Shown piece by piece: positions 1 to 64,000 of a stretch of 64,000 bases of DNA. Position numbers and translations under genes: made by a program. Numbering within the stretch: the first letter of the stretch is position 1; every line of letters begins with the position of its first letter. The notes beneath the pieces are model-generated. The model saw nothing but the letters and a program-made list of their open reading frames with translations. It was not told where the DNA came from and did not search any database. This DNA comes from Geminicoccaceae bacterium. Its GTDB lineage: Bacteria; Pseudomonadota; Alphaproteobacteria; Geminicoccales; Geminicoccaceae. The stretch covers positions 379,501-443,500 of the forward strand of contig AP024683.1 in NCBI GenBank assembly GCA_025999455.1, in the 5' to 3' direction.

Positions 1-1514
1 TCCTTGAGGATCGCCCGGGCGATCGCGAGCCGCTGGCGCTCGCCCCCCGAAAGCCGCGCCCCCCGCTCACCCAGGAGCGTGTCGTAGCCCTCGGGCAGGG
101 CCGCGATGAACTCGTGCGCCTGGGCGAGCCTGGCCGCCCGCTCGAGCTCCTCGTTCGTGGCGTCCGGCTTGCCGATCCGCAGATTGTCGGCGATCGATCG
201 CTGGAAGAGCGTGGCGTGCTGGAAGACCACGCCGATGTTCCGGCGCAAGGAGTCGAGCGTGACGTCGCGGATGTCGTGGCCGTCGATCAGGATCCGCCCG
301 GCATCCGGATCGTAGAGGCGCAGCAGCAGCGCCAAGGCCGTGCTCTTGCCCGAGCCCGAATGGCCCACGATCGCGACCCGCGTGCCCGCCGGGACGTCGA
401 GCGTGAGGTCGTGGAGGGCCGGCTTGCCCGGCCGGTAGCCGAAGGTGACCCCCTCGAAGCGCACCGCACCGCGGACCACGCCGAGATCGACCGCACCGGG
501 CCGGTCGCGCACCGTCGCCACCGTGTCGAGGACGGCGAAGAACTCGTCGAGGGCGGGCTTCTGGAAGAACAGGGCGCGGGCGAAGCCGAGCACCGATTCG
601 AGCTTGCCGATCAGGAGTGTCGCGAAGCCCATGAAGGTCACGACTTCGCCCACGCTCGTGAGGCCTTCGCGCACGAGCACGGCGCCGAGCGCGAACATGG
701 CGAGGGTGGCGACGGTCGAGGCCGCGCGGGTGAGCACGGTCAGAAGTGCCCACCAGCCGAGCACCGGGAACTGGGCGCCCAGGAGCCGACGGGTGAGGTC
801 CTGGAGGGCGCGGACCTCGGCACCGAGGCGGACGAAGCTCTGGATCAAGACGACGTTGCCGAGCGCGTCGCCGGCCCGCTGGGCGAGGTCGGAATGATGG
901 CTCTCGACCTCCCATTGCATGGTGTGGGTCTTGTGGATGACGAGCCCGGTGACGACCGCGAACAGGAGCACGAGGGCGATCAGGAGGAGCGCCAGACGCC
1001 AATTGAGCAACAGCGTCGCCGGCAGGAGCACGAGGAGCGAGACCAGGCTCGCCAGATGCTCGCGGAAGAAGCCGAGCCAGACCGCGAAGAGATGGTCCGC
1101 ACCGGTCAACATGATCTTCAAGAGCCGGGCCGAGTGGGTCGCGTCGTGGAAGGCCGGCGGCAGCTGGAGGACGTGCTCGAAGAAGGCGGACAGCGCGCCG
1201 AGCCGGCGGCGATGGGCGAGCCGGTCGGCCTGCCAGGCGACCAGGATCGAAAGCCCGATGCCGCCGAGCCCGACGATCGCCCAGAGGACGAGGATGGTGG
1301 TCGTCCCGCCCAAGGGTCCCTCGCCCGGCGGCGCGGCACCGGTCAGGAGGTCGACCACCCGGCCGAACAGCATGGGTTCGACGAAGGCGATCGCCGCGAC
1401 GACGAGGTTGGCGAGCGAGACGGCGATCACCACGCCGCGGTCCGGGCGCAACAGGCCGATCACGCGCCCGTAGAGGGCCGCGAAGCCGAGCAGGGTCGAG
1501 GGCGGACGGCTCAA
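1..1514 (-). CDS. ndvA: NdvA-like glucan ABC exporter (partial, C-terminus outside window)
   Basis: About 504 residues are visible and the gene runs off the left edge. It is a fused ABC exporter. An N-terminal six-helix membrane domain contains segments such as [14 protein letters not shown] and [11 protein letters not shown]. The nucleotide-binding domain has Walker [10 protein letters not shown] and signature [17 protein letters not shown], and it breaks off just before Walker B. Length and motif wording fit NdvA/ChvA, the inner-membrane exporters of cyclic beta-1,2-glucan in alphaproteobacteria (about 590 aa). The chosen start is a TTG at 1514; no ATG lies in frame just upstream. Its substrate here is inferred from family resemblance only, and no glucan synthase gene is visible. 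Confidence 0.8.
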
Positions 1515-1612
1515 GGCCGGCGCGGCTCCGAACGGTACGTTGCGTGGGCGAGACCTACCGCCGCGGCCGCGGGTCGCCTAGGGTGGCGCGGATCTCGGGA
1601 GGAGGCTTCGAG

Positions 1613-2500
1613 ATGGACAACGACACCCTCGATCTGCGCTCGCTCGCCCCGCGCGTCGAGCTCGGCCGGCGCAGCTTCACCCAGGCCTTCGCGATGACCG
1701 GGCTCGCCACCGGCTTCGCCCTCGCCGTGCAGCCGATCGCGGCCCAGACCATGATCACGACCGACACCCAAGGGCTCGACGCAGGGGAGGTGAAGATCCC
1801 GGTGGCCGACGGGACGATCCCGGCCTATCGGGCGATGCCCGCTTCGGGTGGCCCGTTCGCGACGATCCTCGTCGTCTCCGAGATCTTCGGCGTGCACGAG
1901 CACATCAAGGACGTCTGCCGGCGGTTCGCCAAGGCCGGCTATCTGGCGGTCGCCCCGGAACTCTTCGCCCGCCAAGGCGATCCTTCGAAATACACCGACA
2001 TCCCGACCTTGATCCGCGAGGTCGTGAGCCGCGCGCCCGACGCCCAGGTCATGGGCGATCTCGACGCCACCGCCGCCTGGGCCGCCGCGTCGAGCAAGGG
2101 CGACCCGGCGCGCCTCGGCATCACGGGCTTCTGTTGGGGCGGGCGGATCACCTGGCTCTACGCCGCCCACCAGCCGCGGTTGAAGGCCGGGGTCGCCTGG
2201 TACGGGCGGCTCGTGGGTGACCCCACCCCGAACCAGCCCAAGCACCCGATCGACTTCGTCGAGGACCTGAAAGCCCCGGTCCTCGGGCTCTACGGTGGCA
2301 AGGACCAGGGCATCCCGCTCGATACCGTCGAGATGATGCAAGAGGCGGCGAAGAAAGCCGGCAAGACGGTCGAGTTCGTCGTCTATCCGGACGCACCCCA
2401 CGCCTTCCACGCCGATTACCGGCCGTCTTATCGGGAAGGCCCGGCCAAGGACGGCTGGCAGCGCTGCCTCGCCTGGTTCGCCCGCTACCTGGTCGCCTGA
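1613..2500 (+). CDS. Dienelactone hydrolase family protein with Tat signal
   Basis: A 295-aa alpha/beta hydrolase of the dienelactone hydrolase family. The N-terminus has a twin-arginine-like signal (GRRSFTQAF, then a hydrophobic stretch ending near AAQ), so export to the periplasm is likely. The nucleophile elbow reads GFCWGG, with Cys in place of Ser as in true dienelactone hydrolases. A downstream Asp (GGKDQGIP) and His (DAPHAFH) complete the triad. The ATG at 1613 follows a good GGGAGGAGG ribosome site; longer upstream starts would put extra residues before the signal peptide. Family members hydrolyse lactones and esters, and the natural substrate here is unknown. Confidence 0.85.
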
Positions 2501-2604
2501 GCCGCGCCGGGCCGCTCGACCCGCGCTGCCGGGTGCGCCGCCTTGCCCGCCGGCGGACGGCAGCCTAGGGAGCGCGGGTCCCCGCAACCGGTCGGCGACC
2601 GCCC

Positions 2605-3477
2605 ATGACCCGTCCCTGCCTCCTGCCCGGCGTCGGCGCGCTCGCCGAGAGCTTCCAGGGCTTCCTCCTCGACCAATGGGGCGTGCTGCACGACGGCGAG
2701 CGGGCCCTGCCGGGTGCACGGGCGGCCCTCGACGCGCTGTTCGAGCGGGGTGCGCGGGTCGTGCTCCTCTCGAACTCCGGCAGGCGGGCCTCGACCAATC
2801 GCGAGCGCCTCGCCGCGATGGGCTTCGACCCCGATCGGCTCCGGGCGGTCGTGACCTCGGGCGAAGCCACCTGGCGGCTCCTGAAAGATCGGCCCGGGCC
2901 GCCCTGGAGCGAGCTCGGCCGGCGCTGTCTCTTCCTCACGATCGCCGGTGATCTGGGCCCGGTGGAAGGGCTCGACCTCGAGCTCGTGGCCGATCCCGAG
3001 GACGCCGACTTCCTCCTCGTCTCCGGGCTCGACGGCAAGCCGGCCCGTGCCTTCCGGCCGCTCGCCGAGCGAGCCCGCGCCCGCGCCCTGCCGATGATCT
3101 GCTCGAACCCGGACAAGGTCGCCCCGAGCCCTGCGGGCTTCGTCGATTCGCCGGGCCTGCTCGCTGCGATCTACGAGGCGCTCGGCGGCCGGGTCATCTA
3201 CGTCGGCAAGCCGCACGCGCCGATCTACGCGACCTGCCTCGAAGCCCTCGCCGATGTCCCGCGGGCGCGGATCGTGGCGGTCGGCGACAGTCTCGAGCAC
3301 GACGTCGCGGGCGCGCGCGCTCAGGGGCTTTCGACCTGCTTCGTCGCCTCGGGCATCCACGCGGCCGAGCTGCCCGTGGACGGACCCGACGAGGCGCTCC
3401 TCGACGCGGTCGAACGCCTCGCCGCCCACCACGGCACGCCCACCCCGGACTTCGTCCTCCGCCGCTTCGCTGGGTGA
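2605..3477 (+). CDS. HAD-superfamily class IIA hydrolase
   Basis: A 290-aa phosphatase-like protein of the HAD IIA (NagD-like) group. Motif I is LLDQWGVLHDG near the N-terminus, with the nucleophilic Asp followed by Trp. Motif II is the Ser/Asn in LLSNSGRRAS. Motif III Lys lies in VGKPHAPIY, and motif IV is VGDSLEHDVAGA, with acidic residues that bind Mg2+. The order and spacing match the small alphaproteobacterial subfamily described as a HAD-IIA hydrolase of unknown substrate. It ends four bases before the converging dehydrogenase gene. A sugar- or nucleotide-phosphate phosphatase role is plausible but not shown. Confidence 0.8.
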   Translation: MTRPCLLPGVGALAESFQGFLLDQWGVLHDGERALPGARAALDALFERGARVVLLSNSGRRASTNRERLAAMGFDPDRLRAVVTSGEATWRLLKDRPGPPWSELGRRCLFLTIAGDLGPVEGLDLELVADPEDADFLLVSGLDGKPARAFRPLAERARARALPMICSNPDKVAPSPAGFVDSPGLLAAIYEALGGRVIYVGKPHAPIYATCLEALADVPRARIVAVGDSLEHDVAGARAQGLSTCFVASGIHAAELPVDGPDEALLDAVERLAAHHGTPTPDFVLRRFAG

Positions 3478-3480
3478 GGA

Positions 3481-4413
3481 TCACCCGCCCTCGAGCACGC
3501 GCCGGACCGCCGCCGCCACCATCGCCGAGACCCGGGCGTTGCTCTCGACCGTGATCCCGGCCACGTGGGGGGTCAGGATCAGGTTCGGGCAGCCCGCGAA
3601 GATCGCGGCCGCCCGGGCCGAAAGCGGCTCCTCCTCGAACACGTCGAGGGCCGCCCCGCCGAGCCGGCCCGATCGCAGGGCCGCCGCCACCGCCCTCGTG
3701 TCCACGACCGGCCCGCGCGCGGTGTTGATCAAGATCGCCCCCGGCCGCATGTGGGCGATCGCCCCGGCGTCGAGGAGCCCGCGCGTTTCGGCCGTGAGCG
3801 GCACGTGCAGGCTCACCACGTCCGAAGCGGCGAGCAGGCCCGCGAGCGTCACCTGCCGCTCGACCCCGACCCAGGCCGGGTCGTCCTCGGGCAGGAGCGG
3901 GTCGAAGGCCGCCATCGCCATGCCGAGGGCGCGGGCGCGGGCCGCCACCTCGCGGCCGATCCGCCCGAAGCCCACGAGCCCGAGCCGCTTGCCGAACGCT
4001 TCGCGGCCGATCGAGGCCTCGCGCGGCCAAGCCCCTTCGAGCACCCGCGGCGTCGCCGCGAACGCGCCGCGCAACAGGAGCAGGATCGCCCCGATCACGT
4101 ACTCGGCGACCGCCACGTCGTTGGCCCCGGTCGCGGGGTGGACCTCGATGCCGCGCGCCCGGCAGGCATCGAGATCGATGTTGTCGAGCCCGACCCCGAG
4201 CCGCCCCACGACCCGCAGCCGCGGTGCCGCCGCCAGGAGCTCGGCGTCGACCCGCGTGCGGTTGCGCACGAGCAAGGCCTCGGCCTCGGCGAGTGCCGCG
4301 CGCAGCTCGTCGCGGCGGTCGACGAGATCGGGCGCGTAGAGCACCGCGTGGTCGCGGGCGAGATCGGCGACCGCCGCCTCGTCCATGAGCTCGCTGATCA
4401 CGATCCGCGCCAT
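3481..4413 (-). CDS. D-isomer 2-hydroxyacid dehydrogenase, possibly (S)-sulfolactate dehydrogenase SlcC
   Basis: A 310-aa NAD-dependent dehydrogenase of the phosphoglycerate dehydrogenase family. The Rossmann motif GLVGFGRIGREVA lies near residue 145. The catalytic Arg is in NTARGPVVD, Glu in the LDVFEEEPL segment, and His in LTPHVAGIT. Several blocks (VGRLGVGLDNID, PATGANDVAVAEYVI, the LRGAFAAT segment, DPAW) recall from memory the SlcC sulfolactate dehydrogenase, which makes 3-sulfopyruvate. The gene is divergent from a YihV-like kinase and a YihT/LacD-like aldolase, which favours a sulfonate or sugar-acid role. An ordinary D-3-phosphoglycerate dehydrogenase or another hydroxyacid dehydrogenase remains possible. 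Confidence 0.75.
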   Translation of the reverse strand: MARIVISELMDEAAVADLARDHAVLYAPDLVDRRDELRAALAEAEALLVRNRTRVDAELLAAAPRLRVVGRLGVGLDNIDLDACRARGIEVHPATGANDVAVAEYVIGAILLLLRGAFAATPRVLEGAWPREASIGREAFGKRLGLVGFGRIGREVAARARALGMAMAAFDPLLPEDDPAWVGVERQVTLAGLLAASDVVSLHVPLTAETRGLLDAGAIAHMRPGAILINTARGPVVDTRAVAAALRSGRLGGAALDVFEEEPLSARAAAIFAGCPNLILTPHVAGITVESNARVSAMVAAAVRRVLEGG

Positions 4414-4490
4414 CGCCGCCTCCCCGCGCTTGGACGGCCGGTCCCCCGCCTCTAGGATCCCCGGCCGCGGGCGGCAACGGGAGGCTGCGG

Positions 4491-5408
4491 GTGTCGGTGC
4501 GGGTCGCGTGCGTCGGCATCGCCGTGCTCGACCTCGTGTTCCGCCTGCCCGAACTGCCCCGGGCGCCGAAGAAGCATCTGGCCCGCGATCTCGCGACCGT
4601 GCTCGGCGGCATGGCCGCGAATGCCGCCGCCGCGGCCGCCCGGCTCGGCGCCCGCGCCTGCCTCGTGAGCCGGGTCGGTGCCGATCCCGGGGGAGCGACT
4701 CTTCTCGCCGAGCTCGAGGCCCTCGGGGTCGATGCGCGCGCGGTCGAGCGGGTGGCGGGCCTTCCCACCCCCGTCTCGGCCGTCCTGGTGGACGCCGCGG
4801 GCGAGCGGCTCCTCGTCAACTATGCCGATCCCCGCCTCCTCGAGGAAGCGCCGGCGCCGGCCGAGCCCCTGCCCGGTCCCGTCGACGCGGTGCTGGTCGA
4901 CGACCGCTGGCCGCGTGCCGCCGTGGCGGCGCTCGAGGCCGCCCGGGCGCGCCGGGTTCCGGGCCTCGCCGATCTCGACCACCCGATGGTCGAGCCCTGG
5001 GCCGGCCGGCTCCTCGCCACGGCCTCGCATCTCTGTTTCTCGCGCGACGGGCTCGAGCGCTGGACGGAGGCGCGGGACCCCGAAGCGGGCCTCCGCGCGA
5101 TCGCCGCGCGCAGCTCGGCCGAGCTCGCCGTCACCCTCGGTGCCGAGGGCGTGCTGGTACGCACCGCCCACGGCTTTCGCCACCTCCCGGCCTTCCCGGT
5201 CCGCGCGGTCGACACGCTCGGGGCCGGCGACACCTTCCACGGCGCGCTCGCGACCGCCCTCGGCGAGGGCCGGCCGTGGGAGGAGGCCCTCCGGTTCGGG
5301 GCGGCGGCCGCGGCGATCCGCTGCACCCGTCCCTCGGGCCGGACCGCCTTTCCGACCCGCGCCGAGGTCGAGGCCCTGCTCGGCGCCCAGCCGGAGATCG
5401 ACGCGTGA
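4491..5408 (+). CDS. PfkB-family sugar kinase, YihV (sulfofructose kinase)-like
   Basis: A 305-aa ribokinase-type (PfkB) carbohydrate kinase. The N-terminus RVACVGIAVLDLVFRLPELP and the GGMAANAAAAAARLGA block form the sugar pocket. The C-terminal signature DTLGAGDTFHGALA carries the catalytic Asp. The segments LVDAAGERLLVNYADPRLL and CTRPSGRTAFP resemble E. coli YihV, which phosphorylates 6-deoxy-6-sulfofructose. The chosen GTG start gives the conserved VRVACVGI opening. It overlaps the aldolase gene by four bases (GTGA), so the two are almost certainly translated together. The substrate assignment is an inference; another ketose is possible. Confidence 0.8.
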   Translation: MSVRVACVGIAVLDLVFRLPELPRAPKKHLARDLATVLGGMAANAAAAAARLGARACLVSRVGADPGGATLLAELEALGVDARAVERVAGLPTPVSAVLVDAAGERLLVNYADPRLLEEAPAPAEPLPGPVDAVLVDDRWPRAAVAALEAARARRVPGLADLDHPMVEPWAGRLLATASHLCFSRDGLERWTEARDPEAGLRAIAARSSAELAVTLGAEGVLVRTAHGFRHLPAFPVRAVDTLGAGDTFHGALATALGEGRPWEEALRFGAAAAAIRCTRPSGRTAFPTRAEVEALLGAQPEIDA

Positions 5409-6442
5409 CCACCCTCTCCGCCGGCAAGCTCTGGCGTCTCCGCCGCCTGGCCGACGAGCGCGGCCTCTTCCGCATGCTCGCGGTCGACCAGCGCCCGCCG
5501 ATCATGAACCGGCTCCGCGCCCTTCACGGTACCGTGGCCGATGCGGAGGTGAGCGCGGTCAAGCGCCTCCTGGTCGAGGAGCTCGCCGGCCACGCCTCGG
5601 CGACGCTCGTCGACCCGATCTGGGCTTGGCCCTTCGTCTGGGACGTGCTCGACCCGCGGCGCGGTCTCGTCGTCACCCTGGAGCACCACGCCTTCGCGGA
5701 CGGCCCGGGCGGCCGCCGCACCACCTCGATCCCCGGCTGGTCGGTCGCCAAGATCCGCCGGATGGGCGGCGACGCGGTCAAGGTCCTGGCCTGGTACCGC
5801 CCCGACGCGGCCCCCGAGGTGATCGACCACCAGAAGGCCTTCGTGCGCGCCGCGGGCGAGGCCTGCCGGGCCTGCGATCTGCCCTTCGTCCTGGAGCTCC
5901 TCGTCCACCCCTTCGCCCGTGCGCGGTCGGCCGGCGACGATGTCGGGGACCCCGAGAAGCGCCCCGAGCTCGTGCTCGAGAGCGTGCGGACTTTCGCCGC
6001 CTCCGAGTTCGGGGTCGACCTCTTCAAGCTCGAGAGCCCGATCCCGGCCGAGGCGGTGCCCGATCCCGACGGCCCCGAAGCCGCCCGGGTCCAGGCCCTG
6101 TTCGACGCGCTCGGGGAGGCCGCCGGCCGGCCCTGGGTGATGCTCTCGGCCGGTGCCGGCCGGGAGGCCTTCCGCCGCGTGCTCGGCTTCGCCTTCCGCG
6201 CCGGCGCCTCGGGCTTCCTCGCCGGGCGGGCGATCTGGTGGGAAGCGTTCGAGGCCTGGCCGGACGCCGCCGCGATGCGCGCATGCCTGCGCGAGCTTTC
6301 CGTGCCCTACCTGGCCGCGATCTCCGAGCTCGCGGAAGCGCGCGCCACTCCCTGGCACCGGCACCCCGCCTTCGGACCGGATGGGCCGAAGCTCGCCGGC
6401 GCCGGCCACGACTTCCCAGAACGCTATCCCGAAACGGGTTGA
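5405..6442 (+). CDS. Class I tagatose/sulfofructose-phosphate aldolase-like protein (LacD/YihT family)
   Basis: A 345-aa TIM-barrel aldolase. It opens with a GLFRMLAVDQRPPI block, like the FAMLAVDQRE segment of YihT and the corresponding part of LacD. The Schiff-base Lys is most likely in VDLFKLESP (DLYKVEMP in YihT). Late barrel motifs WVMLSAGAG and AGASGFLAGRAIWW are also family-typical. It starts with a GTG overlapping the kinase stop codon. Kinase and aldolase together would split a ketose-1-phosphate into DHAP and an aldehyde: sulfolactaldehyde if the sugar is sulfofructose, glyceraldehyde-3-phosphate if it is tagatose-6-phosphate. Confidence 0.8.
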   Translation: MTTLSAGKLWRLRRLADERGLFRMLAVDQRPPIMNRLRALHGTVADAEVSAVKRLLVEELAGHASATLVDPIWAWPFVWDVLDPRRGLVVTLEHHAFADGPGGRRTTSIPGWSVAKIRRMGGDAVKVLAWYRPDAAPEVIDHQKAFVRAAGEACRACDLPFVLELLVHPFARARSAGDDVGDPEKRPELVLESVRTFAASEFGVDLFKLESPIPAEAVPDPDGPEAARVQALFDALGEAAGRPWVMLSAGAGREAFRRVLGFAFRAGASGFLAGRAIWWEAFEAWPDAAAMRACLRELSVPYLAAISELAEARATPWHRHPAFGPDGPKLAGAGHDFPERYPETG

Positions 6443-6507
6443 TCTCGGGCTTCGTTCGCCCATGGGTTCGGTTCTCGTTCGACCTTGATTCTCGGAGATC
6501 GACCGTG

Positions 6508-7521
6508 ATGCGACCGCTCCCGGCTCTCCCCTTCCTCTTCGGCACCGCGTTGGCGCTGGCCGCCCCCGCCGTCGCCCGAGGTTTCTCGGACGTCCCGGGT
6601 GGCCGCGACCACCCAGCCGTCGAGCGCTACGAGGGTTCGGTGCTCCTGGGTTTCGAAGAACGGGCCTTCGACGATCTCGTGATCGCCGAGGGACCGTGGG
6701 GCCGCGGCGCCGACGGCGGGCCCGGCTTCACCCGGGCGCGCACCGTCGAGGGCAAGCGGTCGCGGCGGGTCTACGCGACCCCGGCCGGCCGCTCGCCGCT
6801 CGAGGTGTTCCGCAACTACGAAAACGCACTCGCCGCGGCCGGGTTCCAGCCGATCTACCGCTGCGCCGGCCGCGAATGCGGCGATCCGCGCCTGCCCGAC
6901 CGCGTCTACCAGCTGGAATCGATCCCGGCGAACAAGACGAAAGGTGCGGAAAGCCTCGTCAACATGGGCTTCATCAGCACGACCGAGCCGCATCTTCTGA
7001 GCGCCGTCAAAGAAGACGGTGCGCATCGGATCCATCTCCAGCTCGTCGTGGCCCGCTCCCAGGATTTCGAACGCCGCGGCTTCGGCCCGGCCGTGCTCCT
7101 CGACCTGGTCGAGGAGGGTGCCATGGAGGAGCGGATGGTGCGGGTCGACGCGTCCGCGATGGCCAAAGGGATCGCCGAGACCGGCTCCGTCGCCCTCTAC
7201 GGGATCTATTTCGACACCGACAAGGCGGTGGTGAAACCCGAGTCGGCCGAGACGATCGCCGAGATCGCGAAACTTCTGAAAGCCGACCCGAAGCTCGAGC
7301 TCTACGTGGTGGGCCACACCGACAACCAGGGCAGCCTCGACTACAATCTCGGTCTCTCCAAGCGCCGCGCCCAGGCGGTGGTGGACGAGCTCGTCAAGAA
7401 GCACGGCATCGCGGCCAATCGGCTGACCCCCGCCGGTGTCGCGATGCTCGCCCCCAAGGCCCCGAACGACAGCGAAGACGGCCGCGCCAAGAACCGCCGC
7501 GTCGAGCTCGTGAAGCGGTAG
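6508..7521 (+). CDS. OmpA-family outer membrane/cell-wall-binding protein
   Basis: A 337-aa exported protein. A Sec signal peptide (LPALPFLFGTALALAAPAVARG) is followed by a roughly 190-residue region of unknown fold containing two Cys (RCAGRECGDP). A C-terminal OmpA/Pal domain follows, with GIYFDTDKAVVKPES, VVGHTDNQGSLDYNLGLSKRRAQAV and the final KNRRVELV. That domain binds peptidoglycan non-covalently. ATG 6508 directly precedes the signal peptide; a GTG three bases earlier is also possible. It stands alone between the aldolase gene and the Zorya region. It resembles the widespread OmpA-family proteins with an extra N-terminal domain and is not obviously part of the neighbouring defence system, although ZorB carries the same type of domain. 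Confidence 0.8.
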   Translation: MRPLPALPFLFGTALALAAPAVARGFSDVPGGRDHPAVERYEGSVLLGFEERAFDDLVIAEGPWGRGADGGPGFTRARTVEGKRSRRVYATPAGRSPLEVFRNYENALAAAGFQPIYRCAGRECGDPRLPDRVYQLESIPANKTKGAESLVNMGFISTTEPHLLSAVKEDGAHRIHLQLVVARSQDFERRGFGPAVLLDLVEEGAMEERMVRVDASAMAKGIAETGSVALYGIYFDTDKAVVKPESAETIAEIAKLLKADPKLELYVVGHTDNQGSLDYNLGLSKRRAQAVVDELVKKHGIAANRLTPAGVAMLAPKAPNDSEDGRAKNRRVELVKR

Positions 7522-7539
7522 GGGAGGCGCGGCGCGGGC

Positions 7540-8586
7540 TCAGCCCGGCCGGCGCGCGAGGGTGTCGAGCCGGTCGAGGTCGCGCCGCTGGGCCTCCTTG
7601 ATCGACACGAGGACCTGCCAACGGTCGCCGGCACGCCGGGCATAGATCCGGCCGCTGTCATCCTGGCCGGTCGACACGTGGCACTCCTGCCAGCCCGCGC
7701 AGCCCCGGACCGGCTTGAACCGCCGCTGCAGCGTCTCGCCGCGGTCGAGCTCACCGAGCACCCGGTAGACCGCCCGGCGGTCGCGATAGTCGGTGAGGAG
7801 GGTCAAGAGGCTGTCGCCCACGAGCTCGATCCGGGGTAGGGCCGCGAGCAGTGCTGCGATCTCCTCGCGCAACTTGCGCGCGAGCCGTTCGCGCCCCGCC
7901 GGCGGGAGGTTCGCCACGGCGAGAGTTTCGCTCCCGATCGCGATCGGCTCGGCATCGGCGGCCGAAGTCGCCCCCGTCGCGGGTGGCGTCGCGGGCGGAG
8001 GCTCCGTGGCGGCCGGCGCCGCGGGCGCACGCGCCCGCTCGAGCTCGCGGCGGAGCGCCTCGTTTTCTCGGCGCAGCCGGTCGAGCTGGAGCTCCAGGAG
8101 CCGACTGCGCAAGGTGTCGTCGGTGGGCAGCCGATCGTCGACGATCCCGCTCAAGATCTCGCGGAGCCGGGCCTCCGGTCGGGTCCCGAGGCTCGCCGGG
8201 TCGAGCCGCACGACCCAGTCGGCGTCGAGGTCGGGGTCGAGTACGGGGGCGATTCGGAGGATCCCGATGCCGGCGGCCCGCAGGGCGGCGAGCACCCGCT
8301 CGCGTTCGACAACCCCGGCCGCGAGCAGGAGGACGGCCTCGCCGTCTCCGGTGAGGACCGACCAGCCGGCGGGCGCCCGGCGCCGCGGGAGGCAATCCTC
8401 GACGGTGTAGAACGGCCCGGCGATGTCGATGCTGCCGTCGGCCCCGAGCGGGAACACTTGGCCGCGCCAGAGCGCGCCCGGCCGTCCGTCCGCGAGCTCC
8501 AGGATCGGCAGCCTGGCCGTTTCGAGCAGCTCGCCGCCGTCGAGGACGCGGACGACTTCCGGTTGCGTGCCGACGTCTTCCTGCAT
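7540..8586 (-). CDS. Unknown 348-aa cytoplasmic protein divergent from Zorya
   Basis: I do not recognise this protein. It has no signal peptide and no membrane helix. Residues 1-150 form an acidic globular part, with WRGQVFPLGADGSIDIAGPFY and LDPDLDADWVVRLDP. Residues 160-187 look like a coiled coil (LLELQLDRLRRENEALRRELE). Residues 188-215 are a Pro/Ala/Thr linker. Residues 216-348 form a second domain ending FKPVRGCAGWQECHV, RIYARRAGDRWQVLVSIK. That last segment resembles, weakly, the core of RelE/HigB-type toxins. Its ATG lies 62 bp from the zorA ATG, so the two share a divergent promoter region. It could be a regulator or accessory component of the Zorya locus. Confidence 0.6.
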   Translation of the reverse strand: MQEDVGTQPEVVRVLDGGELLETARLPILELADGRPGALWRGQVFPLGADGSIDIAGPFYTVEDCLPRRRAPAGWSVLTGDGEAVLLLAAGVVERERVLAALRAAGIGILRIAPVLDPDLDADWVVRLDPASLGTRPEARLREILSGIVDDRLPTDDTLRSRLLELQLDRLRRENEALRRELERARAPAAPAATEPPPATPPATGATSAADAEPIAIGSETLAVANLPPAGRERLARKLREEIAALLAALPRIELVGDSLLTLLTDYRDRRAVYRVLGELDRGETLQRRFKPVRGCAGWQECHVSTGQDDSGRIYARRAGDRWQVLVSIKEAQRRDLDRLDTLARRPG

Positions 8587-8648
8587 CGATGTTTGCCTCG
8601 TACTTTCGGCACGATACAGGTGGCCGAGGGGTCGGTGAAAGGCACCAC
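8587..8648. promoter_or_regulatory. Divergent promoter region between the unknown gene and zorA
   Basis: This 62-bp gap must hold the start signals for both directions. On the plus strand TTGCCT, 16 bases, then TACAGG is a possible weak -35/-10 pair, followed by a GTGAAAGG ribosome site for zorA. On the minus strand TTTCAC and TATCGT could pair with an 18-base spacer. Both are weak matches, and the assignment is tentative. Confidence 0.3.
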
Positions 8649-10445
8649 ATGAATTTCGCCGCGCTCAACGAGATCGTCGGCAGCTGGTACACGATCGGAT
8701 TCGTCTCCGTCGGATTGCTCGTTTGGACGGCCTTGTCCGCCGCCGGGTTGAACCGCGCCTGTCGGATGCTGCAGCAGGCCCTGGACTCGGCACGAGCGCG
8801 GATCGGGCGGATCGAGCAGCCGGCCCTTGCTCGGAGCTTCGAGGCGTTGCGCGCCGACCTGGGCCGTGACCCGCTGCTGGGCCCGAGCTGGCTCGCCTTC
8901 GCCGAGACGGTGGTCGTGCCGCGTGAAGGGGTTGCTCCGCCACGTGCGACACTCCGCCCGGAGCAGATCTTCGACTTGAGCCTGCTCGCTCGGGCCGGCG
9001 CCAATCTCCGCTACCACGCGGCCCTTCCAGGGCTTCTGGTCGGCGCCGGCCTGCTGTTCACGTTTTTCGGGCTGAGCGTGGCGCTCGTGAACGCCGCGGC
9101 GATCGTCACCGCCACGGATACCGCCACCCGTAATGCCAGCCTCCGGGGCCTGTTGGACGCAGCGTCCATCAAGTTCTGGACCTCGCTCGTGGGACTCGCC
9201 TGTTCGATTGCCTACGCCTTTTGGCGCAGCCGACGTCTGCGAGCGGTCGAGCACGAGATCGACGCGTTCTGCGCCTTTTTGGACGAGCGCTTTCCCCTCA
9301 CCACCCCGGCGCTTCTCCAGACGGAGGCCAACCGCCTCTTGGAAAAGCAGACGACGCTCGCAGACGATTTTGTCAACAATCTGGCAACCCAGCTCGGCGA
9401 CAGTCTCAGCCGGGCCCTCGACGCCCGGCTAGACCATCATATCGGTCCGCTCACGAAAGCGATCGAGAAACTCGCCGCGCGCGAGACCGAGGCGCTCGGC
9501 GACACGCTCCAACAGCTCGTCGAGAAGTTCGTCGCCCAGCTCGAGCGGGCCGGGACGGAGCAGCTCGCCGAGGTCGCCCGCCAGCTCGCCGAGGCGACGC
9601 AAGGCCTTTCCGTGCTCCGCCAGAGCCTCGACCACGCGGCTTCCGGGCTCGGCTCGGCGGCCGACACCCTGTCGAATCGCATTGAAGAGGGAGCCGGCAG
9701 TGCGGCACAGCGGCTCGCCGAAGCGATGGACGGGGTGGCCCGGTCGCTCCAGGAGCTCGTGCAGGTCAGCGGTGAAGCGGCCCAGGAGCAGATCGGCGGC
9801 GCCGTCACCGCCGTGGCGCAGGCGAGCGAGGAGGCGGCGGCCCGACTGCAGGCCTCGATCGAGGCGAGCGGGGAACGGTTCGTGCGGGCGGTCGAGGGCA
9901 CGGCGGGGCGGCTCGAAGGTGCTGCGGCTCGCTTCGAGGCGGCGAGCGAGGCGACCGGACGGGCGGGGGCCGCCATCGCCGAGGCGAGCGCCGGCCTGTG
10001 GGAGGCGGCACAGCAGGCCTCCGCCTCGCTGCGGGCCGGCGCCCGCCCGGTCGGCGAGGCGGCCGCCGAGTTCCGGCGTGCGGCGGAGACCAGCGCCGAG
10101 GCCCTGGCCCGGGTCGCCCAGCTCGCCGAAGCCCTCCAGCAGGCGGGCGCGCTCGTCACGACGGCGTCCCAGTCCTTCACCCGGGCCGTCGACGGTGCCA
10201 CGGCCCTGCAGCACCAGCTCGGCGCCACGGCCGAAGGCTTCGACAGGATCGACCGCTCCCTCGGTGCGACGCTGCAGGCGGTCGCGGACCAGTTGCGCGG
10301 GTTCGCCGATCAGATCGAGCGCGTCGTCAAGGACGTGGACGCCCATCTCGGCAAGGCGGTCACGAGCCTGGGTGCCTCCATCCAGGATCTCGCCGATGCG
10401 GCGGAGGAGCTGAGGGAGGCGCGGTCCGCGCCGGTGCGGAGCTGA
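8649..10445 (+). CDS. zorA: ZorA, MotA/ExbB-like proton-channel subunit of type I Zorya
   Basis: 598 aa. Three membrane helices are visible at about residues 11-33, 128-152 (GLLVGAGLLFTFFGLSVALV) and 176-192 (FWTSLVGLACSIAYAFW), arranged as in the MotA/TolQ/ExbB family. Residues 200-598 are an almost uninterrupted Ala/Glu/Gln-rich helical tail with heptad character. This matches ZorA, whose pentamer surrounds a ZorB dimer and sends a long tail into the cytoplasm. The ATG at 8649 has an upstream GTGAAAGG. It is the first gene of a four-gene run with zorB six bases downstream. Length is somewhat below that of the E. coli protein, consistent with a shorter tail. Confidence 0.88.
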   Translation: MNFAALNEIVGSWYTIGFVSVGLLVWTALSAAGLNRACRMLQQALDSARARIGRIEQPALARSFEALRADLGRDPLLGPSWLAFAETVVVPREGVAPPRATLRPEQIFDLSLLARAGANLRYHAALPGLLVGAGLLFTFFGLSVALVNAAAIVTATDTATRNASLRGLLDAASIKFWTSLVGLACSIAYAFWRSRRLRAVEHEIDAFCAFLDERFPLTTPALLQTEANRLLEKQTTLADDFVNNLATQLGDSLSRALDARLDHHIGPLTKAIEKLAARETEALGDTLQQLVEKFVAQLERAGTEQLAEVARQLAEATQGLSVLRQSLDHAASGLGSAADTLSNRIEEGAGSAAQRLAEAMDGVARSLQELVQVSGEAAQEQIGGAVTAVAQASEEAAARLQASIEASGERFVRAVEGTAGRLEGAAARFEAASEATGRAGAAIAEASAGLWEAAQQASASLRAGARPVGEAAAEFRRAAETSAEALARVAQLAEALQQAGALVTTASQSFTRAVDGATALQHQLGATAEGFDRIDRSLGATLQAVADQLRGFADQIERVVKDVDAHLGKAVTSLGASIQDLADAAEELREARSAPVRS

Positions 10446-10451
10446 TCGGCC

Positions 10452-11378
10452 ATGACTGGCGAACTCGCCCGAACGAGGCATCTCGAGGAGCCGGAGGGCG
10501 AGGGTTATTTCGCGTCCGTCTCCGACCTGATGGTCGGCATCCTCTTCGTCTTCCTTCTGATGCTGACCGTCTTCGCGCTCAACTTCCAGGTTTCGAGCGA
10601 CGAGCTCGAGGCCGCCAAGCGCGAGCAGGCCCGGCTCGAGGCGCTCGCCCGCGAACGTGCCGAGGCCGCCGAGCGCGCGCAGCGGGAAGCGGAAGCGCTC
10701 CAGGCGCTGCTCGAACGACAGCGCACCGCTCTCCTGCGCGCCCTCGACCTGCTCGACCGCGAGGTCGAGTCCCGCCGGCGTGCCCGCGAGGCCCTGCTCA
10801 CACGGCTCCGCGACCGGCTCGAGGAGCGCGGCGTGCGGGTCGAGGTCGACGCCCGCTCGGGCGTCCTGCGTCTACCCGAGCGCGCGCTCCGCTTCGCCAC
10901 CCGCAGCGCCGATCTCGGCGAGGAGGCACGTGATGCCGTCCGCGTGGTGGCCGAGGTGATGGCCGAGGTGTTGCCCTGCTTCGCACACCGCGGGAGATCG
11001 CGAGACTGCGGCCCGGAGGACGCGCCGATCCTGGAGGCGGTCCTGGTCGAGGGCCACACCGATCGCCGCCCGCTCACCCCCGGGCCGGACTTCCGCGACA
11101 ACTTTCAGCTGTCGGCCGGGCGGGCGCTCACCGTCTACCGCGCGATGGCGGGCGCCCAGCCCGGCCTGTTGGCGCTGCGCAACCTCGAGGACCAGCCGTT
11201 GCTCGGCGTCTCGGGCTACGGCGAGACGCGGCCTTTGCCGAACGCCCAGGGCGATGCCGAGCGCGACTACGCCGCCAACCGGCGCATCGACATCCGCTTC
11301 ATCCTGACCGCGCGGACGGCCGAGGAGATCGAGCGGCTGCGCGAGGAGATCCGGGCGGTCCTGGAGTCCAGCCGGTGA
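10452..11378 (+). CDS. zorB: ZorB, MotB-like stator subunit with OmpA domain
   Basis: 308 aa. A short cytoplasmic N-terminus leads into one membrane helix, SVSDLMVGILFVFLLMLTVFAL. Asp25 at its start sits where MotB-type stators carry the proton-binding Asp. A helical linker follows (about 52-120). The C-terminal OmpA-like peptidoglycan-binding domain includes LVEGHTDRRPL, NFQLSAGRALTVYRAM, SGYGETRPL and NRRIDIRF. Two Cys in the periplasmic region (CFAHRGRSRDC) could form a disulfide. Together with ZorA it should form an ion-driven motor anchored to the cell wall that senses phage attack. Its stop codon overlaps the zorC start (GTGA). Confidence 0.9.
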   Translation: MTGELARTRHLEEPEGEGYFASVSDLMVGILFVFLLMLTVFALNFQVSSDELEAAKREQARLEALARERAEAAERAQREAEALQALLERQRTALLRALDLLDREVESRRRAREALLTRLRDRLEERGVRVEVDARSGVLRLPERALRFATRSADLGEEARDAVRVVAEVMAEVLPCFAHRGRSRDCGPEDAPILEAVLVEGHTDRRPLTPGPDFRDNFQLSAGRALTVYRAMAGAQPGLLALRNLEDQPLLGVSGYGETRPLPNAQGDAERDYAANRRIDIRFILTARTAEEIERLREEIRAVLESSR

Positions 11379-12781
11379 CGAGCACGCTCGAGGCGCTGGC
11401 GTCCCTGCGGGCCTTCGCCGGGCGGCGCCCGCCGCTGCCCGATGGTGCGGTCGCGACGCGCCGCGCGCTCGAGCGGCTGCGCGCGCTCCTCTACGAAACG
11501 CCCGTGCCGCCCGCCGAGGCCGAGCTCGAGCGGCTGCGCCGCAGGCTCCTGGCCCTCTTCGCAGCCGGCCGCGGGGAGGAGGTGAAGCCCGCCGAGCTGC
11601 GCCGCGCCTGCTGGCTCCTGTGGGACGAGGGCGAGCCTGCGGGCGATGCGATCCCGGGCCTGGTCGAGGCGATCCTCGCGCAGGCGGCCCGGAACCCGCG
11701 GACGCTGCGCAACCTCGTCCATTGCTGGATCCTCGCCCGCGACGCCGACCGCGCGAGCCATCGCCGCGTGGGCACGGAGCTCGCCCGCCTGGTCGCTGCG
11801 AGCGAAGATCCGAGGCTCGGTTGGGCGCGGATCGCCGCCACGGAGATCGACCTGTTCGAGGCACCACGCGCCGCCAACCGCCTCGCCCACGCACTCCTCA
11901 CCGGCCCGCAGGAGGTCGACGAACTCCTCGCCCGTTACGGCCTCGCCGATCCCGTGCGCGCCGTGAGCGGCTTCCTCGAGCGGACGCAGGCCGCCTGCGC
12001 GCGCCACTGGCCGGGCCTCGCCCGCCGCGGCGATGCGGAGCGGATCCTCGACCGCCTGCTCGGCTTCGCCCTGCACGAGGGACGGCTCCGCTTCGACACC
12101 CGCCGCGCCGAGCTCGCGAGCGGGCTCCTCGCCGCTTGGCTCGACGGTCCCCCGCCCGCGGAACCGCTGCAGCGGCGCGTGCAGCACTTCCTGCTCGACC
12201 GGCTCGGCGATCCGCGGCTGCGCCCGGCGCGCTGGAGCGGGGTCGATCCGCGCGCCACGGCCCTCTTCCGATCCTGGCTCGCCCGCGCGTCGCTGCGCGC
12301 CTTCTTCGAGATCATCCGCGAGTTCGCTCTCGACCACCAGTGGCGCTACCGTGAGCGGTTCTGGATGGCGTGCCTCGAGCGCGGGGCGATCGCCGACGCC
12401 TGGCTCGCCCTCGCCCGCGACGTGCGACGGGCCGCCCGGACGGTCGAAGACCTGCGCGGTGCCTTCGGCGAGCTTTCGGGCGGCGTCGATCCGAGGCACG
12501 CCGTGATCCTCATGCGGATCGGCGATCTGGTCTTCTGCGAGTGGAGCCACAACGGACGATTGCGGGCCTGGCCCGTGAGCTGGCCGCGCGCGCCGAAACT
12601 CGGCCGCTCGCATTACAGTGGGGACGAGCTCAAGAGCGACTCGCTCGTTTTCCCGGATGGCGGTCTCAGGGACGGGCTGGTCCACGGCGGCGCCGAGAGC
12701 GGCCGCTGGCAGGCGAGGGCCGCCCAGTTCCTGCGCGAGCGGGTCGGGCTCGACCTCTACCCCCGGGACTACATGCCGTGA
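11375..12781 (+). CDS. zorC: ZorC, EH-signature domain protein of type I Zorya
   Basis: 468 aa, mostly helical, with no membrane segment. The family-defining EH signature is near residues 388-399 (CEWSHNGRLRAW), with the Glu-x-x-His pair and flanking Trp. The ending, LYPRDYMP, lies close after a predicted helix. ZorC proteins are cytosolic and found only in type I Zorya, where they act with ZorD as the DNA-directed effector arm. It starts with a GTG overlapping the zorB stop and ends by overlapping the zorD start, so translation is coupled on both sides. Sequence is highly divergent among ZorC proteins; position plus the EH motif make the call. Confidence 0.85.
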   Translation: MTSTLEALASLRAFAGRRPPLPDGAVATRRALERLRALLYETPVPPAEAELERLRRRLLALFAAGRGEEVKPAELRRACWLLWDEGEPAGDAIPGLVEAILAQAARNPRTLRNLVHCWILARDADRASHRRVGTELARLVAASEDPRLGWARIAATEIDLFEAPRAANRLAHALLTGPQEVDELLARYGLADPVRAVSGFLERTQAACARHWPGLARRGDAERILDRLLGFALHEGRLRFDTRRAELASGLLAAWLDGPPPAEPLQRRVQHFLLDRLGDPRLRPARWSGVDPRATALFRSWLARASLRAFFEIIREFALDHQWRYRERFWMACLERGAIADAWLALARDVRRAARTVEDLRGAFGELSGGVDPRHAVILMRIGDLVFCEWSHNGRLRAWPVSWPRAPKLGRSHYSGDELKSDSLVFPDGGLRDGLVHGGAESGRWQARAAQFLRERVGLDLYPRDYMP

Positions 12782-15687
12782 CCACCCGCTTCACCGTCAC
12801 CCCGAGCCCGGCCGGGACCGAGCTCCGCCTCGTGGGTCCGACGGGCCCCCTGCCGGTGGCGCAGTGGGCCGTCGACGCGCCGCTGCCGCTGCGGCCCGGG
12901 GTCGACCTGGTCCGCAAGCTCCTCGCCGCCGAGGGTGCCCTCGAGGACGTAGATTTCGTCCTGCTCGACCACGCCACGGTGGCCGGCCTCTCCGCCGCCG
13001 AAGCGGCGCAGCTCCAACTCCCGCCCGTGGTCGAGGCGGTCGCGGTGGTCGAGACGGAAGGCGTTGTCACCCGGCCCGATTTCCGCGTCCGCCTCGCCTG
13101 GGAGCGGCCGAGCGGTCAGCCCCTGCCGGGGGCACGGCGGCTGGGCACTTGGCTCGACGTCGGGACCGGTTGGCGGCGGATCCCCGAACCGCTCTTCTCG
13201 CTCGCCGAAACGATCGACGATTTCGCGCGGATCGAGCCGAGCAACGAGGCCGGCCGGATGCGCGCCCTCGCCCGAATTTGCGAGCTCCTCCCGGATCTGC
13301 GTTCCCGGAACGCCGCCCGCACGCCGAACCTCCTCGACCGGCTGCGGATCGCCGTGGCGGACGCCTTCTCGCTCGACCTCGAGGGCGAGGGGGCGGGTGC
13401 CCGCCTCGTGCCCCTGCTCTTTCGCGCAGGCGCCCCGGCGGGCGATGCCGAGCCGGCCCCGCTCCTCGACCCCACCCGCCAGGATCGCTTCGGCCGCGAG
13501 CTTTTCCACGCCTACGGCTCGGCCCGCGGGGTCTACGTCCTGGGCTCGGGCGACTGGGTCGTCCTCACGCCCCGCCTGCGCCGGGCACTCCAGGTCGTGC
13601 GCGAGGTCCAAGCCGCGCCGTGGCCGGTCAAGAAAGAGCTGTTGCGCGCGCCGCGCGCCTTCATCGCCGACCGGCTCGGCGAGGAGGACGGCAACGCCGA
13701 GCTCGAAACGCTGTTCGTCGAGACCCGCGCCTATGGCGAGCGGGTCCGCGGCGTCGGGCTCTGGCAGCCGCGGGTGTTACCCTGGGTTCCGATCGAGCCC
13801 ACCGACTGGCTCGGCACCGAGGGCGGCCCCGGCGTGCCTCCCGGCGCCGGCCGAACGCCCTTCCGCGGCGGCATCGTGATCGGCGATCGGCAGATCCCGC
13901 TGAGCGTCGAGCAGGCCCGGGAGCTCCGCACGGCGGTCGAGAACGCGCTCGGCCGCGGGGAGGAGAGGATCACCTTCGCGCATCCCGAACTCGGGCCGAT
14001 CGACGTTCCAGCCTCTCCGGAAACGCTCGCCGCCGTACAACGGACGATCGACGCGCTGACGGGAGCCTCTCGCACCGAAAGCGGGCCCGAGCCGGCGGCG
14101 CGCGAGCCCACCGGCCCCGGGCCCGAGGTGCTCTTGATTGAGCCGAACGAGACCGAGCTCGGCTTCGAGGCCCGCTTCCGCCGCCGTCCCTCGGGCCCGG
14201 TCGCACGCTTCGCCCGGGCGGTGCGCACCCCCCTCAAGGAGCACCAGCGCGACGGCGTGCTCTGGCTGCAGCGTTCCTGGGAGGCGGGCCGCCCCGGCGT
14301 GCTGCTCGCCGACGAGATGGGCCTCGGCAAGACGCTGCAGGTGCTCGCTTTCCTCGCCTGGCTGCGCGAAGCGATGGAGCGCGGCGAGGTGAAGCCCGGG
14401 CCCATCTTGATCGTGGCGCCCACGGGCCTGCTCGCCAACTGGAAGGCCGAGCACGATCGCCACCTCGAAGCGCCCGGCCTCGGCCGTCTGGTCGAGGCCT
14501 TCGGCAAGAGCCTCCAGGCACTCAAGCGACGAGCGTCCGACGACCGACTGGCGCTCGATCTGGCAACGCTCGCGCAGGCCGATTGGGTGCTCACCACCTA
14601 CGAGACGCTCCGCGACTGGCAGAAGGACTTCGGCGCCCTACGCTTCGCGGTGCTCGTCTTCGACGAAGCCCAGAAGATCAAAAACCCCGGGATACGGCTG
14701 ACCGATGCCGCCAAGGCCATGACGGCCGAGTTCAAGATCGCCCTGACCGGCACGCCGGTCGAGAACCGCCTGGCCGACCTCTGGTGCATCACCGATACGG
14801 TGCAGCCCGGACTCCTGGGTGAGCTGAAGAGGTTCAGTGAGACCTACGAGCAGCGGCAGGACCCGGAGAAGCTGCGCCGCCTTCGCCGTCTGCTCGACCG
14901 CTCAGACCGGGTCACCCCGCCCTTCCTCCTGCGGCGGCTGCGCGCCGATCACCTGCCGGACCTTCCGCCCTTCACCGTCGACCGCCGGGAACGGCCGATG
15001 CCGGCGCCGCAGCTCGCCGCCTACCGGGCGGCGATCGACCGAGCGCGCACCCGTGAGGCACCCGGCGCCATGCTCGCGACGCTCCACCGGCTCCGCCGCG
15101 TGAGCCTGCACCCCGAGCCGGAGCAACCGGACGATGTCGCACTCGTCGCGGGCTCCGCACGGCTCGACCTCGCGATCGAGGCACTCGATGCGATCGCCGC
15201 GGCGGGCGAGGCGGCGCTCCTCTTCCTCGACGATCTGGCCTTCGCCGCACGCCTCCAGGGGCTCCTGCAGCGCCGCTACCGGCTGCCGGAGCCACCCCAG
15301 GTGATCTCGGGCGAGGTCGCGGGCGGACGGCGCCAGCGCATCGTCGAGGCCTTTCAGCGCGGCCGCGGCTTCGGCGTGCTCCTGATGACCCCGCGGGCGG
15401 GCGGCGTCGGCCTCACGCTGACCCGCGCCAACCACGTGATCCACCTCGAGCGGTGGTGGAACCCGGCGGTCGAGGACCAGTGCAACGGCCGGGTGCTGCG
15501 GATCGGCCAGGAACGGGAGGTCCGGATCCTCCTCCCGCTCGCGGTCCTGCCCGACGGTCGGCCCTCCTTCGACCTCAACCTCGACGCGCTGCTCGAGCGC
15601 AAGCGGCGGCTGCACGAGGAGACGCTCGCCCCGCCCGCCTTCGAGGAGAGCGAGCTCGCCGAGCTCTTCGAGAAGACGGTCGCCTGA
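12778..15687 (+). CDS. zorD: ZorD, SNF2-family helicase/nuclease effector of type I Zorya
   Basis: 969 aa. The N-terminal half (about 1-470) is the poorly conserved ZorD-specific part. The SNF2-type helicase core follows: PLKEHQRDGVLWL, Walker A ADEMGLGKT at 511-519, DEAQ box near 628 (VFDEAQKIKN), LTGTPVENRLADLW, and the C-terminal RecA lobe with TPRAGGVGLTLTRANHVI and motif VI QCNGRVLRIGQ at about 901. ZorD is the DNA-degrading effector of type I systems. The start is a GTG overlapping the zorC stop. Longer in-frame starts would overlap most of zorC and are rejected. All ATPase motifs look intact, so the system should be functional. Confidence 0.9.
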   Translation: MTTRFTVTPSPAGTELRLVGPTGPLPVAQWAVDAPLPLRPGVDLVRKLLAAEGALEDVDFVLLDHATVAGLSAAEAAQLQLPPVVEAVAVVETEGVVTRPDFRVRLAWERPSGQPLPGARRLGTWLDVGTGWRRIPEPLFSLAETIDDFARIEPSNEAGRMRALARICELLPDLRSRNAARTPNLLDRLRIAVADAFSLDLEGEGAGARLVPLLFRAGAPAGDAEPAPLLDPTRQDRFGRELFHAYGSARGVYVLGSGDWVVLTPRLRRALQVVREVQAAPWPVKKELLRAPRAFIADRLGEEDGNAELETLFVETRAYGERVRGVGLWQPRVLPWVPIEPTDWLGTEGGPGVPPGAGRTPFRGGIVIGDRQIPLSVEQARELRTAVENALGRGEERITFAHPELGPIDVPASPETLAAVQRTIDALTGASRTESGPEPAAREPTGPGPEVLLIEPNETELGFEARFRRRPSGPVARFARAVRTPLKEHQRDGVLWLQRSWEAGRPGVLLADEMGLGKTLQVLAFLAWLREAMERGEVKPGPILIVAPTGLLANWKAEHDRHLEAPGLGRLVEAFGKSLQALKRRASDDRLALDLATLAQADWVLTTYETLRDWQKDFGALRFAVLVFDEAQKIKNPGIRLTDAAKAMTAEFKIALTGTPVENRLADLWCITDTVQPGLLGELKRFSETYEQRQDPEKLRRLRRLLDRSDRVTPPFLLRRLRADHLPDLPPFTVDRRERPMPAPQLAAYRAAIDRARTREAPGAMLATLHRLRRVSLHPEPEQPDDVALVAGSARLDLAIEALDAIAAAGEAALLFLDDLAFAARLQGLLQRRYRLPEPPQVISGEVAGGRRQRIVEAFQRGRGFGVLLMTPRAGGVGLTLTRANHVIHLERWWNPAVEDQCNGRVLRIGQEREVRILLPLAVLPDGRPSFDLNLDALLERKRRLHEETLAPPAFEESELAELFEKTVA

Positions 15688-15753
15688 GCCCCGCCGAAAA
15701 GTCACCGATCGCGTCGGGGATCGCGGATCCCGATCCGATTTGCTCGGCTATGT

Positions 15754-15782
15754 TTGACAGCATAGGGTCATGTTCATATAAG
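15754..15782 (+). promoter_or_regulatory. Near-consensus sigma-70 promoter
   Basis: TTGACA at 15754-15759, a 17-base spacer, and TATAAG at 15777-15782. This is about as close to the housekeeping consensus as occurs in so GC-rich a genome. Transcription would begin about 24 bases before the ATG at 15813. It separates the next gene from the Zorya operon as its own unit. Confidence 0.75.
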
Positions 15783-15812
15783 CAGGGAAAGAAGCCAGCA
15801 GGAGCCGACCCG

Positions 15813-16967
15813 ATGCTGCCGAACCCCGCCGCCCGGCCCACGACCACGGCCCGCCCCCGCTCGCCCGCCCAGATCGAAGCCGCGCGCCGCAACGGCGCCC
15901 GCTCCCGCGGCCCGGTCACCGCGGCGGGCAAGGCGCGCGCCGCGCGGAACGCGCTCCGCCACGGCCTCTGCTCGGCAACGATGCTGGCACCCGGCGAGGA
16001 TTCCGCCGCCTTCGAAGCCCTGCTCGCCGAGCTCCGAGCCGAGCTCGCACCCGCGAGCCACCTCGAAACGCTGCTCGTCGAACGGCTTGCCCTCACCTTC
16101 TGGAAGCTCGCCCGCTGCGACCGGCTCGAGGCCACGCTCGCCACGATCGCACCGCGCAATCCGGCCGGTCGAATCTACCCCGAACCCGGCCTTCCGCCGC
16201 TCCTCTCCCGGGTCCCCGAGGTTTCTCTCCTGCTCCGCTACCAGAGCCAGCTCGGCCGCGACCTGCAGCGCTTCCTGCGTCACTTCGCCGAGCCGCCGCG
16301 CGACGCGTCGTCCGGGGACGAAACAGCAGCGCTCGATGATACCGCGGATGTGACGGTCGGACCGGCCGAGACGTCGGGCGACCCCTTAGAAGCCGCGCTT
16401 TCGCGGAGCGAACCCGAACCCCCGACGTTCTCGCCCGCGGGCCTGCCGCCCGAGCCGGCAGCGGCCGCGGCCTCGTCGCCGAACGAACCCGAGCCCGATC
16501 CGATACCCGTAGCCGCGGCCGACGCCGCCCGGCCGGCCGCGCCGGCGACCGCTGCCGATCCCGTGCCACGCGCAGGGGCGAGCGGCAGGAGCACGCTCGA
16601 TCCGGCCGCACTCGGCGCACTCATGCGTCGGGCGATCGAGGACGGCGACGTAGCCGCGTTGGACGAGCTCGACCGCATCCTTCCGCGCGCCGCCGCCGAG
16701 CCGTCCGCCGCACCGAGCTCCCTCACCGCGGAATTGCGAAACGAACCCGAGCCGCGCCCGCTCGGCGACGTAGCGATCGCGGCGGCCTTCGCGGCCGGCC
16801 TCGGCGAGCCGGAAAGTCCCTTGATCGACACGCTCCGCGCCGACCCGGCGCTCTGCCGCCTCGTGCAGGACCAGCTCCTCGCCGAAGGCGATCTCGAGAC
16901 CTACGCCTGGTTGTGCGAGAGGGCGGGCGGCGGTTCGCCGTCCCCGGCCCCCACGGCTCCTGCTTGA
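15813..16967 (+). CDS. Unknown 384-aa protein with N-terminal SRGPVT-A-GKARAARNALRHG motif
   Basis: I recognise the N-terminal block but not a function. Residues 19-52 (AQIEAARRNGARSRGPVTAAG, then KARAARNALRHGL) form a basic motif seen at the start of many uncharacterised proteins of soil and aquatic bacteria, often in several copies per genome. The rest is helical up to about residue 165, then a long acidic Pro/Ala/Glu-rich low-complexity stretch, then a short helical C-terminus. There is no signal peptide or membrane helix. It has its own strong promoter and a CAGGAG ribosome site. It follows Zorya on the same strand but is not a known Zorya component. Confidence 0.65.
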   Translation: MLPNPAARPTTTARPRSPAQIEAARRNGARSRGPVTAAGKARAARNALRHGLCSATMLAPGEDSAAFEALLAELRAELAPASHLETLLVERLALTFWKLARCDRLEATLATIAPRNPAGRIYPEPGLPPLLSRVPEVSLLLRYQSQLGRDLQRFLRHFAEPPRDASSGDETAALDDTADVTVGPAETSGDPLEAALSRSEPEPPTFSPAGLPPEPAAAAASSPNEPEPDPIPVAAADAARPAAPATAADPVPRAGASGRSTLDPAALGALMRRAIEDGDVAALDELDRILPRAAAEPSAAPSSLTAELRNEPEPRPLGDVAIAAAFAAGLGEPESPLIDTLRADPALCRLVQDQLLAEGDLETYAWLCERAGGGSPSPAPTAPA

Positions 16968-16998
16968 GCGACGGCGCGCGACGACGGGTTCCGTTCGC

Positions 16999-17739
16999 TC
17001 AACGGCGCTCGTCGAGGGTGCGTGCTCGCGTCTCTGCGGGCGGCCGCCCCTGCGACGGCGAGGTCGGCGAGGACGCTCGGCCCTCGAGGATCCAGCCGAA
17101 GACGAGGACGGCCGCTGCCGCCCCGGCGAGCTGGGCTACCCAGAAGGCCGGCAGATCGACCGGGCGGATGCCGGCGAAGGTGTCGGAGAGCGCCCGCGCG
17201 AGGGTCACCGCGGGGTTGGCGAAGCTCGTCGAGCTCGTGAACCAGTAGGCCGCGGTGATGTAGAGGCCGACCGCCGGGGCGATCGCGGCGCGGGCGAAGC
17301 GCGAGCAACCCAGGATCGTCGCGAGCAGGCCGAAGGTCGCGACGAGCTCGCCGGTCCACTGGCCGAGCCCGGTACGCACCTTCGTGCCGAATTGGAGGAG
17401 CGGCAGATCGAACATCAGATGCGCCGTCAGGGCCCCGCAAATGCCGCCGAGCAGCTGGGCGAGGACGTAGGCGCCGGCCTCGCTCGAGGGGAGCTCGCGC
17501 CGCCAGGCCATGGCGAGGGAGACGGCGGGGTTCATGTGGGCACCCGAAATCGGGCCCAAGATCAAGATGAGCACCGTCAACATGGCGCCCGTGGGCAGCG
17601 TGTTGCCTAGCAGCGCGAGGGCCGTGTTCCCGCCCGCGAGCCGCTCGCCCATGATGCCCGAGCCCACGACGGTGCAGACGAGCGTGCCGGTGCCGAGGAA
17701 TTCGGCCGCGAGGCGGCGCGGCAGGTCGAACGCCGGCAC
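16999..17739 (-). CDS. aqpS: Aquaglyceroporin (AqpS-type arsenite channel)
   Basis: A 246-aa major intrinsic protein with six membrane helices and both NPA boxes: GAHMNPAVSLAMA in the first half and SFANPAVTLARAL in the second. It is the last gene of an arsR-arsC-aqpS operon, eight bases after arsC. In Sinorhizobium meliloti, AqpS replaces the ArsB/Acr3 pump and lets As(III) made by ArsC flow out down its gradient; the gene order supports the same role here. The GTG at 17739 is chosen with GGAGGG upstream. A TTG at 17751 overlapping the arsC stop is the alternative. No ArsB or Acr3 gene is visible. Confidence 0.85.
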   Translation of the reverse strand: MPAFDLPRRLAAEFLGTGTLVCTVVGSGIMGERLAGGNTALALLGNTLPTGAMLTVLILILGPISGAHMNPAVSLAMAWRRELPSSEAGAYVLAQLLGGICGALTAHLMFDLPLLQFGTKVRTGLGQWTGELVATFGLLATILGCSRFARAAIAPAVGLYITAAYWFTSSTSFANPAVTLARALSDTFAGIRPVDLPAFWVAQLAGAAAAVLVFGWILEGRASSPTSPSQGRPPAETRARTLDERR

Positions 17740-17747
17740 GGGCGCCC

Positions 17748-18257
17748 TCAACCCTCCCCGGGCGGCGGGGTCCGGCCGATCTCCTCGAGCCGGCGCTGCA
17801 AGGGGAGGCGGTCGAGGGAGGTGATCGGCAGGCTCACGAAGATTTTGATCCGGTTCTCCAGGTACGAATAGATCCGCAACCAGTGCCGCAGCTTGGCGTC
17901 GTCCGGGCCCTCGAACCGGACCGGGTCCTCGACGCCCCAATGGGCGGTGAGCGGCTGGCCGGGCCAGACCGGGCACACCTCCTGGGCGGCCTGGTCGCAG
18001 ACGGTGAACACGAAATCGAGCGGCGGCGCGCCGGGTGCCGCGAACTCGTCCCAGCTCTTCGAGCGCAGGCCCGCGATGTCGTAGTTGAGGCGGCGCAGTG
18101 TTTCGATCGTCATCGGGTGGACCACCCCCTTGGGATGGCTCCCCGCGGAAAATGCCTCGAAGCGGCCGGCGCCCCAGCGGCGGAGCGCGCATTCGGCCAT
18201 GATCGAGCGGGCCGAGTTGCCGGTGCAGAGGAAGAGGACGTTGAAACGCCTAACCAC
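17748..18257 (-). CDS. arsC: Arsenate reductase, low-molecular-weight phosphatase type
   Basis: 169 aa. The P-loop LFLCTGNSARSIMAE (C-x5-R-S) lies close to the N-terminus, as in the thioredoxin-linked ArsC and low-molecular-weight tyrosine phosphatase family. Further family marks are the FEAFSAGSHPKGVVHP segment and FVFTVCDQAAQEVCPVWPG, whose Cys residues could serve as the resolving pair. It reduces As(V) to As(III) in the cytoplasm. The GTG at 18257 overlaps the arsR stop codon; longer starts run deep into arsR. Product As(III) would leave through the neighbouring AqpS. Confidence 0.85.
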   Translation of the reverse strand: MVRRFNVLFLCTGNSARSIMAECALRRWGAGRFEAFSAGSHPKGVVHPMTIETLRRLNYDIAGLRSKSWDEFAAPGAPPLDFVFTVCDQAAQEVCPVWPGQPLTAHWGVEDPVRFEGPDDAKLRHWLRIYSYLENRIKIFVSLPITSLDRLPLQRRLEEIGRTPPPGEG

Positions 18258-18636
18258 GACAACGCCCACCCGGCTTCGGGTCGCTGGCGCAACCCGCCGC
18301 CCGGCGGCCGACCTCCTCGAGGAGGGGGACGAGGCCACCGCAGATCTCCGGGTGACCGCCGCAGCAATCCTCGGTCAAAAAGGAGAGCAGGCGGCGCATG
18401 GTCTCGAACTCGGCCGTGTAGAAGATCTGCCGGGCGCGGCGCCAGGAGCGGACGAGCCCGGCCCGGTCGAGCTCCTTGAGGTGGAACGAGAGGGTGGAGG
18501 GAGGCACTTGCAGCTGTTCGGCGATCGCGCCGGCGGGCATGCCGCTCGGTCCGGCCGCCACGAGCAAACGGAAGATGGCGAGCCGCGTCTCCTGCGCGAT
18601 CGCTTGGAGGGCCAGAACCGCCCGGGATTCGTCCAT
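18250..18636 (-). CDS. arsR: ArsR-family arsenic-responsive repressor
   Basis: 128 aa. A winged helix-turn-helix spans about residues 10-85 (AIAQETRLAIFRLLVAAGP, VPPSTLSFHLKELDRAGLV, RRARQIFYTAEF). The following C-terminal segment DCCGGHPEIC provides three Cys for As(III) binding. The absence of the ELCVCDL-type site in the DNA-recognition helix places it in the group that senses metalloid with C-terminal Cys. It heads the arsR-arsC-aqpS operon. An interrupted palindrome 38 bp upstream is a candidate operator, suggesting self-repression relieved by As(III). It could also govern the arx genes ending just upstream. Confidence 0.88.
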   Translation of the reverse strand: MDESRAVLALQAIAQETRLAIFRLLVAAGPSGMPAGAIAEQLQVPPSTLSFHLKELDRAGLVRSWRRARQIFYTAEFETMRRLLSFLTEDCCGGHPEICGGLVPLLEEVGRRAAGCASDPKPGGRCRG

Positions 18637-18673
18637 CCTTCCAACTCCGCCGAACCGAGACGGGCCTAGCCTC

Positions 18674-18710
18674 GGATCGTGACCGCTGCGTGACGATCCC
18701 CTCGGGATCG
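18674..18710. promoter_or_regulatory. Interrupted palindrome upstream of arsR, candidate operator
   Basis: GGATCGT at 18674-18680 and ACGATCC at 18693-18699 form a perfect 7-bp inverted repeat with a 12-base spacer. The right arm also belongs to a tight hairpin (CGATCCC, CTC, GGGATCG; 18694-18710). The position between the arxD end and the arsR start fits an ArsR operator. The hairpin could instead mark the arx transcript end, but it lacks a T-run. Confidence 0.4.
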
Positions 18711-18763
18711 CCGGCTCCGAGCCCCCGCCACGGGCCGTGGAACCACCGCGCGGTCGACCGTGG

Positions 18764-19612
18764 TCAGCCCGCGGCCGCGGTGCCTGCGGCCCGTCGGGCG
18801 AGATAGACGTCCTCGCGCCAGGCCGGCAAGGCCCGCACATGGTCGAAGCCGAGGCCCGCGGCCTCGAGGCGGACCGCGATCTCGGCGAGGTCTTCGGCGG
18901 TGGGCTCGCCGAGGCCCCGGCTCGATCCTTCCGGCAGCGCCCGTTCCGAGTCCTCGAAGCGGACGGCGCTCCGGCCGAGCTCGTGCTCGAGCGCGAGCCA
19001 GAGGAACCGGCCGAGCCAGAGATAGGCCGCGTTCCGCCCGGCCTCACCACAGGCCCGCTCGAGCGCCGCCACGAACGGCGTGACCCAGCGCCTCGGGAAG
19101 CGCGCGAGGAAGCGCTCGGCTTCGCTCGCGAGGGCGAGGGCGCGCATCTCCTCGCCCGCGTCCAGGGCCTCGGCGGCCCGCTCGTAGAGGCGGCCCACGA
19201 ACTCGAACTGCGGGGTCGGATGATCGGCGAGGTCGCGGAACGCCGGGTCGCGGACGAACCCGTGGCGTTCGTAGGCCCGGTTCATCTCGAGCTCGCTCGG
19301 GCCGAGCAGCGCCCCGTCGAGATAAATCGCGGTGTTGGTGGCCACGGGCGCCGGCGGGACGAGGAACAGGGCGGCGTAGAGCCGTTCGAGGTCGAGCGGC
19401 TCGGCGAGCGCGGCCGCGGCGGCCGCGAGCTCGCGCAGGCACTCGCCCGCTTCGATGCCGAGCTCCGCCGCGATGCTCGCGAGCGCCTCCGGCAGGTCGT
19501 CGCGGAAGGCGGTGTGGTACGCGGGCCCCGAGGGCTGGGCGAAGGCGCGGGCGAGGACGAGCCAGAGCTCGGCTCGGGAGCGGAGCAGAGTGGGCGTGAA
19601 CGACACCGACAA
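18764..19612 (-). CDS. arxD: TorD/NarJ-type molybdoenzyme chaperone (ArxD-like)
   Basis: 282 aa, all-helical, no membrane segment. It has the TorD/DmsD/NarJ layout: SRAELWLVLARAFAQP at the N-terminus, the LERLYAALFLVPPAPVATNTA segment, and PTPQFEFVGRLYERAAEA. Such chaperones bind the Tat signal of the catalytic subunit and oversee cofactor loading before export. It is the last gene of the molybdoenzyme operon, 81 bp after the NrfD-like subunit, matching the place of arxD in known arx clusters. TTG 19612 has GAGGAA upstream; GTG 19606 is the alternative. The C-terminal third is longer than in most TorD proteins. Confidence 0.75.
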   Translation of the reverse strand: MSVSFTPTLLRSRAELWLVLARAFAQPSGPAYHTAFRDDLPEALASIAAELGIEAGECLRELAAAAAALAEPLDLERLYAALFLVPPAPVATNTAIYLDGALLGPSELEMNRAYERHGFVRDPAFRDLADHPTPQFEFVGRLYERAAEALDAGEEMRALALASEAERFLARFPRRWVTPFVAALERACGEAGRNAAYLWLGRFLWLALEHELGRSAVRFEDSERALPEGSSRGLGEPTAEDLAEIAVRLEAAGLGFDHVRALPAWREDVYLARRAAGTAAAG

Positions 19613-19693
19613 CGCAGGTTCCTCGCCTCGGAAGACGGGGCGGCCGGCCCGCCGGACCGACCGCCCCCACGACAGGCTCGACGTTCGCGCTCC

Positions 19694-20839
19694 TCAGGAC
19701 TCCTTGGTCGACGACCAGCTCTCGAGCGCGGCGTAGACCGTGTTGGCGAGCAAGACGCCCACGATCAACAGCATCCACTCGAGCTGCGAGGGCTCGTACG
19801 AGAGCGGCGAGGGCGCCCAGCTGCCTTTGAAGGGCGGCAGGAGCTGGCCGTTGATGACGAACTCGTAGCGGCTCGCGAGCAGGCCCAGCGCGACGAGCAC
19901 CGCACCCAGGATCTGCAGCCAGGGCTGGGCGCGCAAGGCCGGCAGGGCGAAGATCACGAGCGGCACGATCCCGCCGCCGATCAAGGCCGCCCAGTAGAGC
20001 GGCTGGTCGACGGTGTAGCGCCAGACCTGCAACCCCTCGCCGTAGCTCCAGAGGCCCGCCACGGTCCGAACCACGGCGAAGAGGATGTGGAGGAAGATGG
20101 CGGCGGCCACGAACGTGCCGACCGACCCGGCGAGGAGCTCGCGGGTCGACTGGGGGACGCTGTCCACGGAGAAGCCGTGGATCAGATAGGTGAAGAAGAC
20201 GAAGAACACGATGCCGCCCATGAACGATTCGATCAGGAACGCCACGGGCAGCTCGCCGCCGTACCAGAACGGGCGGAAGATCATCATCGAATAGACCGAG
20301 CCGGCGATCAGCGTGATCGCGAGCGCGAGCACGGTCGCGAGCAGGGCGAGCGGCTTCGGGACCGCAGCCGGCGCCGTCCCCCGCGCGAAGGTCAGCGCGA
20401 GGAGCACGAGGACGATCGTGTAGGCGCCCACGCACAAGATCTTCCAGAAGAGCGGCGAGGCGGTCTGGAAGTTGAGCGGCGCTGCCCAGAGCGCGCGGAA
20501 CGGATGGGCGAGCTCCATGAAGAGGATCGCCACCCCGCCCACGAGCGCGGCGAGCGCGAGCCAGATGCAGCGCTTGGCGATCGGGTCGAACTGCCGCAGG
20601 CCGAGGGTGAGCGGCAGCGAGGCGAGCAGGGTCAGACCCGTCGAGGTCAACAGGAAATAGTCGTAGGCGACGATCGGCAGACCCCAGAACACGCCGTAAT
20701 TGGTCGTGTTGAAGCCCGCATGGCCAAGCGTCAGCTTCAGGTACATCGCGTAGACGAACGCGACCACGAAGAGCGCGCCGGCACCCACGAGATACGGCGA
20801 GGGCTTGAAAGCCGGCCGTGCGAGGGCAGCGGTTGCCAT
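19694..20839 (-). CDS. arxC: NrfD/PsrC-like quinone-interacting membrane subunit (ArxC-like)
   Basis: A 381-aa polytopic membrane protein with about ten hydrophobic segments, of the NrfD/PsrC family. It anchors the iron-sulfur and molybdopterin subunits in the membrane and exchanges electrons with the quinone pool. Segments such as PLWAAPLNFQT-like RALWAAPLNFQTASPLFWK and SMMIFRPFWYGGELPVAF are conserved in the family. It has no haem-ligand pattern. ATG 20839 is chosen because GGAGGAGG sits immediately upstream; a GTG two codons earlier is less well spaced. It lies 15 bases after arxB. In arsenite oxidation electrons would flow from ArxA through ArxB to quinone here. Confidence 0.8.
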   Translation of the reverse strand: MATAALARPAFKPSPYLVGAGALFVVAFVYAMYLKLTLGHAGFNTTNYGVFWGLPIVAYDYFLLTSTGLTLLASLPLTLGLRQFDPIAKRCIWLALAALVGGVAILFMELAHPFRALWAAPLNFQTASPLFWKILCVGAYTIVLVLLALTFARGTAPAAVPKPLALLATVLALAITLIAGSVYSMMIFRPFWYGGELPVAFLIESFMGGIVFFVFFTYLIHGFSVDSVPQSTRELLAGSVGTFVAAAIFLHILFAVVRTVAGLWSYGEGLQVWRYTVDQPLYWAALIGGGIVPLVIFALPALRAQPWLQILGAVLVALGLLASRYEFVINGQLLPPFKGSWAPSPLSYEPSQLEWMLLIVGVLLANTVYAALESWSSTKES

Positions 20840-20854
20840 CTCCACCTCCTCCGA

Positions 20855-21613
20855 TCAGCTCGTGCGCTGGGAGCGCTCACCCGGAACGACCGGTGCGCCA
20901 CCGCCCGAGAGGTAGTAGACCTGGGGCTTGTTGCCCGTCTCTTCCTTGAGCCGCACGCCGCGCTTGTCGGCGATGAGCTGGTTCACCTTGCTGTCGGGAT
21001 TGTCGAGATCGCCGAAATAGCGAGCCTTCGGCGGGCAAACCCGGACGCAGGCCGGTGTGTACTCGCGGGTTTCCGGATTGTCCTCGTCGAGGTCCGCAAC
21101 ACCTTTCGGCGCCTTGGAGATCTTGTGGTAGCAGAAGGTGCACTTCGAGACCACACCCGGCGGCTGAACGCCGATCCCGCGCTTCCTGTCCTCCAGATGA
21201 TCGGGCATCTTGTAAGGCGGGTTCCAGATGCGGTTTCCGTCGCCCGGAAAGACCTCGCGAAGGTCGGGCTGCACGACCGGCTTCTCGTCCATGTAGAAGC
21301 GCACGCCGTACGGGCACGCGATCATACAGTATTTGCAGCCGATACACTTGTCCCAGTCGACCAAGACGACGCCGTCCTCGGTCTTCCAGGTCGCTTTCGT
21401 CGGACACACGGCGACGCAGGACGGGTTCTCGCACTGCATGCACGGCCGTGGCAGCCAGGACAGCTTGACGTTCGGATAGGTACCTTCGTGATAGAAGAGC
21501 ACGTCCTGCCACGACTCACCGGGCAGCCGCGAATTCTCCATCGCGCAGGCCGTCGTGCAGGCCTGGCAGCCGGTGCACTTGTCGAGGTCGATGACCATAC
21601 CCCACTTCGTCAT
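20855..21613 (-). CDS. arxB: Four-cluster [4Fe-4S] electron-transfer subunit (ArxB-like)
   Basis: 252 aa of the DmsB/PsrB/NrfC family. Four Cys groups are present: CTGCQACTTAC, CMQCENPSCVAVCP, CIGCKYCMIACP, and a split last set CTFC with ACVRVCP. This predicts four [4Fe-4S] clusters. It has no signal sequence of its own, as expected for a subunit carried through the Tat pore with the catalytic partner. The start ATG is 18 bases after the catalytic subunit stop. An insert between clusters three and four (DLREVFPGDGNRIWNPPYKM) is longer than in DmsB. It passes electrons between the molybdenum subunit and the NrfD-like membrane protein. Confidence 0.85.
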   Translation of the reverse strand: MTKWGMVIDLDKCTGCQACTTACAMENSRLPGESWQDVLFYHEGTYPNVKLSWLPRPCMQCENPSCVAVCPTKATWKTEDGVVLVDWDKCIGCKYCMIACPYGVRFYMDEKPVVQPDLREVFPGDGNRIWNPPYKMPDHLEDRKRGIGVQPPGVVSKCTFCYHKISKAPKGVADLDEDNPETREYTPACVRVCPPKARYFGDLDNPDSKVNQLIADKRGVRLKEETGNKPQVYYLSGGGAPVVPGERSQRTS

Positions 21614-21631
21614 GTCCTCGTCTCCCTCGGC

Positions 21632-24109
21632 TCAGGCCCGCTCGACCGTGACCTTGGTCGTATAGTAGTTGCACTGACCGGTGATCCGGTCGGATTGGTT
21701 GACCGTGCACTCGCCCGAATGGCCACCGGGGACGGCCATCGACCAACGCCCGGCCCGCCAGTGACCCCATTCCATGGGCAAGACGATCGTGTCCGGCCGG
21801 GTGCCTTCGAAGAGCCGACAACGCACTCGGATCTCGCCGACGCTCGACCGGATCCGCACCCAATCGCGGTCCTTGATGCCCCGCTGGCGTGCCGTCTCGG
21901 GGTGGATCTCGACGAAGGCCTCACCCCGGCCGCCCACGACCGGCTGAAAGTGGGCGATGACCATCGGAATGTTGTGTCCGCGGCCTTCGGCGTGGAGCGC
22001 CTGCTTCGGCGTGACGAGGTAGAGATCACCGCCGCCCGGATGCTTCGGCTCCTCCCAGATCGGGAACATGAGCTTCGTCTTGTCGCGCCCCGTTTTGGCG
22101 GCGATCCACTCGGCGTTCGCTTCGAGCAACCCCGACCGGATTTCGAATTTTCCGGATGGCGTCTTCAACAGCTTGGCTTTCACCTCCTCGGCGGTCATGG
22201 GCTTGTTGTAGCCCTTGCCGTCCCATTCGAAGAATTCGCCGCGGATCTGCCGCCAGAGATACGGCTTCTTGTACCAGACACCCTTCTCCACCCACTTCTC
22301 GAAGCTGTCGACCCCGTTGTCGCCAGGATTCTTCTCGAAACCCTTGGCGAGATGGCGGAGGACGTTCTCGGAGCTCTCGAGCTTTTTGTAGTACTCGCCC
22401 ATCGGACCTTTGATGCGCTTGCCGATCTCGATGAGCGTGTCACCGAAATATTTCGTGTCGTAGAGCGGCTTGACGGCCGGTACCCGGATCTGGGTGAGCG
22501 GATACCCTTCGAACGGATAAGTCGGCGCGTCCTGCAGCCGCTCGAGATAGGTGTGATCGGGCAGGATCAGGTCGGCGAAGTGGCCGGTCTCCGAGGGGAA
22601 GGGCGAGGTGTCGATGACGAACACGTCTTGCAGCGCCTGTTCCCAAACCTGACCGTTCGGTGCCGTCCAAATCGGGTTGGTCTGGTAGAACAGGATCGTG
22701 TCGAGTTTGTACGGTTTACCGGCGAGGTGGTTCGGCCCGACTTCCTGCATCATGTTGTTGGCGAGCAGGTAGCCGTCGGGATGACCCTTGAGATCGATCC
22801 GGGGATATTGCTTCCAAGTCCCGTTCTTCGCCCATTCGTCCATGTAATCTTCGGCTTTGGCCGGTAGGGCGCCGTAGAGCGGGCTCATTTGGTACATCAT
22901 CCCGCCCTCGGCGAAGAGCGAGCCCACGAGCGCGTTCAGCGTGTGGATCGCCATGGCGTTGTAGATGCCGTTCGAATGGGCGTGGGCGCCACGCTCCATG
23001 ATCGCCATGGCCGGGCGGGTCGAGCCGAACTCGCGGGCGGTGGCGAGGATGTCCCGCTCGCGCAACGTCGTGACCTTGGCGGCCCAGGCGGGTGTGCGGT
23101 CCTTGAGCTCGACGTTCCACCACTCGACGAGCCCCTTGACCCACTTCTCTTGGAAGCTCGCCGGGTCGACCGTCTGGCCGCTCTTGAAGCGGTTCACGCC
23201 GTCCACGAAGTCGCCGACGAACGACCGCTCCCAGAGCCCCTCGGTCAAGATCACGTGGGCGATGGCCAGCGCCAGCGCCCCGTCGGTGCCGGGCTTGATC
23301 AAGAGGCCGCGGTCGGCGGCGGCGAGGGTGGTGTTGACGTGGACATCGACCGCGGTGACCCGGGTCTTCGGGCTCTTCTCGCCGCGGATGTAGCCCCACA
23401 CCTGCATGTTGTTGTTGTAAGGCCGGAACGCATCCAAGAAGCCACAGCCGAACATCAAGATGTAGTTGGTGTGGTGATAGTCGTGGGCGTTGTATCCGCC
23501 GTTACCGTCGGTCGCCTTCTTGGCGATGATCGAGCCGTCGGAGCACATCGACGAGTGGCCGATCGGCACGTTCGGCGAGCCGTAGAGCTTGCCGAAATCG
23601 CCGAGCAGGCCGGCGCAGGACGCCCCCCATCCGCGGCCGTAAAGAATGGCGAAGCGGTGGCTCTCCCCCTTCTCGCGCAACGCGTTGAGGCGGTCGGCGA
23701 CGGTCTTGAGAGCCTCGTCCCAGCTGATCGGGACGAATTTGGGATCCTCGTTGCGGCCCTTCTTCGGGTTGGTCCGCTTCATCGGACCTTTCCAGCGGTC
23801 CGGATCGTAGAGGACGTAGATGCCGAGCGGTCCCTTGGGGCACAGCTTGCCGTTCGAGATGGGATGATCCGGGGTACCGTAGATGGCGTGCACCCGCCCG
23901 TTCGTCACGTAGACGTCGATCCCGCAGCGGGCCGGGCATTGATGGCAGATGTTCTTGACGATCTTCGTCGCGGCCGCCGGCTGCGCCCGCGCCGTGCCGT
24001 CGCTCTCCCGGCCGGGCAGCAGGGTCTGTCCACCGAGGGCGAGGGCCGATCCGGCACCGGTCGCCTGGAGGAACCGCCGCCGACTGGTACTGGCCGTGAC
24101 TTGTTCCAT
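21632..24109 (-). CDS. arxA: Molybdopterin oxidoreductase, Arx-type arsenite oxidase catalytic subunit
   Basis: 825 aa of the DMSO reductase family. A Tat signal (STSRRRFLQATGAG) starts at residue 9. Cys55, Cys58, Cys62 and Cys90 bind the N-terminal [4Fe-4S] cluster. Residues 157-162 read YGRGWG; I recall GRGWG as characteristic of ArxA arsenite oxidases, where the related arsenate reductases ArrA have a different motif. Cys189 in GHSSMCSDGS is the likely molybdenum ligand. The C-terminal pterin-binding domain (DWVRIRSSVGEIRVR, SDRITGQCNYYTT) is complete. The gene order with a polyferredoxin, FeS subunit, NrfD and TorD, next to arsRC-aqpS, supports arsenite oxidation. Polysulfide, thiosulfate or arsenate reductase are alternatives. 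Confidence 0.78.
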   Translation of the reverse strand: MEQVTASTSRRRFLQATGAGSALALGGQTLLPGRESDGTARAQPAAATKIVKNICHQCPARCGIDVYVTNGRVHAIYGTPDHPISNGKLCPKGPLGIYVLYDPDRWKGPMKRTNPKKGRNEDPKFVPISWDEALKTVADRLNALREKGESHRFAILYGRGWGASCAGLLGDFGKLYGSPNVPIGHSSMCSDGSIIAKKATDGNGGYNAHDYHHTNYILMFGCGFLDAFRPYNNNMQVWGYIRGEKSPKTRVTAVDVHVNTTLAAADRGLLIKPGTDGALALAIAHVILTEGLWERSFVGDFVDGVNRFKSGQTVDPASFQEKWVKGLVEWWNVELKDRTPAWAAKVTTLRERDILATAREFGSTRPAMAIMERGAHAHSNGIYNAMAIHTLNALVGSLFAEGGMMYQMSPLYGALPAKAEDYMDEWAKNGTWKQYPRIDLKGHPDGYLLANNMMQEVGPNHLAGKPYKLDTILFYQTNPIWTAPNGQVWEQALQDVFVIDTSPFPSETGHFADLILPDHTYLERLQDAPTYPFEGYPLTQIRVPAVKPLYDTKYFGDTLIEIGKRIKGPMGEYYKKLESSENVLRHLAKGFEKNPGDNGVDSFEKWVEKGVWYKKPYLWRQIRGEFFEWDGKGYNKPMTAEEVKAKLLKTPSGKFEIRSGLLEANAEWIAAKTGRDKTKLMFPIWEEPKHPGGGDLYLVTPKQALHAEGRGHNIPMVIAHFQPVVGGRGEAFVEIHPETARQRGIKDRDWVRIRSSVGEIRVRCRLFEGTRPDTIVLPMEWGHWRAGRWSMAVPGGHSGECTVNQSDRITGQCNYYTTKVTVERA

Positions 24110-24146
24110 CACTCCGCTCTCCCTGCTTCGCGCGTTCGCGACCACC

Positions 24147-25307
24147 TCAAGTTCCGTTGCTCGGCCGCAGCTCGCCGTCGCCGCGAACCCAGCGGTGAAC
24201 CACACGCAAGAGATCCAGGTCCTTCTCGCAAGCCGGGCAGCGCCCGCTCGGCGAAGGCGGTCCGTAGCTCGCCCCACACTCGCCGCACCGGGCGAGGCTG
24301 CGCCGGCGCAACGTCCGGCGGCGCACCGGCTCGTCCTCGCCGGCCGGCAAAAAGGCGAGCGAGTCGGTCGGACAGACCTCGACGCACGCCCGGCAACCCG
24401 TGCACAGCGTCGGATCGAAGGCGAGCACGCTCGACTCGTCGCTCACCTCGAGCTCGAGCGCACCCGTGGGGCAGCTCGCGGCGCACAATCGCCGGTCGCA
24501 GCAGCTGTCGGCGACCACGAGCTCGGGAAACAGGGACGCCGGGGCTCGTTCCCGGCCGGCCATCGCGGCCAAGGTGCCGGCCCGCTCGCGCAGCGCTGTC
24601 GGGTCGACCCGCCCGGGTCGGCCTTCGCCGGACAGGACGAGCCGCCGTGGTCCAAGCTGCTCGCGGACCTCGCCCGCCCCGCGCAGGAAGGCGCGCCGGC
24701 CGAGCCCGACCTCGAGCGGGCGCGGCGGGCCGGGCGGCGGTCCGGCGACGTCGCGCGAGAGCGGCTCGCGGAGGACGGCGACGCGACGGGCAGCGCCCAG
24801 ACGCGCGAGCTCGTCGCCGATGCGCTCCAGGGCGTCCCGCCACGGCTCGTCGACGCCGCCCGCGGGACAATCGCGGCACCAACCGCGGTCGACCACGAGA
24901 ACGACCCCGTCCGCCGTTCGGACGAGCAGGCGCCGGAGGAGCGACGGGCTCACACCCCCGAGACAGGGGACGAGGGCCGTCCCCGGAGCCCGCGCGCCCG
25001 GCGGGACGCGGCCACATTCGAGCCGCGTCGTGTCCGCGGGAACCGTGTCGAAGCCGTCGACGCGGATCGCCTCGGTGGGACAGGAAGCGGCGCAGCGCCC
25101 GCAGCGCAGGCAACGATCGAGGGAAAGTGAAAGCGAACGCTCGGCGAGCTCGATCGCGTCGACGGGGCAGATCCGCGCGCACGCCTCACAGGGAACGCCC
25201 GGCCTCCGGACGGTGAGACAGCGTTCGGCGAGGGCCTCGACGGACGCCGGCCGGACCTTCGCTCGGCCCGTTTCGTCGGCCGCGGCGGCGAGCCCTCCCC
25301 GCGCCAA
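24147..25307 (-). CDS. Polyferredoxin with four cluster motifs and zinc ribbon (ArxB'-like)
   Basis: 386 aa. Two Cys-rich ferredoxin modules are N-terminal (CEACARICP, CLRCGRCAASCP) and two lie near residues 270-325 (CCDRRLCAASCP, CTGCRACVEVCP). A roughly 150-residue middle part contains CRDCPAGG and resembles a nucleotide- or partner-binding domain. The C-terminus has a zinc ribbon (CGECGASYG and CPACEKDL). It is first in the operon, 37 bases ahead of the catalytic subunit. Known arx clusters begin with an extra FeS gene (arxB2 or arxB'), so this is probably its counterpart. No export signal is seen, so it may act in the cytoplasm. TTG 25307 has GGAGGG upstream. Confidence 0.7.
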   Translation of the reverse strand: MARGGLAAAADETGRAKVRPASVEALAERCLTVRRPGVPCEACARICPVDAIELAERSLSLSLDRCLRCGRCAASCPTEAIRVDGFDTVPADTTRLECGRVPPGARAPGTALVPCLGGVSPSLLRRLLVRTADGVVLVVDRGWCRDCPAGGVDEPWRDALERIGDELARLGAARRVAVLREPLSRDVAGPPPGPPRPLEVGLGRRAFLRGAGEVREQLGPRRLVLSGEGRPGRVDPTALRERAGTLAAMAGRERAPASLFPELVVADSCCDRRLCAASCPTGALELEVSDESSVLAFDPTLCTGCRACVEVCPTDSLAFLPAGEDEPVRRRTLRRRSLARCGECGASYGPPSPSGRCPACEKDLDLLRVVHRWVRGDGELRPSNGT

Positions 25308-25359
25308 GACTCTTGCCCTCCCTGCAACTCCTTACAGTTCCAGGATACCGGAAAGGTAG

Positions 25360-25371
25360 CCTTGCGCAAGG
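25360..25371. promoter_or_regulatory. Perfect 12-bp palindrome upstream of the arx operon
   Basis: CCTTGCGCAAGG is self-complementary and lies 53 bp before the first arx gene. On the minus strand TTGCGC within it could serve as a -35, with TATCCT 16 bases further as a -10. The palindrome would then cover the promoter, as expected for a repressor or activator site. No regulator gene of the arxXSR type is in the window. Confidence 0.4.
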
Positions 25372-25445
25372 CGCATGGATCCGTTGCGATCGGCACGCGG
25401 CAGGCTGTCGCAGGACCTTGCCCGCCGGCCGCAGCCGGCAGTCGG

Positions 25446-27350
25446 TCAGCTCGCGGACCGGCGGGGATAGCCCAGTCGGCCGAGCGCTTCCGCGATCTCG
25501 CCCAGGATCGCCGGGTCGTCGATCGTGGCCGGCATCGTCCAGGGCTGGCCGTCGGCGATCTTCTTCATCGTCCCGCGCAGGATCTTGCCCGAGCGGGTCT
25601 TGGGCAGGCGCTTGACGACGGTGACGAGCTTGAAGGCGGCGACCGGGCCGATCTCGTCACGCACCTTCTGGACGAGATCGCGCTCGATCTCGGCGTGCGG
25701 CCGCTCCACCCCGGCCTTGAGGACGACGAGGCCGAGCGGCAATTCGCCCTTGAGCTCGTCGGCGACCCCGATCACCGCGCATTCGGCCACGTCCTTGTGG
25801 CTCGCGAGGACCTCCTCCATGGCGCCGGTCGAGAGCCGGTGACCGGCGACGTTGATGACGTCGTCGATCCGGCTCATGATGAAAAGATAGCCGTCCTCGT
25901 CTTTGAAGCCGGCGTCACCCGTCAAGTAATAGCCGGGATAGCGCGACAGATAGGATTGGACGAAGCGCTCGTCGGCGTTCCACAAGGTGGGCAGGCAGGA
26001 GGGTGGTAAGGGCAGCTTGATGCAGATCGCGCCGAGCTTGCCCGGCGGAACCTCGTGGCCCTCCTCGTCGAGGACGCGGACGTCGTAGCCCGGCATGGGC
26101 AGGGTCGGCGAGCCCGGCTTGACCGGCAGCTTCTCGATGCCGAGCGGGTTGGCGCAGATCGCCCAGCCGGTCTCGGTCTGCCACCAATGGTCGATCACCG
26201 GCACGCCGAGCTGGGCCTCGGCCCACAGGAGCGTGTCGGGGTCGCAGCGCTCGCCCGCGAGGAACAGAGCGCGGAACCGCGAGAGATCGTACTTCTTGAT
26301 GTAGGTGCCCTCGGGGTCCTCCTTCTTGATCGCCCGGAAGGCGGTGGGTGCGGTGAAGAGCACCCGCACGTCGTGCTGGGAGATGACGCGCCAGAACGCC
26401 CCCGGATCGGGCGTGCCCACGGGCTTGCCTTCGTAGACGATCGTCGTGTTGCCGTTCAAAAGCGGCCCGTAGACGATGTAGCTGTGGCCCACGACCCAGC
26501 CGACGTCGGAGGCCGCCCAATAGACCTCGCCCGGCTGGACCCCGTAGACGTTGCGCATGCTCCAGGCGAGTGCCACGGCGTGGCCGCCATTGTCGCGGAC
26601 GATGCCCTTGGGCTGACCGGTCGTGCCCGAGGTGTAGAGGATGTAGAGCGGATCGGTCGCCTCGACCGGCACGCAATCGACCGGGTGGGCCGCCGCCATC
26701 GCCTCCTCCCAGTCGAGGTCGCGGCCCGGCACGAGCTCGGCGCGCAGCTGCGGCCGCTGCAGGATCACGCAGTGCCGCGGCGCGTGGGCGGATTGGGCGA
26801 GGGCGGCGTCGAGGAGCGGCTTGTAGGCGACGATCCGGCCGGGCTCGATGCCGCAGGAGGCCGAGACGATCAGCACCGGCTTGGCGTCGTCGACGCGCTT
26901 GGCGAGCTCGTGGCTCGCGAAGCCGCCGAACACCACCGAGTGGACGGCGCCGATCCGGGCGCAGGCGAGCATCGCGATCACCGCCTCGGGCACCATCGGC
27001 ATGTAGACGACGACCCGATCGCCCTTGCGGACGCCGAGCCGGACCATCGCACCCGCGAAGCGCGCCACCCGGTCCTGGAGCTCGGCGTAGGTGAGAGTGC
27101 GGATCGTGCCGGTGACCGGGCTGTCGTGGATCAGGGCCGGCTGCGAGGCGCGGCCGGCCGCGACGTGCCGGTCGACGGCGTTCCAGCAGGTGTTGAGGAG
27201 CCCGCCCGGGAACCAGCGGTAGAAGGGCGGCCGGGACTCGTCGAGGACGCGATCGAACCGCCGCTCCCACGCGACGAGTTCGGCGGCCTCGGCCCAGAAG
27301 CTTTCCGGATCGTCCAGGCTGCGCCGCCAGATCGCCCGATAGATGCTCAT
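25446..27350 (-). CDS. prpE: Propionyl-CoA synthetase (AMP-forming)
   Basis: 634 aa of the acetyl/propionyl-CoA synthetase family. The adenylate-forming signature is YTSGTTGQPKGIVRDNGGH; the IVRDNGG extension is typical of PrpE rather than Acs. Other core motifs are the A5 region DHWWQTETGW, the A7 TGD in YYLTGDAGFKDEDGYLF, and the A10 Lys in LPKTRSGKILRG, the usual acetylation-controlled residue. It activates propionate with ATP and CoA. No methylcitrate or methylmalonyl genes are in the window, so its pathway partners lie elsewhere. It is transcribed toward the arx operon as a separate unit. Start ATG at 27350. Confidence 0.88.
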   Translation of the reverse strand: MSIYRAIWRRSLDDPESFWAEAAELVAWERRFDRVLDESRPPFYRWFPGGLLNTCWNAVDRHVAAGRASQPALIHDSPVTGTIRTLTYAELQDRVARFAGAMVRLGVRKGDRVVVYMPMVPEAVIAMLACARIGAVHSVVFGGFASHELAKRVDDAKPVLIVSASCGIEPGRIVAYKPLLDAALAQSAHAPRHCVILQRPQLRAELVPGRDLDWEEAMAAAHPVDCVPVEATDPLYILYTSGTTGQPKGIVRDNGGHAVALAWSMRNVYGVQPGEVYWAASDVGWVVGHSYIVYGPLLNGNTTIVYEGKPVGTPDPGAFWRVISQHDVRVLFTAPTAFRAIKKEDPEGTYIKKYDLSRFRALFLAGERCDPDTLLWAEAQLGVPVIDHWWQTETGWAICANPLGIEKLPVKPGSPTLPMPGYDVRVLDEEGHEVPPGKLGAICIKLPLPPSCLPTLWNADERFVQSYLSRYPGYYLTGDAGFKDEDGYLFIMSRIDDVINVAGHRLSTGAMEEVLASHKDVAECAVIGVADELKGELPLGLVVLKAGVERPHAEIERDLVQKVRDEIGPVAAFKLVTVVKRLPKTRSGKILRGTMKKIADGQPWTMPATIDDPAILGEIAEALGRLGYPRRSAS

Positions 27351-27419
27351 GGCCGGTCCTCCCCTCCCGCGGACCGGATCACGATAGGCCGCTCCCCCGG
27401 GGCCGCAACGCGGCGCGAT

Positions 27420-27448
27420 GACCGGAGCCGGCGACGCCGGCCCCGGTC
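27420..27448. terminator. Strong hairpin between EF-hand gene and prpE
   Basis: GACCGG-A-GCCGGC, loop GAC, GCCGGC-C-CCGGTC is a near-perfect 13-bp stem just after the EF-hand gene stop on the minus strand. It lacks a T-run, so a factor-dependent or weak terminator, or simply a transcript-end hairpin, is the likely use. Confidence 0.35.
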
Positions 27449-27467
27449 ACGTTCGCCTGCTCGCGCC

Positions 27468-28010
27468 TCAGTCGCGGCGCGGGCCGCGCTCGCGATGCTC
27501 CTCGCGCATCCGTTCGCGCATCCGCTCCCGCTCGGCCGGCGTCACCGGCGTGAGGAAGCCGTCGCCGTCGCGGTCCATGCGGGCGAACATCCGATCGCTC
27601 GGCCGCTGGATCTCGGCCGCGGTGACGATCCCGTCGCCGTCGGCGTCGAGGAACTGGAAGGCGCGGACCCGCATCGGCCGGGTGACCTCGAGCCAGAAGG
27701 TCTCGAACTCCGCCTGGTCGAGCCGGCCGTCGCCGTTGCGGTCGGCGCTGCGCAGCCGCTCGGCGCGGAAGCTCTCCATCTCGGCCCGTGCGACGCGACC
27801 GTCGCCGTCGGCGTCGAGCTGGTCGAACATCATCGTGCCCATCATCCCGGGCCCGCCGCCGAACGGCCCCATGCCGCGGCCGTGCCAGCCGTCGGCGAAG
27901 CCGAAGTCGGCCCAGCCCACGGCCCCGAGCGCCACCACGGCCGCGCCCAACAAAAGAAGCTTGCGGCCGCGTCGCGTCGCGGACTGCGCCGCCCGATCGT
28001 CCTGCGTCAT
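27468..28010 (-). CDS. EF-hand calcium-binding protein with N-terminal anchor
   Basis: 180 aa. An N-terminal basic stretch plus one hydrophobic helix (KLLLLGAAVVALGAVGWADF) acts as signal or anchor. A Gly/Met/His-rich segment (WHGRGMGPFGGGPGMMG) follows, then four EF-hand-like loops: DADGDGRVARAE, DRNGDGRLDQAE, DADGDGIVTAAE and DRDGDGFLTPVT. The C-terminal tail is Arg/Glu-rich. It should bind Ca2+ in the periplasm. The gene is divergent from a two-component system across 171 bp, a common arrangement in alphaproteobacteria, and may be one of its targets. The His/Met-rich stretch could also bind other metals. The last loop lacks the usual final Glu. Confidence 0.8.
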   Translation of the reverse strand: MTQDDRAAQSATRRGRKLLLLGAAVVALGAVGWADFGFADGWHGRGMGPFGGGPGMMGTMMFDQLDADGDGRVARAEMESFRAERLRSADRNGDGRLDQAEFETFWLEVTRPMRVRAFQFLDADGDGIVTAAEIQRPSDRMFARMDRDGDGFLTPVTPAERERMRERMREEHRERGPRRD

Positions 28011-28181
28011 GTCGAGGGTCCTCCACTCGCTGCGTACGCCGACCTTGAACCATCCCTCTGTCGCGCCCGCATGTCGAGGGTGTGCTCGATCGGTCGCCGC
28101 CGCTGGCGGGGGCGCGGGCGCGTGACGATCTGTTACAGGCAACCCGATGTCGGCCGCGCACCGATCCGGCAGGATGAGGCC

Positions 28182-28901
28182 ATGGAAAGCGAGGCGCACA
28201 TCCTCGTCGTCGACGACCATCGCGACATCCGCGAGCCCCTGGCGCGCTATCTCGCCAAGCACGGCTTCCGGGTGAGCACCGCCGAGAACGCGCAAGCCGC
28301 CCGCCGGGTCCTGCAGACCTCGGCGATCGACCTCGTCGTCCTCGACATCATGATGCCCGGCGAGGACGGGCTTTCGCTCTGCCGGCACTTGCGGGCGCAG
28401 GGCGACGTGCCGATCGTGCTCTTGACCGCGCTGGGTGAGGAGACCGATCGGATCGTCGGGCTCGAGATGGGCGCCGACGATTACGTCGCGAAGCCCTTCA
28501 ACCCGCGCGAGCTCCTCGCCCGGATCAAGGCCGTGCTGCGGCGCGCCCGGGCGCTGCCACCACGCCGTGGCCGGCCGGCCGCCGACCGCTTCCGCTTCGA
28601 CCGCTGGACCCTCGACGTCGGCCGACGCGAACTCACCGGCGAGGACGGGGTCGTCGTGCCGTTGAGCACCGGCGAGTTCCTGTTGCTCACGGCCTTCCTC
28701 GAGCATCCCAAGATGGTGCTCTCGCGTGATCAGCTCCTCGACCTCACCCGGGGCCGCGAAGCCGCGCCCTTCGACCGGGCCATCGACAACCAGGTCCTGC
28801 GGCTGCGCCGCAAGATCGAGCGCGATCCGAAGAAGCCCGAGCTGATCCGGACCCACTGGGGCGGCGGCTACAGCTTCGAGGCCGAGGTCGAACGGGCGTG
28901 A
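28182..28901 (+). CDS. OmpR-family response regulator
   Basis: 239 aa. A receiver domain has the acidic pair in ILVVDDHRD, phospho-acceptor Asp55 in LVVLDIMMPGEDG, Thr in VLLTALGEE and Lys in DDYVAKPF. A winged-helix DNA-binding domain ends with LRRKIERDPKKPELIRTHWGGGYSF. The layout and the receiver wording are of the OmpR subgroup. It overlaps the histidine kinase gene by four bases (GTGA) and is divergent from the EF-hand gene. The controlled genes are not known from sequence alone; envelope stress or osmotic control is typical of the family. Confidence 0.88.
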   Translation: MESEAHILVVDDHRDIREPLARYLAKHGFRVSTAENAQAARRVLQTSAIDLVVLDIMMPGEDGLSLCRHLRAQGDVPIVLLTALGEETDRIVGLEMGADDYVAKPFNPRELLARIKAVLRRARALPPRRGRPAADRFRFDRWTLDVGRRELTGEDGVVVPLSTGEFLLLTAFLEHPKMVLSRDQLLDLTRGREAAPFDRAIDNQVLRLRRKIERDPKKPELIRTHWGGGYSFEAEVERA

Positions 28902-30292
28902 GCCGCCTCTGGCCGCGCACCCTCGCCGGACGGCTCGTGGCCCTGGCCCTCTTGGCGGTGGCGACCGCCCAGCTCGTCGCCTGGTGGATTTTCATCGACG
29001 AGCGGCACTGGGCGCTCGCCCGGCTCGGGCGCGAGCGGCTCGTCGACCAGCTCGTCCCGGCCGTGCGGCTGCTCGCGACCACCCGGCCCGACGAGCACGA
29101 GGCGGTGCTCCGCGCCCTCGCCACCCCCTCGCTGGAGCTCGCGATCGGTCGCGAGCCGGTGGTCGGCGAGGAGGCCAACACCCGCCATCCCCTGGCCCGG
29201 CGCCTGGCGCGCGAGCTCGGCACGCCACCGCGGTCGGTGCGCGTCGCCCTCGCCGCCCGCGACGGCCGCTGGTTCGGCGAGGAGGAGGACGAGGAAGGCA
29301 AGCCCTGGCGCCGGCCGCACCTGATCGCCGCCGTCTCGATCGCCCTGCCGGACGGCCGCTGGCTCAACGCCCGGAGCGTGCCGACCACCCCGGTGCCGGC
29401 CTTCGCCCGACCCTATGCGGCGATGCTCGCGATCCTCGCGGCCTTCCTGGTCGCCGCGGTGCTGCTCGGTACCCGCCGGGCGACCCGGCCGCTCGTCGCC
29501 CTGGCCGACGCCGCCGAGCGGCTCGGTCGCGGCGAGCCGGTGGAGCCGTTGCCCGAGACCGGGCCCGAAGAGGTCCGCCGGGCGGTCGCCGCCTTCAACC
29601 GCATGCAGGAGCGCCTCGCCCGCTTCATCGCCGACCGCACGCGACTCCTCGCCGCCCTCGGCCACGATCTGCGCACCCCGATCACGAGCCTGCGGCTGCG
29701 CGCCGAACTGCTCGACGACGAGGAGGCCAAGCAGCGGATGATCGAAACGCTCGACGAGATGCAGCGGATGGTCGAGAGCACGCTCGCCTTCGCCCGCGAG
29801 GAGGCGCAAGCCGAGCCGGTGCGCGAGACCGATCTCGCGGCCCTCGTCGAGGGTACGGTCGAGGACCTGGCCGAGCTCGGGCTCGAGGTGCGGCTCGTCG
29901 CGAGCGAGCCGGTCGTCGCCCGGATCCGCAGTGCCGCCATCCGCCGAGCACTCCGCAATCTCGTCGAGAACGCGGTCCGCTACGGCGAGCGGGCGCGGGT
30001 CACCCTCCGACGCGAGGGCGAGGAGGCGGTCGTCGAGGTCGAGGACGACGGGCCCGGGATCCCGCCCGACAAGCTCGAGGAGGTGTTCGAGCCGTTCGTC
30101 CGGCTCGACCCGTCGCGCTCCTCCGAGACCGGCGGGGTGGGGCTCGGGCTCGCGATCGCCCGTGGCATCGCCCGCGCCCACGGCGGCGAGGTGAGCCTGG
30201 TCAACCGGCCCGAGGGCGGCTTGCGCGCCCGCCTGCGTCTGCCGCTCGCCCCACCGGCTCGATCCGGCGCTCGCGGCAGCCCCGGACCCTGA
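28898..30292 (+). CDS. Sensor histidine kinase (EnvZ-like)
   Basis: 464 aa. Two membrane helices (about residues 11-32 and 170-190) flank a roughly 135-residue periplasmic sensor region that is rich in Arg and Glu and contains the acidic run GEEEDEEGK. A HAMP linker follows (RRATRPLVALADAAERLG). The phospho-acceptor is His256 in LLAALGHDLRTPITSLRLR. The ATP-binding domain has the N box LRNLVENAVRYG, G1 VEDDGPGIP and G2 GVGLGLAIARGI. It starts with a GTG overlapping the response-regulator stop. It phosphorylates the neighbouring OmpR-type regulator; an acidic periplasmic loop could sense cations, in keeping with the EF-hand neighbour. Confidence 0.87.
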   Translation: MSRLWPRTLAGRLVALALLAVATAQLVAWWIFIDERHWALARLGRERLVDQLVPAVRLLATTRPDEHEAVLRALATPSLELAIGREPVVGEEANTRHPLARRLARELGTPPRSVRVALAARDGRWFGEEEDEEGKPWRRPHLIAAVSIALPDGRWLNARSVPTTPVPAFARPYAAMLAILAAFLVAAVLLGTRRATRPLVALADAAERLGRGEPVEPLPETGPEEVRRAVAAFNRMQERLARFIADRTRLLAALGHDLRTPITSLRLRAELLDDEEAKQRMIETLDEMQRMVESTLAFAREEAQAEPVRETDLAALVEGTVEDLAELGLEVRLVASEPVVARIRSAAIRRALRNLVENAVRYGERARVTLRREGEEAVVEVEDDGPGIPPDKLEEVFEPFVRLDPSRSSETGGVGLGLAIARGIARAHGGEVSLVNRPEGGLRARLRLPLAPPARSGARGSPGP

Positions 30293-30363
30293 AGGGTCGG
30301 CGACTTTTGCGCGGGCCACGGGCTTCCTCTAAGCTCGAGGACACGGTCGGTCCGGCGGACAGC

Positions 30364-33006
30364 ATGGAACCCTCGATCTTCGCGTTCATTCGAAAATACA
30401 GCTGGAAGCAGCAACTGCTGATCCTCGGGCTCACCTTTCTTTCGTTCCCACCGCTTTATTATTCGCTCGAACTGCCGAAGATCATCATCAATCGCGCACT
30501 CGGCGATCCGGACGGGCCCTGGATCCTGTTCGGCTGGGAACTGGAGCGGACGAGCTACCTCTTCGCGTTGTGCGGCCTTTTCCTGATCCTCGTGCTGATC
30601 GGGGGCGGCCTCAAATACGTCTTGAACGTCTATGCCGGAATCGTCGCCGAGCGGATGCTGCGCCGGCTCCGCTACCAGCTGTACGAACACGTCCTGCGCT
30701 TCCCGCTGCCGCATTTCCGCAAAGTGAGCCAGGGCGAGCTCGTCCAGATGATCAATGCCGAGACCGAAGCGCTCGGCGGCTTCGTGGGCGACGCCTTCGC
30801 CGTCCCGGCCTTCCAGGGCGGGACCCTGCTCACGATCCTCACCTTCATGTTCATGCAGGACCCGATCCTGGGCCTCGCCGCGATCGCCTTCTACCCGCTC
30901 CAGATCTGGCTGATCCCGCGCCTGCAACGCCAGGTGAACGAGCTCGCCAAGCGGCGGGTCCGGCAAGTCCGACGCAACGCCGAGCGGATCAGCGAGACCT
31001 GCTCGACGATCCGCGAGATCCACGCCCACGGCACCGCCCGCTGGGAGCTCGCCCGCTTCAGCGAGCAGCTCGGCACCGTGTTCTGGATCCGCTTCGAGAT
31101 CTACAAGAAGAAGTTTTTGATCAAGTTCCTCAACAATTTCCTCGCCCAGCTCGGTCCTTTTTTCTTTTTCTCGATCGGTGGCTGGCTCGTCATCCACGGC
31201 GACATCACGCTCGGGGCGCTCGTCGCCGTGGTCGGCGCACACAAGGATCTTTCCGCACCGTGGAAGGAGCTGTTGACCTATTACCAAACGCTGTACGACG
31301 TCCGGATCAAGTACGAGCAGACCGTGTCCCAGTTCGCGCCGCCGGGGCTCCAGCCGGCGGAGCTCTTGACCGGCGAAGCGACCCGCGTGCCGTCCTTCAG
31401 CGGGACGAGCTTGCGCGTGGCCGGTGTCAGCCTGCTCGACGAGGGGCGCGAGCCGATCCTCGACGGGATCGAGCTCCGGTTCGATCTGCCCTGTCGTGTG
31501 GCCCTGATCGGCCCCGCGGGCGGCGGCCGCGAGGAGCTCAGCCTCCTGCTCGCCGGGCTGCTCGTGCCCGACTCGGGCCGGGTCTTGATCGACGATCTCG
31601 TGCTCCACGAGCTGCCCGAGCCCGTGCGCGCCCGGAAGATCGCCTACATCGGCAGCCAACCCACGCTGATCGCCGGCACGATCGAAGACAACCTCCTTTA
31701 CGGGCTCAAGCAACGACCGCTGCGTGGGGCGGAACCCGAAGGAGCGGACAAGAAACGGCACGCCCGGGATCGGCGGGAAGCCGCGGCGTCGGGCAACTCC
31801 CCCGACCCCTTGGATGCCGAGTGGGTCGATTGGGAGGCCGCCGGGATCCGCGATCCGGCCGAGCGGTTGCCGGCGATGCTCGCGGCCTTGGCGGTGGCCC
31901 GGCTCGGCGACGACGTCTACGGCTTCGGCCTGCGCGGCCCTTTGCCGAGCGATCGACCCGAGCTCGCCGAGCGGGTCCTCGAGGCGCGGCGGGCGATGCG
32001 CGCCCGGCTCGCCGCCGACGAGCGGCTCGCCCGGCTGGTCGAGCCCTTCGACCCGGATCGTTACAACACCAACGCCACGGTCGCCGAGAACCTGCTCTTC
32101 GGCATGCCGGTGGGTCACGTCTTCGACCTCGAGCGGCTCGCGAGCCATCCCTACGTACGCAAGGTTCTCGAAGAGACCGGGCTCGTGGGCGAGCTGCAGC
32201 GGGTCGGTTACCGCCTGGCCGAGACCATGGTCGAGCTGTTCGCCGACCTTCCGGCCGACCACGAATATTATCGCCAGTTCGCCTTCATCGCACCCGAGGA
32301 TCTACCCGAGTTCAAGGCGATCTTGGGGCGCGCGACCATCGACCGGCTCGACCGTCTGCCCGCCGCCGACCGCGACCGTCTCTTGGACCTGCCCTTCAAA
32401 CTGATCGTCGCCCGCCACCGGCTCGGGCTCGTGGACGAGGCGCTCCAAGCCCGGATCCTGGAGGCGCGCCGGCGCTTCCGCGAGGGGCTCCCTGCGAGCC
32501 TGCTCGGGGCCGTGGCGTTCTTCGACCCCGACCACGTCAACCCGGCGGCCTCGGTCCAGGAGAACATCCTCTTCGGCAAGATCGCCTACGGCCAGGCGCA
32601 TGCCGCCACGCGGGTCGCGGCGCTGTTGGGCGAGGTGATCGACGCGCAAGGCCTCAGGGACGTCGTGATCGAGGTGGGATTGCGCGCCGAATGCGGCATC
32701 GGCGGTGCCCGGCTCACCCTCGCGCAGCGGCAGAAGCTCGCGATCGCCCGCGAGGTCCTGCGGCGGCCCGAGCTCGTGATCCTGCACGAGCCCACCGCGG
32801 CGCTCGACGCCGCGGACCAGCCGCTCGTCCGCGAGGCGCTGCTCCACGCGTTCCGCGACCGCTCGATCGTCTGGTCGCTGCAGGACCAGGAATGGGCGAG
32901 CCGCTTCGACCGGGTGGTGGTGCTGGAACGCGGCCGGGTGGTGGCCGAGGGGACCTTCGCCCAGATCTCGATGCCGGCGCGCGAGCCCGCCGAGGCCCCC
33001 GGTTGA
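30364..33006 (+). CDS. ABC-exporter-like protein with large NBD insertion and degenerate ATPase motifs
   Basis: 880 aa. Residues 1-320 are an ABC-exporter membrane domain with about six helices. The nucleotide-binding part is abnormal. Walker A reads GPAGGGREE at 383-391, with no Lys. Walker B is LVILHEPTAALDA, with His for Asp. The signature LSGGQ is replaced by LTLAQRQ, and the switch-His region reads VWSLQDQ. About 240 residues are inserted after the Q-loop. The Q-loop tail GTIEDNLLYG (438-447) recurs as ATVAENLLFG (about 573) and ASVQENILFG (about 730). It is followed by a cyclic-nucleotide-binding gene and a cyclase gene. Function unknown; a sensor or non-hydrolysing transporter is possible. 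Confidence 0.75.
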   Translation: MEPSIFAFIRKYSWKQQLLILGLTFLSFPPLYYSLELPKIIINRALGDPDGPWILFGWELERTSYLFALCGLFLILVLIGGGLKYVLNVYAGIVAERMLRRLRYQLYEHVLRFPLPHFRKVSQGELVQMINAETEALGGFVGDAFAVPAFQGGTLLTILTFMFMQDPILGLAAIAFYPLQIWLIPRLQRQVNELAKRRVRQVRRNAERISETCSTIREIHAHGTARWELARFSEQLGTVFWIRFEIYKKKFLIKFLNNFLAQLGPFFFFSIGGWLVIHGDITLGALVAVVGAHKDLSAPWKELLTYYQTLYDVRIKYEQTVSQFAPPGLQPAELLTGEATRVPSFSGTSLRVAGVSLLDEGREPILDGIELRFDLPCRVALIGPAGGGREELSLLLAGLLVPDSGRVLIDDLVLHELPEPVRARKIAYIGSQPTLIAGTIEDNLLYGLKQRPLRGAEPEGADKKRHARDRREAAASGNSPDPLDAEWVDWEAAGIRDPAERLPAMLAALAVARLGDDVYGFGLRGPLPSDRPELAERVLEARRAMRARLAADERLARLVEPFDPDRYNTNATVAENLLFGMPVGHVFDLERLASHPYVRKVLEETGLVGELQRVGYRLAETMVELFADLPADHEYYRQFAFIAPEDLPEFKAILGRATIDRLDRLPAADRDRLLDLPFKLIVARHRLGLVDEALQARILEARRRFREGLPASLLGAVAFFDPDHVNPAASVQENILFGKIAYGQAHAATRVAALLGEVIDAQGLRDVVIEVGLRAECGIGGARLTLAQRQKLAIAREVLRRPELVILHEPTAALDAADQPLVREALLHAFRDRSIVWSLQDQEWASRFDRVVVLERGRVVAEGTFAQISMPAREPAEAPG

Positions 33007-33023
33007 CCCGCGGAGGAGGATGC

Positions 33024-33497
33024 ATGAGCCTGCAACGCGACGTCGACGCGCTCCGCGCGATCCCACTCTTCGCCAAGGTCGAGCCGGCGCGCTTGAAGCT
33101 CTTGGCCTTCACTTCCGAACATCTCGACTTCGAGCCGGGCGAGGTGCTCTGCCGACAAGGCGAGCCGGGAGACGCCGCCTACATCCTGCTCGAAGGCACG
33201 GCCGACGTGCTGGTCGACACACCCCGCGGGCGCGTCAAGGTCGCGACGCTCGGCAAGAACGACATCGTGGGCGAGATCGCGATCTTGTGCGACGTGCCGC
33301 GGACCGCCACCGTCGTCGCGGCGACCCGGTTGCACACGCTCAAGATCGCCAAGGACGGGTTCTTCAATCTCGTGAACCAGTTCCCGCAAGTCGCCGTCGA
33401 GATCATGCACGAACTCGCGGCCCGTCTGCACCACACGACCCAGCGGCTGACTGACGTCTCGCTCCGCCTGGCCGAGCTCGAGGCGCGAAGAGCGTGA
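33024..33497 (+). CDS. Stand-alone cyclic nucleotide-binding domain protein
   Basis: 157 aa, essentially one cNMP-binding (CAP-like) beta-barrel with flanking helices and no DNA-binding domain. The phosphate-binding cassette reads GEIAILCDVPRTATVVA, with the Gly-Glu and Arg needed to hold the cyclic phosphate. A C-terminal helix (LHHTTQRLTDVSLRLAELEA) could mediate dimerisation or contact a partner. GGAGGAGGATGC precedes the ATG. It lies 17 bases after the ABC-like gene and overlaps the following cyclase by four bases. It is the natural receiver of the cyclic nucleotide made by that cyclase, and probably regulates the ABC-like protein. Confidence 0.85.
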   Translation: MSLQRDVDALRAIPLFAKVEPARLKLLAFTSEHLDFEPGEVLCRQGEPGDAAYILLEGTADVLVDTPRGRVKVATLGKNDIVGEIAILCDVPRTATVVAATRLHTLKIAKDGFFNLVNQFPQVAVEIMHELAARLHHTTQRLTDVSLRLAELEARRA

Positions 33498-34691
33498 GCG
33501 CGTCCGGCGGTCGCTGGCCCCAACGCCGGCTGCGCGCGCTCGACTGGCTCGTGCTCGAGAGCGGGCGCGAGCGCTTCTTCGAGCGGCTCTTCGCGACCTT
33601 CTGCGCGCGGCTCCTCGAAGACGGGCTGCCGATCGACCGCTCGACCGTGCACCTGCGCACCCTCCACCCGCAATTCTTCGGCGCCCGACTGCTCTGGCGA
33701 CCGGGCATGGACCAGGCCGAGATCGGACTGTTCGGGCACGACGAGCTCGCCGACCGGCGCTGGCTCGACAGCCCGGTGCGGGCGCTCTACGAGGGTGCCG
33801 AGGCGATCCACCAGCGGCTCGACCTCCCGACCCCCGCCCCCCCGCGAATATCCCGTCTACGCCGAGCTCCGTGCGGAAGGCATGACCGACTACGTCGCCA
33901 TGCCGATGACCTTCACCGACGGCACGCGCCACGCCTGCACCTGGGCGACGGCCCGCCCGGGCGGGTTCCGGGCCGCCGACCTCGCCGCACTTGGCGATCT
34001 CCTCCCGGCGCTCGCCATGGCGACCGAGATCCGCCTCTCGCGGCGGATCGCCCGCAACCTGCTCGACGCCTATGTCGGCCGGCACGCCGGGGCGCGCATC
34101 CTCGCGGGCGAGATCCGCCGCGGCAGCGGTGCGACCGTGCGCGCCGCGATCTGGCAGTGCGACCTGCGCGACTTCACCACGATCGTCGAGCGGCTGCCGC
34201 GCGACGAGGTCATCGCCTGTCTCAACGCCTTCTTCGACACGGTCGGCGCACCGGTCGAAGCCCAGGGCGGCGAGATCTTGAAGTTCATCGGCGACGGGAT
34301 GCTCGCGATCTTCCCGCTCGAAGAGGAGGCCGCCTGCCACCGAGCGCTACGGGCCGCGGTCGACGCGCGCCGCGGCCTCGCGAGCCTCGATCCCGAGGGA
34401 CGCTGGAGCGCCGGACCCTTGCGCTTCGCCCTCGCGCTCCACGTGGGCGACGTCATGTACGGCAACATCGGCACGTCCGCACGGCTCGACTTCACGGTGA
34501 TCGGCCCGGCGGTCAACGTCGCCGCCCGCCTCCAGCAGCTCGCCAAGGACCTCGACCGCGACGTGCTGATCTCCGGCCCCTTCGCCGGCATGTGCGCCTG
34601 CGATGCCGCCTTCCTCGAGCCCCTCGGTCGCTTCCCGCTGCGCGGCGTGCCCGAGCCGGTCGAGGTCTTCGCGCTGACCGGCGAGCCTTGA
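33494..34691 (+). pseudogene. Class III adenylate/guanylate cyclase, frameshifted at a C-run
   Basis: The N-terminal part reads in one frame from GTG 33494 to the seven-C run at 33837-33843. The remainder continues in the +1 frame from REYPVYAELR onward to the stop at 34691. Removing one C restores one protein of about 398 aa. The catalytic domain is complete: metal-binding Asp in CDLRDFTTIVERL and in FIGDGMLAIF, and the GNIGTSARLDFTVIGPAVNVAARLQQLA block. The gene overlaps both neighbours by four bases. A single-base slip in a homopolymer may be a sequencing error, a recent mutation or phase variation. If intact it makes cAMP or cGMP for the adjacent binding protein. Confidence 0.8.
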
Positions 34692-35419
34692 GGATCCTCC
34701 CCCGGCTCGCCCGCACGCTCGGTTACGAGCTGCGGCCGCTGCGCAAGGCGCGCGAGCCCCACCGGCGCCTCGTCAACCTGCTCGAGCGGCTCGGGGTCGA
34801 TCTCGTGGTCGACGGCGGAGCGAATCGCGGCCAATATGTCGGGTTCTTGCGCGAGGCCGGCTGGCGCGGTCCGATCCTCTCGATCGAGCCGATCCCCGAA
34901 CTCCGCGACGACCTCGTGCGCCGCGCCGCCCGCGACCCCGCTTGGCGGATCGCTCCGGCCGTGGCGCTCGGCGCGAGCCCGGGCCGCGCGATCCTCGAGG
35001 TCTCGGCCGAAAGCGACATGAGCTCGCTCCTCCCGCGCACCGCCCGGCTCGACCGGCTGTCGCCGAGCTCGCGGCCGATCCGCCGGATCGAGGTCGAGAT
35101 CGTCCGGCTGGACGCGCTGCCCGAGCTCGTCCGGGACCCCGCGCAGCGGATCTTCCTCAAGCTCGATCTGCAGGGCTTCGAAGGGCCGGCGCTCGAGGGG
35201 GCCGAGGGCCTGTTGCCGCGGATCGTCGGGCTGCAGCTCGAGCTCGCCCTCGTCACGCTCTACGAGGGCGAGCGCGACTGGCGTAGCATGATCGACCGCG
35301 TGGAGGCGCTCGGCTACGTTCCCTGGCTCTTCCTGCCGGGCTATGTCGACCCGCGCAGCGGGCGCGAGCTGCAGATGGACGGGGTGTTCCTGCGCGCCGA
35401 AGCGGTCGGGACGGAATGA
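34688..35419 (+). CDS. FkbM-family methyltransferase
   Basis: 243 aa. The SAM-binding core has motif I VDLVVDGGANRGQYVGFLREAG, an acidic loop SIEPIPE, and the FkbM segments FLKLDLQGFEGPALEGAEGLL and VGLQLELALVTLYEGE. FkbM enzymes O-methylate sugars, lipids or polyketides. A TTG start at 34688 overlaps the cyclase stop. It lies in the same reading frame as the first half of the broken cyclase, so ORF callers may wrongly merge the two. It is also overlapped by psd downstream, so a lipid or surface-glycan substrate is a reasonable guess. Confidence 0.82.
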   Translation: MRILPRLARTLGYELRPLRKAREPHRRLVNLLERLGVDLVVDGGANRGQYVGFLREAGWRGPILSIEPIPELRDDLVRRAARDPAWRIAPAVALGASPGRAILEVSAESDMSSLLPRTARLDRLSPSSRPIRRIEVEIVRLDALPELVRDPAQRIFLKLDLQGFEGPALEGAEGLLPRIVGLQLELALVTLYEGERDWRSMIDRVEALGYVPWLFLPGYVDPRSGRELQMDGVFLRAEAVGTE

Positions 35420-36138
35420 ACGGGGCCGAGCTCTCGAAGACGGACGGCGTGGCGATGCCGGGGCTCCTGGCCCCGATCCACCGCGACGGCTGGAAGTTCG
35501 TCGCCGCTTTCTTCCTGCTCGCCCTGCTCGCGGGCCTGGTTTGGCGGCCCCTGTTGTGGCTCGGGCTCGCCCTGACCGCCTGGTGCGCCTGGTTCTTCCG
35601 CGACCCGCCGCGGGTCACGCCGGACGAGCCCGACCTCGTCGTGAGCCCGGCGGACGGGCGGATCGTCGCGGTCGGAGCGCGTCGGCCACCGCCCGAGCTC
35701 GGCCTCGGCAGCGAGCCGCTGCCTTGTGTCGGGATCTTCATGAACGTCTTCGACGTGCACGTGAACCGCACGCCGATCGCCGGCCGCGTCACCATGCGGG
35801 TCCACCATCCGGGCCGCTTCCTCAACGCCTCCCTCGACAAAGCCTCGGACGAGAACGAGCGGCTCTCCTGGGTGATCGAGACGGCCGACGGGCGGCGGGT
35901 CGGGCTCGTCCAGATCGCCGGGCTCGTGGCGCGGCGGATCGTGCCCTTCGTCGAGCCGGGCACGGTGCTCGGTGCCGGCGATCGCGTGGGCTTGATTCGC
36001 TTCGGCAGCCGCTGCGATGTCTATCTGCCGTCCGGGACGATCCCCCTCGTGCTCCCGGGCCAGCGGGCGATCGCGGGCGAGACGGTGTTGGCGGAGCTGG
36101 ACGGGCCGCGAGAGCCGCGGCGGAGACGAATGACATGA
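35416..36138 (+). CDS. psd: Phosphatidylserine decarboxylase proenzyme
   Basis: 240 aa, of the short bacterial form. N-terminal hydrophobic stretches anchor it to the membrane, followed by DEPDLVVSPADGRIV, FMNVFDVHVNRTPIAGRV and NERLSWVIET. The autocleavage site is the Gly-Ser in LIRFGSRCDVYLP, whose Ser becomes the pyruvoyl group of the small alpha chain. It converts phosphatidylserine to phosphatidylethanolamine. ATG 35416 overlaps the fkbM stop (ATGA), and its own stop overlaps the pssA start. The psd-pssA pairing is standard in alphaproteobacteria. Confidence 0.92.
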   Translation: MNGAELSKTDGVAMPGLLAPIHRDGWKFVAAFFLLALLAGLVWRPLLWLGLALTAWCAWFFRDPPRVTPDEPDLVVSPADGRIVAVGARRPPPELGLGSEPLPCVGIFMNVFDVHVNRTPIAGRVTMRVHHPGRFLNASLDKASDENERLSWVIETADGRRVGLVQIAGLVARRIVPFVEPGTVLGAGDRVGLIRFGSRCDVYLPSGTIPLVLPGQRAIAGETVLAELDGPREPRRRRMT

Positions 36139-37016
36139 TGCTGCGTGGCCGGCGCCGGCAGCGCCAGCGGACCCGCCGTCCGCTGCTGCACATGGTGCCC
36201 AACCTTTTCACGATCTTGAGCCTGTGCGCCGGCCTCACCGGCCTGCGCTACGGACTCGACGGGCGCTACGAGATCGCCGTGGCGTTGATCGTCGCCGCCG
36301 CCGTGCTCGACGGGCTCGACGGCCGGGCGGCGCGGCTCTTGAACATCCAGAGCAAGCTCGGCGCCGAACTCGACAGCCTGGCCGATTTCTTCAATTTCGG
36401 GGTCGCCCCGGCACTGCTCGTCTATCTCTGGGCGCTGCAGCCGGTGCGTGGCCTGGGCTGGGCGGTGGCGCTTCTGTTCGCGGTGTGCTGCGCGCTCCGG
36501 CTCGCCCGCTTCAACACCGAAGCCGACGACCCCAACCGGCCGCGCTGGACCCAGCACTTCTTCACGGGCGTGCCGGCGCCGGCCGCCGCGGGCCTCGCGC
36601 TCAGCCCCATGATCGCCTGGTTCGCGTTCGGCCACGGCTTCTGGCAGCACTGGTTCTTGAACGCCGCGGTTCTGGCGGCGGTCGCCATCTTGATGGTGAG
36701 CCGGGTCCCGACGCTCTCCATCAAACGCTTGCGGCTGCGGCCGGATCAGATCGTCCCGACCCTCGCGGTGGCGGGCCTCGCCATGGCGCTCCTCGTCACC
36801 GAACCCTGGCTCACGCTCTCGCTCCTCGCGCTGCTCTACGTGGCCTCGCTGCCGGTGAGCGTCCTCGTCGCGGCGCGGATGCGACGGGAAGAGGCCGTCG
36901 CCGGCACGGTCACGGCTGCCGGCGCGCCGAGCGAGGCGCCCGCGACCGGGCCGGCCGCCGCGAACGTCGGCAAGGATCGGGTCGTCCCCTTCGAGCCGCG
37001 CCAGGGTCGTCCCTGA
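36135..37016 (+). CDS. pssA: CDP-diacylglycerol--serine O-phosphatidyltransferase
   Basis: 293 aa with about seven membrane helices. The CDP-alcohol phosphotransferase motif is DGRAARLLNIQSKLGAELDSLADF (written DG-x2-AR-x8-G-x3-D-x3-D), starting near residue 58. Family context LHMVPNLFTILSLCAGLTG precedes it. It makes phosphatidylserine, the substrate of the overlapping psd product. Two adjacent ATG codons are possible; the first overlaps the psd stop. A roughly 45-residue Ala/Pro-rich cytoplasmic tail follows the last helix and is longer than usual. Confidence 0.92.
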   Translation: MMLRGRRRQRQRTRRPLLHMVPNLFTILSLCAGLTGLRYGLDGRYEIAVALIVAAAVLDGLDGRAARLLNIQSKLGAELDSLADFFNFGVAPALLVYLWALQPVRGLGWAVALLFAVCCALRLARFNTEADDPNRPRWTQHFFTGVPAPAAAGLALSPMIAWFAFGHGFWQHWFLNAAVLAAVAILMVSRVPTLSIKRLRLRPDQIVPTLAVAGLAMALLVTEPWLTLSLLALLYVASLPVSVLVAARMRREEAVAGTVTAAGAPSEAPATGPAAANVGKDRVVPFEPRQGRP

Positions 37017-37043
37017 GGCGTACGCACCCGGTCGAGCCGGCGT

Positions 37044-37649
37044 ATGTTCGATGCCGCCGCGCGTCGGCTGATCGATCCGCCGCTCGCCCGGGTCGCACGG
37101 CGGGTGGCGGCTCTCGGGATCGGGGCCGATGCGATTAGCATCGCCGGCTTCGCGCTCGGCCTCCTGGCCGCCGGGCTCGTCGCGGCGGGCTTCCCGGGCC
37201 CGGGCCTGGTCCTGTTCCTCGCCAACCGGCTCGCCGACGGGCTCGACGGGGCGGTCGCCCGTGAGACCGGCATCACCGACCGCGGCGGCTTCCTCGACAT
37301 CGTCTTCGACTTCATCGTCTACGCCGGGATGGCCTGCGCCTTCGCGGTCCTCGACCCGGCAGAGAACGCCCTTCCCGCGGCGTGCCTCCTGTTCGCCTTC
37401 ATGGGCACCGGCAGCTCCTTCCTCGCCTTCGCCATCATGGCCGGCCGACGCGGTCTCACCACCGAAGCGCGGGGCAAGAAATCGCTCTATTACCTGGGCG
37501 GGCTCACCGAGGGCAGCGAGACGATCGCCTTCTTCGTGCTCGTCTGTTCGCAGCCGGCCTGGTTCCCGGTCCTCGCCTGGGTGTTCGCAGCCATGTGCTG
37601 GCTCACGACCGCCGCCCGTATCGCCACGGGCTGGCGGCTGCTACGCTGA
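37044..37649 (+). CDS. CDP-alcohol phosphatidyltransferase family protein
   Basis: 201 aa with about five to six membrane helices. The signature DGAVARETGITDRGGFLDIVFDF holds the four catalytic Asp residues. It lies 27 bases after pssA, so the two are probably co-transcribed, but it belongs to a different subgroup. Candidates include a phosphatidylglycerophosphate synthase-like or phosphatidylinositol/phosphatidylcholine synthase-like enzyme; the actual alcohol is unclear. The segment RRGLTTEARGKKSLYYLGGLTEGSETI after helix four is distinctive and recurs in an uncharacterised proteobacterial subgroup. Confidence 0.85.
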   Translation: MFDAAARRLIDPPLARVARRVAALGIGADAISIAGFALGLLAAGLVAAGFPGPGLVLFLANRLADGLDGAVARETGITDRGGFLDIVFDFIVYAGMACAFAVLDPAENALPAACLLFAFMGTGSSFLAFAIMAGRRGLTTEARGKKSLYYLGGLTEGSETIAFFVLVCSQPAWFPVLAWVFAAMCWLTTAARIATGWRLLR

Positions 37650-37694
37650 GATCGCCGAGGCTCGGCCCCGGCAGCGAGGAGGACACGGCCACCC

Positions 37695-38513
37695 ATGACC
37701 TATCGCACCATCCTGCTCCAATTGACCGACGACACCGGCAACGAGGCGCGGTTGCGGGCGGCGCTCGAGCTCTCCCGGCGGTTCGGCGCCGTGCTCGTGG
37801 CCCTCCACGTCACGCCGCCGCCGATCGTCCCGGTGGGCTACGGGGAGGGGGCGGCCTATGTCGGGCCGGAGATCGTCGAAGTGCAGCGCGAGGCCGCGAA
37901 AGCGGTCGCCGAGCGGCTCGAGGCGACCTTCCGGCGCGTCTGCGAACCCGGCTCGGGGGCGATCTGGCGGCATCTCGAGGGCGATCCGGGCGAATGCCTC
38001 GCACAGCTCGCCCGCACGGCCGACCTCACGATCGGGCCGCGCTTCGAGGCCCGCGGGATCGACGCGCTCGCCCTCCAGCCGATCGAGCAGGCGGCGCTGG
38101 CGGCCGGTGGCCCGGTGCTGGTCGTCCCGTCCGAAGGCTTTTCCCCGGAGCTCGGCCGGCGCGTCCTGGTCGGGTGGAACGGCCGCAAGGAAGCGGCCCG
38201 CGCCCTGAAGGACGCACTTCCGTTCCTCCGTTCGGCGCTGGCCGTCGAGGTCGTGACCGTGGGCGAGGAGGGGGCCGACAGCCTCGACGGCGCGCTCGCC
38301 CTCCTCGAACGTCACGGCGTGGCGGCGGCCGGGCGTCGACTCCCCGGCTCGGGGAACGTCGGCGCCGACCTCTTGGCACGGATGGGCGAGCTCGGCGCCG
38401 ACCTGCTGGTCATGGGCATCTACAGCCACACGCGGCTGCGCCAGCTCGTGCTGGGCGGCGCCACCCGGCACGTGCTGCAGCACGCCACGGGAGCGATCTC
38501 GTTCAGCTGCTGA
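37695..38513 (+). CDS. Universal stress protein family
   Basis: 272 aa with two Usp-type domains in tandem. The second half (RRVLVGWNGRKEAARALKDALPFL and LLVMGIYSHTRLRQLVLGGATRHVL) has the G-x2-G-x9-G-(S/T)-like nucleotide loop. The first half is more degenerate. It follows the phosphatidyltransferase gene by 45 bp and converges with the dsbB-like gene, their stop regions overlapping by 11 bases. Usp proteins bind ATP or act as stress-linked regulators; nothing here points to a particular trigger. Confidence 0.85.
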   Translation: MTYRTILLQLTDDTGNEARLRAALELSRRFGAVLVALHVTPPPIVPVGYGEGAAYVGPEIVEVQREAAKAVAERLEATFRRVCEPGSGAIWRHLEGDPGECLAQLARTADLTIGPRFEARGIDALALQPIEQAALAAGGPVLVVPSEGFSPELGRRVLVGWNGRKEAARALKDALPFLRSALAVEVVTVGEEGADSLDGALALLERHGVAAAGRRLPGSGNVGADLLARMGELGADLLVMGIYSHTRLRQLVLGGATRHVLQHATGAISFSC

Positions 38514-39030
38514 GCGCGGTTCGCCGGCCGGGACGGGGGGCGCGCAGGAGCGCGGCGGTCGCGAGTGCCGCGACGGCGGCCGCCGCGAGCCCGTTCCAAG
38601 CGGCGAGCGAGAGCCCCGCGACCCGGAGCGCCACCCGATCGCAGGTCGGCCGCGCAGCTTCGAGCTGGGCGCGGAGCTCCTCGATCGTGGTCGCCTCGCC
38701 GCCCGCGGCACAGCTGCTCGGCAGGGCGAACCAGCCGGCCTCGACCCCGACGTGGTAGGCCGAAAGCAAGGCGTTGCCGGCGAGCACCACAGCCACGACG
38801 GCGAGGGCCGCGCGCGGTCCACCGATCACGAGACCGAGCAACCCCGCGACCAGCGCCAGAGCCCAGGGCCAGCGCTCCAGGATGCAGAGCGAGCAGGGCG
38901 CGTAGCCGCCCAGATGTTCGAGCCCGAAGGCGGTCGCGAGTGCCGCCACCGCGGCGAGCACGACCGTCGCCAGGACCGCTCGCTCGGGGGACGTGCCGCC
39001 CCGCTCGAAGATCGTCGCCACCGTGCGCAC
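38503..39030 (-). CDS. DsbB-like disulfide bond formation protein
   Basis: 175 aa with four membrane helices. A first periplasmic redox pair is CSLC in YAPCSLCILERWPW, and a second is formed by Cys in LPSSCAAGG and ARPTCDR. This is the DsbB arrangement, which passes electrons from DsbA to quinone. The GTG at 39030 (GGAGG upstream) avoids overlap with the preceding yqaA-like gene; a longer ATG form would run 53 bp into it. The pair yqaA-like/dsbB-like on one strand is common in alphaproteobacteria. No dsbA gene is in the window. Confidence 0.82.
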   Translation of the reverse strand: MRTVATIFERGGTSPERAVLATVVLAAVAALATAFGLEHLGGYAPCSLCILERWPWALALVAGLLGLVIGGPRAALAVVAVVLAGNALLSAYHVGVEAGWFALPSSCAAGGEATTIEELRAQLEAARPTCDRVALRVAGLSLAAWNGLAAAAVAALATAALLRAPRPGRRTALSS

Positions 39031-39061
39031 GCTCCGGCCTCCGCGCTCGCCGCACTCGAAA

Positions 39062-39640
39062 TCAGAGATAGCGCAGCGCGACGAAGCCGAGGACCAGGAG
39101 GACGGCGAAGGCACCGGTCACGAGGCCGAGCCGCGCCTCGATGAAGCTCCGGATCGCCGAGCCGAACAGACGCAGCAGGATCGCGACCAAGAGGAAACGG
39201 GCGCCGCGCGACACGATCGAGGCCAGGGTGAAGACGACGGGATCGAAGGCCGCGGCACCGCTCGCGATCGTGACGACTTTGTAGGGCAGGGGGCTGAAGC
39301 CCGCGACGAGCACGATCAAGAGCCCCCATTCCTCGTAGCCGCGGCGGAACGCCTCGGCCTTCTCGGCGAGGCCGTAGAGCTCGATGACCCAGAGCCCGAC
39401 CGTCTCGTAGAGGAAATAGCCGATGAGATAGCCGGCGATCCCGCCCAGGACCGAGGCCACGGTGGCGATCAGCACGATCCGCCAGGCGCGCTCGGGGCGG
39501 GCGAGGACCATCGGGATCAACATGACGTCGGGCGGGATCGGGAAGACCGAGCTCTCGACGAAGGCGATCAGCGCGAGCGCCCGTTCGGCCCCGGGGCTCG
39601 CCGCTTGCCGCATCATCCAGTCGTAGCTCGCGCGCAGCAC
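39062..39640 (-). CDS. YqaA/DedA (VTT domain) family membrane protein
   Basis: 192 aa with about five membrane helices. The SNARE-associated/VTT motif is seen in LIAFVESSVFPIPPDVMLIPMVLARP (E and P-P-D residues) and AGFSPLPYKVVTIASGAAAF. DedA-type proteins flip lipids or maintain membrane potential; this short YqaA subgroup has no proven substrate. GTG 39640 has GGGAGAG upstream. It is 31 bases before the dsbB-like gene on the same strand. Confidence 0.82.
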   Translation of the reverse strand: MLRASYDWMMRQAASPGAERALALIAFVESSVFPIPPDVMLIPMVLARPERAWRIVLIATVASVLGGIAGYLIGYFLYETVGLWVIELYGLAEKAEAFRRGYEEWGLLIVLVAGFSPLPYKVVTIASGAAAFDPVVFTLASIVSRGARFLLVAILLRLFGSAIRSFIEARLGLVTGAFAVLLVLGFVALRYL

Positions 39641-39790
39641 GGGCGCTCTCCCGACACGCGGTCCGACCCGCCGCTTAGGCGAGGAGCGAGGGGAGGGCAA
39701 GCGCGGTACGTCCCCGCGTACTGCGCGGCCGTTCACGAGTCGTCAACCTTTTCGTGCGATCGATCTCCCCGGCCGGCCCCGGAGACCCCG

Positions 39791-40374
39791 ATGGATCCCG
39801 CCACGACGCTCGCCCTCCTCTCCGCCGCGTTCGTGCTCGTCCTGGTTCTCCCGGGCGTCCGGTCGGCCCGCCGCCGTCCGGGCCCCGCTCGGGCGTCGAG
39901 GAGCGCGCCGAGCCGGGATCCTGCGACCCCGGCATCGGTGGATGCCGGGTGGCCTGCTCGTCCGGCTCGAGCTCGTGGTTCGGGGCTTCGTCCCCCTCTG
40001 GCGCGGCCTCGCCGCACTCGCGACGGGCCCCCTCTTCCGGCTCGCCCCCGGCCCCGCTCGGCCGTGGCAGATCCTCCTCTCCGCCGCCCTCGCCTACCTC
40101 GCCGCCCGGTTCGGCGGGCGACGCTCCCGGCCGCCCTCGTCGGACGAGCCCTTGCTCGATCGCCGCCCCGACTCCTATGTCGGCGAGACGGTCGTGGCTC
40201 GTCGAACCGATCCGCGAGGGTTGGGGCGAGGCGAACGTGGGCGACACGCTCTGGCCGGTGCGCGGGGCGGACCTTGCCGCCGGAGCCCGCGTCGTGGTGG
40301 TGGGCGAGCGCGACGGGGCGCTGCGCGTCAGCCGGCCGAGCCGCCGCCTTGACCCGCCTTTCCCGGAGCCTTAG
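39791..40374 (+). pseudogene. NfeD-like membrane protein, broken by at least two frameshifts
   Basis: The N-terminus (ATG 39791, GGAG upstream) encodes a hydrophobic helix TTLALLSAAFVLVLVLPGV in one frame. The middle, with a second hydrophobic stretch and then DRRPDSYVGETVV, is in a second frame from about 39942. The C-terminal OB-fold, LVEPIREGWGEANVGDTLWPVRGADLAAGARVVVVG, is in a third frame ending at 40374. The last shift lies near 40194-40200. These pieces together look like one NfeD-type protein, usually a partner of SPFH/stomatin proteins. Either it has decayed or the sequence has small errors. Confidence 0.5.
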
Positions 40375-40387
40375 AGGCCGCGAGCGT

Positions 40388-40474
40388 GCCCCAGTGGCGG
40401 AACCGGTAGACGCGGCAGACTCAAAATCTGTTGCCCGCGAGGGCGTGGGGGTTCGAGTCCCTCCTGGGGCACCA
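40388..40474 (+). tRNA. tRNA-Leu (anticodon CAA)
   Basis: An 87-base class II tRNA. The acceptor GCCCCAG pairs with CTGGGGC, followed by A and an encoded CCA. The anticodon stem GCAGA/TCTGT encloses the loop CTCAAAA, giving anticodon CAA for UUG codons. A long variable arm (TGCCCGCGAGGGCG) and the T-loop GGTTCGAGTCC are present. Confidence 0.97.
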
Positions 40475-40795
40475 AGCGTGCGAGGACGACCCCACCTCCC
40501 GACCGTGCGGGTGCGCCCGTCGGACGCACGACGGCGCGGCTACCGGGCGGTCGCGGCGGTCCGGACCGTGCAGCCGGCCCGTGCCTCGGCTCGCTCGTTG
40601 GCGCTGGTCGCCGCTGTCCGGTCGCACCGGCGACGCGCCTGCCGTCGAGCCGCGCGTGGTCCCGCGAACATCTGGACCGCGGCGGCTGCGACCGGGACCC
40701 CCGAAGCCACGGGGCAGGGCACGTTCCCGTCGATCGACCGAAAGTGGCGTGCGTCGGCCCGCGAACCCGGATCGAATCGAGAAGCTCCGTTCCCG
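40475..40795 (+). other. Gene-free stretch after tRNA-Leu
   Basis: I see no convincing gene on either strand: the open frames here are Arg/Ala-rich shadows. No integrase, direct repeat of the tRNA 3' end, or terminator was found. It holds the leader of the RNase Z-like gene. Confidence 0.5.
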
Positions 40796-41905
40796 ATGCG
40801 TAGCGCCTTCGAGCTCACGCTCGTCAACGGCCCGAGCGGGGATCCGGCCCTGTTCGCCGATCTCGTGGGCGCCGGCAGGGCCGTGTTGTGCGACCTCGGC
40901 ACGCTCGTCGGGCTCGCGCCCCGCAAGCTCCTGCGGGTGAGCGACGTTCTCGTGAGCCACGCGCATCTCGACCATTTCTGTGGCTTCGAGGAGCTCTTGC
41001 GCGTGGTGCTCGGCCGCGCCCGCACGATCCGCCTGGTCGGGCCCGAGGGCACCATCGACCGGCTCGCCCACCGCCTCGCCTCCTACAGTTGGAACCTGGC
41101 CGGTAGCTATCGCGAGGGGGTGAGCTTCGAGGTCCTCGAAGTGCTCGAGGGAGGAGGTCGCCGGCGCGCCACGCTGGCACTCGCCGACCGCTTCCGCCCG
41201 GCCCCGGTCGAGTGCTTCGAAGCGCCCGGCGACCTCGTCCGCGAGGAGGCGCGCCTTTCGATCCGGGCGGTTCCGCTCGACCACGACGTCCCCTGCCTGG
41301 CCTTCGCGCTCGCCAAGCCCCGCCACGTGCAGATCTGGCGCAACCGTCTCGAAGCGATGGGCCTCGGCACCGGCCCCTGGCTTCGGACGCTCAAGGAGGC
41401 GGTGCTCGCGGGGGCAGCCGACACGACGCCGATCCGGGCCCGCTGGCGTGCTCCCGAAGGCGTCGAGGAACGGATCCTGCCCTTGGGTACGCTCCGAAAC
41501 GAGGTGGTCGAGATCGTGCCGGGCCAGCGCGTCGTCTACGTCACCGACTGCGCTTGGACCGCCGCCAACGTCGAACGGATCCTCTCGCTCGCCCGCGGCG
41601 CCGACACGCTCGTCATCGAAGCGCCCTTCCTCGACGCCGACCGCGCCCAGGCGCGCGCCCGCCGCCATTTGACGGCCCGCGAGGCGGGCACGCTCGCGCA
41701 TTGGGCGCGCGTTCGACGCGTGATCCCGTTCCACTTCTCGCCGCGCTACGCCGGCCGCTACGCGCTCTTGGAAGCGGAGCTGCGCGCCGCCTTCGAGGGC
41801 CGTCCGGGTGCCACGGCCGAACCACCACCGGGCGCCCGCGACCCTTCGCCGACGCCCCGAGAAAACGGCGGTGCATTAACGATTTCTTCAGAAGTGAGCG
41901 GCTAG
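40796..41905 (+). CDS. MBL-fold hydrolase, ribonuclease Z-like
   Basis: 369 aa. The metallo-beta-lactamase motif H-x-H-x-D-H is at residues 55-60 (VSHAHLDHFCGFEELL). Further ligands are His in PLDHDVPCLAF, Asp in VVYVTDCAWT and His in VIPFHFSPRY; the final block is typical of RNase Z/ElaC relatives. It is longer than tRNase Z (about 310 aa) and the exosite is not obvious. It may be a divergent 3'-tRNA nuclease or another phosphodiesterase. It follows tRNA-Leu(CAA), whose encoded CCA would not need trimming by RNase Z, so the neighbourhood is no argument for that role. Confidence 0.75.
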   Translation: MRSAFELTLVNGPSGDPALFADLVGAGRAVLCDLGTLVGLAPRKLLRVSDVLVSHAHLDHFCGFEELLRVVLGRARTIRLVGPEGTIDRLAHRLASYSWNLAGSYREGVSFEVLEVLEGGGRRRATLALADRFRPAPVECFEAPGDLVREEARLSIRAVPLDHDVPCLAFALAKPRHVQIWRNRLEAMGLGTGPWLRTLKEAVLAGAADTTPIRARWRAPEGVEERILPLGTLRNEVVEIVPGQRVVYVTDCAWTAANVERILSLARGADTLVIEAPFLDADRAQARARRHLTAREAGTLAHWARVRRVIPFHFSPRYAGRYALLEAELRAAFEGRPGATAEPPPGARDPSPTPRENGGALTISSEVSG

Positions 41906-42036
41906 AAGGGGATCGTGACGCGGCGACGACCGTGTCCGGGTGGGAACCCGGCCCCGTTCGTTCCGGGTCACTGTCCTCCCTGACGTTGTGATGCCTCCCC
42001 TTTCACTCGGCCGCTTTCGGGCGGCCTCTTTTTTCG
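41906..42036 (+). ncRNA. Probable small RNA with anti-Shine-Dalgarno loops
   Basis: About 130 bases follow the MBL gene without an ORF but with clear structure. A perfect hairpin CCGGGT/ACCCGG with loop GGGA lies at 41936-41951. Next comes a weaker stem-loop, GTCA/TGAC, displaying TCCTCCC. A second CCTCCCC follows in single strand near 41993, and the region ends in a strong terminator. CCUCCC loops plus a GC-rich terminator are the hallmark of many alphaproteobacterial sRNAs that mask ribosome sites. The 5' end is unknown; it may also be the processed 3' UTR of the upstream mRNA. Confidence 0.55.
42009..42034 (+). terminator. Rho-independent terminator
   Basis: GGCCGC, loop TTTCGG, GCGGCC, then TCTTTTTT. 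The T-run shows it acts on plus-strand transcripts, ending the MBL gene or sRNA transcript before the convergent BMP-family gene. Confidence 0.88.
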
Positions 42037-42066
42037 GCCGCCCACCGGGCCTCCGTCGCGCGTCCC

Positions 42067-43146
42067 TCAGGCCGTCACGCCGGGCACGTACCAGTCCATC
42101 TTGTGGAGCTCCTCGTCGGTCGCGTGGCGGCCGGCCGGGATCCGCTCCACACCCTTCTGGTCCTTGATCGGCCCCGTGAAGGGATGGAGTGTCCCCGCGA
42201 CGATCCCGTCCTTGACCGCATTGGCCGCCTTGCGGACCGGCTCCGGTACCTTCGGCCCGTAGGGTGCGATCTCGACGGCGCCGTCCTTGATCCCCATCCA
42301 GACCGCGTGGCTCTTCCAGGTGCCGTCGAGCACCGCCTTCGCCCGGCTCACGTAGTAGGCGTCCCAATTGTCGACGATCGCGGTGAGCTGGGCGTTCGGG
42401 CCGAAGCGGCGCATGTCGGAGGCCTGACCGAAGGCCATGAGGCCGCGCTCCTCGGCGACCTGCACCGCCGCCGGACTGTCGGTGTGCTGGACGATGATGT
42501 CGGCACCCTGGTCGATGTGCGCCTTGGCCGCGTCCGCCTCCTTGCCCGGGTCGTACCAGCTGTTGACCCAGATCACCCGGACCTGGATCGAGGGATCGAT
42601 CTTGTGGGCGGCGATCGTGAAGGCGTTGATCCCCATCACGACCTCGGGGATCGGGAAACTGCCGATGTAGCCGATCTTCTTGGTTTTGCTCAAATATCCC
42701 GCGATCGTGCCGATCACCGCCCGACCCTCGTAGAAGCGCGCATCGTAAGTCGCGAGGTTCTCGAGCCGCTTGTAACCCGTCGCGTGCTCGAACTTCACCT
42801 TCGGGAAAGCACGCGCGACCTTCTCGGTCGCGTTCATGAAGCCGAAGGACGTCGTGAAGATCAGCCCGTGCCCGGTCATCGCGAGCTGGCGGATCACCCG
42901 CTCCGCATCCGGACCTTCGGAAACGTTCTCGACGTAGGTCGTGCGGACCTTCTCACCCAGCGCCTTCTCGATCGCCTGGCGACCGAGATCGTGGCGGTAA
43001 GTCCAGCCGTGGTCGCCGATCGGCCCGACATAGACGAAGCCGATCTTGAGGGGGTCGGCGGCTGCGAGCCGTCCACCCAGCGCACCGGCCCCGAGCGTGG
43101 CACCGCCCAGGGCGAGCAGATGACGGCGGGTCGAGGTCCAAGGCAT
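42067..43146 (-). CDS. BMP-family (PnrA-like) ABC transporter substrate-binding protein
   Basis: 359 aa. A Tat-type signal (TSTRRHLLALGGATLGAGALGG) is followed by the basic-membrane-protein fold: IGFVYVGPIGDHGWTYRH, FTTSFGFMNATEKVA, KKIGYIGSFPIPEVVMGINAF and DIIVQHTDSPAAVQVAEE. These proteins deliver nucleosides or purines to ABC importers. No permease or ATPase gene is adjacent, so it is an orphan here. It is divergent from an SDR gene across about 200 bp and converges with the sRNA terminator. Confidence 0.87.
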   Translation of the reverse strand: MPWTSTRRHLLALGGATLGAGALGGRLAAADPLKIGFVYVGPIGDHGWTYRHDLGRQAIEKALGEKVRTTYVENVSEGPDAERVIRQLAMTGHGLIFTTSFGFMNATEKVARAFPKVKFEHATGYKRLENLATYDARFYEGRAVIGTIAGYLSKTKKIGYIGSFPIPEVVMGINAFTIAAHKIDPSIQVRVIWVNSWYDPGKEADAAKAHIDQGADIIVQHTDSPAAVQVAEERGLMAFGQASDMRRFGPNAQLTAIVDNWDAYYVSRAKAVLDGTWKSHAVWMGIKDGAVEIAPYGPKVPEPVRKAANAVKDGIVAGTLHPFTGPIKDQKGVERIPAGRHATDEELHKMDWYVPGVTA

Positions 43147-43352
43147 GAGCGGTCCTCCGGCTACGGGGCGTGGCGCCGCCGCCCCACGGCAGCGCCCCGA
43201 CCGCGAGGATGGTGCCCGCCGGCCGAGGCGCGGGCAAGAGCGTGCGGGATCCGTGGCGGCGCGCAGCCCTGCCCTGCGGGAAGCGGCAGCCGGCTGCCTT
43301 GACGCTCGCGCGGCCGGCGAAGAGGCTCACCGGTGTCGGTCGGGGAGGCAGC

Positions 43353-44168
43353 ATGACGGGAACGCTCGCCGGGCGCGTCGCACTCGTGACCGGCGCGGCG
43401 TCGGGGATCGGGCTCGCCACCGCCCGGGCGCTCGGGGCCATGGGCGCGGCGCTCGCCCTCGTCGACCTCGACGAGGCCAAGACCGCCGAGACGGCCGCCC
43501 GGCTCGAGCGCGAACTCGGCGTGCCGTGCCGCGGCGCGGCCTGCGACGTCGCCGATCCCGAGGCCTGCGCGCGGGCGCACGCGACGCTCGTCGACGCCCT
43601 CGGCCCGGTCTCGGTGCTCGTGAGCTGCGCCGGCATCAACGCCCAGCAAGTGAAGCCGCTGCACGAGCAGCCCTTCGATCTCTTCGAGCGGATGATCGCG
43701 ATCCACGTGCACGGCTCGGCGCGGATGGCAGCCCTCTGCATCCCGGCGATGCGGGCGCAGCGCTTCGGCCGGATCGTCCACATCAGCTCGATCCTCGGCC
43801 TCATGGCACTCCCTTGGCGGGCCGGCTACACGACCGCCAAGCACGCCCTCGTGGGCCTCACCCGAGCCCTCGCGCTCGAGAACGCCCGCTTCGGCATCAC
43901 CGTCAACGCGGTGGCCCCGGGCTACATCCTCACGCCCGTGCTCGAGGAGCGGATCCGCCAGGGGATCCTCGATTACGAGCGCTACGCCGAACGGACGCCG
44001 GTCGGGCGCTGGGGTCGGCCCGAAGAGGTCGCACGGGTGATCGCGTTCCTGTGCGAGCCGGCCTCGAGTTTCGTCACCGGGGCGGTCTGGCCGGTCGACG
44101 GCGGCTGGACGATGCGCGGCGATCCGGGCGACGATCTCGGGCCGCGCGAGGAGCGGACGGGAGGCTGA
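43353..44168 (+). CDS. Short-chain dehydrogenase/reductase
   Basis: 271 aa with the classical SDR motifs: NAD-binding [11 protein letters not shown], the Asp of [14 protein letters not shown], catalytic Ser in [10 protein letters not shown], and Tyr-x3-Lys in [11 protein letters not shown]. An Asp at the end of strand two (LVDLDEAK) favours NAD over NADP. ATG 43353 has GGGAGG upstream. Four bases separate it from the E1 alpha gene, so it probably oxidises or supplies the hydroxy or keto substrate of the following dehydrogenase complex. Confidence 0.85.
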
Positions 44169-44172
44169 GGCG

Positions 44173-45162
44173 ATGGCGTCGATCGGCGGCAATCTCCCGC
44201 GCGAAGAGCTCCTCGAGATGTATCGGGGGATGCTCACGATCCGCCGGATGGAAGAGCAGCTCGCCCGCGACTGCGCCGCCGGCAAGCTGCCCGGGCCCGT
44301 CCACCTCTACGTCGGCGAGGAGGCGATCGCGGTCGGGGTGTGCCGCCACCTCTCCGAGCGCGATTGGATCACGAGCACCCACCGCGGCCACGGCCATTTC
44401 CTCGCCAAGGGCGGCGATCCGGCGCGGATGATGGCCGAGATCTACGGCCGCGCTGACGGGATCTGCGGCGGCTTCGGCGGCTCGATGCACGTGGCCGATT
44501 TCTCGAAGGGGATCATCGGCGCCAACGGGATCGTGGGCGGCGGGATCGCGCTCGCGGCCGGCGCCGCGCTCGCCGTCCAGCTCGACGGTGACGGCCGGGT
44601 CGCGGTCGCCTTCTTCGGCGACGGTGCGGCGAACCAGGGGGTGCTCGCGGAAGCTCTCAACGTCGCCGCGCTCTGGAAGCTGCCGCTCCTCCTCGTTTGC
44701 GAGAACAACGGTTTCTCCGAGTTCTCGCCGACCGCGACCGTGACCGCGGGCTCGATCGCCGAGCGGGCCCGGCCGTTCGGCTTACCCTCGGTCGAGGTCG
44801 ACGGCAACGACGTCGTGGCGGTGTGGCAGGCGGCCGACGTCGCGGTCCGGCGGGCGCGCGAGGGCCGCGGCCCGAGCCTGATCGAAGCGCGGACCTACCG
44901 TACCCGCGGCCACGTCGAGTACGAGGTGACCTTCATCACCGAGCCCTATCGCGACGAGGCCGAGGTCGAGGCATGGCGCGCCCGCGACCCGATCGACCGG
45001 TTGGCGCGGCGGCTGCGGGAGGAGGATCCCGCGGTCGAGGCCAAGCTCGCGGCGATCGCCGCGGCGGTCGAGGAGACGGTCCGCGCCGCCGTCCGCTTCG
45101 CCGAGGCGTCGCCCGAGCCCGACCCCGCCTCGGCCCGTGGGCACATGTTCGCGAACGCCTGA
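44173..45162 (+). CDS. Thiamine-dependent 2-oxoacid (acetoin/pyruvate-like) dehydrogenase E1 alpha
   Basis: 329 aa. The thiamine diphosphate motif begins FFGDGAANQG and ends with CENNGF 25-30 residues later. Other E1 alpha marks are THRGHGHFLAKGGD, GICGGFGGSMH and TYRTRGHVEYE. It resembles AcoA-type subunits that act on acetoin or pyruvate. It pairs with E1 beta 16 bases downstream and with a small lipoyl protein. Confidence 0.85.
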   Translation: MASIGGNLPREELLEMYRGMLTIRRMEEQLARDCAAGKLPGPVHLYVGEEAIAVGVCRHLSERDWITSTHRGHGHFLAKGGDPARMMAEIYGRADGICGGFGGSMHVADFSKGIIGANGIVGGGIALAAGAALAVQLDGDGRVAVAFFGDGAANQGVLAEALNVAALWKLPLLLVCENNGFSEFSPTATVTAGSIAERARPFGLPSVEVDGNDVVAVWQAADVAVRRAREGRGPSLIEARTYRTRGHVEYEVTFITEPYRDEAEVEAWRARDPIDRLARRLREEDPAVEAKLAAIAAAVEETVRAAVRFAEASPEPDPASARGHMFANA

Positions 45163-45178
45163 GCGAGGAGCGCGCGCC

Positions 45179-46162
45179 TTGGCCAGGAAGCGGATGATCC
45201 AGGCGATGAACGAGGCCCTCTTCGAGGAGATGGAGCGCGATCCCTCGATCGTGCTGTTCGGGGAGGACGTCAAAGCGAGCCTCTTCGGCGACACCAAGGG
45301 CCTCTGGAAGCGGTTCGGGCCCGATCGGGTGCGCGACACGCCGATCTCGGAAGCGTTGATCTCCGGCATGGCGGTGGGCTGCGCGGCGGCCGGCCGGCGC
45401 GTCGTCTGCCACATGATGTTCGGCAATTTCGTCTACACGGGCATGGACGCGATCGCCAACCAGGCGGCCAAGCTCCGGTACATGACGAACGGGCAGATCA
45501 GGCTGCCGATCACCTTCCTCGCGGTCTCGGGCGGCGGCCGATCGGCGGCGGCGCAGCATTCCGATGCGATCCACCCCGTGCTCGCCAATCTGGGCGGGGT
45601 GAAGATCGTCATGCCGGGCTCGCCGGCCGACGCGAAAGGGCTCTTGAAGGCGGCGATCCGCGACGACGATCCGGTCTTCTTCCTGCAGGCCGCGGGCCGC
45701 GGCGGCGAGCCCGGCGAGGTGCCCGAGGAGGACTACGTGATCCCGCTCGGGCAGGCGGCGATCCGCCGGCCGGGGCGCGATCTCACCCTCGTCGCGATCG
45801 GTGCCATGGTGCGCCCCGCTCTCAAGACGGCCGAAGCCCTCGCGGGCGAGGGGATCGAGGTCGAGGTCGTCGACCCGCGCACGGTAGTCCCGCTCGACCT
45901 CAAGACCATCCTGGGCTCGGTGCGGCGCACGGGCCGGCTCGTGATCGTCGACGAGGCGCGCGACACCTGCTCGGTCGCGAGCCACGTCGCGGCGCTCGTC
46001 GCCGAACGGGCGTTCGAGGCGCTGGTCGCCCCGATCCGGCGGGTGACCGTGCCCGATTGCTGCATCCCCTACGCGCCGGTCCTGGAGCGGGCAGTCCTGC
46101 CGAGCGTCGAGACGATCGAGCGGGCGGTGCGCGAAACCCTCGATTGGCGGAGGCCGGCTTGA
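45179..46162 (+). CDS. 2-oxoacid/acetoin dehydrogenase E1 beta
   Basis: 327 aa. Transketolase-type pyrimidine domain with VLFGEDVKASLFGDTKGL, DTPISEALISGMAVG and PITFLAVSGGGRSAAAQHSDA. The C-terminal transketolase domain includes VEVVDPRTVVPLDLKTI and DEARDTCSVASHVAAL. TTG 45179 is chosen for its GAGGAG site; ATG 45194 is an alternative. The stop overlaps the lipoyl-protein start (TTGA), which ties the two translationally. Confidence 0.85.
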   Translation: MARKRMIQAMNEALFEEMERDPSIVLFGEDVKASLFGDTKGLWKRFGPDRVRDTPISEALISGMAVGCAAAGRRVVCHMMFGNFVYTGMDAIANQAAKLRYMTNGQIRLPITFLAVSGGGRSAAAQHSDAIHPVLANLGGVKIVMPGSPADAKGLLKAAIRDDDPVFFLQAAGRGGEPGEVPEEDYVIPLGQAAIRRPGRDLTLVAIGAMVRPALKTAEALAGEGIEVEVVDPRTVVPLDLKTILGSVRRTGRLVIVDEARDTCSVASHVAALVAERAFEALVAPIRRVTVPDCCIPYAPVLERAVLPSVETIERAVRETLDWRRPA

Positions 46163-46401
46163 AGCTCGTCCTGAAGCTGCCGCGGATCTCCATGAACATG
46201 CAGGAGGGAACGATCGTCGCCTGGCGCGTGGCACCCGGCGATGCGTTCGAGGCCGGCGACGTCCTCTACGAGGTCGAGACCGAAAAGGTCACGAGCGAAG
46301 TCACCGCACCCTGCGCCGGCGTGCTCTCGGAGATCCTCGCCCCGGCCGGGACCGACCTCGAGGTGGGCGATCCGGTCTGCCGGATCGAGCCGCGCGGCTG
46401 A
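46159..46401 (+). CDS. Stand-alone lipoyl-domain protein
   Basis: 80 aa forming one biotinyl/lipoyl domain and nothing else. The modified residue is Lys43 in YEVETEKVTSEV; PRISMNMQEGTIVAWRVAPGD and the closing DLEVGDPVCRIEP are the standard flanks. A usual E2 has a peripheral-subunit-binding domain and an acyltransferase domain after this point; here the gene stops. No E2 catalytic domain or E3 gene is nearby. It should carry acyl or reducing equivalents for the E1 pair in trans. Confidence 0.82.
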   Translation: MKLVLKLPRISMNMQEGTIVAWRVAPGDAFEAGDVLYEVETEKVTSEVTAPCAGVLSEILAPAGTDLEVGDPVCRIEPRG

Positions 46402-46405
46402 AGGC

Positions 46406-47212
46406 TCAAGCCGAGGCGTAGAGGATCCCGGCCATCACGAGCCCGACGGCGATCCGGTACCAGCCGAACACTTCGAACGTGTGGCGCTGCAGCCAGCGCA
46501 AGAGACCTTCGACGACGATCATCGCGGTCACCATCGCGGCCGAAAAGCCGACGGCGATCGTCAGGAGATCGTCGGCCGCCAAGAGGGCCCGGTTCTTGTA
46601 GAGATCGTAGACGGTCGCGGCGAGCATCGTCGGGATCGCGAGGAAGAAGGAGAACTCGGCCGCGGCGCGCCGGTCGAGCCCGAGCAGCACGCCGCCCAGG
46701 ATCGTGGCCCCCGACCGGGACACGCCCGGTATCATCGCGAGGGCTTGGCAGAAGCCCACGGCCAGGGCGGTCGTGGGCGGAACGTCCTCGGCGCGTGCGA
46801 TCCGGACGGTCGGGCGCAGCCGCTCGATCACGAGGATCGCGACGCCGCCGAGCACGAGGGTCGTCACCACGACCCAGGGGGAGAAGAGGACACCTTTGAT
46901 GAACGAGTGGAACAGTGCGCCGAGCACCATGGCGGGCAGGAAGCCCAGGAGCAGTGCGAGGACGAAGCGCCGGGCAGCAGGGCTCGTGGGCAGGGCCGCC
47001 GCGACCCGCCACAGCCGGCGGAAATAGAGGATGCACACCGCGACGATCGCCCCCAACTGGATCGCGACCTCGAAGACCTTGCCCGGCGGCCCGGAGAAGC
47101 CGAGCAGCCAACCGGCCAGGATCAGGTGACCGGTCGAGGACACGGGAAGGAACTCGGTCAGTCCCTCGACGACGCCCAAGATCAAGGCGTGGAGCAGGGT
47201 CGCGTCGGCCAT
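46406..47212 (-). CDS. uppP: Undecaprenyl-diphosphatase
   Basis: 268 aa with about eight membrane helices. The BacA/UppP catalytic motifs are [17 protein letters not shown] and [16 protein letters not shown], with the Glu, Ser and Arg residues needed for phosphatase activity. It recycles undecaprenyl pyrophosphate for peptidoglycan and confers some bacitracin tolerance. It stands alone, converging with the lipoyl-domain gene four bases away. Confidence 0.92.
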
Positions 47213-47328
47213 CGGCCCTCCGGCGAGCGGCGATGCGCGGCACCGGCGGGAGCCGGCAGGTCGCGGCCCAGATCGAGCCTTCGACCCGCCGGGTCAAGGG
47301 GTGCGCGGAGCGCCGCGCGCGAAGAGCG

Positions 47329-47979
47329 TCAGATGCGCAGGATCGGGTTCAAGAGCCGGCCGAAGGGACCGGTGAGCTTGAGCGGCGCATCCGTGACGGC
47401 GAGGCAGAGGCAGTCCTCGTCGGCGACCGGGCTGTGATCGACGGTCGCATCCGCGATGACGAGGTCACCGCGGCGGTGCACACCCTGCACGTCGCGGAAC
47501 GATCCCTCGATCACGACCGTGATCTCGTGACCGCGATGGGTGTGCCGCGGAATACCCTTGCCGCCCTTGAGACGGATCAGCCGCGCCCGATAGCCCGGGG
47601 TGGCGATCGGCAGCTCGAACTCCATGGCCGGCCCGAGATTGCGCCAGGGCAGCCGCTCGAAGCCTTCGGGGGCGTAGGGGCGCAGCGGCTCCGGCACGCG
47701 GATGTCGCGGCGTTCGGCCGCGGTCGCGCGCGGCGCCTCGACACGTCGATCGTCCGCGCGGTCGAGCGCCCGCTCGAGCCGCTCCCAAGCATCCGCGCGC
47801 AACGGCACGGGCTCGATCGTCTCGAGGAGGGCCCCGCCCAGCGCGCGGTAGATCGCGTAGCGCCGCCGCCCCTCGGGCGAGAGGGCGAGATGGGTCCGCA
47901 CGACGAGATCCAGCGCCTCGGGCAGCGTCCCGGCGGCGTGGCCGAGCAACAGCTCGTCGAGGGTCAGACCGTCGCTCAC
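47329..47979 (-). CDS. chrR: ChrR-family anti-sigma factor with cupin domain
   Basis: 216 aa. The N-terminal anti-sigma domain (DELLLGHAAGTLPEALDLVVRTHL) keeps His of the zinc site, but the usual C-x2-C after the second His reads SPEG. The C-terminal cupin has the zinc-type ligands HTHRGHEITVVIEGSF and VDHSP. In Rhodobacter, ChrR holds RpoE inactive until singlet oxygen arrives. The GTG start overlaps the sigma stop (GTGA). Losing the two Cys may weaken zinc binding in the sigma-binding half. Family members without the pair may exist. Confidence 0.85.
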   Translation of the reverse strand: MSDGLTLDELLLGHAAGTLPEALDLVVRTHLALSPEGRRRYAIYRALGGALLETIEPVPLRADAWERLERALDRADDRRVEAPRATAAERRDIRVPEPLRPYAPEGFERLPWRNLGPAMEFELPIATPGYRARLIRLKGGKGIPRHTHRGHEITVVIEGSFRDVQGVHRRGDLVIADATVDHSPVADEDCLCLAVTDAPLKLTGPFGRLLNPILRI

Positions 47980-48563
47980 TCGCGGTCCTCCCCGAGCATC
48001 GCGCGCAGCTTGGCGAGCGCCAGCCGCAAGCGCGACTTCACGGTCCCGAGCGGCAAGCCGAGCTCGGCGGCGATCGCGCTGTGCGGTTTCTCCTCGAAAT
48101 AGAAGATCTTCAACAACTTCTTCTGTTCCTCGGGCAGGGTCTCGACCGCCCGCATGACCCGGACGCTCATTTGGTTCAGCTCGGCCACGGCATCGCTGCG
48201 CGGTGCCGGGTCCACCTCGAATTCGAGCTCCTCGGTCTCCGCGGTCGCCGGACGGTCGCGGCGCAGCGCGTCGATCCGCTTGTTGCGCGCGATCGTGAAG
48301 ATCCAGGTCGACACCGACGCCTTGGTGGCGTCGAACTGCGCGGCACGCCGCCAGATCGAGACGAACACCTCCTGCGTGAGGTCCTCGGCGGCCTCGTCGT
48401 CGACGCCAAGGCGTCGCAGATAGGCCTTCACCCGTGGACCGTAATAGTCGAAGAGGCGCCGGAACGCCTCGCGGTCGCGCGCGCTGGCGACGAGCGCCAG
48501 ATCGCGGATCCGCGCGCGCTCGCCGGCCTCCTCCTCGGAGCTCTCGCCGCGTTCCCCCGCCAT
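47976..48563 (-). CDS. rpoE: ECF sigma factor, group ECF11 (RpoE)
   Basis: 195 aa. Region 2 (FRRLFDYYGPRVKAYLRRLG, DLTQEVFVSIWRRA, STWIFTIARNKRIDALRR) and region 4 (LPEEQKKLLKIFYFEEKPHSAIAAELGLPLGTVKSRLRLAL) are complete. Pairing with a ChrR-type anti-sigma gene places it in ECF11, the singlet-oxygen and organic-peroxide response group. ATG 48563 is preferred to a longer start. A matching TGATCC/TAAG promoter upstream indicates autoregulation. Confidence 0.92.
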   Translation of the reverse strand: MAGERGESSEEEAGERARIRDLALVASARDREAFRRLFDYYGPRVKAYLRRLGVDDEAAEDLTQEVFVSIWRRAAQFDATKASVSTWIFTIARNKRIDALRRDRPATAETEELEFEVDPAPRSDAVAELNQMSVRVMRAVETLPEEQKKLLKIFYFEEKPHSAIAAELGLPLGTVKSRLRLALAKLRAMLGEDRE

Positions 48564-48666
48564 GCGCCCAGTCAAACGCCGCGCTCCTGGCGTGGCAAGC
48601 CCGGGCACTCGCAGCGAGATCGGGAACGATGATGCTTCTGCCGCCGTCATCCGCGCCTCTCGGTTG

Positions 48667-48696
48667 CGCTTACGGCCGGCGCGGACGAGCGGATCA
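48667..48696 (-). promoter_or_regulatory. Probable RpoE (ECF11) promoter of rpoE-chrR
   Basis: On the minus strand TGATCC (48696-48691), exactly 18 bases, then TAAGCG (48672-48667). As I recall, ECF11 promoters have TGATCC, 18 bases, TAAGA. It lies about 100 bases upstream of the sigma gene, in the right direction for autoregulation. Confidence 0.75.
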
Positions 48697-48719
48697 ATCG
48701 CGCGGTGGGCTTTCGCCGC

Positions 48720-49355
48720 TCATTTCGAGCTGCCGCCCTTGAGGAGCGCCACGAACCCCGCACCGAGCGCCAAGAGGAAGGCGGAGGCGATGCCGGTCGC
48801 GAGCGCGGAGACGAATTTCGCCTTCGCGGCTTCCCAAGCGCGCGCGAGCCGTACCGCGAGGCGCACCCCCTCGGAGTCCTCGAGGCCGAGGCGGATCATG
48901 AGCCGTTCCACCGCTCGCGAGACCGCGGCCTCGGCGGCCTCGGTGGCGAGCCGCTCGATCTCGGAAAGGATCTGGGTCCTACTCGCGGCGATCGTCTGCT
49001 GGACGAGCTGCTGTTGCTGGATGACCGTCCGCAACACGGTGAGCGCGTCGGCTTCGCTCCGGCCCCAGCCGCCGATCGCCTCGACTTGGCGCCGCAAGGT
49101 GTCGACCGACACCCCACTGCTCACCAGGATCGGCACCGGCCCCGCGAGCGCACCGAGCCGCAACAGCGCCGCCCCCCCGTTACCGTCGGGCAAATCGGTC
49201 GAGGCGACGATGACGTCCGGCCGCCACTCCGGGCGCTGCAGCTCGCGCTCGGCCTCGGCCACGGTCGCCACCACGCGGAGCTCGAAGCGCGAGCCGAGCG
49301 CCCGCTCCAGAGCCAGCGCCTTGACGGCGTCGACGTCGCACACGAGCAGGCGCAA
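48720..49355 (-). CDS. Degenerate receiver-domain protein with C-terminal membrane helix
   Basis: 211 aa. The first 120 residues look like a response-regulator receiver (LRLLVCDVDAVKALALERAL; PVPILVSSG). The phospho-acceptor position in VIVASTDLPDGNG is Ser, so phosphorylation is unlikely. A helical segment rich in Gln and Ala follows (TVIQQQQLVQQTIAASRTQILSEI), and the C-terminus is one membrane helix (FVSALATGIASAFLLALGAGFVALL). TTG 49355 has GAGGGAA upstream, and an AT-rich stretch with TTTACA and TATAAG (15-base spacing) may be its promoter. Function unknown. Confidence 0.65.
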   Translation of the reverse strand: MRLLVCDVDAVKALALERALGSRFELRVVATVAEAERELQRPEWRPDVIVASTDLPDGNGGAALLRLGALAGPVPILVSSGVSVDTLRRQVEAIGGWGRSEADALTVLRTVIQQQQLVQQTIAASRTQILSEIERLATEAAEAAVSRAVERLMIRLGLEDSEGVRLAVRLARAWEAAKAKFVSALATGIASAFLLALGAGFVALLKGGSSK

Positions 49356-49446
49356 GTGGGCGTTCCCTCGGGGTTTGCGATCCGCCCCGGCGGCGGCGAG
49401 ACGCACCTTATAAGGACTTCGAGCAGATGTAAAGGAATATTTACTT

Positions 49447-50703
49447 TCACGCCCGGTCGGGCCCGAGCCGCTCCACGAGCAGGCCCGCCTCGGCCAGATG
49501 GCGCTCGATCTCCCGGGCGTGCGCCCCGTTGCGGGTCTCGATCGTGAAGTCGACATCGGCCTGGCGCGCCGAGCGGCGGGAGAAGGCGCGCTGGTGCACG
49601 ACGTCGACGATGTTGCCGCGCGCTTCCGCGACGAGGGCCGCCGCGTGCGCGAGCCCGCCCGGGCTGTCGGGCAGCGTGACCCGGAGCCGCACCATGCGCT
49701 CGGAGCGGACCAGGCCGCGGAGGATGACGCCCGAGAGGAGCCGGCCGTCGATGTTGCCGCCGGACAACACGACGCCGACGCGGCGACCGGCGAACCGCTC
49801 GCGCAGCGCGTCGAGTGCGGCGATCCCGACCGCACCCGCGCCCTCGACGACGGTCTTTTCGATCTCGAGGAGGAGGACGACGGCCCGCTCGATCGCCGCC
49901 TCGTCGACCAGCGCGATCGCGTCGACCCGGCTCGCGATCGCCGCGAGCGTGAGCCGGCCCGGTGCCTTGACGGCGATGCCGTCGGCGATCGTTGCCCCGC
50001 CCGGGATCCCCGCCACGAGGCCGAGCCGAGCGAGCACGCCCGGATGGCTCGCCGCCTGCACCCCGACGACCTCGAGCTCGGGCCGGAGTGCCTTGGCGGC
50101 GATCGCGATCCCGGAGACGAGCCCGCCGCCGCCGATCGGGACGACGAGGACCTCGAGGTCGGGGACGGCAGCGAGCATTTCGAGGGCGATCGTACCCTGC
50201 CCGGCGATCACCGTGGGATCGTCGTAGGGGTGGACGAAGCTGCGCCCGAGACGCGCGCACAGCGCGTGGGCCTCGTCCGCCGCCTCCTCGACCGAGCCGC
50301 CGGCCAGGATCACCTCGGCCCCGAGCTTCTCGGTGTTGTCGATCTTCACGAACGGGGTGGCGAGCGGCATCACGATCGTGACCGGGATGCCGAGCCGGCG
50401 CGCATGATAGGCGACGCCCTGGGCGTGGTTGCCGGCCGACATGGCGACCACACCGGCCGCGGCGCGCGCGGGCGGGAGCTGCAAGAGGTGGTTGAGCGCG
50501 CCACGTTCCTTGAAGGAGGCCGTGTATTGCAGGTTCTCGAACTTGAGCCAGACGCGGCAGCCCAGGATCTCGCCGAGCGTCCGGCTCTCGAGGCAGGGTG
50601 TCTCGACGACCTGCCCCCGGATCCGCTCGGCCGCGGCGCGGATGTCGTCGAGATCGGGCAGCTCGGCGGGCGGGACGGCGGGCGCCCGACCCGCGAGCGC
50701 CAC
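49447..50703 (-). CDS. ilvA: Threonine ammonia-lyase (threonine dehydratase) with ACT domain
   Basis: 418 aa. A PLP-dependent fold type II enzyme. The cofactor Lys65 lies in ENLQYTASFKERGALN, the phosphate-binding loop is VVPIGGGGLVSG, and the C-terminal ACT-like regulatory domain runs from about 330 (VRLRVTLPDSPGGLAHAAALV to the end). It deaminates threonine to 2-oxobutanoate for isoleucine synthesis or catabolism. The one-ACT form and length fit the catabolic/TdcB-like group or short IlvA. GTG 50703 is chosen from the alignment start. It is divergent from purD across 73 bp. Confidence 0.88.
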   Translation of the reverse strand: MALAGRAPAVPPAELPDLDDIRAAAERIRGQVVETPCLESRTLGEILGCRVWLKFENLQYTASFKERGALNHLLQLPPARAAAGVVAMSAGNHAQGVAYHARRLGIPVTIVMPLATPFVKIDNTEKLGAEVILAGGSVEEAADEAHALCARLGRSFVHPYDDPTVIAGQGTIALEMLAAVPDLEVLVVPIGGGGLVSGIAIAAKALRPELEVVGVQAASHPGVLARLGLVAGIPGGATIADGIAVKAPGRLTLAAIASRVDAIALVDEAAIERAVVLLLEIEKTVVEGAGAVGIAALDALRERFAGRRVGVVLSGGNIDGRLLSGVILRGLVRSERMVRLRVTLPDSPGGLAHAAALVAEARGNIVDVVHQRAFSRRSARQADVDFTIETRNGAHAREIERHLAEAGLLVERLGPDRA

Positions 50704-50776
50704 GTACGGCGTGGTTGCCGGCGGGACCCCGGCCGCCCTATCTGACAGCGTCGTTCGTGGAGGCCGAGGTCCGGAC

Positions 50777-52075
50777 ATGCGGGTCCTCGTCGTGGGCTCG
50801 GGCGCGCGCGAACACGCACTGTGCTGGTCGCTCGCCGCGTCGCCGCTCGTCAAGACCGTGCTGTGCGCGCCCGGGAACGCCGGGATCGCGCGCGACGCCG
50901 AACTCGTCCCGATCGCTGCCGAGGCGGTCGACGAGCTCGTCGCCTTCGCGCGGCGCGAGCGGATCGACCTCGTCGTGGTGGGACCCGAACGGCCGCTCGT
51001 GCTCGGGCTCGTCGACCGGCTCGCCGAGGCGGGGGTGCGGGCGATCGGTCCGTCGGCCGCCGCGGCGCGCCTCGAAGGCTCGAAAGCCTTCACCAAGGAG
51101 CTCTGCGCCCGCCACGGGATCCCGACGGCGGCGTTCCGCGTGTTCGAGGCGCGCGAGCGGGACGCGGCCCGGACCTACATCGAAGCGCGGGGTGCGCCGA
51201 TCGTGGTGAAAGCGGACGGGCTCGCCGCCGGCAAAGGGGTGACGGTCGCCGCCACCGTCGAGGAAGCGCTCGCCGCCCTCGACGCGGCCTTCGACGGCGC
51301 CTTCGGCGAGGCCGGTGCGCGGGTCGTGGTCGAGGAATTCCTGGAGGGCGACGAGGCGAGCCTCTTCGCCCTATGCGATGGCCGCGACGCGCTCGTCCTC
51401 GGCACCGCGCAGGACCACAAGCGCGCCTTCGACGGCGATCGGGGCCCGAACACGGGCGGCATGGGTGCCTGCTCGCCCGCCCCGCCGCTCCCGCCGGCGA
51501 TGGTCGAGCGCGCGATGGCCGAGATCGTCCGGCCGACGCTCGCGGCCATGGCGGCCGAGGGCACGCCCTTCCGCGGCATCCTCTACGCCGGCCTCATGAT
51601 CGGACCCACAGGGCCGCGGCTCGTCGAGTACAATGTCCGGATGGGCGACCCGGAGTGCCAGGTCGTGCTGCCCCGCCTCATGACCGACCTCGGCCAGCTC
51701 CTGTTCGGCGCCGCCGACGGCATGCTCGGGCGGATGAGCGTCCGCTTCTACCCGACCCACACGCTCGGCGTCGTCCTCGCGACCCGCGGCTATCCGGGGC
51801 CGGTCGGTCGCGGGAGCGAGCTGCGCGGGCTCGAGGCGGCCGAGGCCGTGGAGGGCGTGCACCTGTTCCACGCCGCGACCCGGAAGGAGGGTGGAAGGTG
51901 GCTCGCCGACGGCGGCCGCGTCCTCACCGTCGTGGGCAGCGGGGCGACGCTCGCCGAGGCGCGCGATCGGGCTTACGCGGCGGTCGATCGGATCGATTGG
52001 CCCGAAGGTTTTTGCCGGCGCGACATCGGCTGGCGAGCGCTCGCCGCGTCGCCGGGCCCGGCCAGGGGCGGATGA
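50777..52075 (+). CDS. purD: Phosphoribosylamine--glycine ligase
   Basis: 432 aa, the full GARS length. N-terminal MRVLVVGSGAREHALCWSL; ATP-grasp segments include VVKADGLAAGKGVTVA, VVVEEFLEGDEASLFALCDG, AQDHKRAFDGDRGPNTGGMGA and EYNVRMGDPECQ. It makes glycinamide ribonucleotide in purine synthesis. Its stop overlaps the next gene's ATG (ATGA). Confidence 0.95.
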   Translation: MRVLVVGSGAREHALCWSLAASPLVKTVLCAPGNAGIARDAELVPIAAEAVDELVAFARRERIDLVVVGPERPLVLGLVDRLAEAGVRAIGPSAAAARLEGSKAFTKELCARHGIPTAAFRVFEARERDAARTYIEARGAPIVVKADGLAAGKGVTVAATVEEALAALDAAFDGAFGEAGARVVVEEFLEGDEASLFALCDGRDALVLGTAQDHKRAFDGDRGPNTGGMGACSPAPPLPPAMVERAMAEIVRPTLAAMAAEGTPFRGILYAGLMIGPTGPRLVEYNVRMGDPECQVVLPRLMTDLGQLLFGAADGMLGRMSVRFYPTHTLGVVLATRGYPGPVGRGSELRGLEAAEAVEGVHLFHAATRKEGGRWLADGGRVLTVVGSGATLAEARDRAYAAVDRIDWPEGFCRRDIGWRALAASPGPARGG

Positions 52076-53055
52076 GCCGAGCCCGCCTCCTCGAAGCCGA
52101 GCCGCGGGCGCTCGCCGAGGCGGCCGAGATCCTGCGCGCGGGCGGGCTCGTCGCCTTCCCGACCGAGACGGTCTACGGCCTGGGTGCGGATGCGACGTCC
52201 GACGCCGCGGTCGCCGCCCTTTACGCGGCGAAGCGGCGGCCCGCCCACAACCCGTTGATCGTCCACGTCGCGGGCCGCGCCGCGGTCGAACCCCTGGCGC
52301 GTCTCGACGGGCGGGCCGAACGGCTTGCGGCGCGCTTCTGGCCCGGCCCGCTCACGCTCGTCCTGCCGCGGCGCGCCGATGCGCCGCTTTCGCGACACGC
52401 CACGGCCGGGCTCGCGACCGTGGCCGTCCGGGTGCCGGCACATCCGGTTGCCCTGGCCCTTCTGGAGGCCGTCCGGCTGCCGATCGTGGCCCCCTCGGCC
52501 AACCGGTCCGGTCGGGTGAGCCCCACGACCGCCCGGGACGTCGCGCTGGACCTCGGCGAGGTGATCGACCTCGTCCTCGATGCCGGACCCTGCCCGGTCG
52601 GGGTCGAGAGCACGGTCGTCGACCTGAGCGAGCCGGATCGGCCCGTCCTCTTGCGCCCGGGTGGCGTGCCGCGTGCCGCCCTCGAGGAGGTCCTGGGACC
52701 GCTCGCCGAGCCTTCCGCCGACGAGGAACGGCCGCGCTCGCCCGGCCGCCTCGCGAGCCATTACGCGCCGAGCCTGCCGGTCCGACTCGACGCGCTCGAG
52801 GTCGAGCCCGACGAGGCGCTGTTGGCGTTCGGCGACCGTGTGCCGCGCGGGGCGTTCGCGACCTTCAATCTGAGCCCCTCGGGCGACCTGGCGGAAGCCG
52901 CCCGGCGGCTCTACGCGCTCTTGCGCGCGGCCGACCGCAGCGGGGCCAAGCGCATCGCGGTCGTGCCGATCCCGGCCGAGGGGCTCGGCGAAGCCATTCG
53001 CGACCGGCTGCGCCGAGCCGCTGCGCCGCGGCCGACGCGTGAGAGCGCCGGCTGA
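52072..53055 (+). CDS. Threonylcarbamoyl-AMP synthase (Sua5/YwlC type)
   Basis: 327 aa. The YrdC domain has GGLVAFPTETVYGLGADAT, KRRPAHNPLIVHV, FWPGPLTLVL and PIVAPSANRSGRVSPT. A C-terminal Sua5 domain (GRLASHYAPSLPVRL onward) makes it the long Sua5 form rather than TsaC. It provides threonylcarbamoyl-adenylate for the t6A modification of tRNA. ATG 52072 overlaps the purD stop. Confidence 0.92.
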   Translation: MSRARLLEAEPRALAEAAEILRAGGLVAFPTETVYGLGADATSDAAVAALYAAKRRPAHNPLIVHVAGRAAVEPLARLDGRAERLAARFWPGPLTLVLPRRADAPLSRHATAGLATVAVRVPAHPVALALLEAVRLPIVAPSANRSGRVSPTTARDVALDLGEVIDLVLDAGPCPVGVESTVVDLSEPDRPVLLRPGGVPRAALEEVLGPLAEPSADEERPRSPGRLASHYAPSLPVRLDALEVEPDEALLAFGDRVPRGAFATFNLSPSGDLAEAARRLYALLRAADRSGAKRIAVVPIPAEGLGEAIRDRLRRAAAPRPTRESAG

Positions 53056-53057
53056 GC

Positions 53058-53978
53058 TCAGCCGGCCCGGGCAGTGCGGAGCCCGGTCACGGTCGCGAGC
53101 ATGCCGCAGGTCACGAGCAGGAGGCCCGCGATCGCGGCGAGCGTGAGCGGCTCGCCCAGGATCGGCACGGCCAGCACTGCGCCGAGCCCGGGGACGAGGG
53201 CGGTGAGCATGGTCGTGGGCCCGGGCCCGATCGCCGCCACGCAGCGGGTGTAGGCGACGAAGGCCACGAGGAACGCCAGAAGACCGTGGTAGACGCCCTG
53301 GAAGAGGAGCTCCGGCCAGGGCGTCGCCGCGATCCCCTTCGGCAGCAGGACCAGCCAGACCGGCAGATAGACGAGCCCGGCGCCGACCCCGACCACGCCG
53401 GCCGCGGCGATCGGCGGCACCTTCCAGGCGCGGGCGGCGATCGTGAAGATCGCCCAGGAGAAGGAGGCGGCCGCGAACAGGAGATCGCCGCGCCAGGCGC
53501 CGGGCGGGGCCTGTTCGAGCCCCGAGGCGAGCGCGGCGATGCCGGCGACGATCAGCGCGAGGCTCAGAAGACGCCGCCCGCGCAAGGGCTCGCCCAAGAC
53601 GAGCCGGGCGAGGACCGCGGTCCAGAGCGGCAGCGTGCTCGTCATCATGATCGAGGCGTGCGCCGCCGGGGCGAAGGCGAAGCCCCAATAAGCGAGGAGC
53701 GGGAAGCCGAGGCCGGCCGTGGCGACGAGCAGGGCGGCCTGGTGCAGGCGCAGCCCAGCGAGCCCGAAACGCCAGGCGATCGGCGCGGCGGCGAGGAGCG
53801 CCACGCTCATCCGAAGCCCCGCGATGTCGGTCGGCAGGAGCGGGCCCAGGACGCCGGCGCGGGAGACCAACAGGAACGCCGTCCAGATCGCGACCACGAC
53901 CGCGCCGGCGGCGAGGCCGACGGCGAGCTCGCGCGGGGCGATCGCGGGCGTGAGAGCGGCGTGCGGGACCGTGCTCAT
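53058..53978 (-). CDS. EamA/DMT-family transporter
   Basis: 306 aa with ten predicted membrane helices in two EamA repeats. Typical segments include GFAFAPAAHASIMMTSTLPLWTAVLARLVLGEPL and its second-half counterpart. Substrate unknown; such proteins export amino acids or other metabolites. It converges with the sua5-like gene, two bases apart. ATG 53978 follows from the first helix position. Confidence 0.85.
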   Translation of the reverse strand: MSTVPHAALTPAIAPRELAVGLAAGAVVVAIWTAFLLVSRAGVLGPLLPTDIAGLRMSVALLAAAPIAWRFGLAGLRLHQAALLVATAGLGFPLLAYWGFAFAPAAHASIMMTSTLPLWTAVLARLVLGEPLRGRRLLSLALIVAGIAALASGLEQAPPGAWRGDLLFAAASFSWAIFTIAARAWKVPPIAAAGVVGVGAGLVYLPVWLVLLPKGIAATPWPELLFQGVYHGLLAFLVAFVAYTRCVAAIGPGPTTMLTALVPGLGAVLAVPILGEPLTLAAIAGLLLVTCGMLATVTGLRTARAG

Positions 53979-54051
53979 GGCCGGGCCTGTCTCGGCGGCC
54001 GAAGCCGAGCCGGCAAGCCCGTCCGCCGCAGGCCCCTGGGCCGCGACCCGC

Positions 54052-55893
54052 TCAGGGCTGGAGCACGTAGCAGCCCGGGGCCGGCAGGAGCGGCGGGTAG
54101 CCCTTCTCGCGCGCGCCCATGGGCGGTGTGGGGACCGGCTCACCGCTCCGCTCGGCGAGCCAAGCCGCCCAAGTCGGCCACCAGGAGCCCTGCCGGACCG
54201 GCGCCTGGACGGCCCAGAGCTCGGGCGGCGTGTAGGGCGCGTCGGCGGGCATGGTCTCGACCCGATGCCGGCGGTCGGTGCGGCTCGGCGGGCTCACGAT
54301 GCCGGCATTGTGGCCGCCGCTCGTGAGGACGAAGGTCACCTCGGTGTCGGTCAGGAGGCGGATCTTGTAGACCGACTGCCAAGGCGCGATGTGGTCGGTC
54401 TCGGTGCCGACCGCGAAGATCGGGCAGCGGATGTCGGTGAGCGCCACCGGGCGGCCCTCGACGGCGTAGCGGCCGCGGCTCAGCCGATTGTCGAGGAAGA
54501 GATCGCGCAGATATTGGCTGTGCATCCGCGCCGGCATGCGCGTGCCGTCGGCGTTCCAGGCCATCAGGTCGGTCATCGGCTCGCGCTCGCCGAGCAGATA
54601 TTGCCGGACCATCCGCGACCAGATGAGATCGGCCGAGCGCAGCATCTGGAAGGCGCCGGCCATTTGCGAGGTGTCGAGATAACCCTGGTCCCACATCATG
54701 TCCTCGAGGTAGGCGAGCTCGTTCTCGTCGATGAAGAGCATGAGCTCGCCCGCCTCGGAGAAGTCGGTCTGGGCCGCCAAGAGCGTCATGCTGGCGATCC
54801 GCTCGTCGCCGTCGCGGGCGAGCTTGGCGACCGCGATGGCGAGCAGCGTACCGCCCAGGCAATAGCCGCAGGTGTGGACCTTGCGTCGTCCGACCACCGC
54901 TTCGATGACGTCGAGCGCCTTCTCGACGCCGAGCCGGCGATAGTCTTCGAGGCCGATCTCGCGATCCTTGGCCTCGGGGTTCTTCCAGGATATACAGAAC
55001 ACCGTGTATCCTTGCTCGACCAGGTATTTGACGAGAGAGTTTTCGGGTCGCAGATCGAGTACGTAGTATTTCATGATCCAGGCCGGCACGATCAGGATCG
55101 GCTCGGGCCGGACCCGATCGGTCGAGGGCGCGTATTGGATGAGCTCCATGAGCTCGTTGCGGTGGATCACCTGGCCCGGGGTGATCGCCAGGTTCTCACC
55201 CACCCGCCAGGCTTCCGCACCGGCGGGCGGCCTGCCGGTCAGCCGCCGCTCGACGTCGTCGATCCAATATTCGAAGCCGCGTATCAGATTGCGACCCTGT
55301 TCGGCGATCGTCCGCTCGATGACCTCCGGGTTGGTCCAGAGGAAGTTCGAGGGCGCCAACATGTCGAGCACTTGACGCCGCATGAAGGCCATCTGGCGGA
55401 TGTGCTGACGTGTGGGACCGCGCAGCGCGTGAGTGGCCTCGTCCCACCAATTCTGCACGGCGAGAAAGCTCTCGGCCCAGAGATTGTAGGGAAAGCTCCG
55501 CCACTGCGGGGCAGCGAAGCGTCGATCGTGGTCGGCGACGAGCGCGAAGGGCTCGCCGTCCTGCCCGGTGGCGGCGCGCACGGCGTAGAGGCCAAGCCGG
55601 AACGCGTCCACGATCGCTTTCTGGGCGAGTGCCGCCTGCAGGCCGGGCGCGTTCAAGAAGTGGGCCCACCAATCCATCCGCGCCGCCTGCACGGCCGCCG
55701 GTGAGATGCTGGCGGTGAGCCTTGCCTGGAAGGCGTGCAGCAAGCGGTCGAAATTGTCGTAACGATGGAGGTCGGGGCCGGGCCGGGCCGGCTCCGATGG
55801 ACGGGCGGCCGGACGCGGCGTGGCCGGCGTCGGCGGTGGAGCGGGTGCAGCCGCCGGCTCTGGCTCGGTTGCCCGGATCGTTCTCGTCGCCAT
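54052..55893 (-). CDS. phaC: Class I poly(3-hydroxyalkanoate) synthase
   Basis: 613 aa. The lipase-like box GYCLGG at 343-348 carries catalytic Cys345. The other triad members are Asp in VGTETDHIAPW and His in SGGHNAGI. The PhaC N-terminal domain starts near residue 40 after a Pro/Ala-rich leader. It polymerises hydroxyacyl-CoA into polyester granules. No phaA, phaB, phasin or phaR is adjacent. ATG 55893 lies in a GGGAGA context. Confidence 0.92.
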   Translation of the reverse strand: MATRTIRATEPEPAAAPAPPPTPATPRPAARPSEPARPGPDLHRYDNFDRLLHAFQARLTASISPAAVQAARMDWWAHFLNAPGLQAALAQKAIVDAFRLGLYAVRAATGQDGEPFALVADHDRRFAAPQWRSFPYNLWAESFLAVQNWWDEATHALRGPTRQHIRQMAFMRRQVLDMLAPSNFLWTNPEVIERTIAEQGRNLIRGFEYWIDDVERRLTGRPPAGAEAWRVGENLAITPGQVIHRNELMELIQYAPSTDRVRPEPILIVPAWIMKYYVLDLRPENSLVKYLVEQGYTVFCISWKNPEAKDREIGLEDYRRLGVEKALDVIEAVVGRRKVHTCGYCLGGTLLAIAVAKLARDGDERIASMTLLAAQTDFSEAGELMLFIDENELAYLEDMMWDQGYLDTSQMAGAFQMLRSADLIWSRMVRQYLLGEREPMTDLMAWNADGTRMPARMHSQYLRDLFLDNRLSRGRYAVEGRPVALTDIRCPIFAVGTETDHIAPWQSVYKIRLLTDTEVTFVLTSGGHNAGIVSPPSRTDRRHRVETMPADAPYTPPELWAVQAPVRQGSWWPTWAAWLAERSGEPVPTPPMGAREKGYPPLLPAPGCYVLQP

Positions 55894-56062
55894 CGCCGAT
55901 CTCCCCCGCTGCGACACCCACACAAGTAAGCCACACGTCGCCCGCGCCAACCTCCCGGCATCCCGTCGTGGCGTCGCAGCCGCTAGGCAAGGGCGAGCCC
56001 CTCGTCTATCGGGAGCGGCTGTCGGTCGCCGACCGGCTTCGAGCCTCGAGTGGGGAAACCTC

Positions 56063-56152
56063 GTGAAACTCTACGACCTCGGCATCGTGATCATGCTCGC
56101 CGCCGTCGCCGCCGCGGTCGCTCTGATCGTGGCGGGCCAGATGGCGCAGTGA
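56063..56152 (+). CDS. Possible 29-aa membrane peptide
   Basis: GTG AAA CTC opens a 29-residue frame whose body, YDLGIVIMLAAVAAAVALIV, is one clean membrane helix with a short polar end. GGGGAAA sits a few bases upstream. It lies 60 bp before the FemAB-like genes, and phaC is divergent. Hydrophobic composition and site favour a real small protein, but length makes it uncertain. Confidence 0.45.
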   Translation: MKLYDLGIVIMLAAVAAAVALIVAGQMAQ

Positions 56153-56212
56153 CAGGGACCCGACCCGCGTCGCGGCGCCGACCGGCGGCCACGCCGCCTC
56201 GGTAGTGGGCCG

Positions 56213-57412
56213 GTGATCGCGGTCGAGTTCGTCACCGCGGCGGCGTCGCTGCGTTCGATTCTGGACTCGTGGCTGCTCCTCGCACGTTCGGCGCTCGAGG
56301 CGAACCCTTTTTTCTACCCGGGCTTTTTGCTGCCTCTCCTCGAGGAGCTCGGTTGGCCCGCCGGCGCCGGCTTCATCCTGGTTCGCGAGGCCCAGGGGGC
56401 GCTCCTCGCGCTGTGGCCCGTCGCCCTCGCGAGGCGCGGTCCGGGCGGGCTCGTCCCCGTGCTGCGGAGCGCCTACAACCCGGCGCCGATCCACGGCCTC
56501 CTCGCCACCCCGCTCATCGACCGCGAGCGGGCGCTGGAGGCGTTGGACGCGGTCCTCGACGCGCTCGATCGTGGCGCACTGCCCGCCAAGCTCCTCGAGA
56601 TGGTCGGCCACGCCGAGGACGGTCCGTTCGGGCGGCTCCTGGCCGAAAGGCTCGCCGAGCGGGGCCAACCGTCGCTCGCCTTGCCCGGCTGGAGCCGGCC
56701 TCTCTTGCGCCCGCGTTCCTCGGCCGAGGCCTATTTCGAAGAAGCCCTCGGCGGGCGCCACCGGCGCGAGCTCGCCCGCCAACGCCGCCAGCTCGAACGG
56801 CAGGGGCGCCTCCGCGTCGCGACGAGCCGGCTGGACGAGGACGTCGGCCCCTGGTGTGAGCGGTTCTTGGCGCTCGAGGCGGCGGGCTGGAAGGGCCGGG
56901 CCGGAACCGCGCTCGCGAGCGATCCGCGGGATCGCCGGTTCTTCGAGCGCGCTTGCCGAGATCTGGGCGCCCGGGGTGCGGTCTCGTTCGTGGCCCTCGA
57001 GCTCGATGACCGCCCGATCGCCATGGCCTGCCTGTTGCGCGAGCCGGCGCCGGGTGGCGGTGCCTTCGTCTTCAAGATCGCCTACGACGAGGCTTTCCGC
57101 CGGCAGAGCCCGGGCATGCAGCTCCTGCTCGAGCAGCTCCGCGAGATCCACGAGCCCGGCTCATCGATCGGCTGGATCGATTCCTGCGCCTCGCCCCACG
57201 ACACGCTCTACGCCCAACTCTGGCTCGATCGCCGCGAGCTCGGGCACCGGATCCTGGCGGCGCGCTCGCTCGCCGGTCGGCTCCTCGTCGCGACCGCCCG
57301 TGAAGTCGATCGCCTGCGTCGGCGCGCGCGCCGCCACGCCGCCCCGGATCCGGCGACGACCGGTTCCTCCGCGGGAAAAGAATACCCCGAGGCGCTCCGG
57401 CCGCTCACCTAG
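56213..57412 (+). CDS. FemAB/BioF2-like GNAT acyltransferase (copy 1)
   Basis: 399 aa. The recognisable part is the GNAT-like half from about residue 170: RRELARQRRQLERQG, CERFLALEAAGWKGRAGTALAS, FVALELDDRPIAMACLL and FKIAYDEAFRRQSPGMQLLLEQL. This matches the BioF2/CelD-like, FemAB-related group of possible peptidoglycan or polysaccharide acyltransferases. The first half (ANPFFYPGFLLPLLEELGWP) is family-specific. It is followed by a clear paralogue. No donor or acceptor is known. Confidence 0.75.
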   Translation: MIAVEFVTAAASLRSILDSWLLLARSALEANPFFYPGFLLPLLEELGWPAGAGFILVREAQGALLALWPVALARRGPGGLVPVLRSAYNPAPIHGLLATPLIDRERALEALDAVLDALDRGALPAKLLEMVGHAEDGPFGRLLAERLAERGQPSLALPGWSRPLLRPRSSAEAYFEEALGGRHRRELARQRRQLERQGRLRVATSRLDEDVGPWCERFLALEAAGWKGRAGTALASDPRDRRFFERACRDLGARGAVSFVALELDDRPIAMACLLREPAPGGGAFVFKIAYDEAFRRQSPGMQLLLEQLREIHEPGSSIGWIDSCASPHDTLYAQLWLDRRELGHRILAARSLAGRLLVATAREVDRLRRRARRHAAPDPATTGSSAGKEYPEALRPLT

Positions 57413-57489
57413 GAAGCAGAACGACCCACTCTCCTCGACCCGCGGGCGGGCCGACCACACATTCGAAGGGGCTCTTGTGAGGGCCCCGG

Positions 57490-58692
57490 GTGGGATCGGC
57501 GGGAGAGCGCTTGTCCCCTTCCCAGGAGATCCGTGTGCGGTTGCTGGAACGGATCGAGGAGGTCCGGGCCCTCCGGCCGCGCTGGACCGACCTCGCGAAA
57601 CGCGCGCTCGAGCCCAACCCCTTCTACGAAGAGAGTTTCCTTCTTCCGCTCTTGGAGCACCGCGGCTGGATCCCGGGCCTGAGCGTCGCCGTCGTCCAAG
57701 AGAGCGAGCAGCTCTTGGGCTTTCTCCCTCTGATCCGGCGTCGGCCGGGTCCGATCGACCCCGTTTTGCGCCAGCGCGCGGCCTTCGCGCCGGATCAGCC
57801 CTACGGGTTCCTGGGCACACCGCTCCTCGATCGCTGCAAGGCCTCGCATGCGCTCCACGCCTTGTTCGACGCCTTGGACGACGGGGCGCTCGGCGGCCTG
57901 CTCGAGCTCGTGGGCTACGGCGCCGACGGTCCGTTTTCGGAAGTACTCGCCGAGGTTCTCGCTGGTCGCCGCCAGCCTTCGCTCGAGCTCGACAGCTGGC
58001 GGCGGGGTGTGTTCCGGCCGCGGGCCTGCTTCGAGAGCTATCTGCGGGACTGCCTTGCGCCGCGCCGGATCCGGGAATTCCACCGGCTCCGACGCCGGCT
58101 CGAAGCTGCGGGCGGGCTCCGCTTCGAGCGGGCCGGGTGCGCCACTTCGACCTACCGCCTCTGCGAGCGGTTTCTCGAGGTCGAGCGGGCCGGCTGGAAG
58201 GGACGATCGGGCACGGCGATCGCCTCACGCGAAGCGGATGCCAACTTCTTTCGTGCGATGTGTTCCCGACGAGCCGAGGAAGGGACCTTGCTGTTCGAGG
58301 CGCTGGAGCTCGACGGCCGGCCCGTGGCGCTCAGCGTCGCTCTCCTGGCGAGCGGCGATCCGAGCTGCGCCTTCGTCTTCAAGATCACCCACGACGAGGA
58401 CTTCCGATCGTTCGGGCCGGGTTTGCTCCTCGAGTTCTTCCAGTTCGAGGCCTATCACGCCGACCGCGGGCCCGTCCGCTGGGCCGATTCCTGCACGGGG
58501 CAGGGTCGCGAGCATCTCGACCGGCTGTGGGCCGACCGGCGCGTCCTCGGCCACCGACTGATCGCGCCACGGGGCGTTTTCGGCGCGGCGACGCTGGCGA
58601 CACTCCGGGCCGCACGCGCGGCGCGCCGGCTCGCCCGCCGCGCCGCCGACGACGTCGCCCGCTCGCTTGCGAGGTCGCGCAGCCACGCGTAG
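57490..58692 (+). CDS. FemAB/BioF2-like GNAT acyltransferase (copy 2)
   Basis: 400 aa, a tandem paralogue of the preceding gene. Shared blocks include EPNPFYEESFLLPLLEHRGW, ELVGYGADGPFSEVLAEVL, CERFLEVERAGWKGRSGTAIAS, FEALELDGRPVALSVALL and FKITHDEDFRSFGPGLLLEFF. GTG 57490 is used; TTG 57511, with GGGAGAG upstream, may be the real start. The two copies are 77 bp apart and probably co-transcribed. Confidence 0.75.
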   Translation: MGSAGERLSPSQEIRVRLLERIEEVRALRPRWTDLAKRALEPNPFYEESFLLPLLEHRGWIPGLSVAVVQESEQLLGFLPLIRRRPGPIDPVLRQRAAFAPDQPYGFLGTPLLDRCKASHALHALFDALDDGALGGLLELVGYGADGPFSEVLAEVLAGRRQPSLELDSWRRGVFRPRACFESYLRDCLAPRRIREFHRLRRRLEAAGGLRFERAGCATSTYRLCERFLEVERAGWKGRSGTAIASREADANFFRAMCSRRAEEGTLLFEALELDGRPVALSVALLASGDPSCAFVFKITHDEDFRSFGPGLLLEFFQFEAYHADRGPVRWADSCTGQGREHLDRLWADRRVLGHRLIAPRGVFGAATLATLRAARAARRLARRAADDVARSLARSRSHA

Positions 58693-58726
58693 ACCGCACG
58701 GCGTCGCGATCGACGGAGCGGACGTT

Positions 58727-59392
58727 TTGAGCATTCTGATCGTCGACGTCGGCGGCAACAACATCAAGCTCCGCCTGTCGGACGGCGAGGAGGTCCGAAG
58801 GGTCCCGTCGGGCCCGGATCTGCGGCCCGGAACCATGGTCGAGCGGGTCCGTGCCGCGACGACGGATTGGACCTTCGACCGGGTCAGCATCGGCGTGCCG
58901 GGGCCGGTCAAGGACGGAAGGCTCGTCGACAAGCCCGTCCATCTGGGCGGCGGCTGGCTCGCCTTCGACCTCGCCCGGGCCTTCGGCGTGCCCACCCGCG
59001 TCGTCAACGACGCCGCGATGCAGGCACTCGGCTCCTGGGAAGGCGGCAAGATGCTCTTCCTGGGGCTCGGCACCGGGCTCGGCACGGCCCTCGTCGTCGA
59101 GGGGCTCGTGCTCGGGCTCGAGCTCGCGCACCTGCCCTACCGTCGCAAGCGGACCTTCGAGGATTGGCTCGGCACGCGCGGGCTCGAGCGGCTCGGCAAG
59201 AAGCGCTGGCGGGCCGCGGTCGCCGACGTCGTCGCCCGGCTCAAGGCGGCCATGGTCGCCGACGAAGTCGTCCTCGGCGGCGGCAACGTGCGCAAGCTCG
59301 ACACGCTCCCGCCCGGCTGTCGCCGGGGCGACAACGATCGCGCCTTCACGGGCGGCGCGCGGCTCTGGGAGCCGGGCTGGCGCGTCCTTTGA
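58727..59392 (+). CDS. ROK-family sugar kinase-like protein
   Basis: 221 aa. An ATPase-type phosphate loop VDVGGNNIKLRL begins the protein, followed by VSIGVPGPVKDGRL, VVNDAAMQALGSW and the GLGTGLGTALVV loop. It resembles polyphosphate or ATP glucokinases but is shorter and has no ROK zinc-Cys motif. TTG 58727 (GGAG upstream) is chosen. Its stop overlaps the MATE gene start (TTGA). Confidence 0.75.
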   Translation: MSILIVDVGGNNIKLRLSDGEEVRRVPSGPDLRPGTMVERVRAATTDWTFDRVSIGVPGPVKDGRLVDKPVHLGGGWLAFDLARAFGVPTRVVNDAAMQALGSWEGGKMLFLGLGTGLGTALVVEGLVLGLELAHLPYRRKRTFEDWLGTRGLERLGKKRWRAAVADVVARLKAAMVADEVVLGGGNVRKLDTLPPGCRRGDNDRAFTGGARLWEPGWRVL

Positions 59393-60768
59393 GCGCGCCG
59401 CACGAGGCTCGCGCCGACGCGCTCACCCGCGCGCCGATCCCGGTCCTCGTCCGCCGGCTCGCCGTGCCCTCGGCGACAGCGATGGCGCTGCAGACGGTCT
59501 TCAACGTCACCAACAGCTATTGGGCGGGGACCTGGTCGACCGCGGCGCTCGCCGCGCTCGCGACGGCCTTCCCGATCTTTTTCGTGATCATCGCGGCGAG
59601 CTTCGGCTTCGGACAAGGGTCGGCGGCCCTCGTGGCGCACGCGCTCGGCGCCGGCAACCTGGCCGAGGCCCGCCGGCTCTGGGGGCAGGCCCTCGGCCTC
59701 GCCGCCGCTTGCGGCCTCCTCGTCGCGCTGGCCGGGACGGCCTCCGCTCCGATGCTCGCGAGCCTCTTGGGGGCGCGCGACGAGGTCCACGAGCTCACGG
59801 TCGCCTACATCGTCCCGCTCCTCGGCGCGGCGCCGCTCTTCCTCTTGGGCGCGGTCGCCAACGCCGCCCTCACGGCCTCGGGGGACACCCGCAGCCTGCG
59901 CGACGCCACGGCCGTGGCGACACTCGTGAACGCCGGGCTGGCACCCCTCCTCATGTTCGGCGGCGGCCTCCTGCCGGCCCTGGGTGTCGCCGGCATCGCC
60001 GCGTCGCACCTCTTGGTGCAAACCGGCCAGCTCGCTTGGCTCGGCTGGCGGGCGCGCCGCACCCGCCTCGCCCACGGTTTCGTGGCGGCCGACCTGGTTC
60101 CGAGGGCCGAGCTCGCGCGTCGCGTGCTCGGCCAGACCGTGCCCAACACGCTCACGATGATGGCGACCGGCGTGGGGCTCGCCGTCGTGACGGCGTTCGC
60201 CGCCCGCCACGGCCCGGCGGCGGTCGCGGCTTACGGTGTGGCGCTCCGGATCGAACAGCTCGTGCTCTTGCCCACACTCGGGCTCAACGCCGCAACGGTC
60301 GCCCTCGTCGGCCAAAATCTCGGGGCCGGCGAGCCTCGCCGCGTGGTGGAGACCGTCCGCGTCGCGCTCACGAGCGGGGTCGGGATCATGACCGCGGGCG
60401 CGCTGCTCGTGTTCCTCGCCCGCGCCCCGCTGTTCGCCGTCTTCACCGACGATCCCGCCGTCCACGACCTCGGGGCGCTCTATCTGGGCCTCGCCGTCTT
60501 CGCCTTCCCGGCCTATGCCCTCGTCGTTCTGGGTGCGGGCGTTCTGCAGGGCCTCCGTCGTCCGCTCCCCGCCCTCCTGATCGGTACGGGACGTCACGTT
60601 CTGGCCCCGCCGGTCGTGCTCTGGACGCTCGACGTCGGGCTCGGCCTGGGATTTGCCGGCGTGGCGCTCGGCGTTCCCCTGATTTCCTGGGTGGGCGCGG
60701 CGGCGACCGGCCTCTTGCTGTGGCGCTACCTGCCGCGCCCCGCGGTCTCGAGGGCCTCGACCGGCTGA
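59389..60768 (+). CDS. MATE-family efflux transporter
   Basis: 459 aa with twelve membrane helices. MATE repeats are seen in VRRLAVPSATAMALQTVFNVTNSYW and FGFGQGSAALVAHALGAGNLAEARR. It exports cationic drugs or metabolites using Na+ or H+. The TTG start overlaps the ROK gene stop. Its last 43 bases are overlapped by a gene on the other strand. Confidence 0.85.
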   Translation: MSAPHEARADALTRAPIPVLVRRLAVPSATAMALQTVFNVTNSYWAGTWSTAALAALATAFPIFFVIIAASFGFGQGSAALVAHALGAGNLAEARRLWGQALGLAAACGLLVALAGTASAPMLASLLGARDEVHELTVAYIVPLLGAAPLFLLGAVANAALTASGDTRSLRDATAVATLVNAGLAPLLMFGGGLLPALGVAGIAASHLLVQTGQLAWLGWRARRTRLAHGFVAADLVPRAELARRVLGQTVPNTLTMMATGVGLAVVTAFAARHGPAAVAAYGVALRIEQLVLLPTLGLNAATVALVGQNLGAGEPRRVVETVRVALTSGVGIMTAGALLVFLARAPLFAVFTDDPAVHDLGALYLGLAVFAFPAYALVVLGAGVLQGLRRPLPALLIGTGRHVLAPPVVLWTLDVGLGLGFAGVALGVPLISWVGAAATGLLLWRYLPRPAVSRASTG

Positions 60769-60971
60769 CCTTTCGTGCGCACGAGCTCGGCCGCCGGGCT
60801 CGATTCGTGCACGAAGCGCCGCCCGCAATATTTGCAGACCGCCTCGCCGCGCGGTGCGAGTGTGATGAACTCGACCGGATGGCCCAGGAGCCCGTTGCCG
60901 TCGCACCGCACCGCCCAGGCCGGCGTGACCACCACCTCGCGTTCGTCGACGAGATAAACTCGATCGGCCAT
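60726..60971 (-). CDS. Zinc-finger (zf-CHCC) domain protein
   Basis: 81 aa. The zf-CHCC signature is present as Cys and His in RCDGNGLLGHPVEF and the pair CKYCGRRF. The family is related to the NDUFS6 accessory subunit of complex I and is often annotated as a short zinc-finger protein. ATG 60971 is the natural start. Its 3' end overlaps the MATE gene on the opposite strand by 43 bases. Confidence 0.82.
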   Translation of the reverse strand: MADRVYLVDEREVVVTPAWAVRCDGNGLLGHPVEFITLAPRGEAVCKYCGRRFVHESSPAAELVRTKGQPVEALETAGRGR

Positions 60972-61124
60972 GCGCTCGCTCCATCCGGCGGCCCGTCTGC
61001 TGCCAGCCCCCGGAGCGAACCTCAAGCCCCCGCGCGGTCGCGGGCGGTCGAGCGCGGCCACGCGGTCACCCGCCACACGAGGTGCTTGGCGAAACCGGGT
61101 GCGGCTCGCTATATCGAGGCCGGG

Positions 61125-61201
61125 CGCCCGTAGCTCAGCTGGATAGAGCGTTAGCCTCCGGAGCTAAAGGTCAGAGGTTCGAGTCCTCTCGGGCGCGCCA
61201 T
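61125..61201 (+). tRNA. tRNA-Arg (anticodon CCG)
   Basis: 77 bases including encoded CCA. The acceptor GCGCCCG pairs with CGGGCGC. The anticodon stem TTAGC/GCTAA encloses CTCCGGA, giving anticodon CCG. D and T arms are normal (GTTCGAGTC T-loop). Confidence 0.97.
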
Positions 61202-61250
61202 CTCGCCCGTAGGCCGGTGCCCGGCGCGAGGCGGGCCAGGGTCCGACCCG

Positions 61251-62309
61251 GTGTCCATCTGCCCCTTCGACCATCCCGCGCTCGGCGGGCTCCTGGGCGA
61301 TCCCGAACTCGCGGAGCTCCTCTCCTTCGAGGCCGAGCTCGAGGTCATGCTGCGCTTCGAGGCGGCCCTCGCTCGGGCGCAGGCCGCGGTCGGGGCGATC
61401 CCCGGCGACGCGGCGGCGGCCATCGAAGCCCTCTGCGCCTCTTTCCGCCCCGATCTCGGGGCACTCGCCGCCGCGACGGCGCGCGACGGGGTGATCGTTC
61501 CCGAGCTCGTGCGGCAATTGCGCACGGCCCTCGGAGCCCCGCACGCCGAGCATCTGCACCGGGGCGCGACGAGCCAGGACCTCGTCGACACCGCCCTGCT
61601 CGTCCGCCTGCAGCGGGCGACCGCGATCCTCGACGGGCGGCTCGAAAGGCTCGTCGATCGGCTGGGCGAGCTCGGCCGCGCGTGGGATGGACGGCGTCTC
61701 GTGGGCCGCACACGGATGCGGCGGGCGCGGCCGATCGACTGGGCGCACAAGCTCGAGAGCTGGCGCGCGCCGCTCGACCGCCACCGCGAGCGGCTCGCCG
61801 CGCTCGCGCCACGGGTCTTCCGCCTCCAGCTGGGCGGGGCCGTGGGCGACCGCGCCGAGCTCGGCCCCGCGGCCGCCGAGATCGCCGATCGGGTCGCCGA
61901 CGCTTTGGGCCTCGCCCGGGCCGAACGCGCGACCCACGCCGAACGTGACGGGATCGTCGACCTCGCGAGCTGGCTCGCCCTCGTCGCGGGTTCGCTCGGC
62001 AAGATCGGGCAGGACGTCGCCATCCTCGCCCAGGACGAGGTGGCCGAGCTCCTCGTCGAAGGTGGCGGGACCTCCTCGGCGATGCCGCACAAGGTCAATC
62101 CCGTGGCCGCGGAGGTGCTCGTGGCGCTCGCGCGTCACGCCGCGGCACTGGCCGGTGCGATGCACCAGGCGTCGGTCCACGAGAACGAGCGGTCGGGGGC
62201 CGCCTGGACGCTCGAATGGCTGGCCTTGCCGCCGCTCCTCCTCGCGACCGGGGCGGCCACCTTGCGTGCGCTCGACCTCCTGGAGCGCCTCCGCTTGCCC
62301 GAGGCCTGA
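61251..62309 (+). CDS. PcaB-like lyase (3-carboxy-cis,cis-muconate cycloisomerase family)
   Basis: 352 aa of the fumarase/aspartase superfamily. The signature GGTSSAMPHKVNPVAAEV and HLHRGATSQDLVDTALLVRL match PcaB. PcaB closes the protocatechuate branch, but no other pca genes are in the window. The length is on the short side of the family (about 350-450 aa). GTG 61251 is used. An adenylosuccinate lyase-like function is less likely. Confidence 0.78.
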   Translation: MSICPFDHPALGGLLGDPELAELLSFEAELEVMLRFEAALARAQAAVGAIPGDAAAAIEALCASFRPDLGALAAATARDGVIVPELVRQLRTALGAPHAEHLHRGATSQDLVDTALLVRLQRATAILDGRLERLVDRLGELGRAWDGRRLVGRTRMRRARPIDWAHKLESWRAPLDRHRERLAALAPRVFRLQLGGAVGDRAELGPAAAEIADRVADALGLARAERATHAERDGIVDLASWLALVAGSLGKIGQDVAILAQDEVAELLVEGGGTSSAMPHKVNPVAAEVLVALARHAAALAGAMHQASVHENERSGAAWTLEWLALPPLLLATGAATLRALDLLERLRLPEA

Positions 62310-62332
62310 GGCCAGGAGGACGCGGCCGCCTC

Positions 62333-64000
62333 ATGCTCGATCTCGTCGACGTCACCTTGCGGGTCGCCGGCCGGCCGCTCCTCGAAGGAGCGTCGCTGCA
62401 CCTGCCGGCGGGCGCGCGGATGGCGCTGGTCGGCCGCAACGGGACCGGTAAGACGAGCCTCTTGCGGCTGATCGCGGGCGAGCTCCAGCCCGATGCCGGC
62501 ACCGTGCGCCTCCAGGCGGGCGTGCGGATCGGGACGGTGGCGCAGGAAGCACCGGGCGGCGCGCTCACACCACTCGAGGCGGTCCTCGCCGCCGACCGCG
62601 AACGAAGCGCCCTCCTCGCCGAACGGGAGCGGGCTTCGCCCGAACGCCTGGTCGAGATCGAGGAGCGGTTGCGGACGATCGGCGCCGGTGCAGCGCCGGC
62701 ACGGGCGGCTCGGATCCTGGCCGGGCTCGGCTTCGACGAGGCGGCCCGCGCGCGCCCGCTCGACACCTTCTCGGGCGGCTGGCGGATGCGCGTGGCACTC
62801 GCCGCCGTGCTCTTCCTCGAGCCGGATCTCCTGCTCTTGGACGAGCCGACCAACCATCTCGACCTCGAGGCGGCGCTCTGGCTCGAGGCGCATCTCGCGA
62901 CCTATCCGCGCACGCTCCTCCTCGTGAGCCACGACCGCGATCTCTTGAACCGCGTGCCGGAGCGGATCTGCCACCTCGAGGGCAAGAAGCTCCAGGTCTA
63001 CAGCGGCAATTACGACGCCTTCGAGCGGCAACGGGCGGCCAAGCTCGAGCGCGATGCCAAGCTGCGCGCCCGACAGGAGGCCGAGCGGGCGCGCATCCGG
63101 GCCTTCGTCGACCGCTTCCGCTACAAGGCGAGCAAGGCCCGCCAAGCGCAGAGCCGGCTCAAGATGCTCGCCCGGATGGAGCCGGTCGCGCAGGCCCTGA
63201 TCGAGCCCGAGGTGCGGTTCGACCTGCCCGCCGGGCGGATCCCGGCGCCGCCTCTGATCACCCTCGAACAGGTACGGGTCGGCTACGGTACGAAGGTGGT
63301 GCTCGACCGTCTCGACCTGCGGATCGACCCGGACGATCGGATCGCGCTCCTCGGTGCCAACGGCAACGGGAAGTCGACCTTCGCCAAGCTCCTGGCCGGG
63401 CGGCTGCCGCCCATGGCCGGAACGATCACCCGGGCGCGCGGCCTGGTCGTCGGCTTCTTCGCCCAGCACCAGCTCGAGGAGCTCGACCCGGAAGCGACCG
63501 CCCTCGAGCATCTGGCGCGCCGGCTGCCGCGCGAAAGCGAGCAGGCTTTGCGCGAACGGCTCGCCCGCTTCGGGCTCGGGCAAGAGCGCGCCACGACCCG
63601 CGCCCGCCACCTCTCGGGCGGCGAGCGGTCCCGGCTCGCCCTCGCCCTCGCTTGTCTCGAGCCGCCCAACCTCTTGATCCTGGACGAGCCCACCAACCAC
63701 CTCGACATCGATTCCCGGGAAGCCCTGGTCGAGGCGCTCGTCGCCTTCGAGGGTGCCGTGGTCCTGATCAGCCACGACCGCCACCTGATCGAGGCGACCG
63801 CCGATGCGCTCTGGCTCGTAGCCGACGGGCGGGTCCGGCCGTTCGACGGCGACGTCGAGGATTATCGCCGGCTCTTGCTCGAGACCTCGAGCCCGGCGCC
63901 GGTCGCGGCACCGGCGCCCGCCCCGGCGCGCGGGCCGGAACGGCTCGGGGCGGCGGAACGGCGCAGCCGGCTCGCACCCCTGCGCCAGCGCGCTCGGGAG
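62333..64000 (+). CDS. ABC-F family ATPase (partial, 3' end outside window)
   Basis: 556 residues are visible. Two full ATPase domains: Walker A GRNGTGKTS and GANGNGKST, signatures FSGGWRMRVALA and LSGGERSRLALA, and two LLLLDEPTNHLD / LILDEPTNHLD Walker B blocks. The Arg/Lys-rich linker (about 225-285) is typical of ABC-F proteins that act on ribosomes (EttA/Uup/YheS). The ATG has CAGGAGGA upstream. The C-terminal arm has begun at the window edge. Confidence 0.92.
   Translation, partial: MLDLVDVTLRVAGRPLLEGASLHLPAGARMALVGRNGTGKTSLLRLIAGELQPDAGTVRLQAGVRIGTVAQEAPGGALTPLEAVLAADRERSALLAERERASPERLVEIEERLRTIGAGAAPARAARILAGLGFDEAARARPLDTFSGGWRMRVALAAVLFLEPDLLLLDEPTNHLDLEAALWLEAHLATYPRTLLLVSHDRDLLNRVPERICHLEGKKLQVYSGNYDAFERQRAAKLERDAKLRARQEAERARIRAFVDRFRYKASKARQAQSRLKMLARMEPVAQALIEPEVRFDLPAGRIPAPPLITLEQVRVGYGTKVVLDRLDLRIDPDDRIALLGANGNGKSTFAKLLAGRLPPMAGTITRARGLVVGFFAQHQLEELDPEATALEHLARRLPRESEQALRERLARFGLGQERATTRARHLSGGERSRLALALACLEPPNLLILDEPTNHLDIDSREALVEALVAFEGAVVLISHDRHLIEATADALWLVADGRVRPFDGDVEDYRRLLLETSSPAPVAAPAPAPARGPERLGAAERRSRLAPLRQRARE

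Follow-up and report, generated by a model that had tools for sequence, protein, structure and literature searches.

The window, by which we mean the whole 64,000-nucleotide stretch analysed here, carries an arx gene set directly followed by arsR, arsC and aqpS, and the best explanation, which we consider very probable, is an ARX arsenite oxidase with a linked arsenic-detoxification module.

Gene content and layout

Eight genes on the minus strand, spanning 16999-25307, were all found in the order arxB2-arxA-arxB-arxC-arxD-arsR-arsC-aqpS, and are given here with the neighbour that flanks them:

24147..25307 (-), arxB2: polyferredoxin, 386 aa, with two ferredoxin-like regions and a CxxC pair at the C-terminus
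21632..24109 (-), arxA: molybdopterin catalytic subunit, 825 aa, with a twin-arginine leader and a YGRGWG motif
20855..21613 (-), arxB: iron-sulfur subunit, 252 aa, with 16 cysteines, enough for four [4Fe-4S] clusters
19694..20845 (-), arxC: NrfD/PsrC-type membrane anchor, 383 aa (PF03916)
18764..19612 (-), arxD: TorD/NarJ-like chaperone, 282 aa (PF02613; TIGR03482 below cut-off)
18250..18636 (-), arsR: ArsR/SmtB repressor, 128 aa, with a CC...C cluster near the C-terminus (NF033788 above cut-off)
17748..18257 (-), arsC: arsenate reductase of the LMW-phosphatase fold, 169 aa, with a CTGNSARS loop and an 8-bp overlap with arsR
16999..17739 (-), aqpS: MIP channel, 246 aa
25446..27350 (-), acetyl-CoA-synthetase-like gene: flanks arx, lies outside the system and marks the conserved site

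Family scans returned a Mo-cofactor oxidoreductase, 4Fe-4S proteins, NrfD, a TorD/NarJ-like chaperone, ArsR, an ArsC of the LMW-phosphatase fold and a MIP channel. ArsC scored under the curated TIGR02691 cut-off, and was therefore assigned from its fold family, its motif and its gene context. The arxABC order is kept together with arxB2 and arxD, as is usual for ARX. Both the B2-A-B-C-D order and the arsR-arsC-aqpS set directly downstream, as claimed in an earlier note on this DNA, were borne out. Successive genes from arxB2 to aqpS are separated by 37, 18, 9, 81, 127, -8 and 8 bp; the last two spacings make a tight ArsR-ArsC-MIP cluster that fits an ars operon of the ArsR-ArsC-AqpS kind, and the arx and ars sets are joined in the sense that they are adjacent and co-oriented. 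The long ATG frame of aqpS (18192-16999) opens within arsC, and the GTG at 17739 is the likelier start than the ATG at 18192. No leader was seen by eye on ArxB2, to which 77 of the 82 relatives' loci gave a tblastn match with overlaps taken out.

Identity of the catalytic subunit

Judged by its sequence, the 825-aa subunit is an ArxA, as the earlier note had proposed from its GRGWG motif. It falls within the ArxA clade and outside ArrA (support 97/99); its nearest neighbours are alphaproteobacterial ArxA proteins, and the wider group around them includes those of Ectothiorhodospira and Tepidimonas. Moreover, a 93-row tree likewise put it outside the ArrA clade, and forcing it together with the three ArrA rows was rejected (AU test, p-AU 0.003). 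In the phylogeny that the note had suggested as a check, built without rows for MLHE-1 ArxA, PHS-1 ArxA and TtrA, the subunit grouped with neither ArrA nor PhsA. The XGRGWG motif, which replaces (R/K)GRY in ArxA according to a rule given in PMC6549141, was present in the window protein and in 89 of 89 ArxA rows (three same-protein pairs, L106/L067, L103/L077 and L110/L042, are counted here; L106 and L103 were removed ahead of tree building), and RGRY in 3 of 3 ArrA rows. The window protein also has the twin-arginine leader SRRRFLQ and a [4Fe-4S] motif, C55-x2-C-x3-C-x27-C. Four columns (R, H, C and Y), which we take to be active-site positions, are invariant over the 89 ArxA and 3 ArrA rows. 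At a lysine column, presumably an active-site residue of ArrA, the window has I, and K occurs in 36 of the 89 ArxA rows; thus, this column does not discriminate between the two enzymes.

The top NCBIfam model for the window protein is that of ArrA, at 434 bits against a cut-off of 1600 bits, and this score, the missing RGRY and the place outside the ArrA clade rule out an ArrA identity. The ArrA of PDB 6cz7 (source strain presumably Shewanella ANA-3) is a sister enzyme that shares the four invariant columns, but it has the RGRY motif and belongs to a separate clade. Of 200 plasmid records, the 60 that were listed include none annotated as ArrA.

By our own placement on these sequences, the window ARX belongs to group 2 as defined by Ooki et al. 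(2019; PMC6549141), in which Ectothiorhodospira sp. PHS-1 stands with members from the Alpha-, Beta- and Gammaproteobacteria. It shares with that group the ArxA clade, the GRGWG motif and the arxB2ABCD order, but differs in having arsR-arsC-aqpS directly downstream and in a genome without an ArxX match and without a photosynthetic reaction centre or NarG over cut-off. Another close comparison is plasmid pORIO3 of Cereibacter azotoformans ORIO, whose ArxA is 76% identical and whose arx genes have the same order; as in the window, an ArsR gene follows, 58 bp past arxD. In contrast to the window, pORIO3 has genes that we read as ArxX, ArxS and ArxR, carries arsD-arsA-acr3-arsC further upstream, and encodes a permease after ArsR in place of ArsC-AqpS. 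The alphaproteobacterial host proposed in the note (here a member of the Geminicoccaceae) held, but its novelty did not, because group-2 ARX was reported from that class in 2019 (PMC6549141) and because of this Cereibacter plasmid protein.

Distribution, origin and regulation

The host is a member of a genus within the Geminicoccaceae; in 4 of the 6 genomes of this genus, this ArxA lies at a single site in the chromosome, beside acyl-CoA synthetase and two-component genes common to G000, G020, G022 and G023. With distances 3' of arxD taken from BLAST match ends, arxD is followed by arsR-arsC-aqpS in G000 and G020 (two species) and by arsR-arsC in G022 (a third species). We did not find aqpS in G022 or G023, though both keep the same arx locus, nor arsR between arxD and arsC in G023; thus, the genes of the loop do not always occur together. 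Another member of the genus, G024, has a different, deep-branching ArxA. The locus of a close congener (L008) stops just past arxC, and the arsR-arsC-aqpS genes of that congener are on another contig. By eye, the genes 3' of arsC in two congeners resemble SoxX/SoxA cytochromes. A recent acquisition of the locus by the window's species is ruled out by the site and neighbours shared among four congeners and by like third-codon composition (G+C 0.85-0.94 across all eight genes). An older transfer of arx is likely, since the overall G+C of arxA (0.64) and arxB (0.63) is lower than that of the window (0.72) and since G024 has a different ArxA.

Among the named relatives, the best 80 of 135 ArxA loci confirmed in a scan of genome contigs, 16 are alphaproteobacterial by title. 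AqpS was found in none of the 82 other arx loci, many of which are truncated: the sequence upstream of ArxA reaches 4 kb or more in 63 of them, and that downstream 5 kb or more in 54. Some sort of ars gene is present in 36 of the 82, in variable arrangements. The partnership of arsR-arsC-aqpS with arx is unusual; enzymes of this type, also from Alphaproteobacteria, were already known. The 12 listed of 73 plasmid matches to the window AqpS are 63.5-70.0% identical over 77-80% of its length and lie on rhizobial, Microvirga and other plasmids, the Sinorhizobium meliloti protein being outside this comparison; two of these 12 have an ArsC annotated under the same match. As in the aqpS-bearing ars operons described for S. 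meliloti AqpS (PMC4435449), ArsC and a MIP channel are encoded together, but in the window the set follows arxD.

No ArxXSR regulators were found in the window and no ArxX in loci L099-L101; ArxX also had no match in the window's own genome, in a search without an in-genome positive control. The same query does find ArxX in other loci, including 45 of the 63 that extend 4 kb or more beyond ArxA on the upstream side. Since ArxX is reported in PMC6549141 as missing from some known members too, its absence does not exclude ARX membership. Two candidate sites were noted:

18680..18694 (-), GTCAC-N6-GTCA direct repeat in the arxD-arsR gap: candidate arsR operator
25359..25372 (-), GCCTTGCGCAAGGC palindrome upstream of arxB2, noted by eye

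The repeat occurs once when the window is read on both strands, against a Markov expectation of 0.17, and is found at the same place in G020 and G022, and is absent in G023. Because the three species share 62-73% identity over the entire gap anyway, and given that chance expectation, it is weak evidence, and we regard the repeat as a weak candidate for the operator of arsR. Upstream of arsR in G024, on another contig, the match is just GTCA-N8-GTCA. No copy was found upstream of arxB2 in the four genomes; the repeat stands upstream of arsR only, and no operator shared by arx and ars came to light. At the palindrome, a CTTGCGC...TTCCGGTA block is also present in G020 and G022, but the palindrome itself is, by eye, perfect in the window only. 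Neither strand gave a sigma-70-like promoter in a simple scan, which also found no terminator-like site on the minus strand; its totals were 0 and 2 sites, versus 0.3 and 4.0 in shuffles.

Direction, electron acceptor and role

In the scheme that we favour, ArxD would mature ArxA, which would be exported with ArxB by Tat. The window ArxA looks like an enzyme that oxidises arsenite, and is predicted to turn As(III) into As(V) outside the cytoplasmic membrane, with electrons moving via the clusters of ArxB and then ArxC into the quinone pool. From there, the heme-copper oxidases, and hence O2, would be the most likely destination in this genome, and the electron flow might support CO2 fixation via an alpha-carboxysome. 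Cytoplasmic As(III) would be sensed by ArsR, controlling at least arsR-arsC-aqpS; As(V) leaking inward would be reduced by ArsC, and the resulting As(III) could exit down its gradient through AqpS, a putative As(III) channel by its sequence relation. The cycle that the earlier note had drawn from these parts is plausible, and the note's overall interpretation is partly supported.

The genome bears on the acceptor. Four COX1-family genes scored over cut-off, and AioA, NarG, Acr3 and a photosynthetic reaction centre had no match over cut-off in searches for these families. The gene for a RuBisCO large chain lies near CsoS2 and CsoSCA genes in an alpha-carboxysome-type locus, and the bacterium appears equipped for CO2 fixation. 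The first ARX systems to be defined were those of soda-lake gammaproteobacteria, which use them with nitrate or light (PMC6549141, PMC6620896); according to PMC6620896, ARX works, as far as known, only anaerobically. A betaproteobacterium with arx and without aio is described in PMC6549141 as oxidising arsenite with nitrate or 1-2% O2, but not with 20% O2.

We considered that the enzyme might work in the opposite direction and respire arsenate in the role of ArrA, with AqpS removing the As(III). In vitro, ArxA enzymes can catalyse either direction; ArxA is sister to ArrA in the tree, and the window protein has ArrA as its best NCBIfam model, but the score is far under the ArrA cut-off, the protein stands outside the ArrA clade with GRGWG rather than RGRY, and the genome has the four COX1-family genes and the carboxysome-type locus, all of which make this reading very improbable. 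It is scarcely credible that a sulfur-compound enzyme of the PsrA/PhsA/SoeA type was mistaken for ArxA: the enzymes belong to one superfamily and two congeners have the SoxX/SoxA-like genes noted above, but PhsA, a plasmid homologue and the own-genome paralogue L002 all fall outside the ArxA+ArrA clade (98/96), and PhsA lacks the GRGWG motif. Tree position and motif rule out a PhsA/PsrA or SoeA-like identity. L002, which we take to be SoeA-like, has PhsA as its best NCBIfam model, below cut-off; the scans of L002 and L004 covered part of each protein.

Pure detoxification, in which external As(III) is oxidised without energy gain, the ars genes are ordinary resistance neighbours and the cycle has no physiological meaning, is possible, though we doubt it. 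The variably arranged ars genes of other arx loci, the absence of aqpS and arsR from congeners, and the independent joining of ars operons to aio arsenic islands described in PMC3834237 speak for it; retention of the NrfD-type ArxC and the carboxysome-type locus speak against it. This reading overlaps the ARX oxidase with a detoxification module, which does not hinge on energy gain. The aio islands likewise cluster an arsenite oxidase with ars genes (PMC3834237), but AioA, a different enzyme, is not matched over cut-off in the window's genome.

We offer tentatively, as something rather unlikely to hold in full, that the Geminicoccaceae ARX is a vertically inherited (micro)aerobic engine of arsenite-driven alpha-carboxysome CO2 fixation, in which ArxXSR was swapped for one cytoplasmic ArsR, and ArsC with a passive channel, not a pump, recycles leaked arsenate as electron donor. 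Our literature search found no arsenite work on Geminicoccaceae (what was available of PMC12954392 does not tie the two) and nothing on arxA, arsenite oxidase and carboxysome together. The locus is thus of interest as a chromosomal, genus-conserved ARX in a genome with oxidase and carboxysome genes and no match over cut-off to NarG, AioA or a reaction centre; if it is active, ARX-to-oxygen lithoautotrophy would be testable in this lineage. Congeners differ in whether they carry arsR and aqpS, a natural variation that could show what the ars genes add.

Locus layout and identity of the catalytic subunit

The arx-ars locus is real and its enzyme was correctly named. We find a chromosomal, genus-conserved ARX arsenite oxidase locus in Geminicoccaceae, without detected ArxX and linked to arsRC-aqpS. 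Gene calling and family scans bore out the extent, gene calls and 825-aa subunit length in the earlier note:

25307 to 16999, minus strand, eight head-to-tail genes: arxB2, arxA, arxB, arxC, arxD, arsR, arsC, aqpS

The spacings, in this order, are 37, 18, 9, 81, 127, -8 and 8 bp. In Pfam and NCBIfam scans, the arx part yielded a molybdopterin oxidoreductase, two 4Fe-4S proteins, NrfD and a TorD/NarJ-like chaperone, and the ars part an ArsR/SmtB repressor, an arsenate reductase of the LMW-phosphatase fold and a MIP channel. The long ATG frame of aqpS begins within arsC; the likelier start is a GTG at 17739. ArxA carries a Tat-type leader and cluster ligands, and ArxB has sixteen cysteines.

Judged by sequence, the 825-aa protein is ArxA. 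We built two trees, one of 93 rows and a careful one of 27 rows (TtrA was not among the rows), and found that the protein falls within the ArxA clade (support 97/99 in the 27-row tree) and not with ArrA or PhsA, the outcome on which the earlier note had staked its naming. In both trees the sister of this clade was ArrA, the respiratory arsenate reductase (including the solved 6cz7 enzyme), with PhsA, a paralogue from the window's own genome and a plasmid homologue outside. Although the outgroup branches are very long, the split between ArxA and ArrA does not depend on them alone, because it is also made by the motif rule of PMC6549141: all 89 ArxA rows carry XGRGWG, and all three ArrA rows have RGRY. 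The protein scored 434 bits with the ArrA model, against a cut-off of 1600. Grouping it with the three ArrA rows was rejected (p-AU 0.003).

The earlier note had thought an alphaproteobacterial ARX worth confirming, Arx being known mainly from gamma- and betaproteobacteria. Such an ARX is not new, as group 2 of PMC6549141 already includes Alphaproteobacteria. Among the best 80 of 135 confirmed ArxA loci, 16 had alphaproteobacterial titles, and ArxA from Cereibacter azotoformans plasmid pORIO3 is 76% identical to the window's. In the trees, the window ArxA lies in a larger group with those of Ectothiorhodospira, Thiocapsa and Tepidimonas, which we equate with group 2, PHS-1 and MLHE-1 not being among the tree rows.

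A deep-branching ArxA lineage also occurs in Geminicoccaceae, with HGRGWG or AGRGWG (L102, from congener G024; L103, from genome G003, its protein identical to that of L077), and in a Hyphomicrobiales MAG (L078, TGRGWG); ArxD and the ArxXSR regulators had no match in L102 or L103. On Azoarcus sp. KH32C plasmid pAZKH, a Mo enzyme cluster (L113, 65-6423) includes genes for a PhnD/SsuA-type binding protein, a sensor kinase, NrfD and TorD; its enzyme falls outside both ArxA and ArrA in the tree and may be a relative, as yet unnamed, of the arsenic oxidoreductases.

The role of arxB2 is termed unclear in PMC6549141. ArxB2 (24147-25307) has an internal twin-arginine-like RRxFL motif in mid-protein, at residue 203, and RRxF[LMFVI] occurs in 53 of 70 ArxB2 stretches longer than 280 aa. 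Between the window and congener G020 (L008, 8794-9945), ArxB2 is only 67% identical, compared to 94% for ArxA and 98% for ArxB; ArxB2 thus seems to change far more quickly than the proteins it works with.

Age of the locus and variation at the ars junction

The host family belongs to the Alphaproteobacteria, and the window's genome is one contig of 3.76 Mb. Counting that genome, 8 of the 31 genomes of the family have a match to ArxA. Within the genus (6 genomes), four have the close form of ArxA (90-100% identical), G024 has a divergent one (64% identical), and G021 had no match. We take the locus to have been in the genus for a long time, because the close form occupies the same site in all four genomes, beside an acyl-CoA synthetase and a two-component system, and because third-codon G+C is alike across all eight genes (0.85-0.94), despite the lower overall G+C of arxA (0.64) and arxB (0.63) relative to the window (0.72).

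The junction with ars characterises the genus but varies within it and is no fixed unit, since gene content differs among the congeners. Both the window and G020 (contig C224, L138) show the order arxD-arsR-arsC-aqpS, and G022 has arxD-arsR-arsC; in G023 only arsC was recognised after arxD, and neither G022 nor G023 yielded a match to aqpS. In G024, an arsR-arsC-aqpS set (the arsR match partial) and the arx genes are on different contigs. Of the 31 family genomes, 10 have Acr3 over the cut-off; the window's genome, G020, G021, G022 and G023 are not among them (one match below the cut-off in G023). By eye, SoxX/SoxA-like c-type cytochrome genes follow arsC in two congeners (L100, 15915-17359; L101, 15273-15713), in the place of the window's aqpS.

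Among relatives, 36 of 82 fetched arx loci had ars genes of some kind, and AqpS was found in none of the 82, many of which are incomplete. A same-direction ars gene lay within 900 bp of the arxD match in four: L006 (the pORIO3 island), L025 and L035, which belong to the 57 loci reaching 0.9 kb or more past arxD, and L037, which reaches only 0.8 kb past it. L006 alone of these was near enough to arxD to look joined.

Regulation

Of the 63 relatives' loci that extend 4 kb or more upstream of ArxA, 45 have ArxX. Our ArxX search found none in the window, the congeners' stretches or the window's own genome, an absence also known for some other ARX (PMC6549141). In the arxD-arsR gap we noted GTCAC-N6-GTCA, which occurs once over the two strands of the 64-kb window taken together (expected 0.17, first-order Markov chain), is absent upstream of arxB2, and recurs at the corresponding position in G020 and G022. 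This conservation is not strong evidence, because the gaps of the three species are 62-73% identical anyway; the element is no more than a weak candidate in the control of arsR. The simplest reading would be that arsR has a promoter or operator of its own, which counts against assuming that ArsR controls arx.

Probable electron acceptor and possible carbon fixation

From its gene content, the host looks oxygen-respiring and carbon-fixing. We infer the acceptor from what the genome holds: four COX1-family genes over the cut-off (two with much lower scores), and no match over the cut-off for NarG, AioA or a photosynthetic reaction centre, NapA not being searched separately. The ArxA query found four other DMSO-family genes in this genome, none over a nitrate-reductase cut-off (two scanned as partial proteins). 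Arsenite oxidation by an ARX strain without aio took place at 1-2% O2 and did not occur at 20% (PMC6549141); in contrast, PMC6620896 states that ARX is known to work anaerobically only.

By analogy with the known family, As(III) would be oxidised outside the membrane and its electrons passed to quinone. The recycling loop proposed in the earlier note, in which As(V) that enters would be reduced by ArsC and As(III) would leave through AqpS, is a chemically sensible hypothesis; AqpS of Sinorhizobium meliloti has been called a bi-directional arsenite transporter (PMC4435449).

Elsewhere in the genome (L107, C1:2519000-2538500, about 10326-16690), a RuBisCO large chain gene is followed by CsoS2 and CsoSCA genes and preceded by a divergent LysR regulator gene. 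This member of the Geminicoccaceae thus has a locus of the alpha-carboxysome type, and the combination makes lithoautotrophy of the host plausible.
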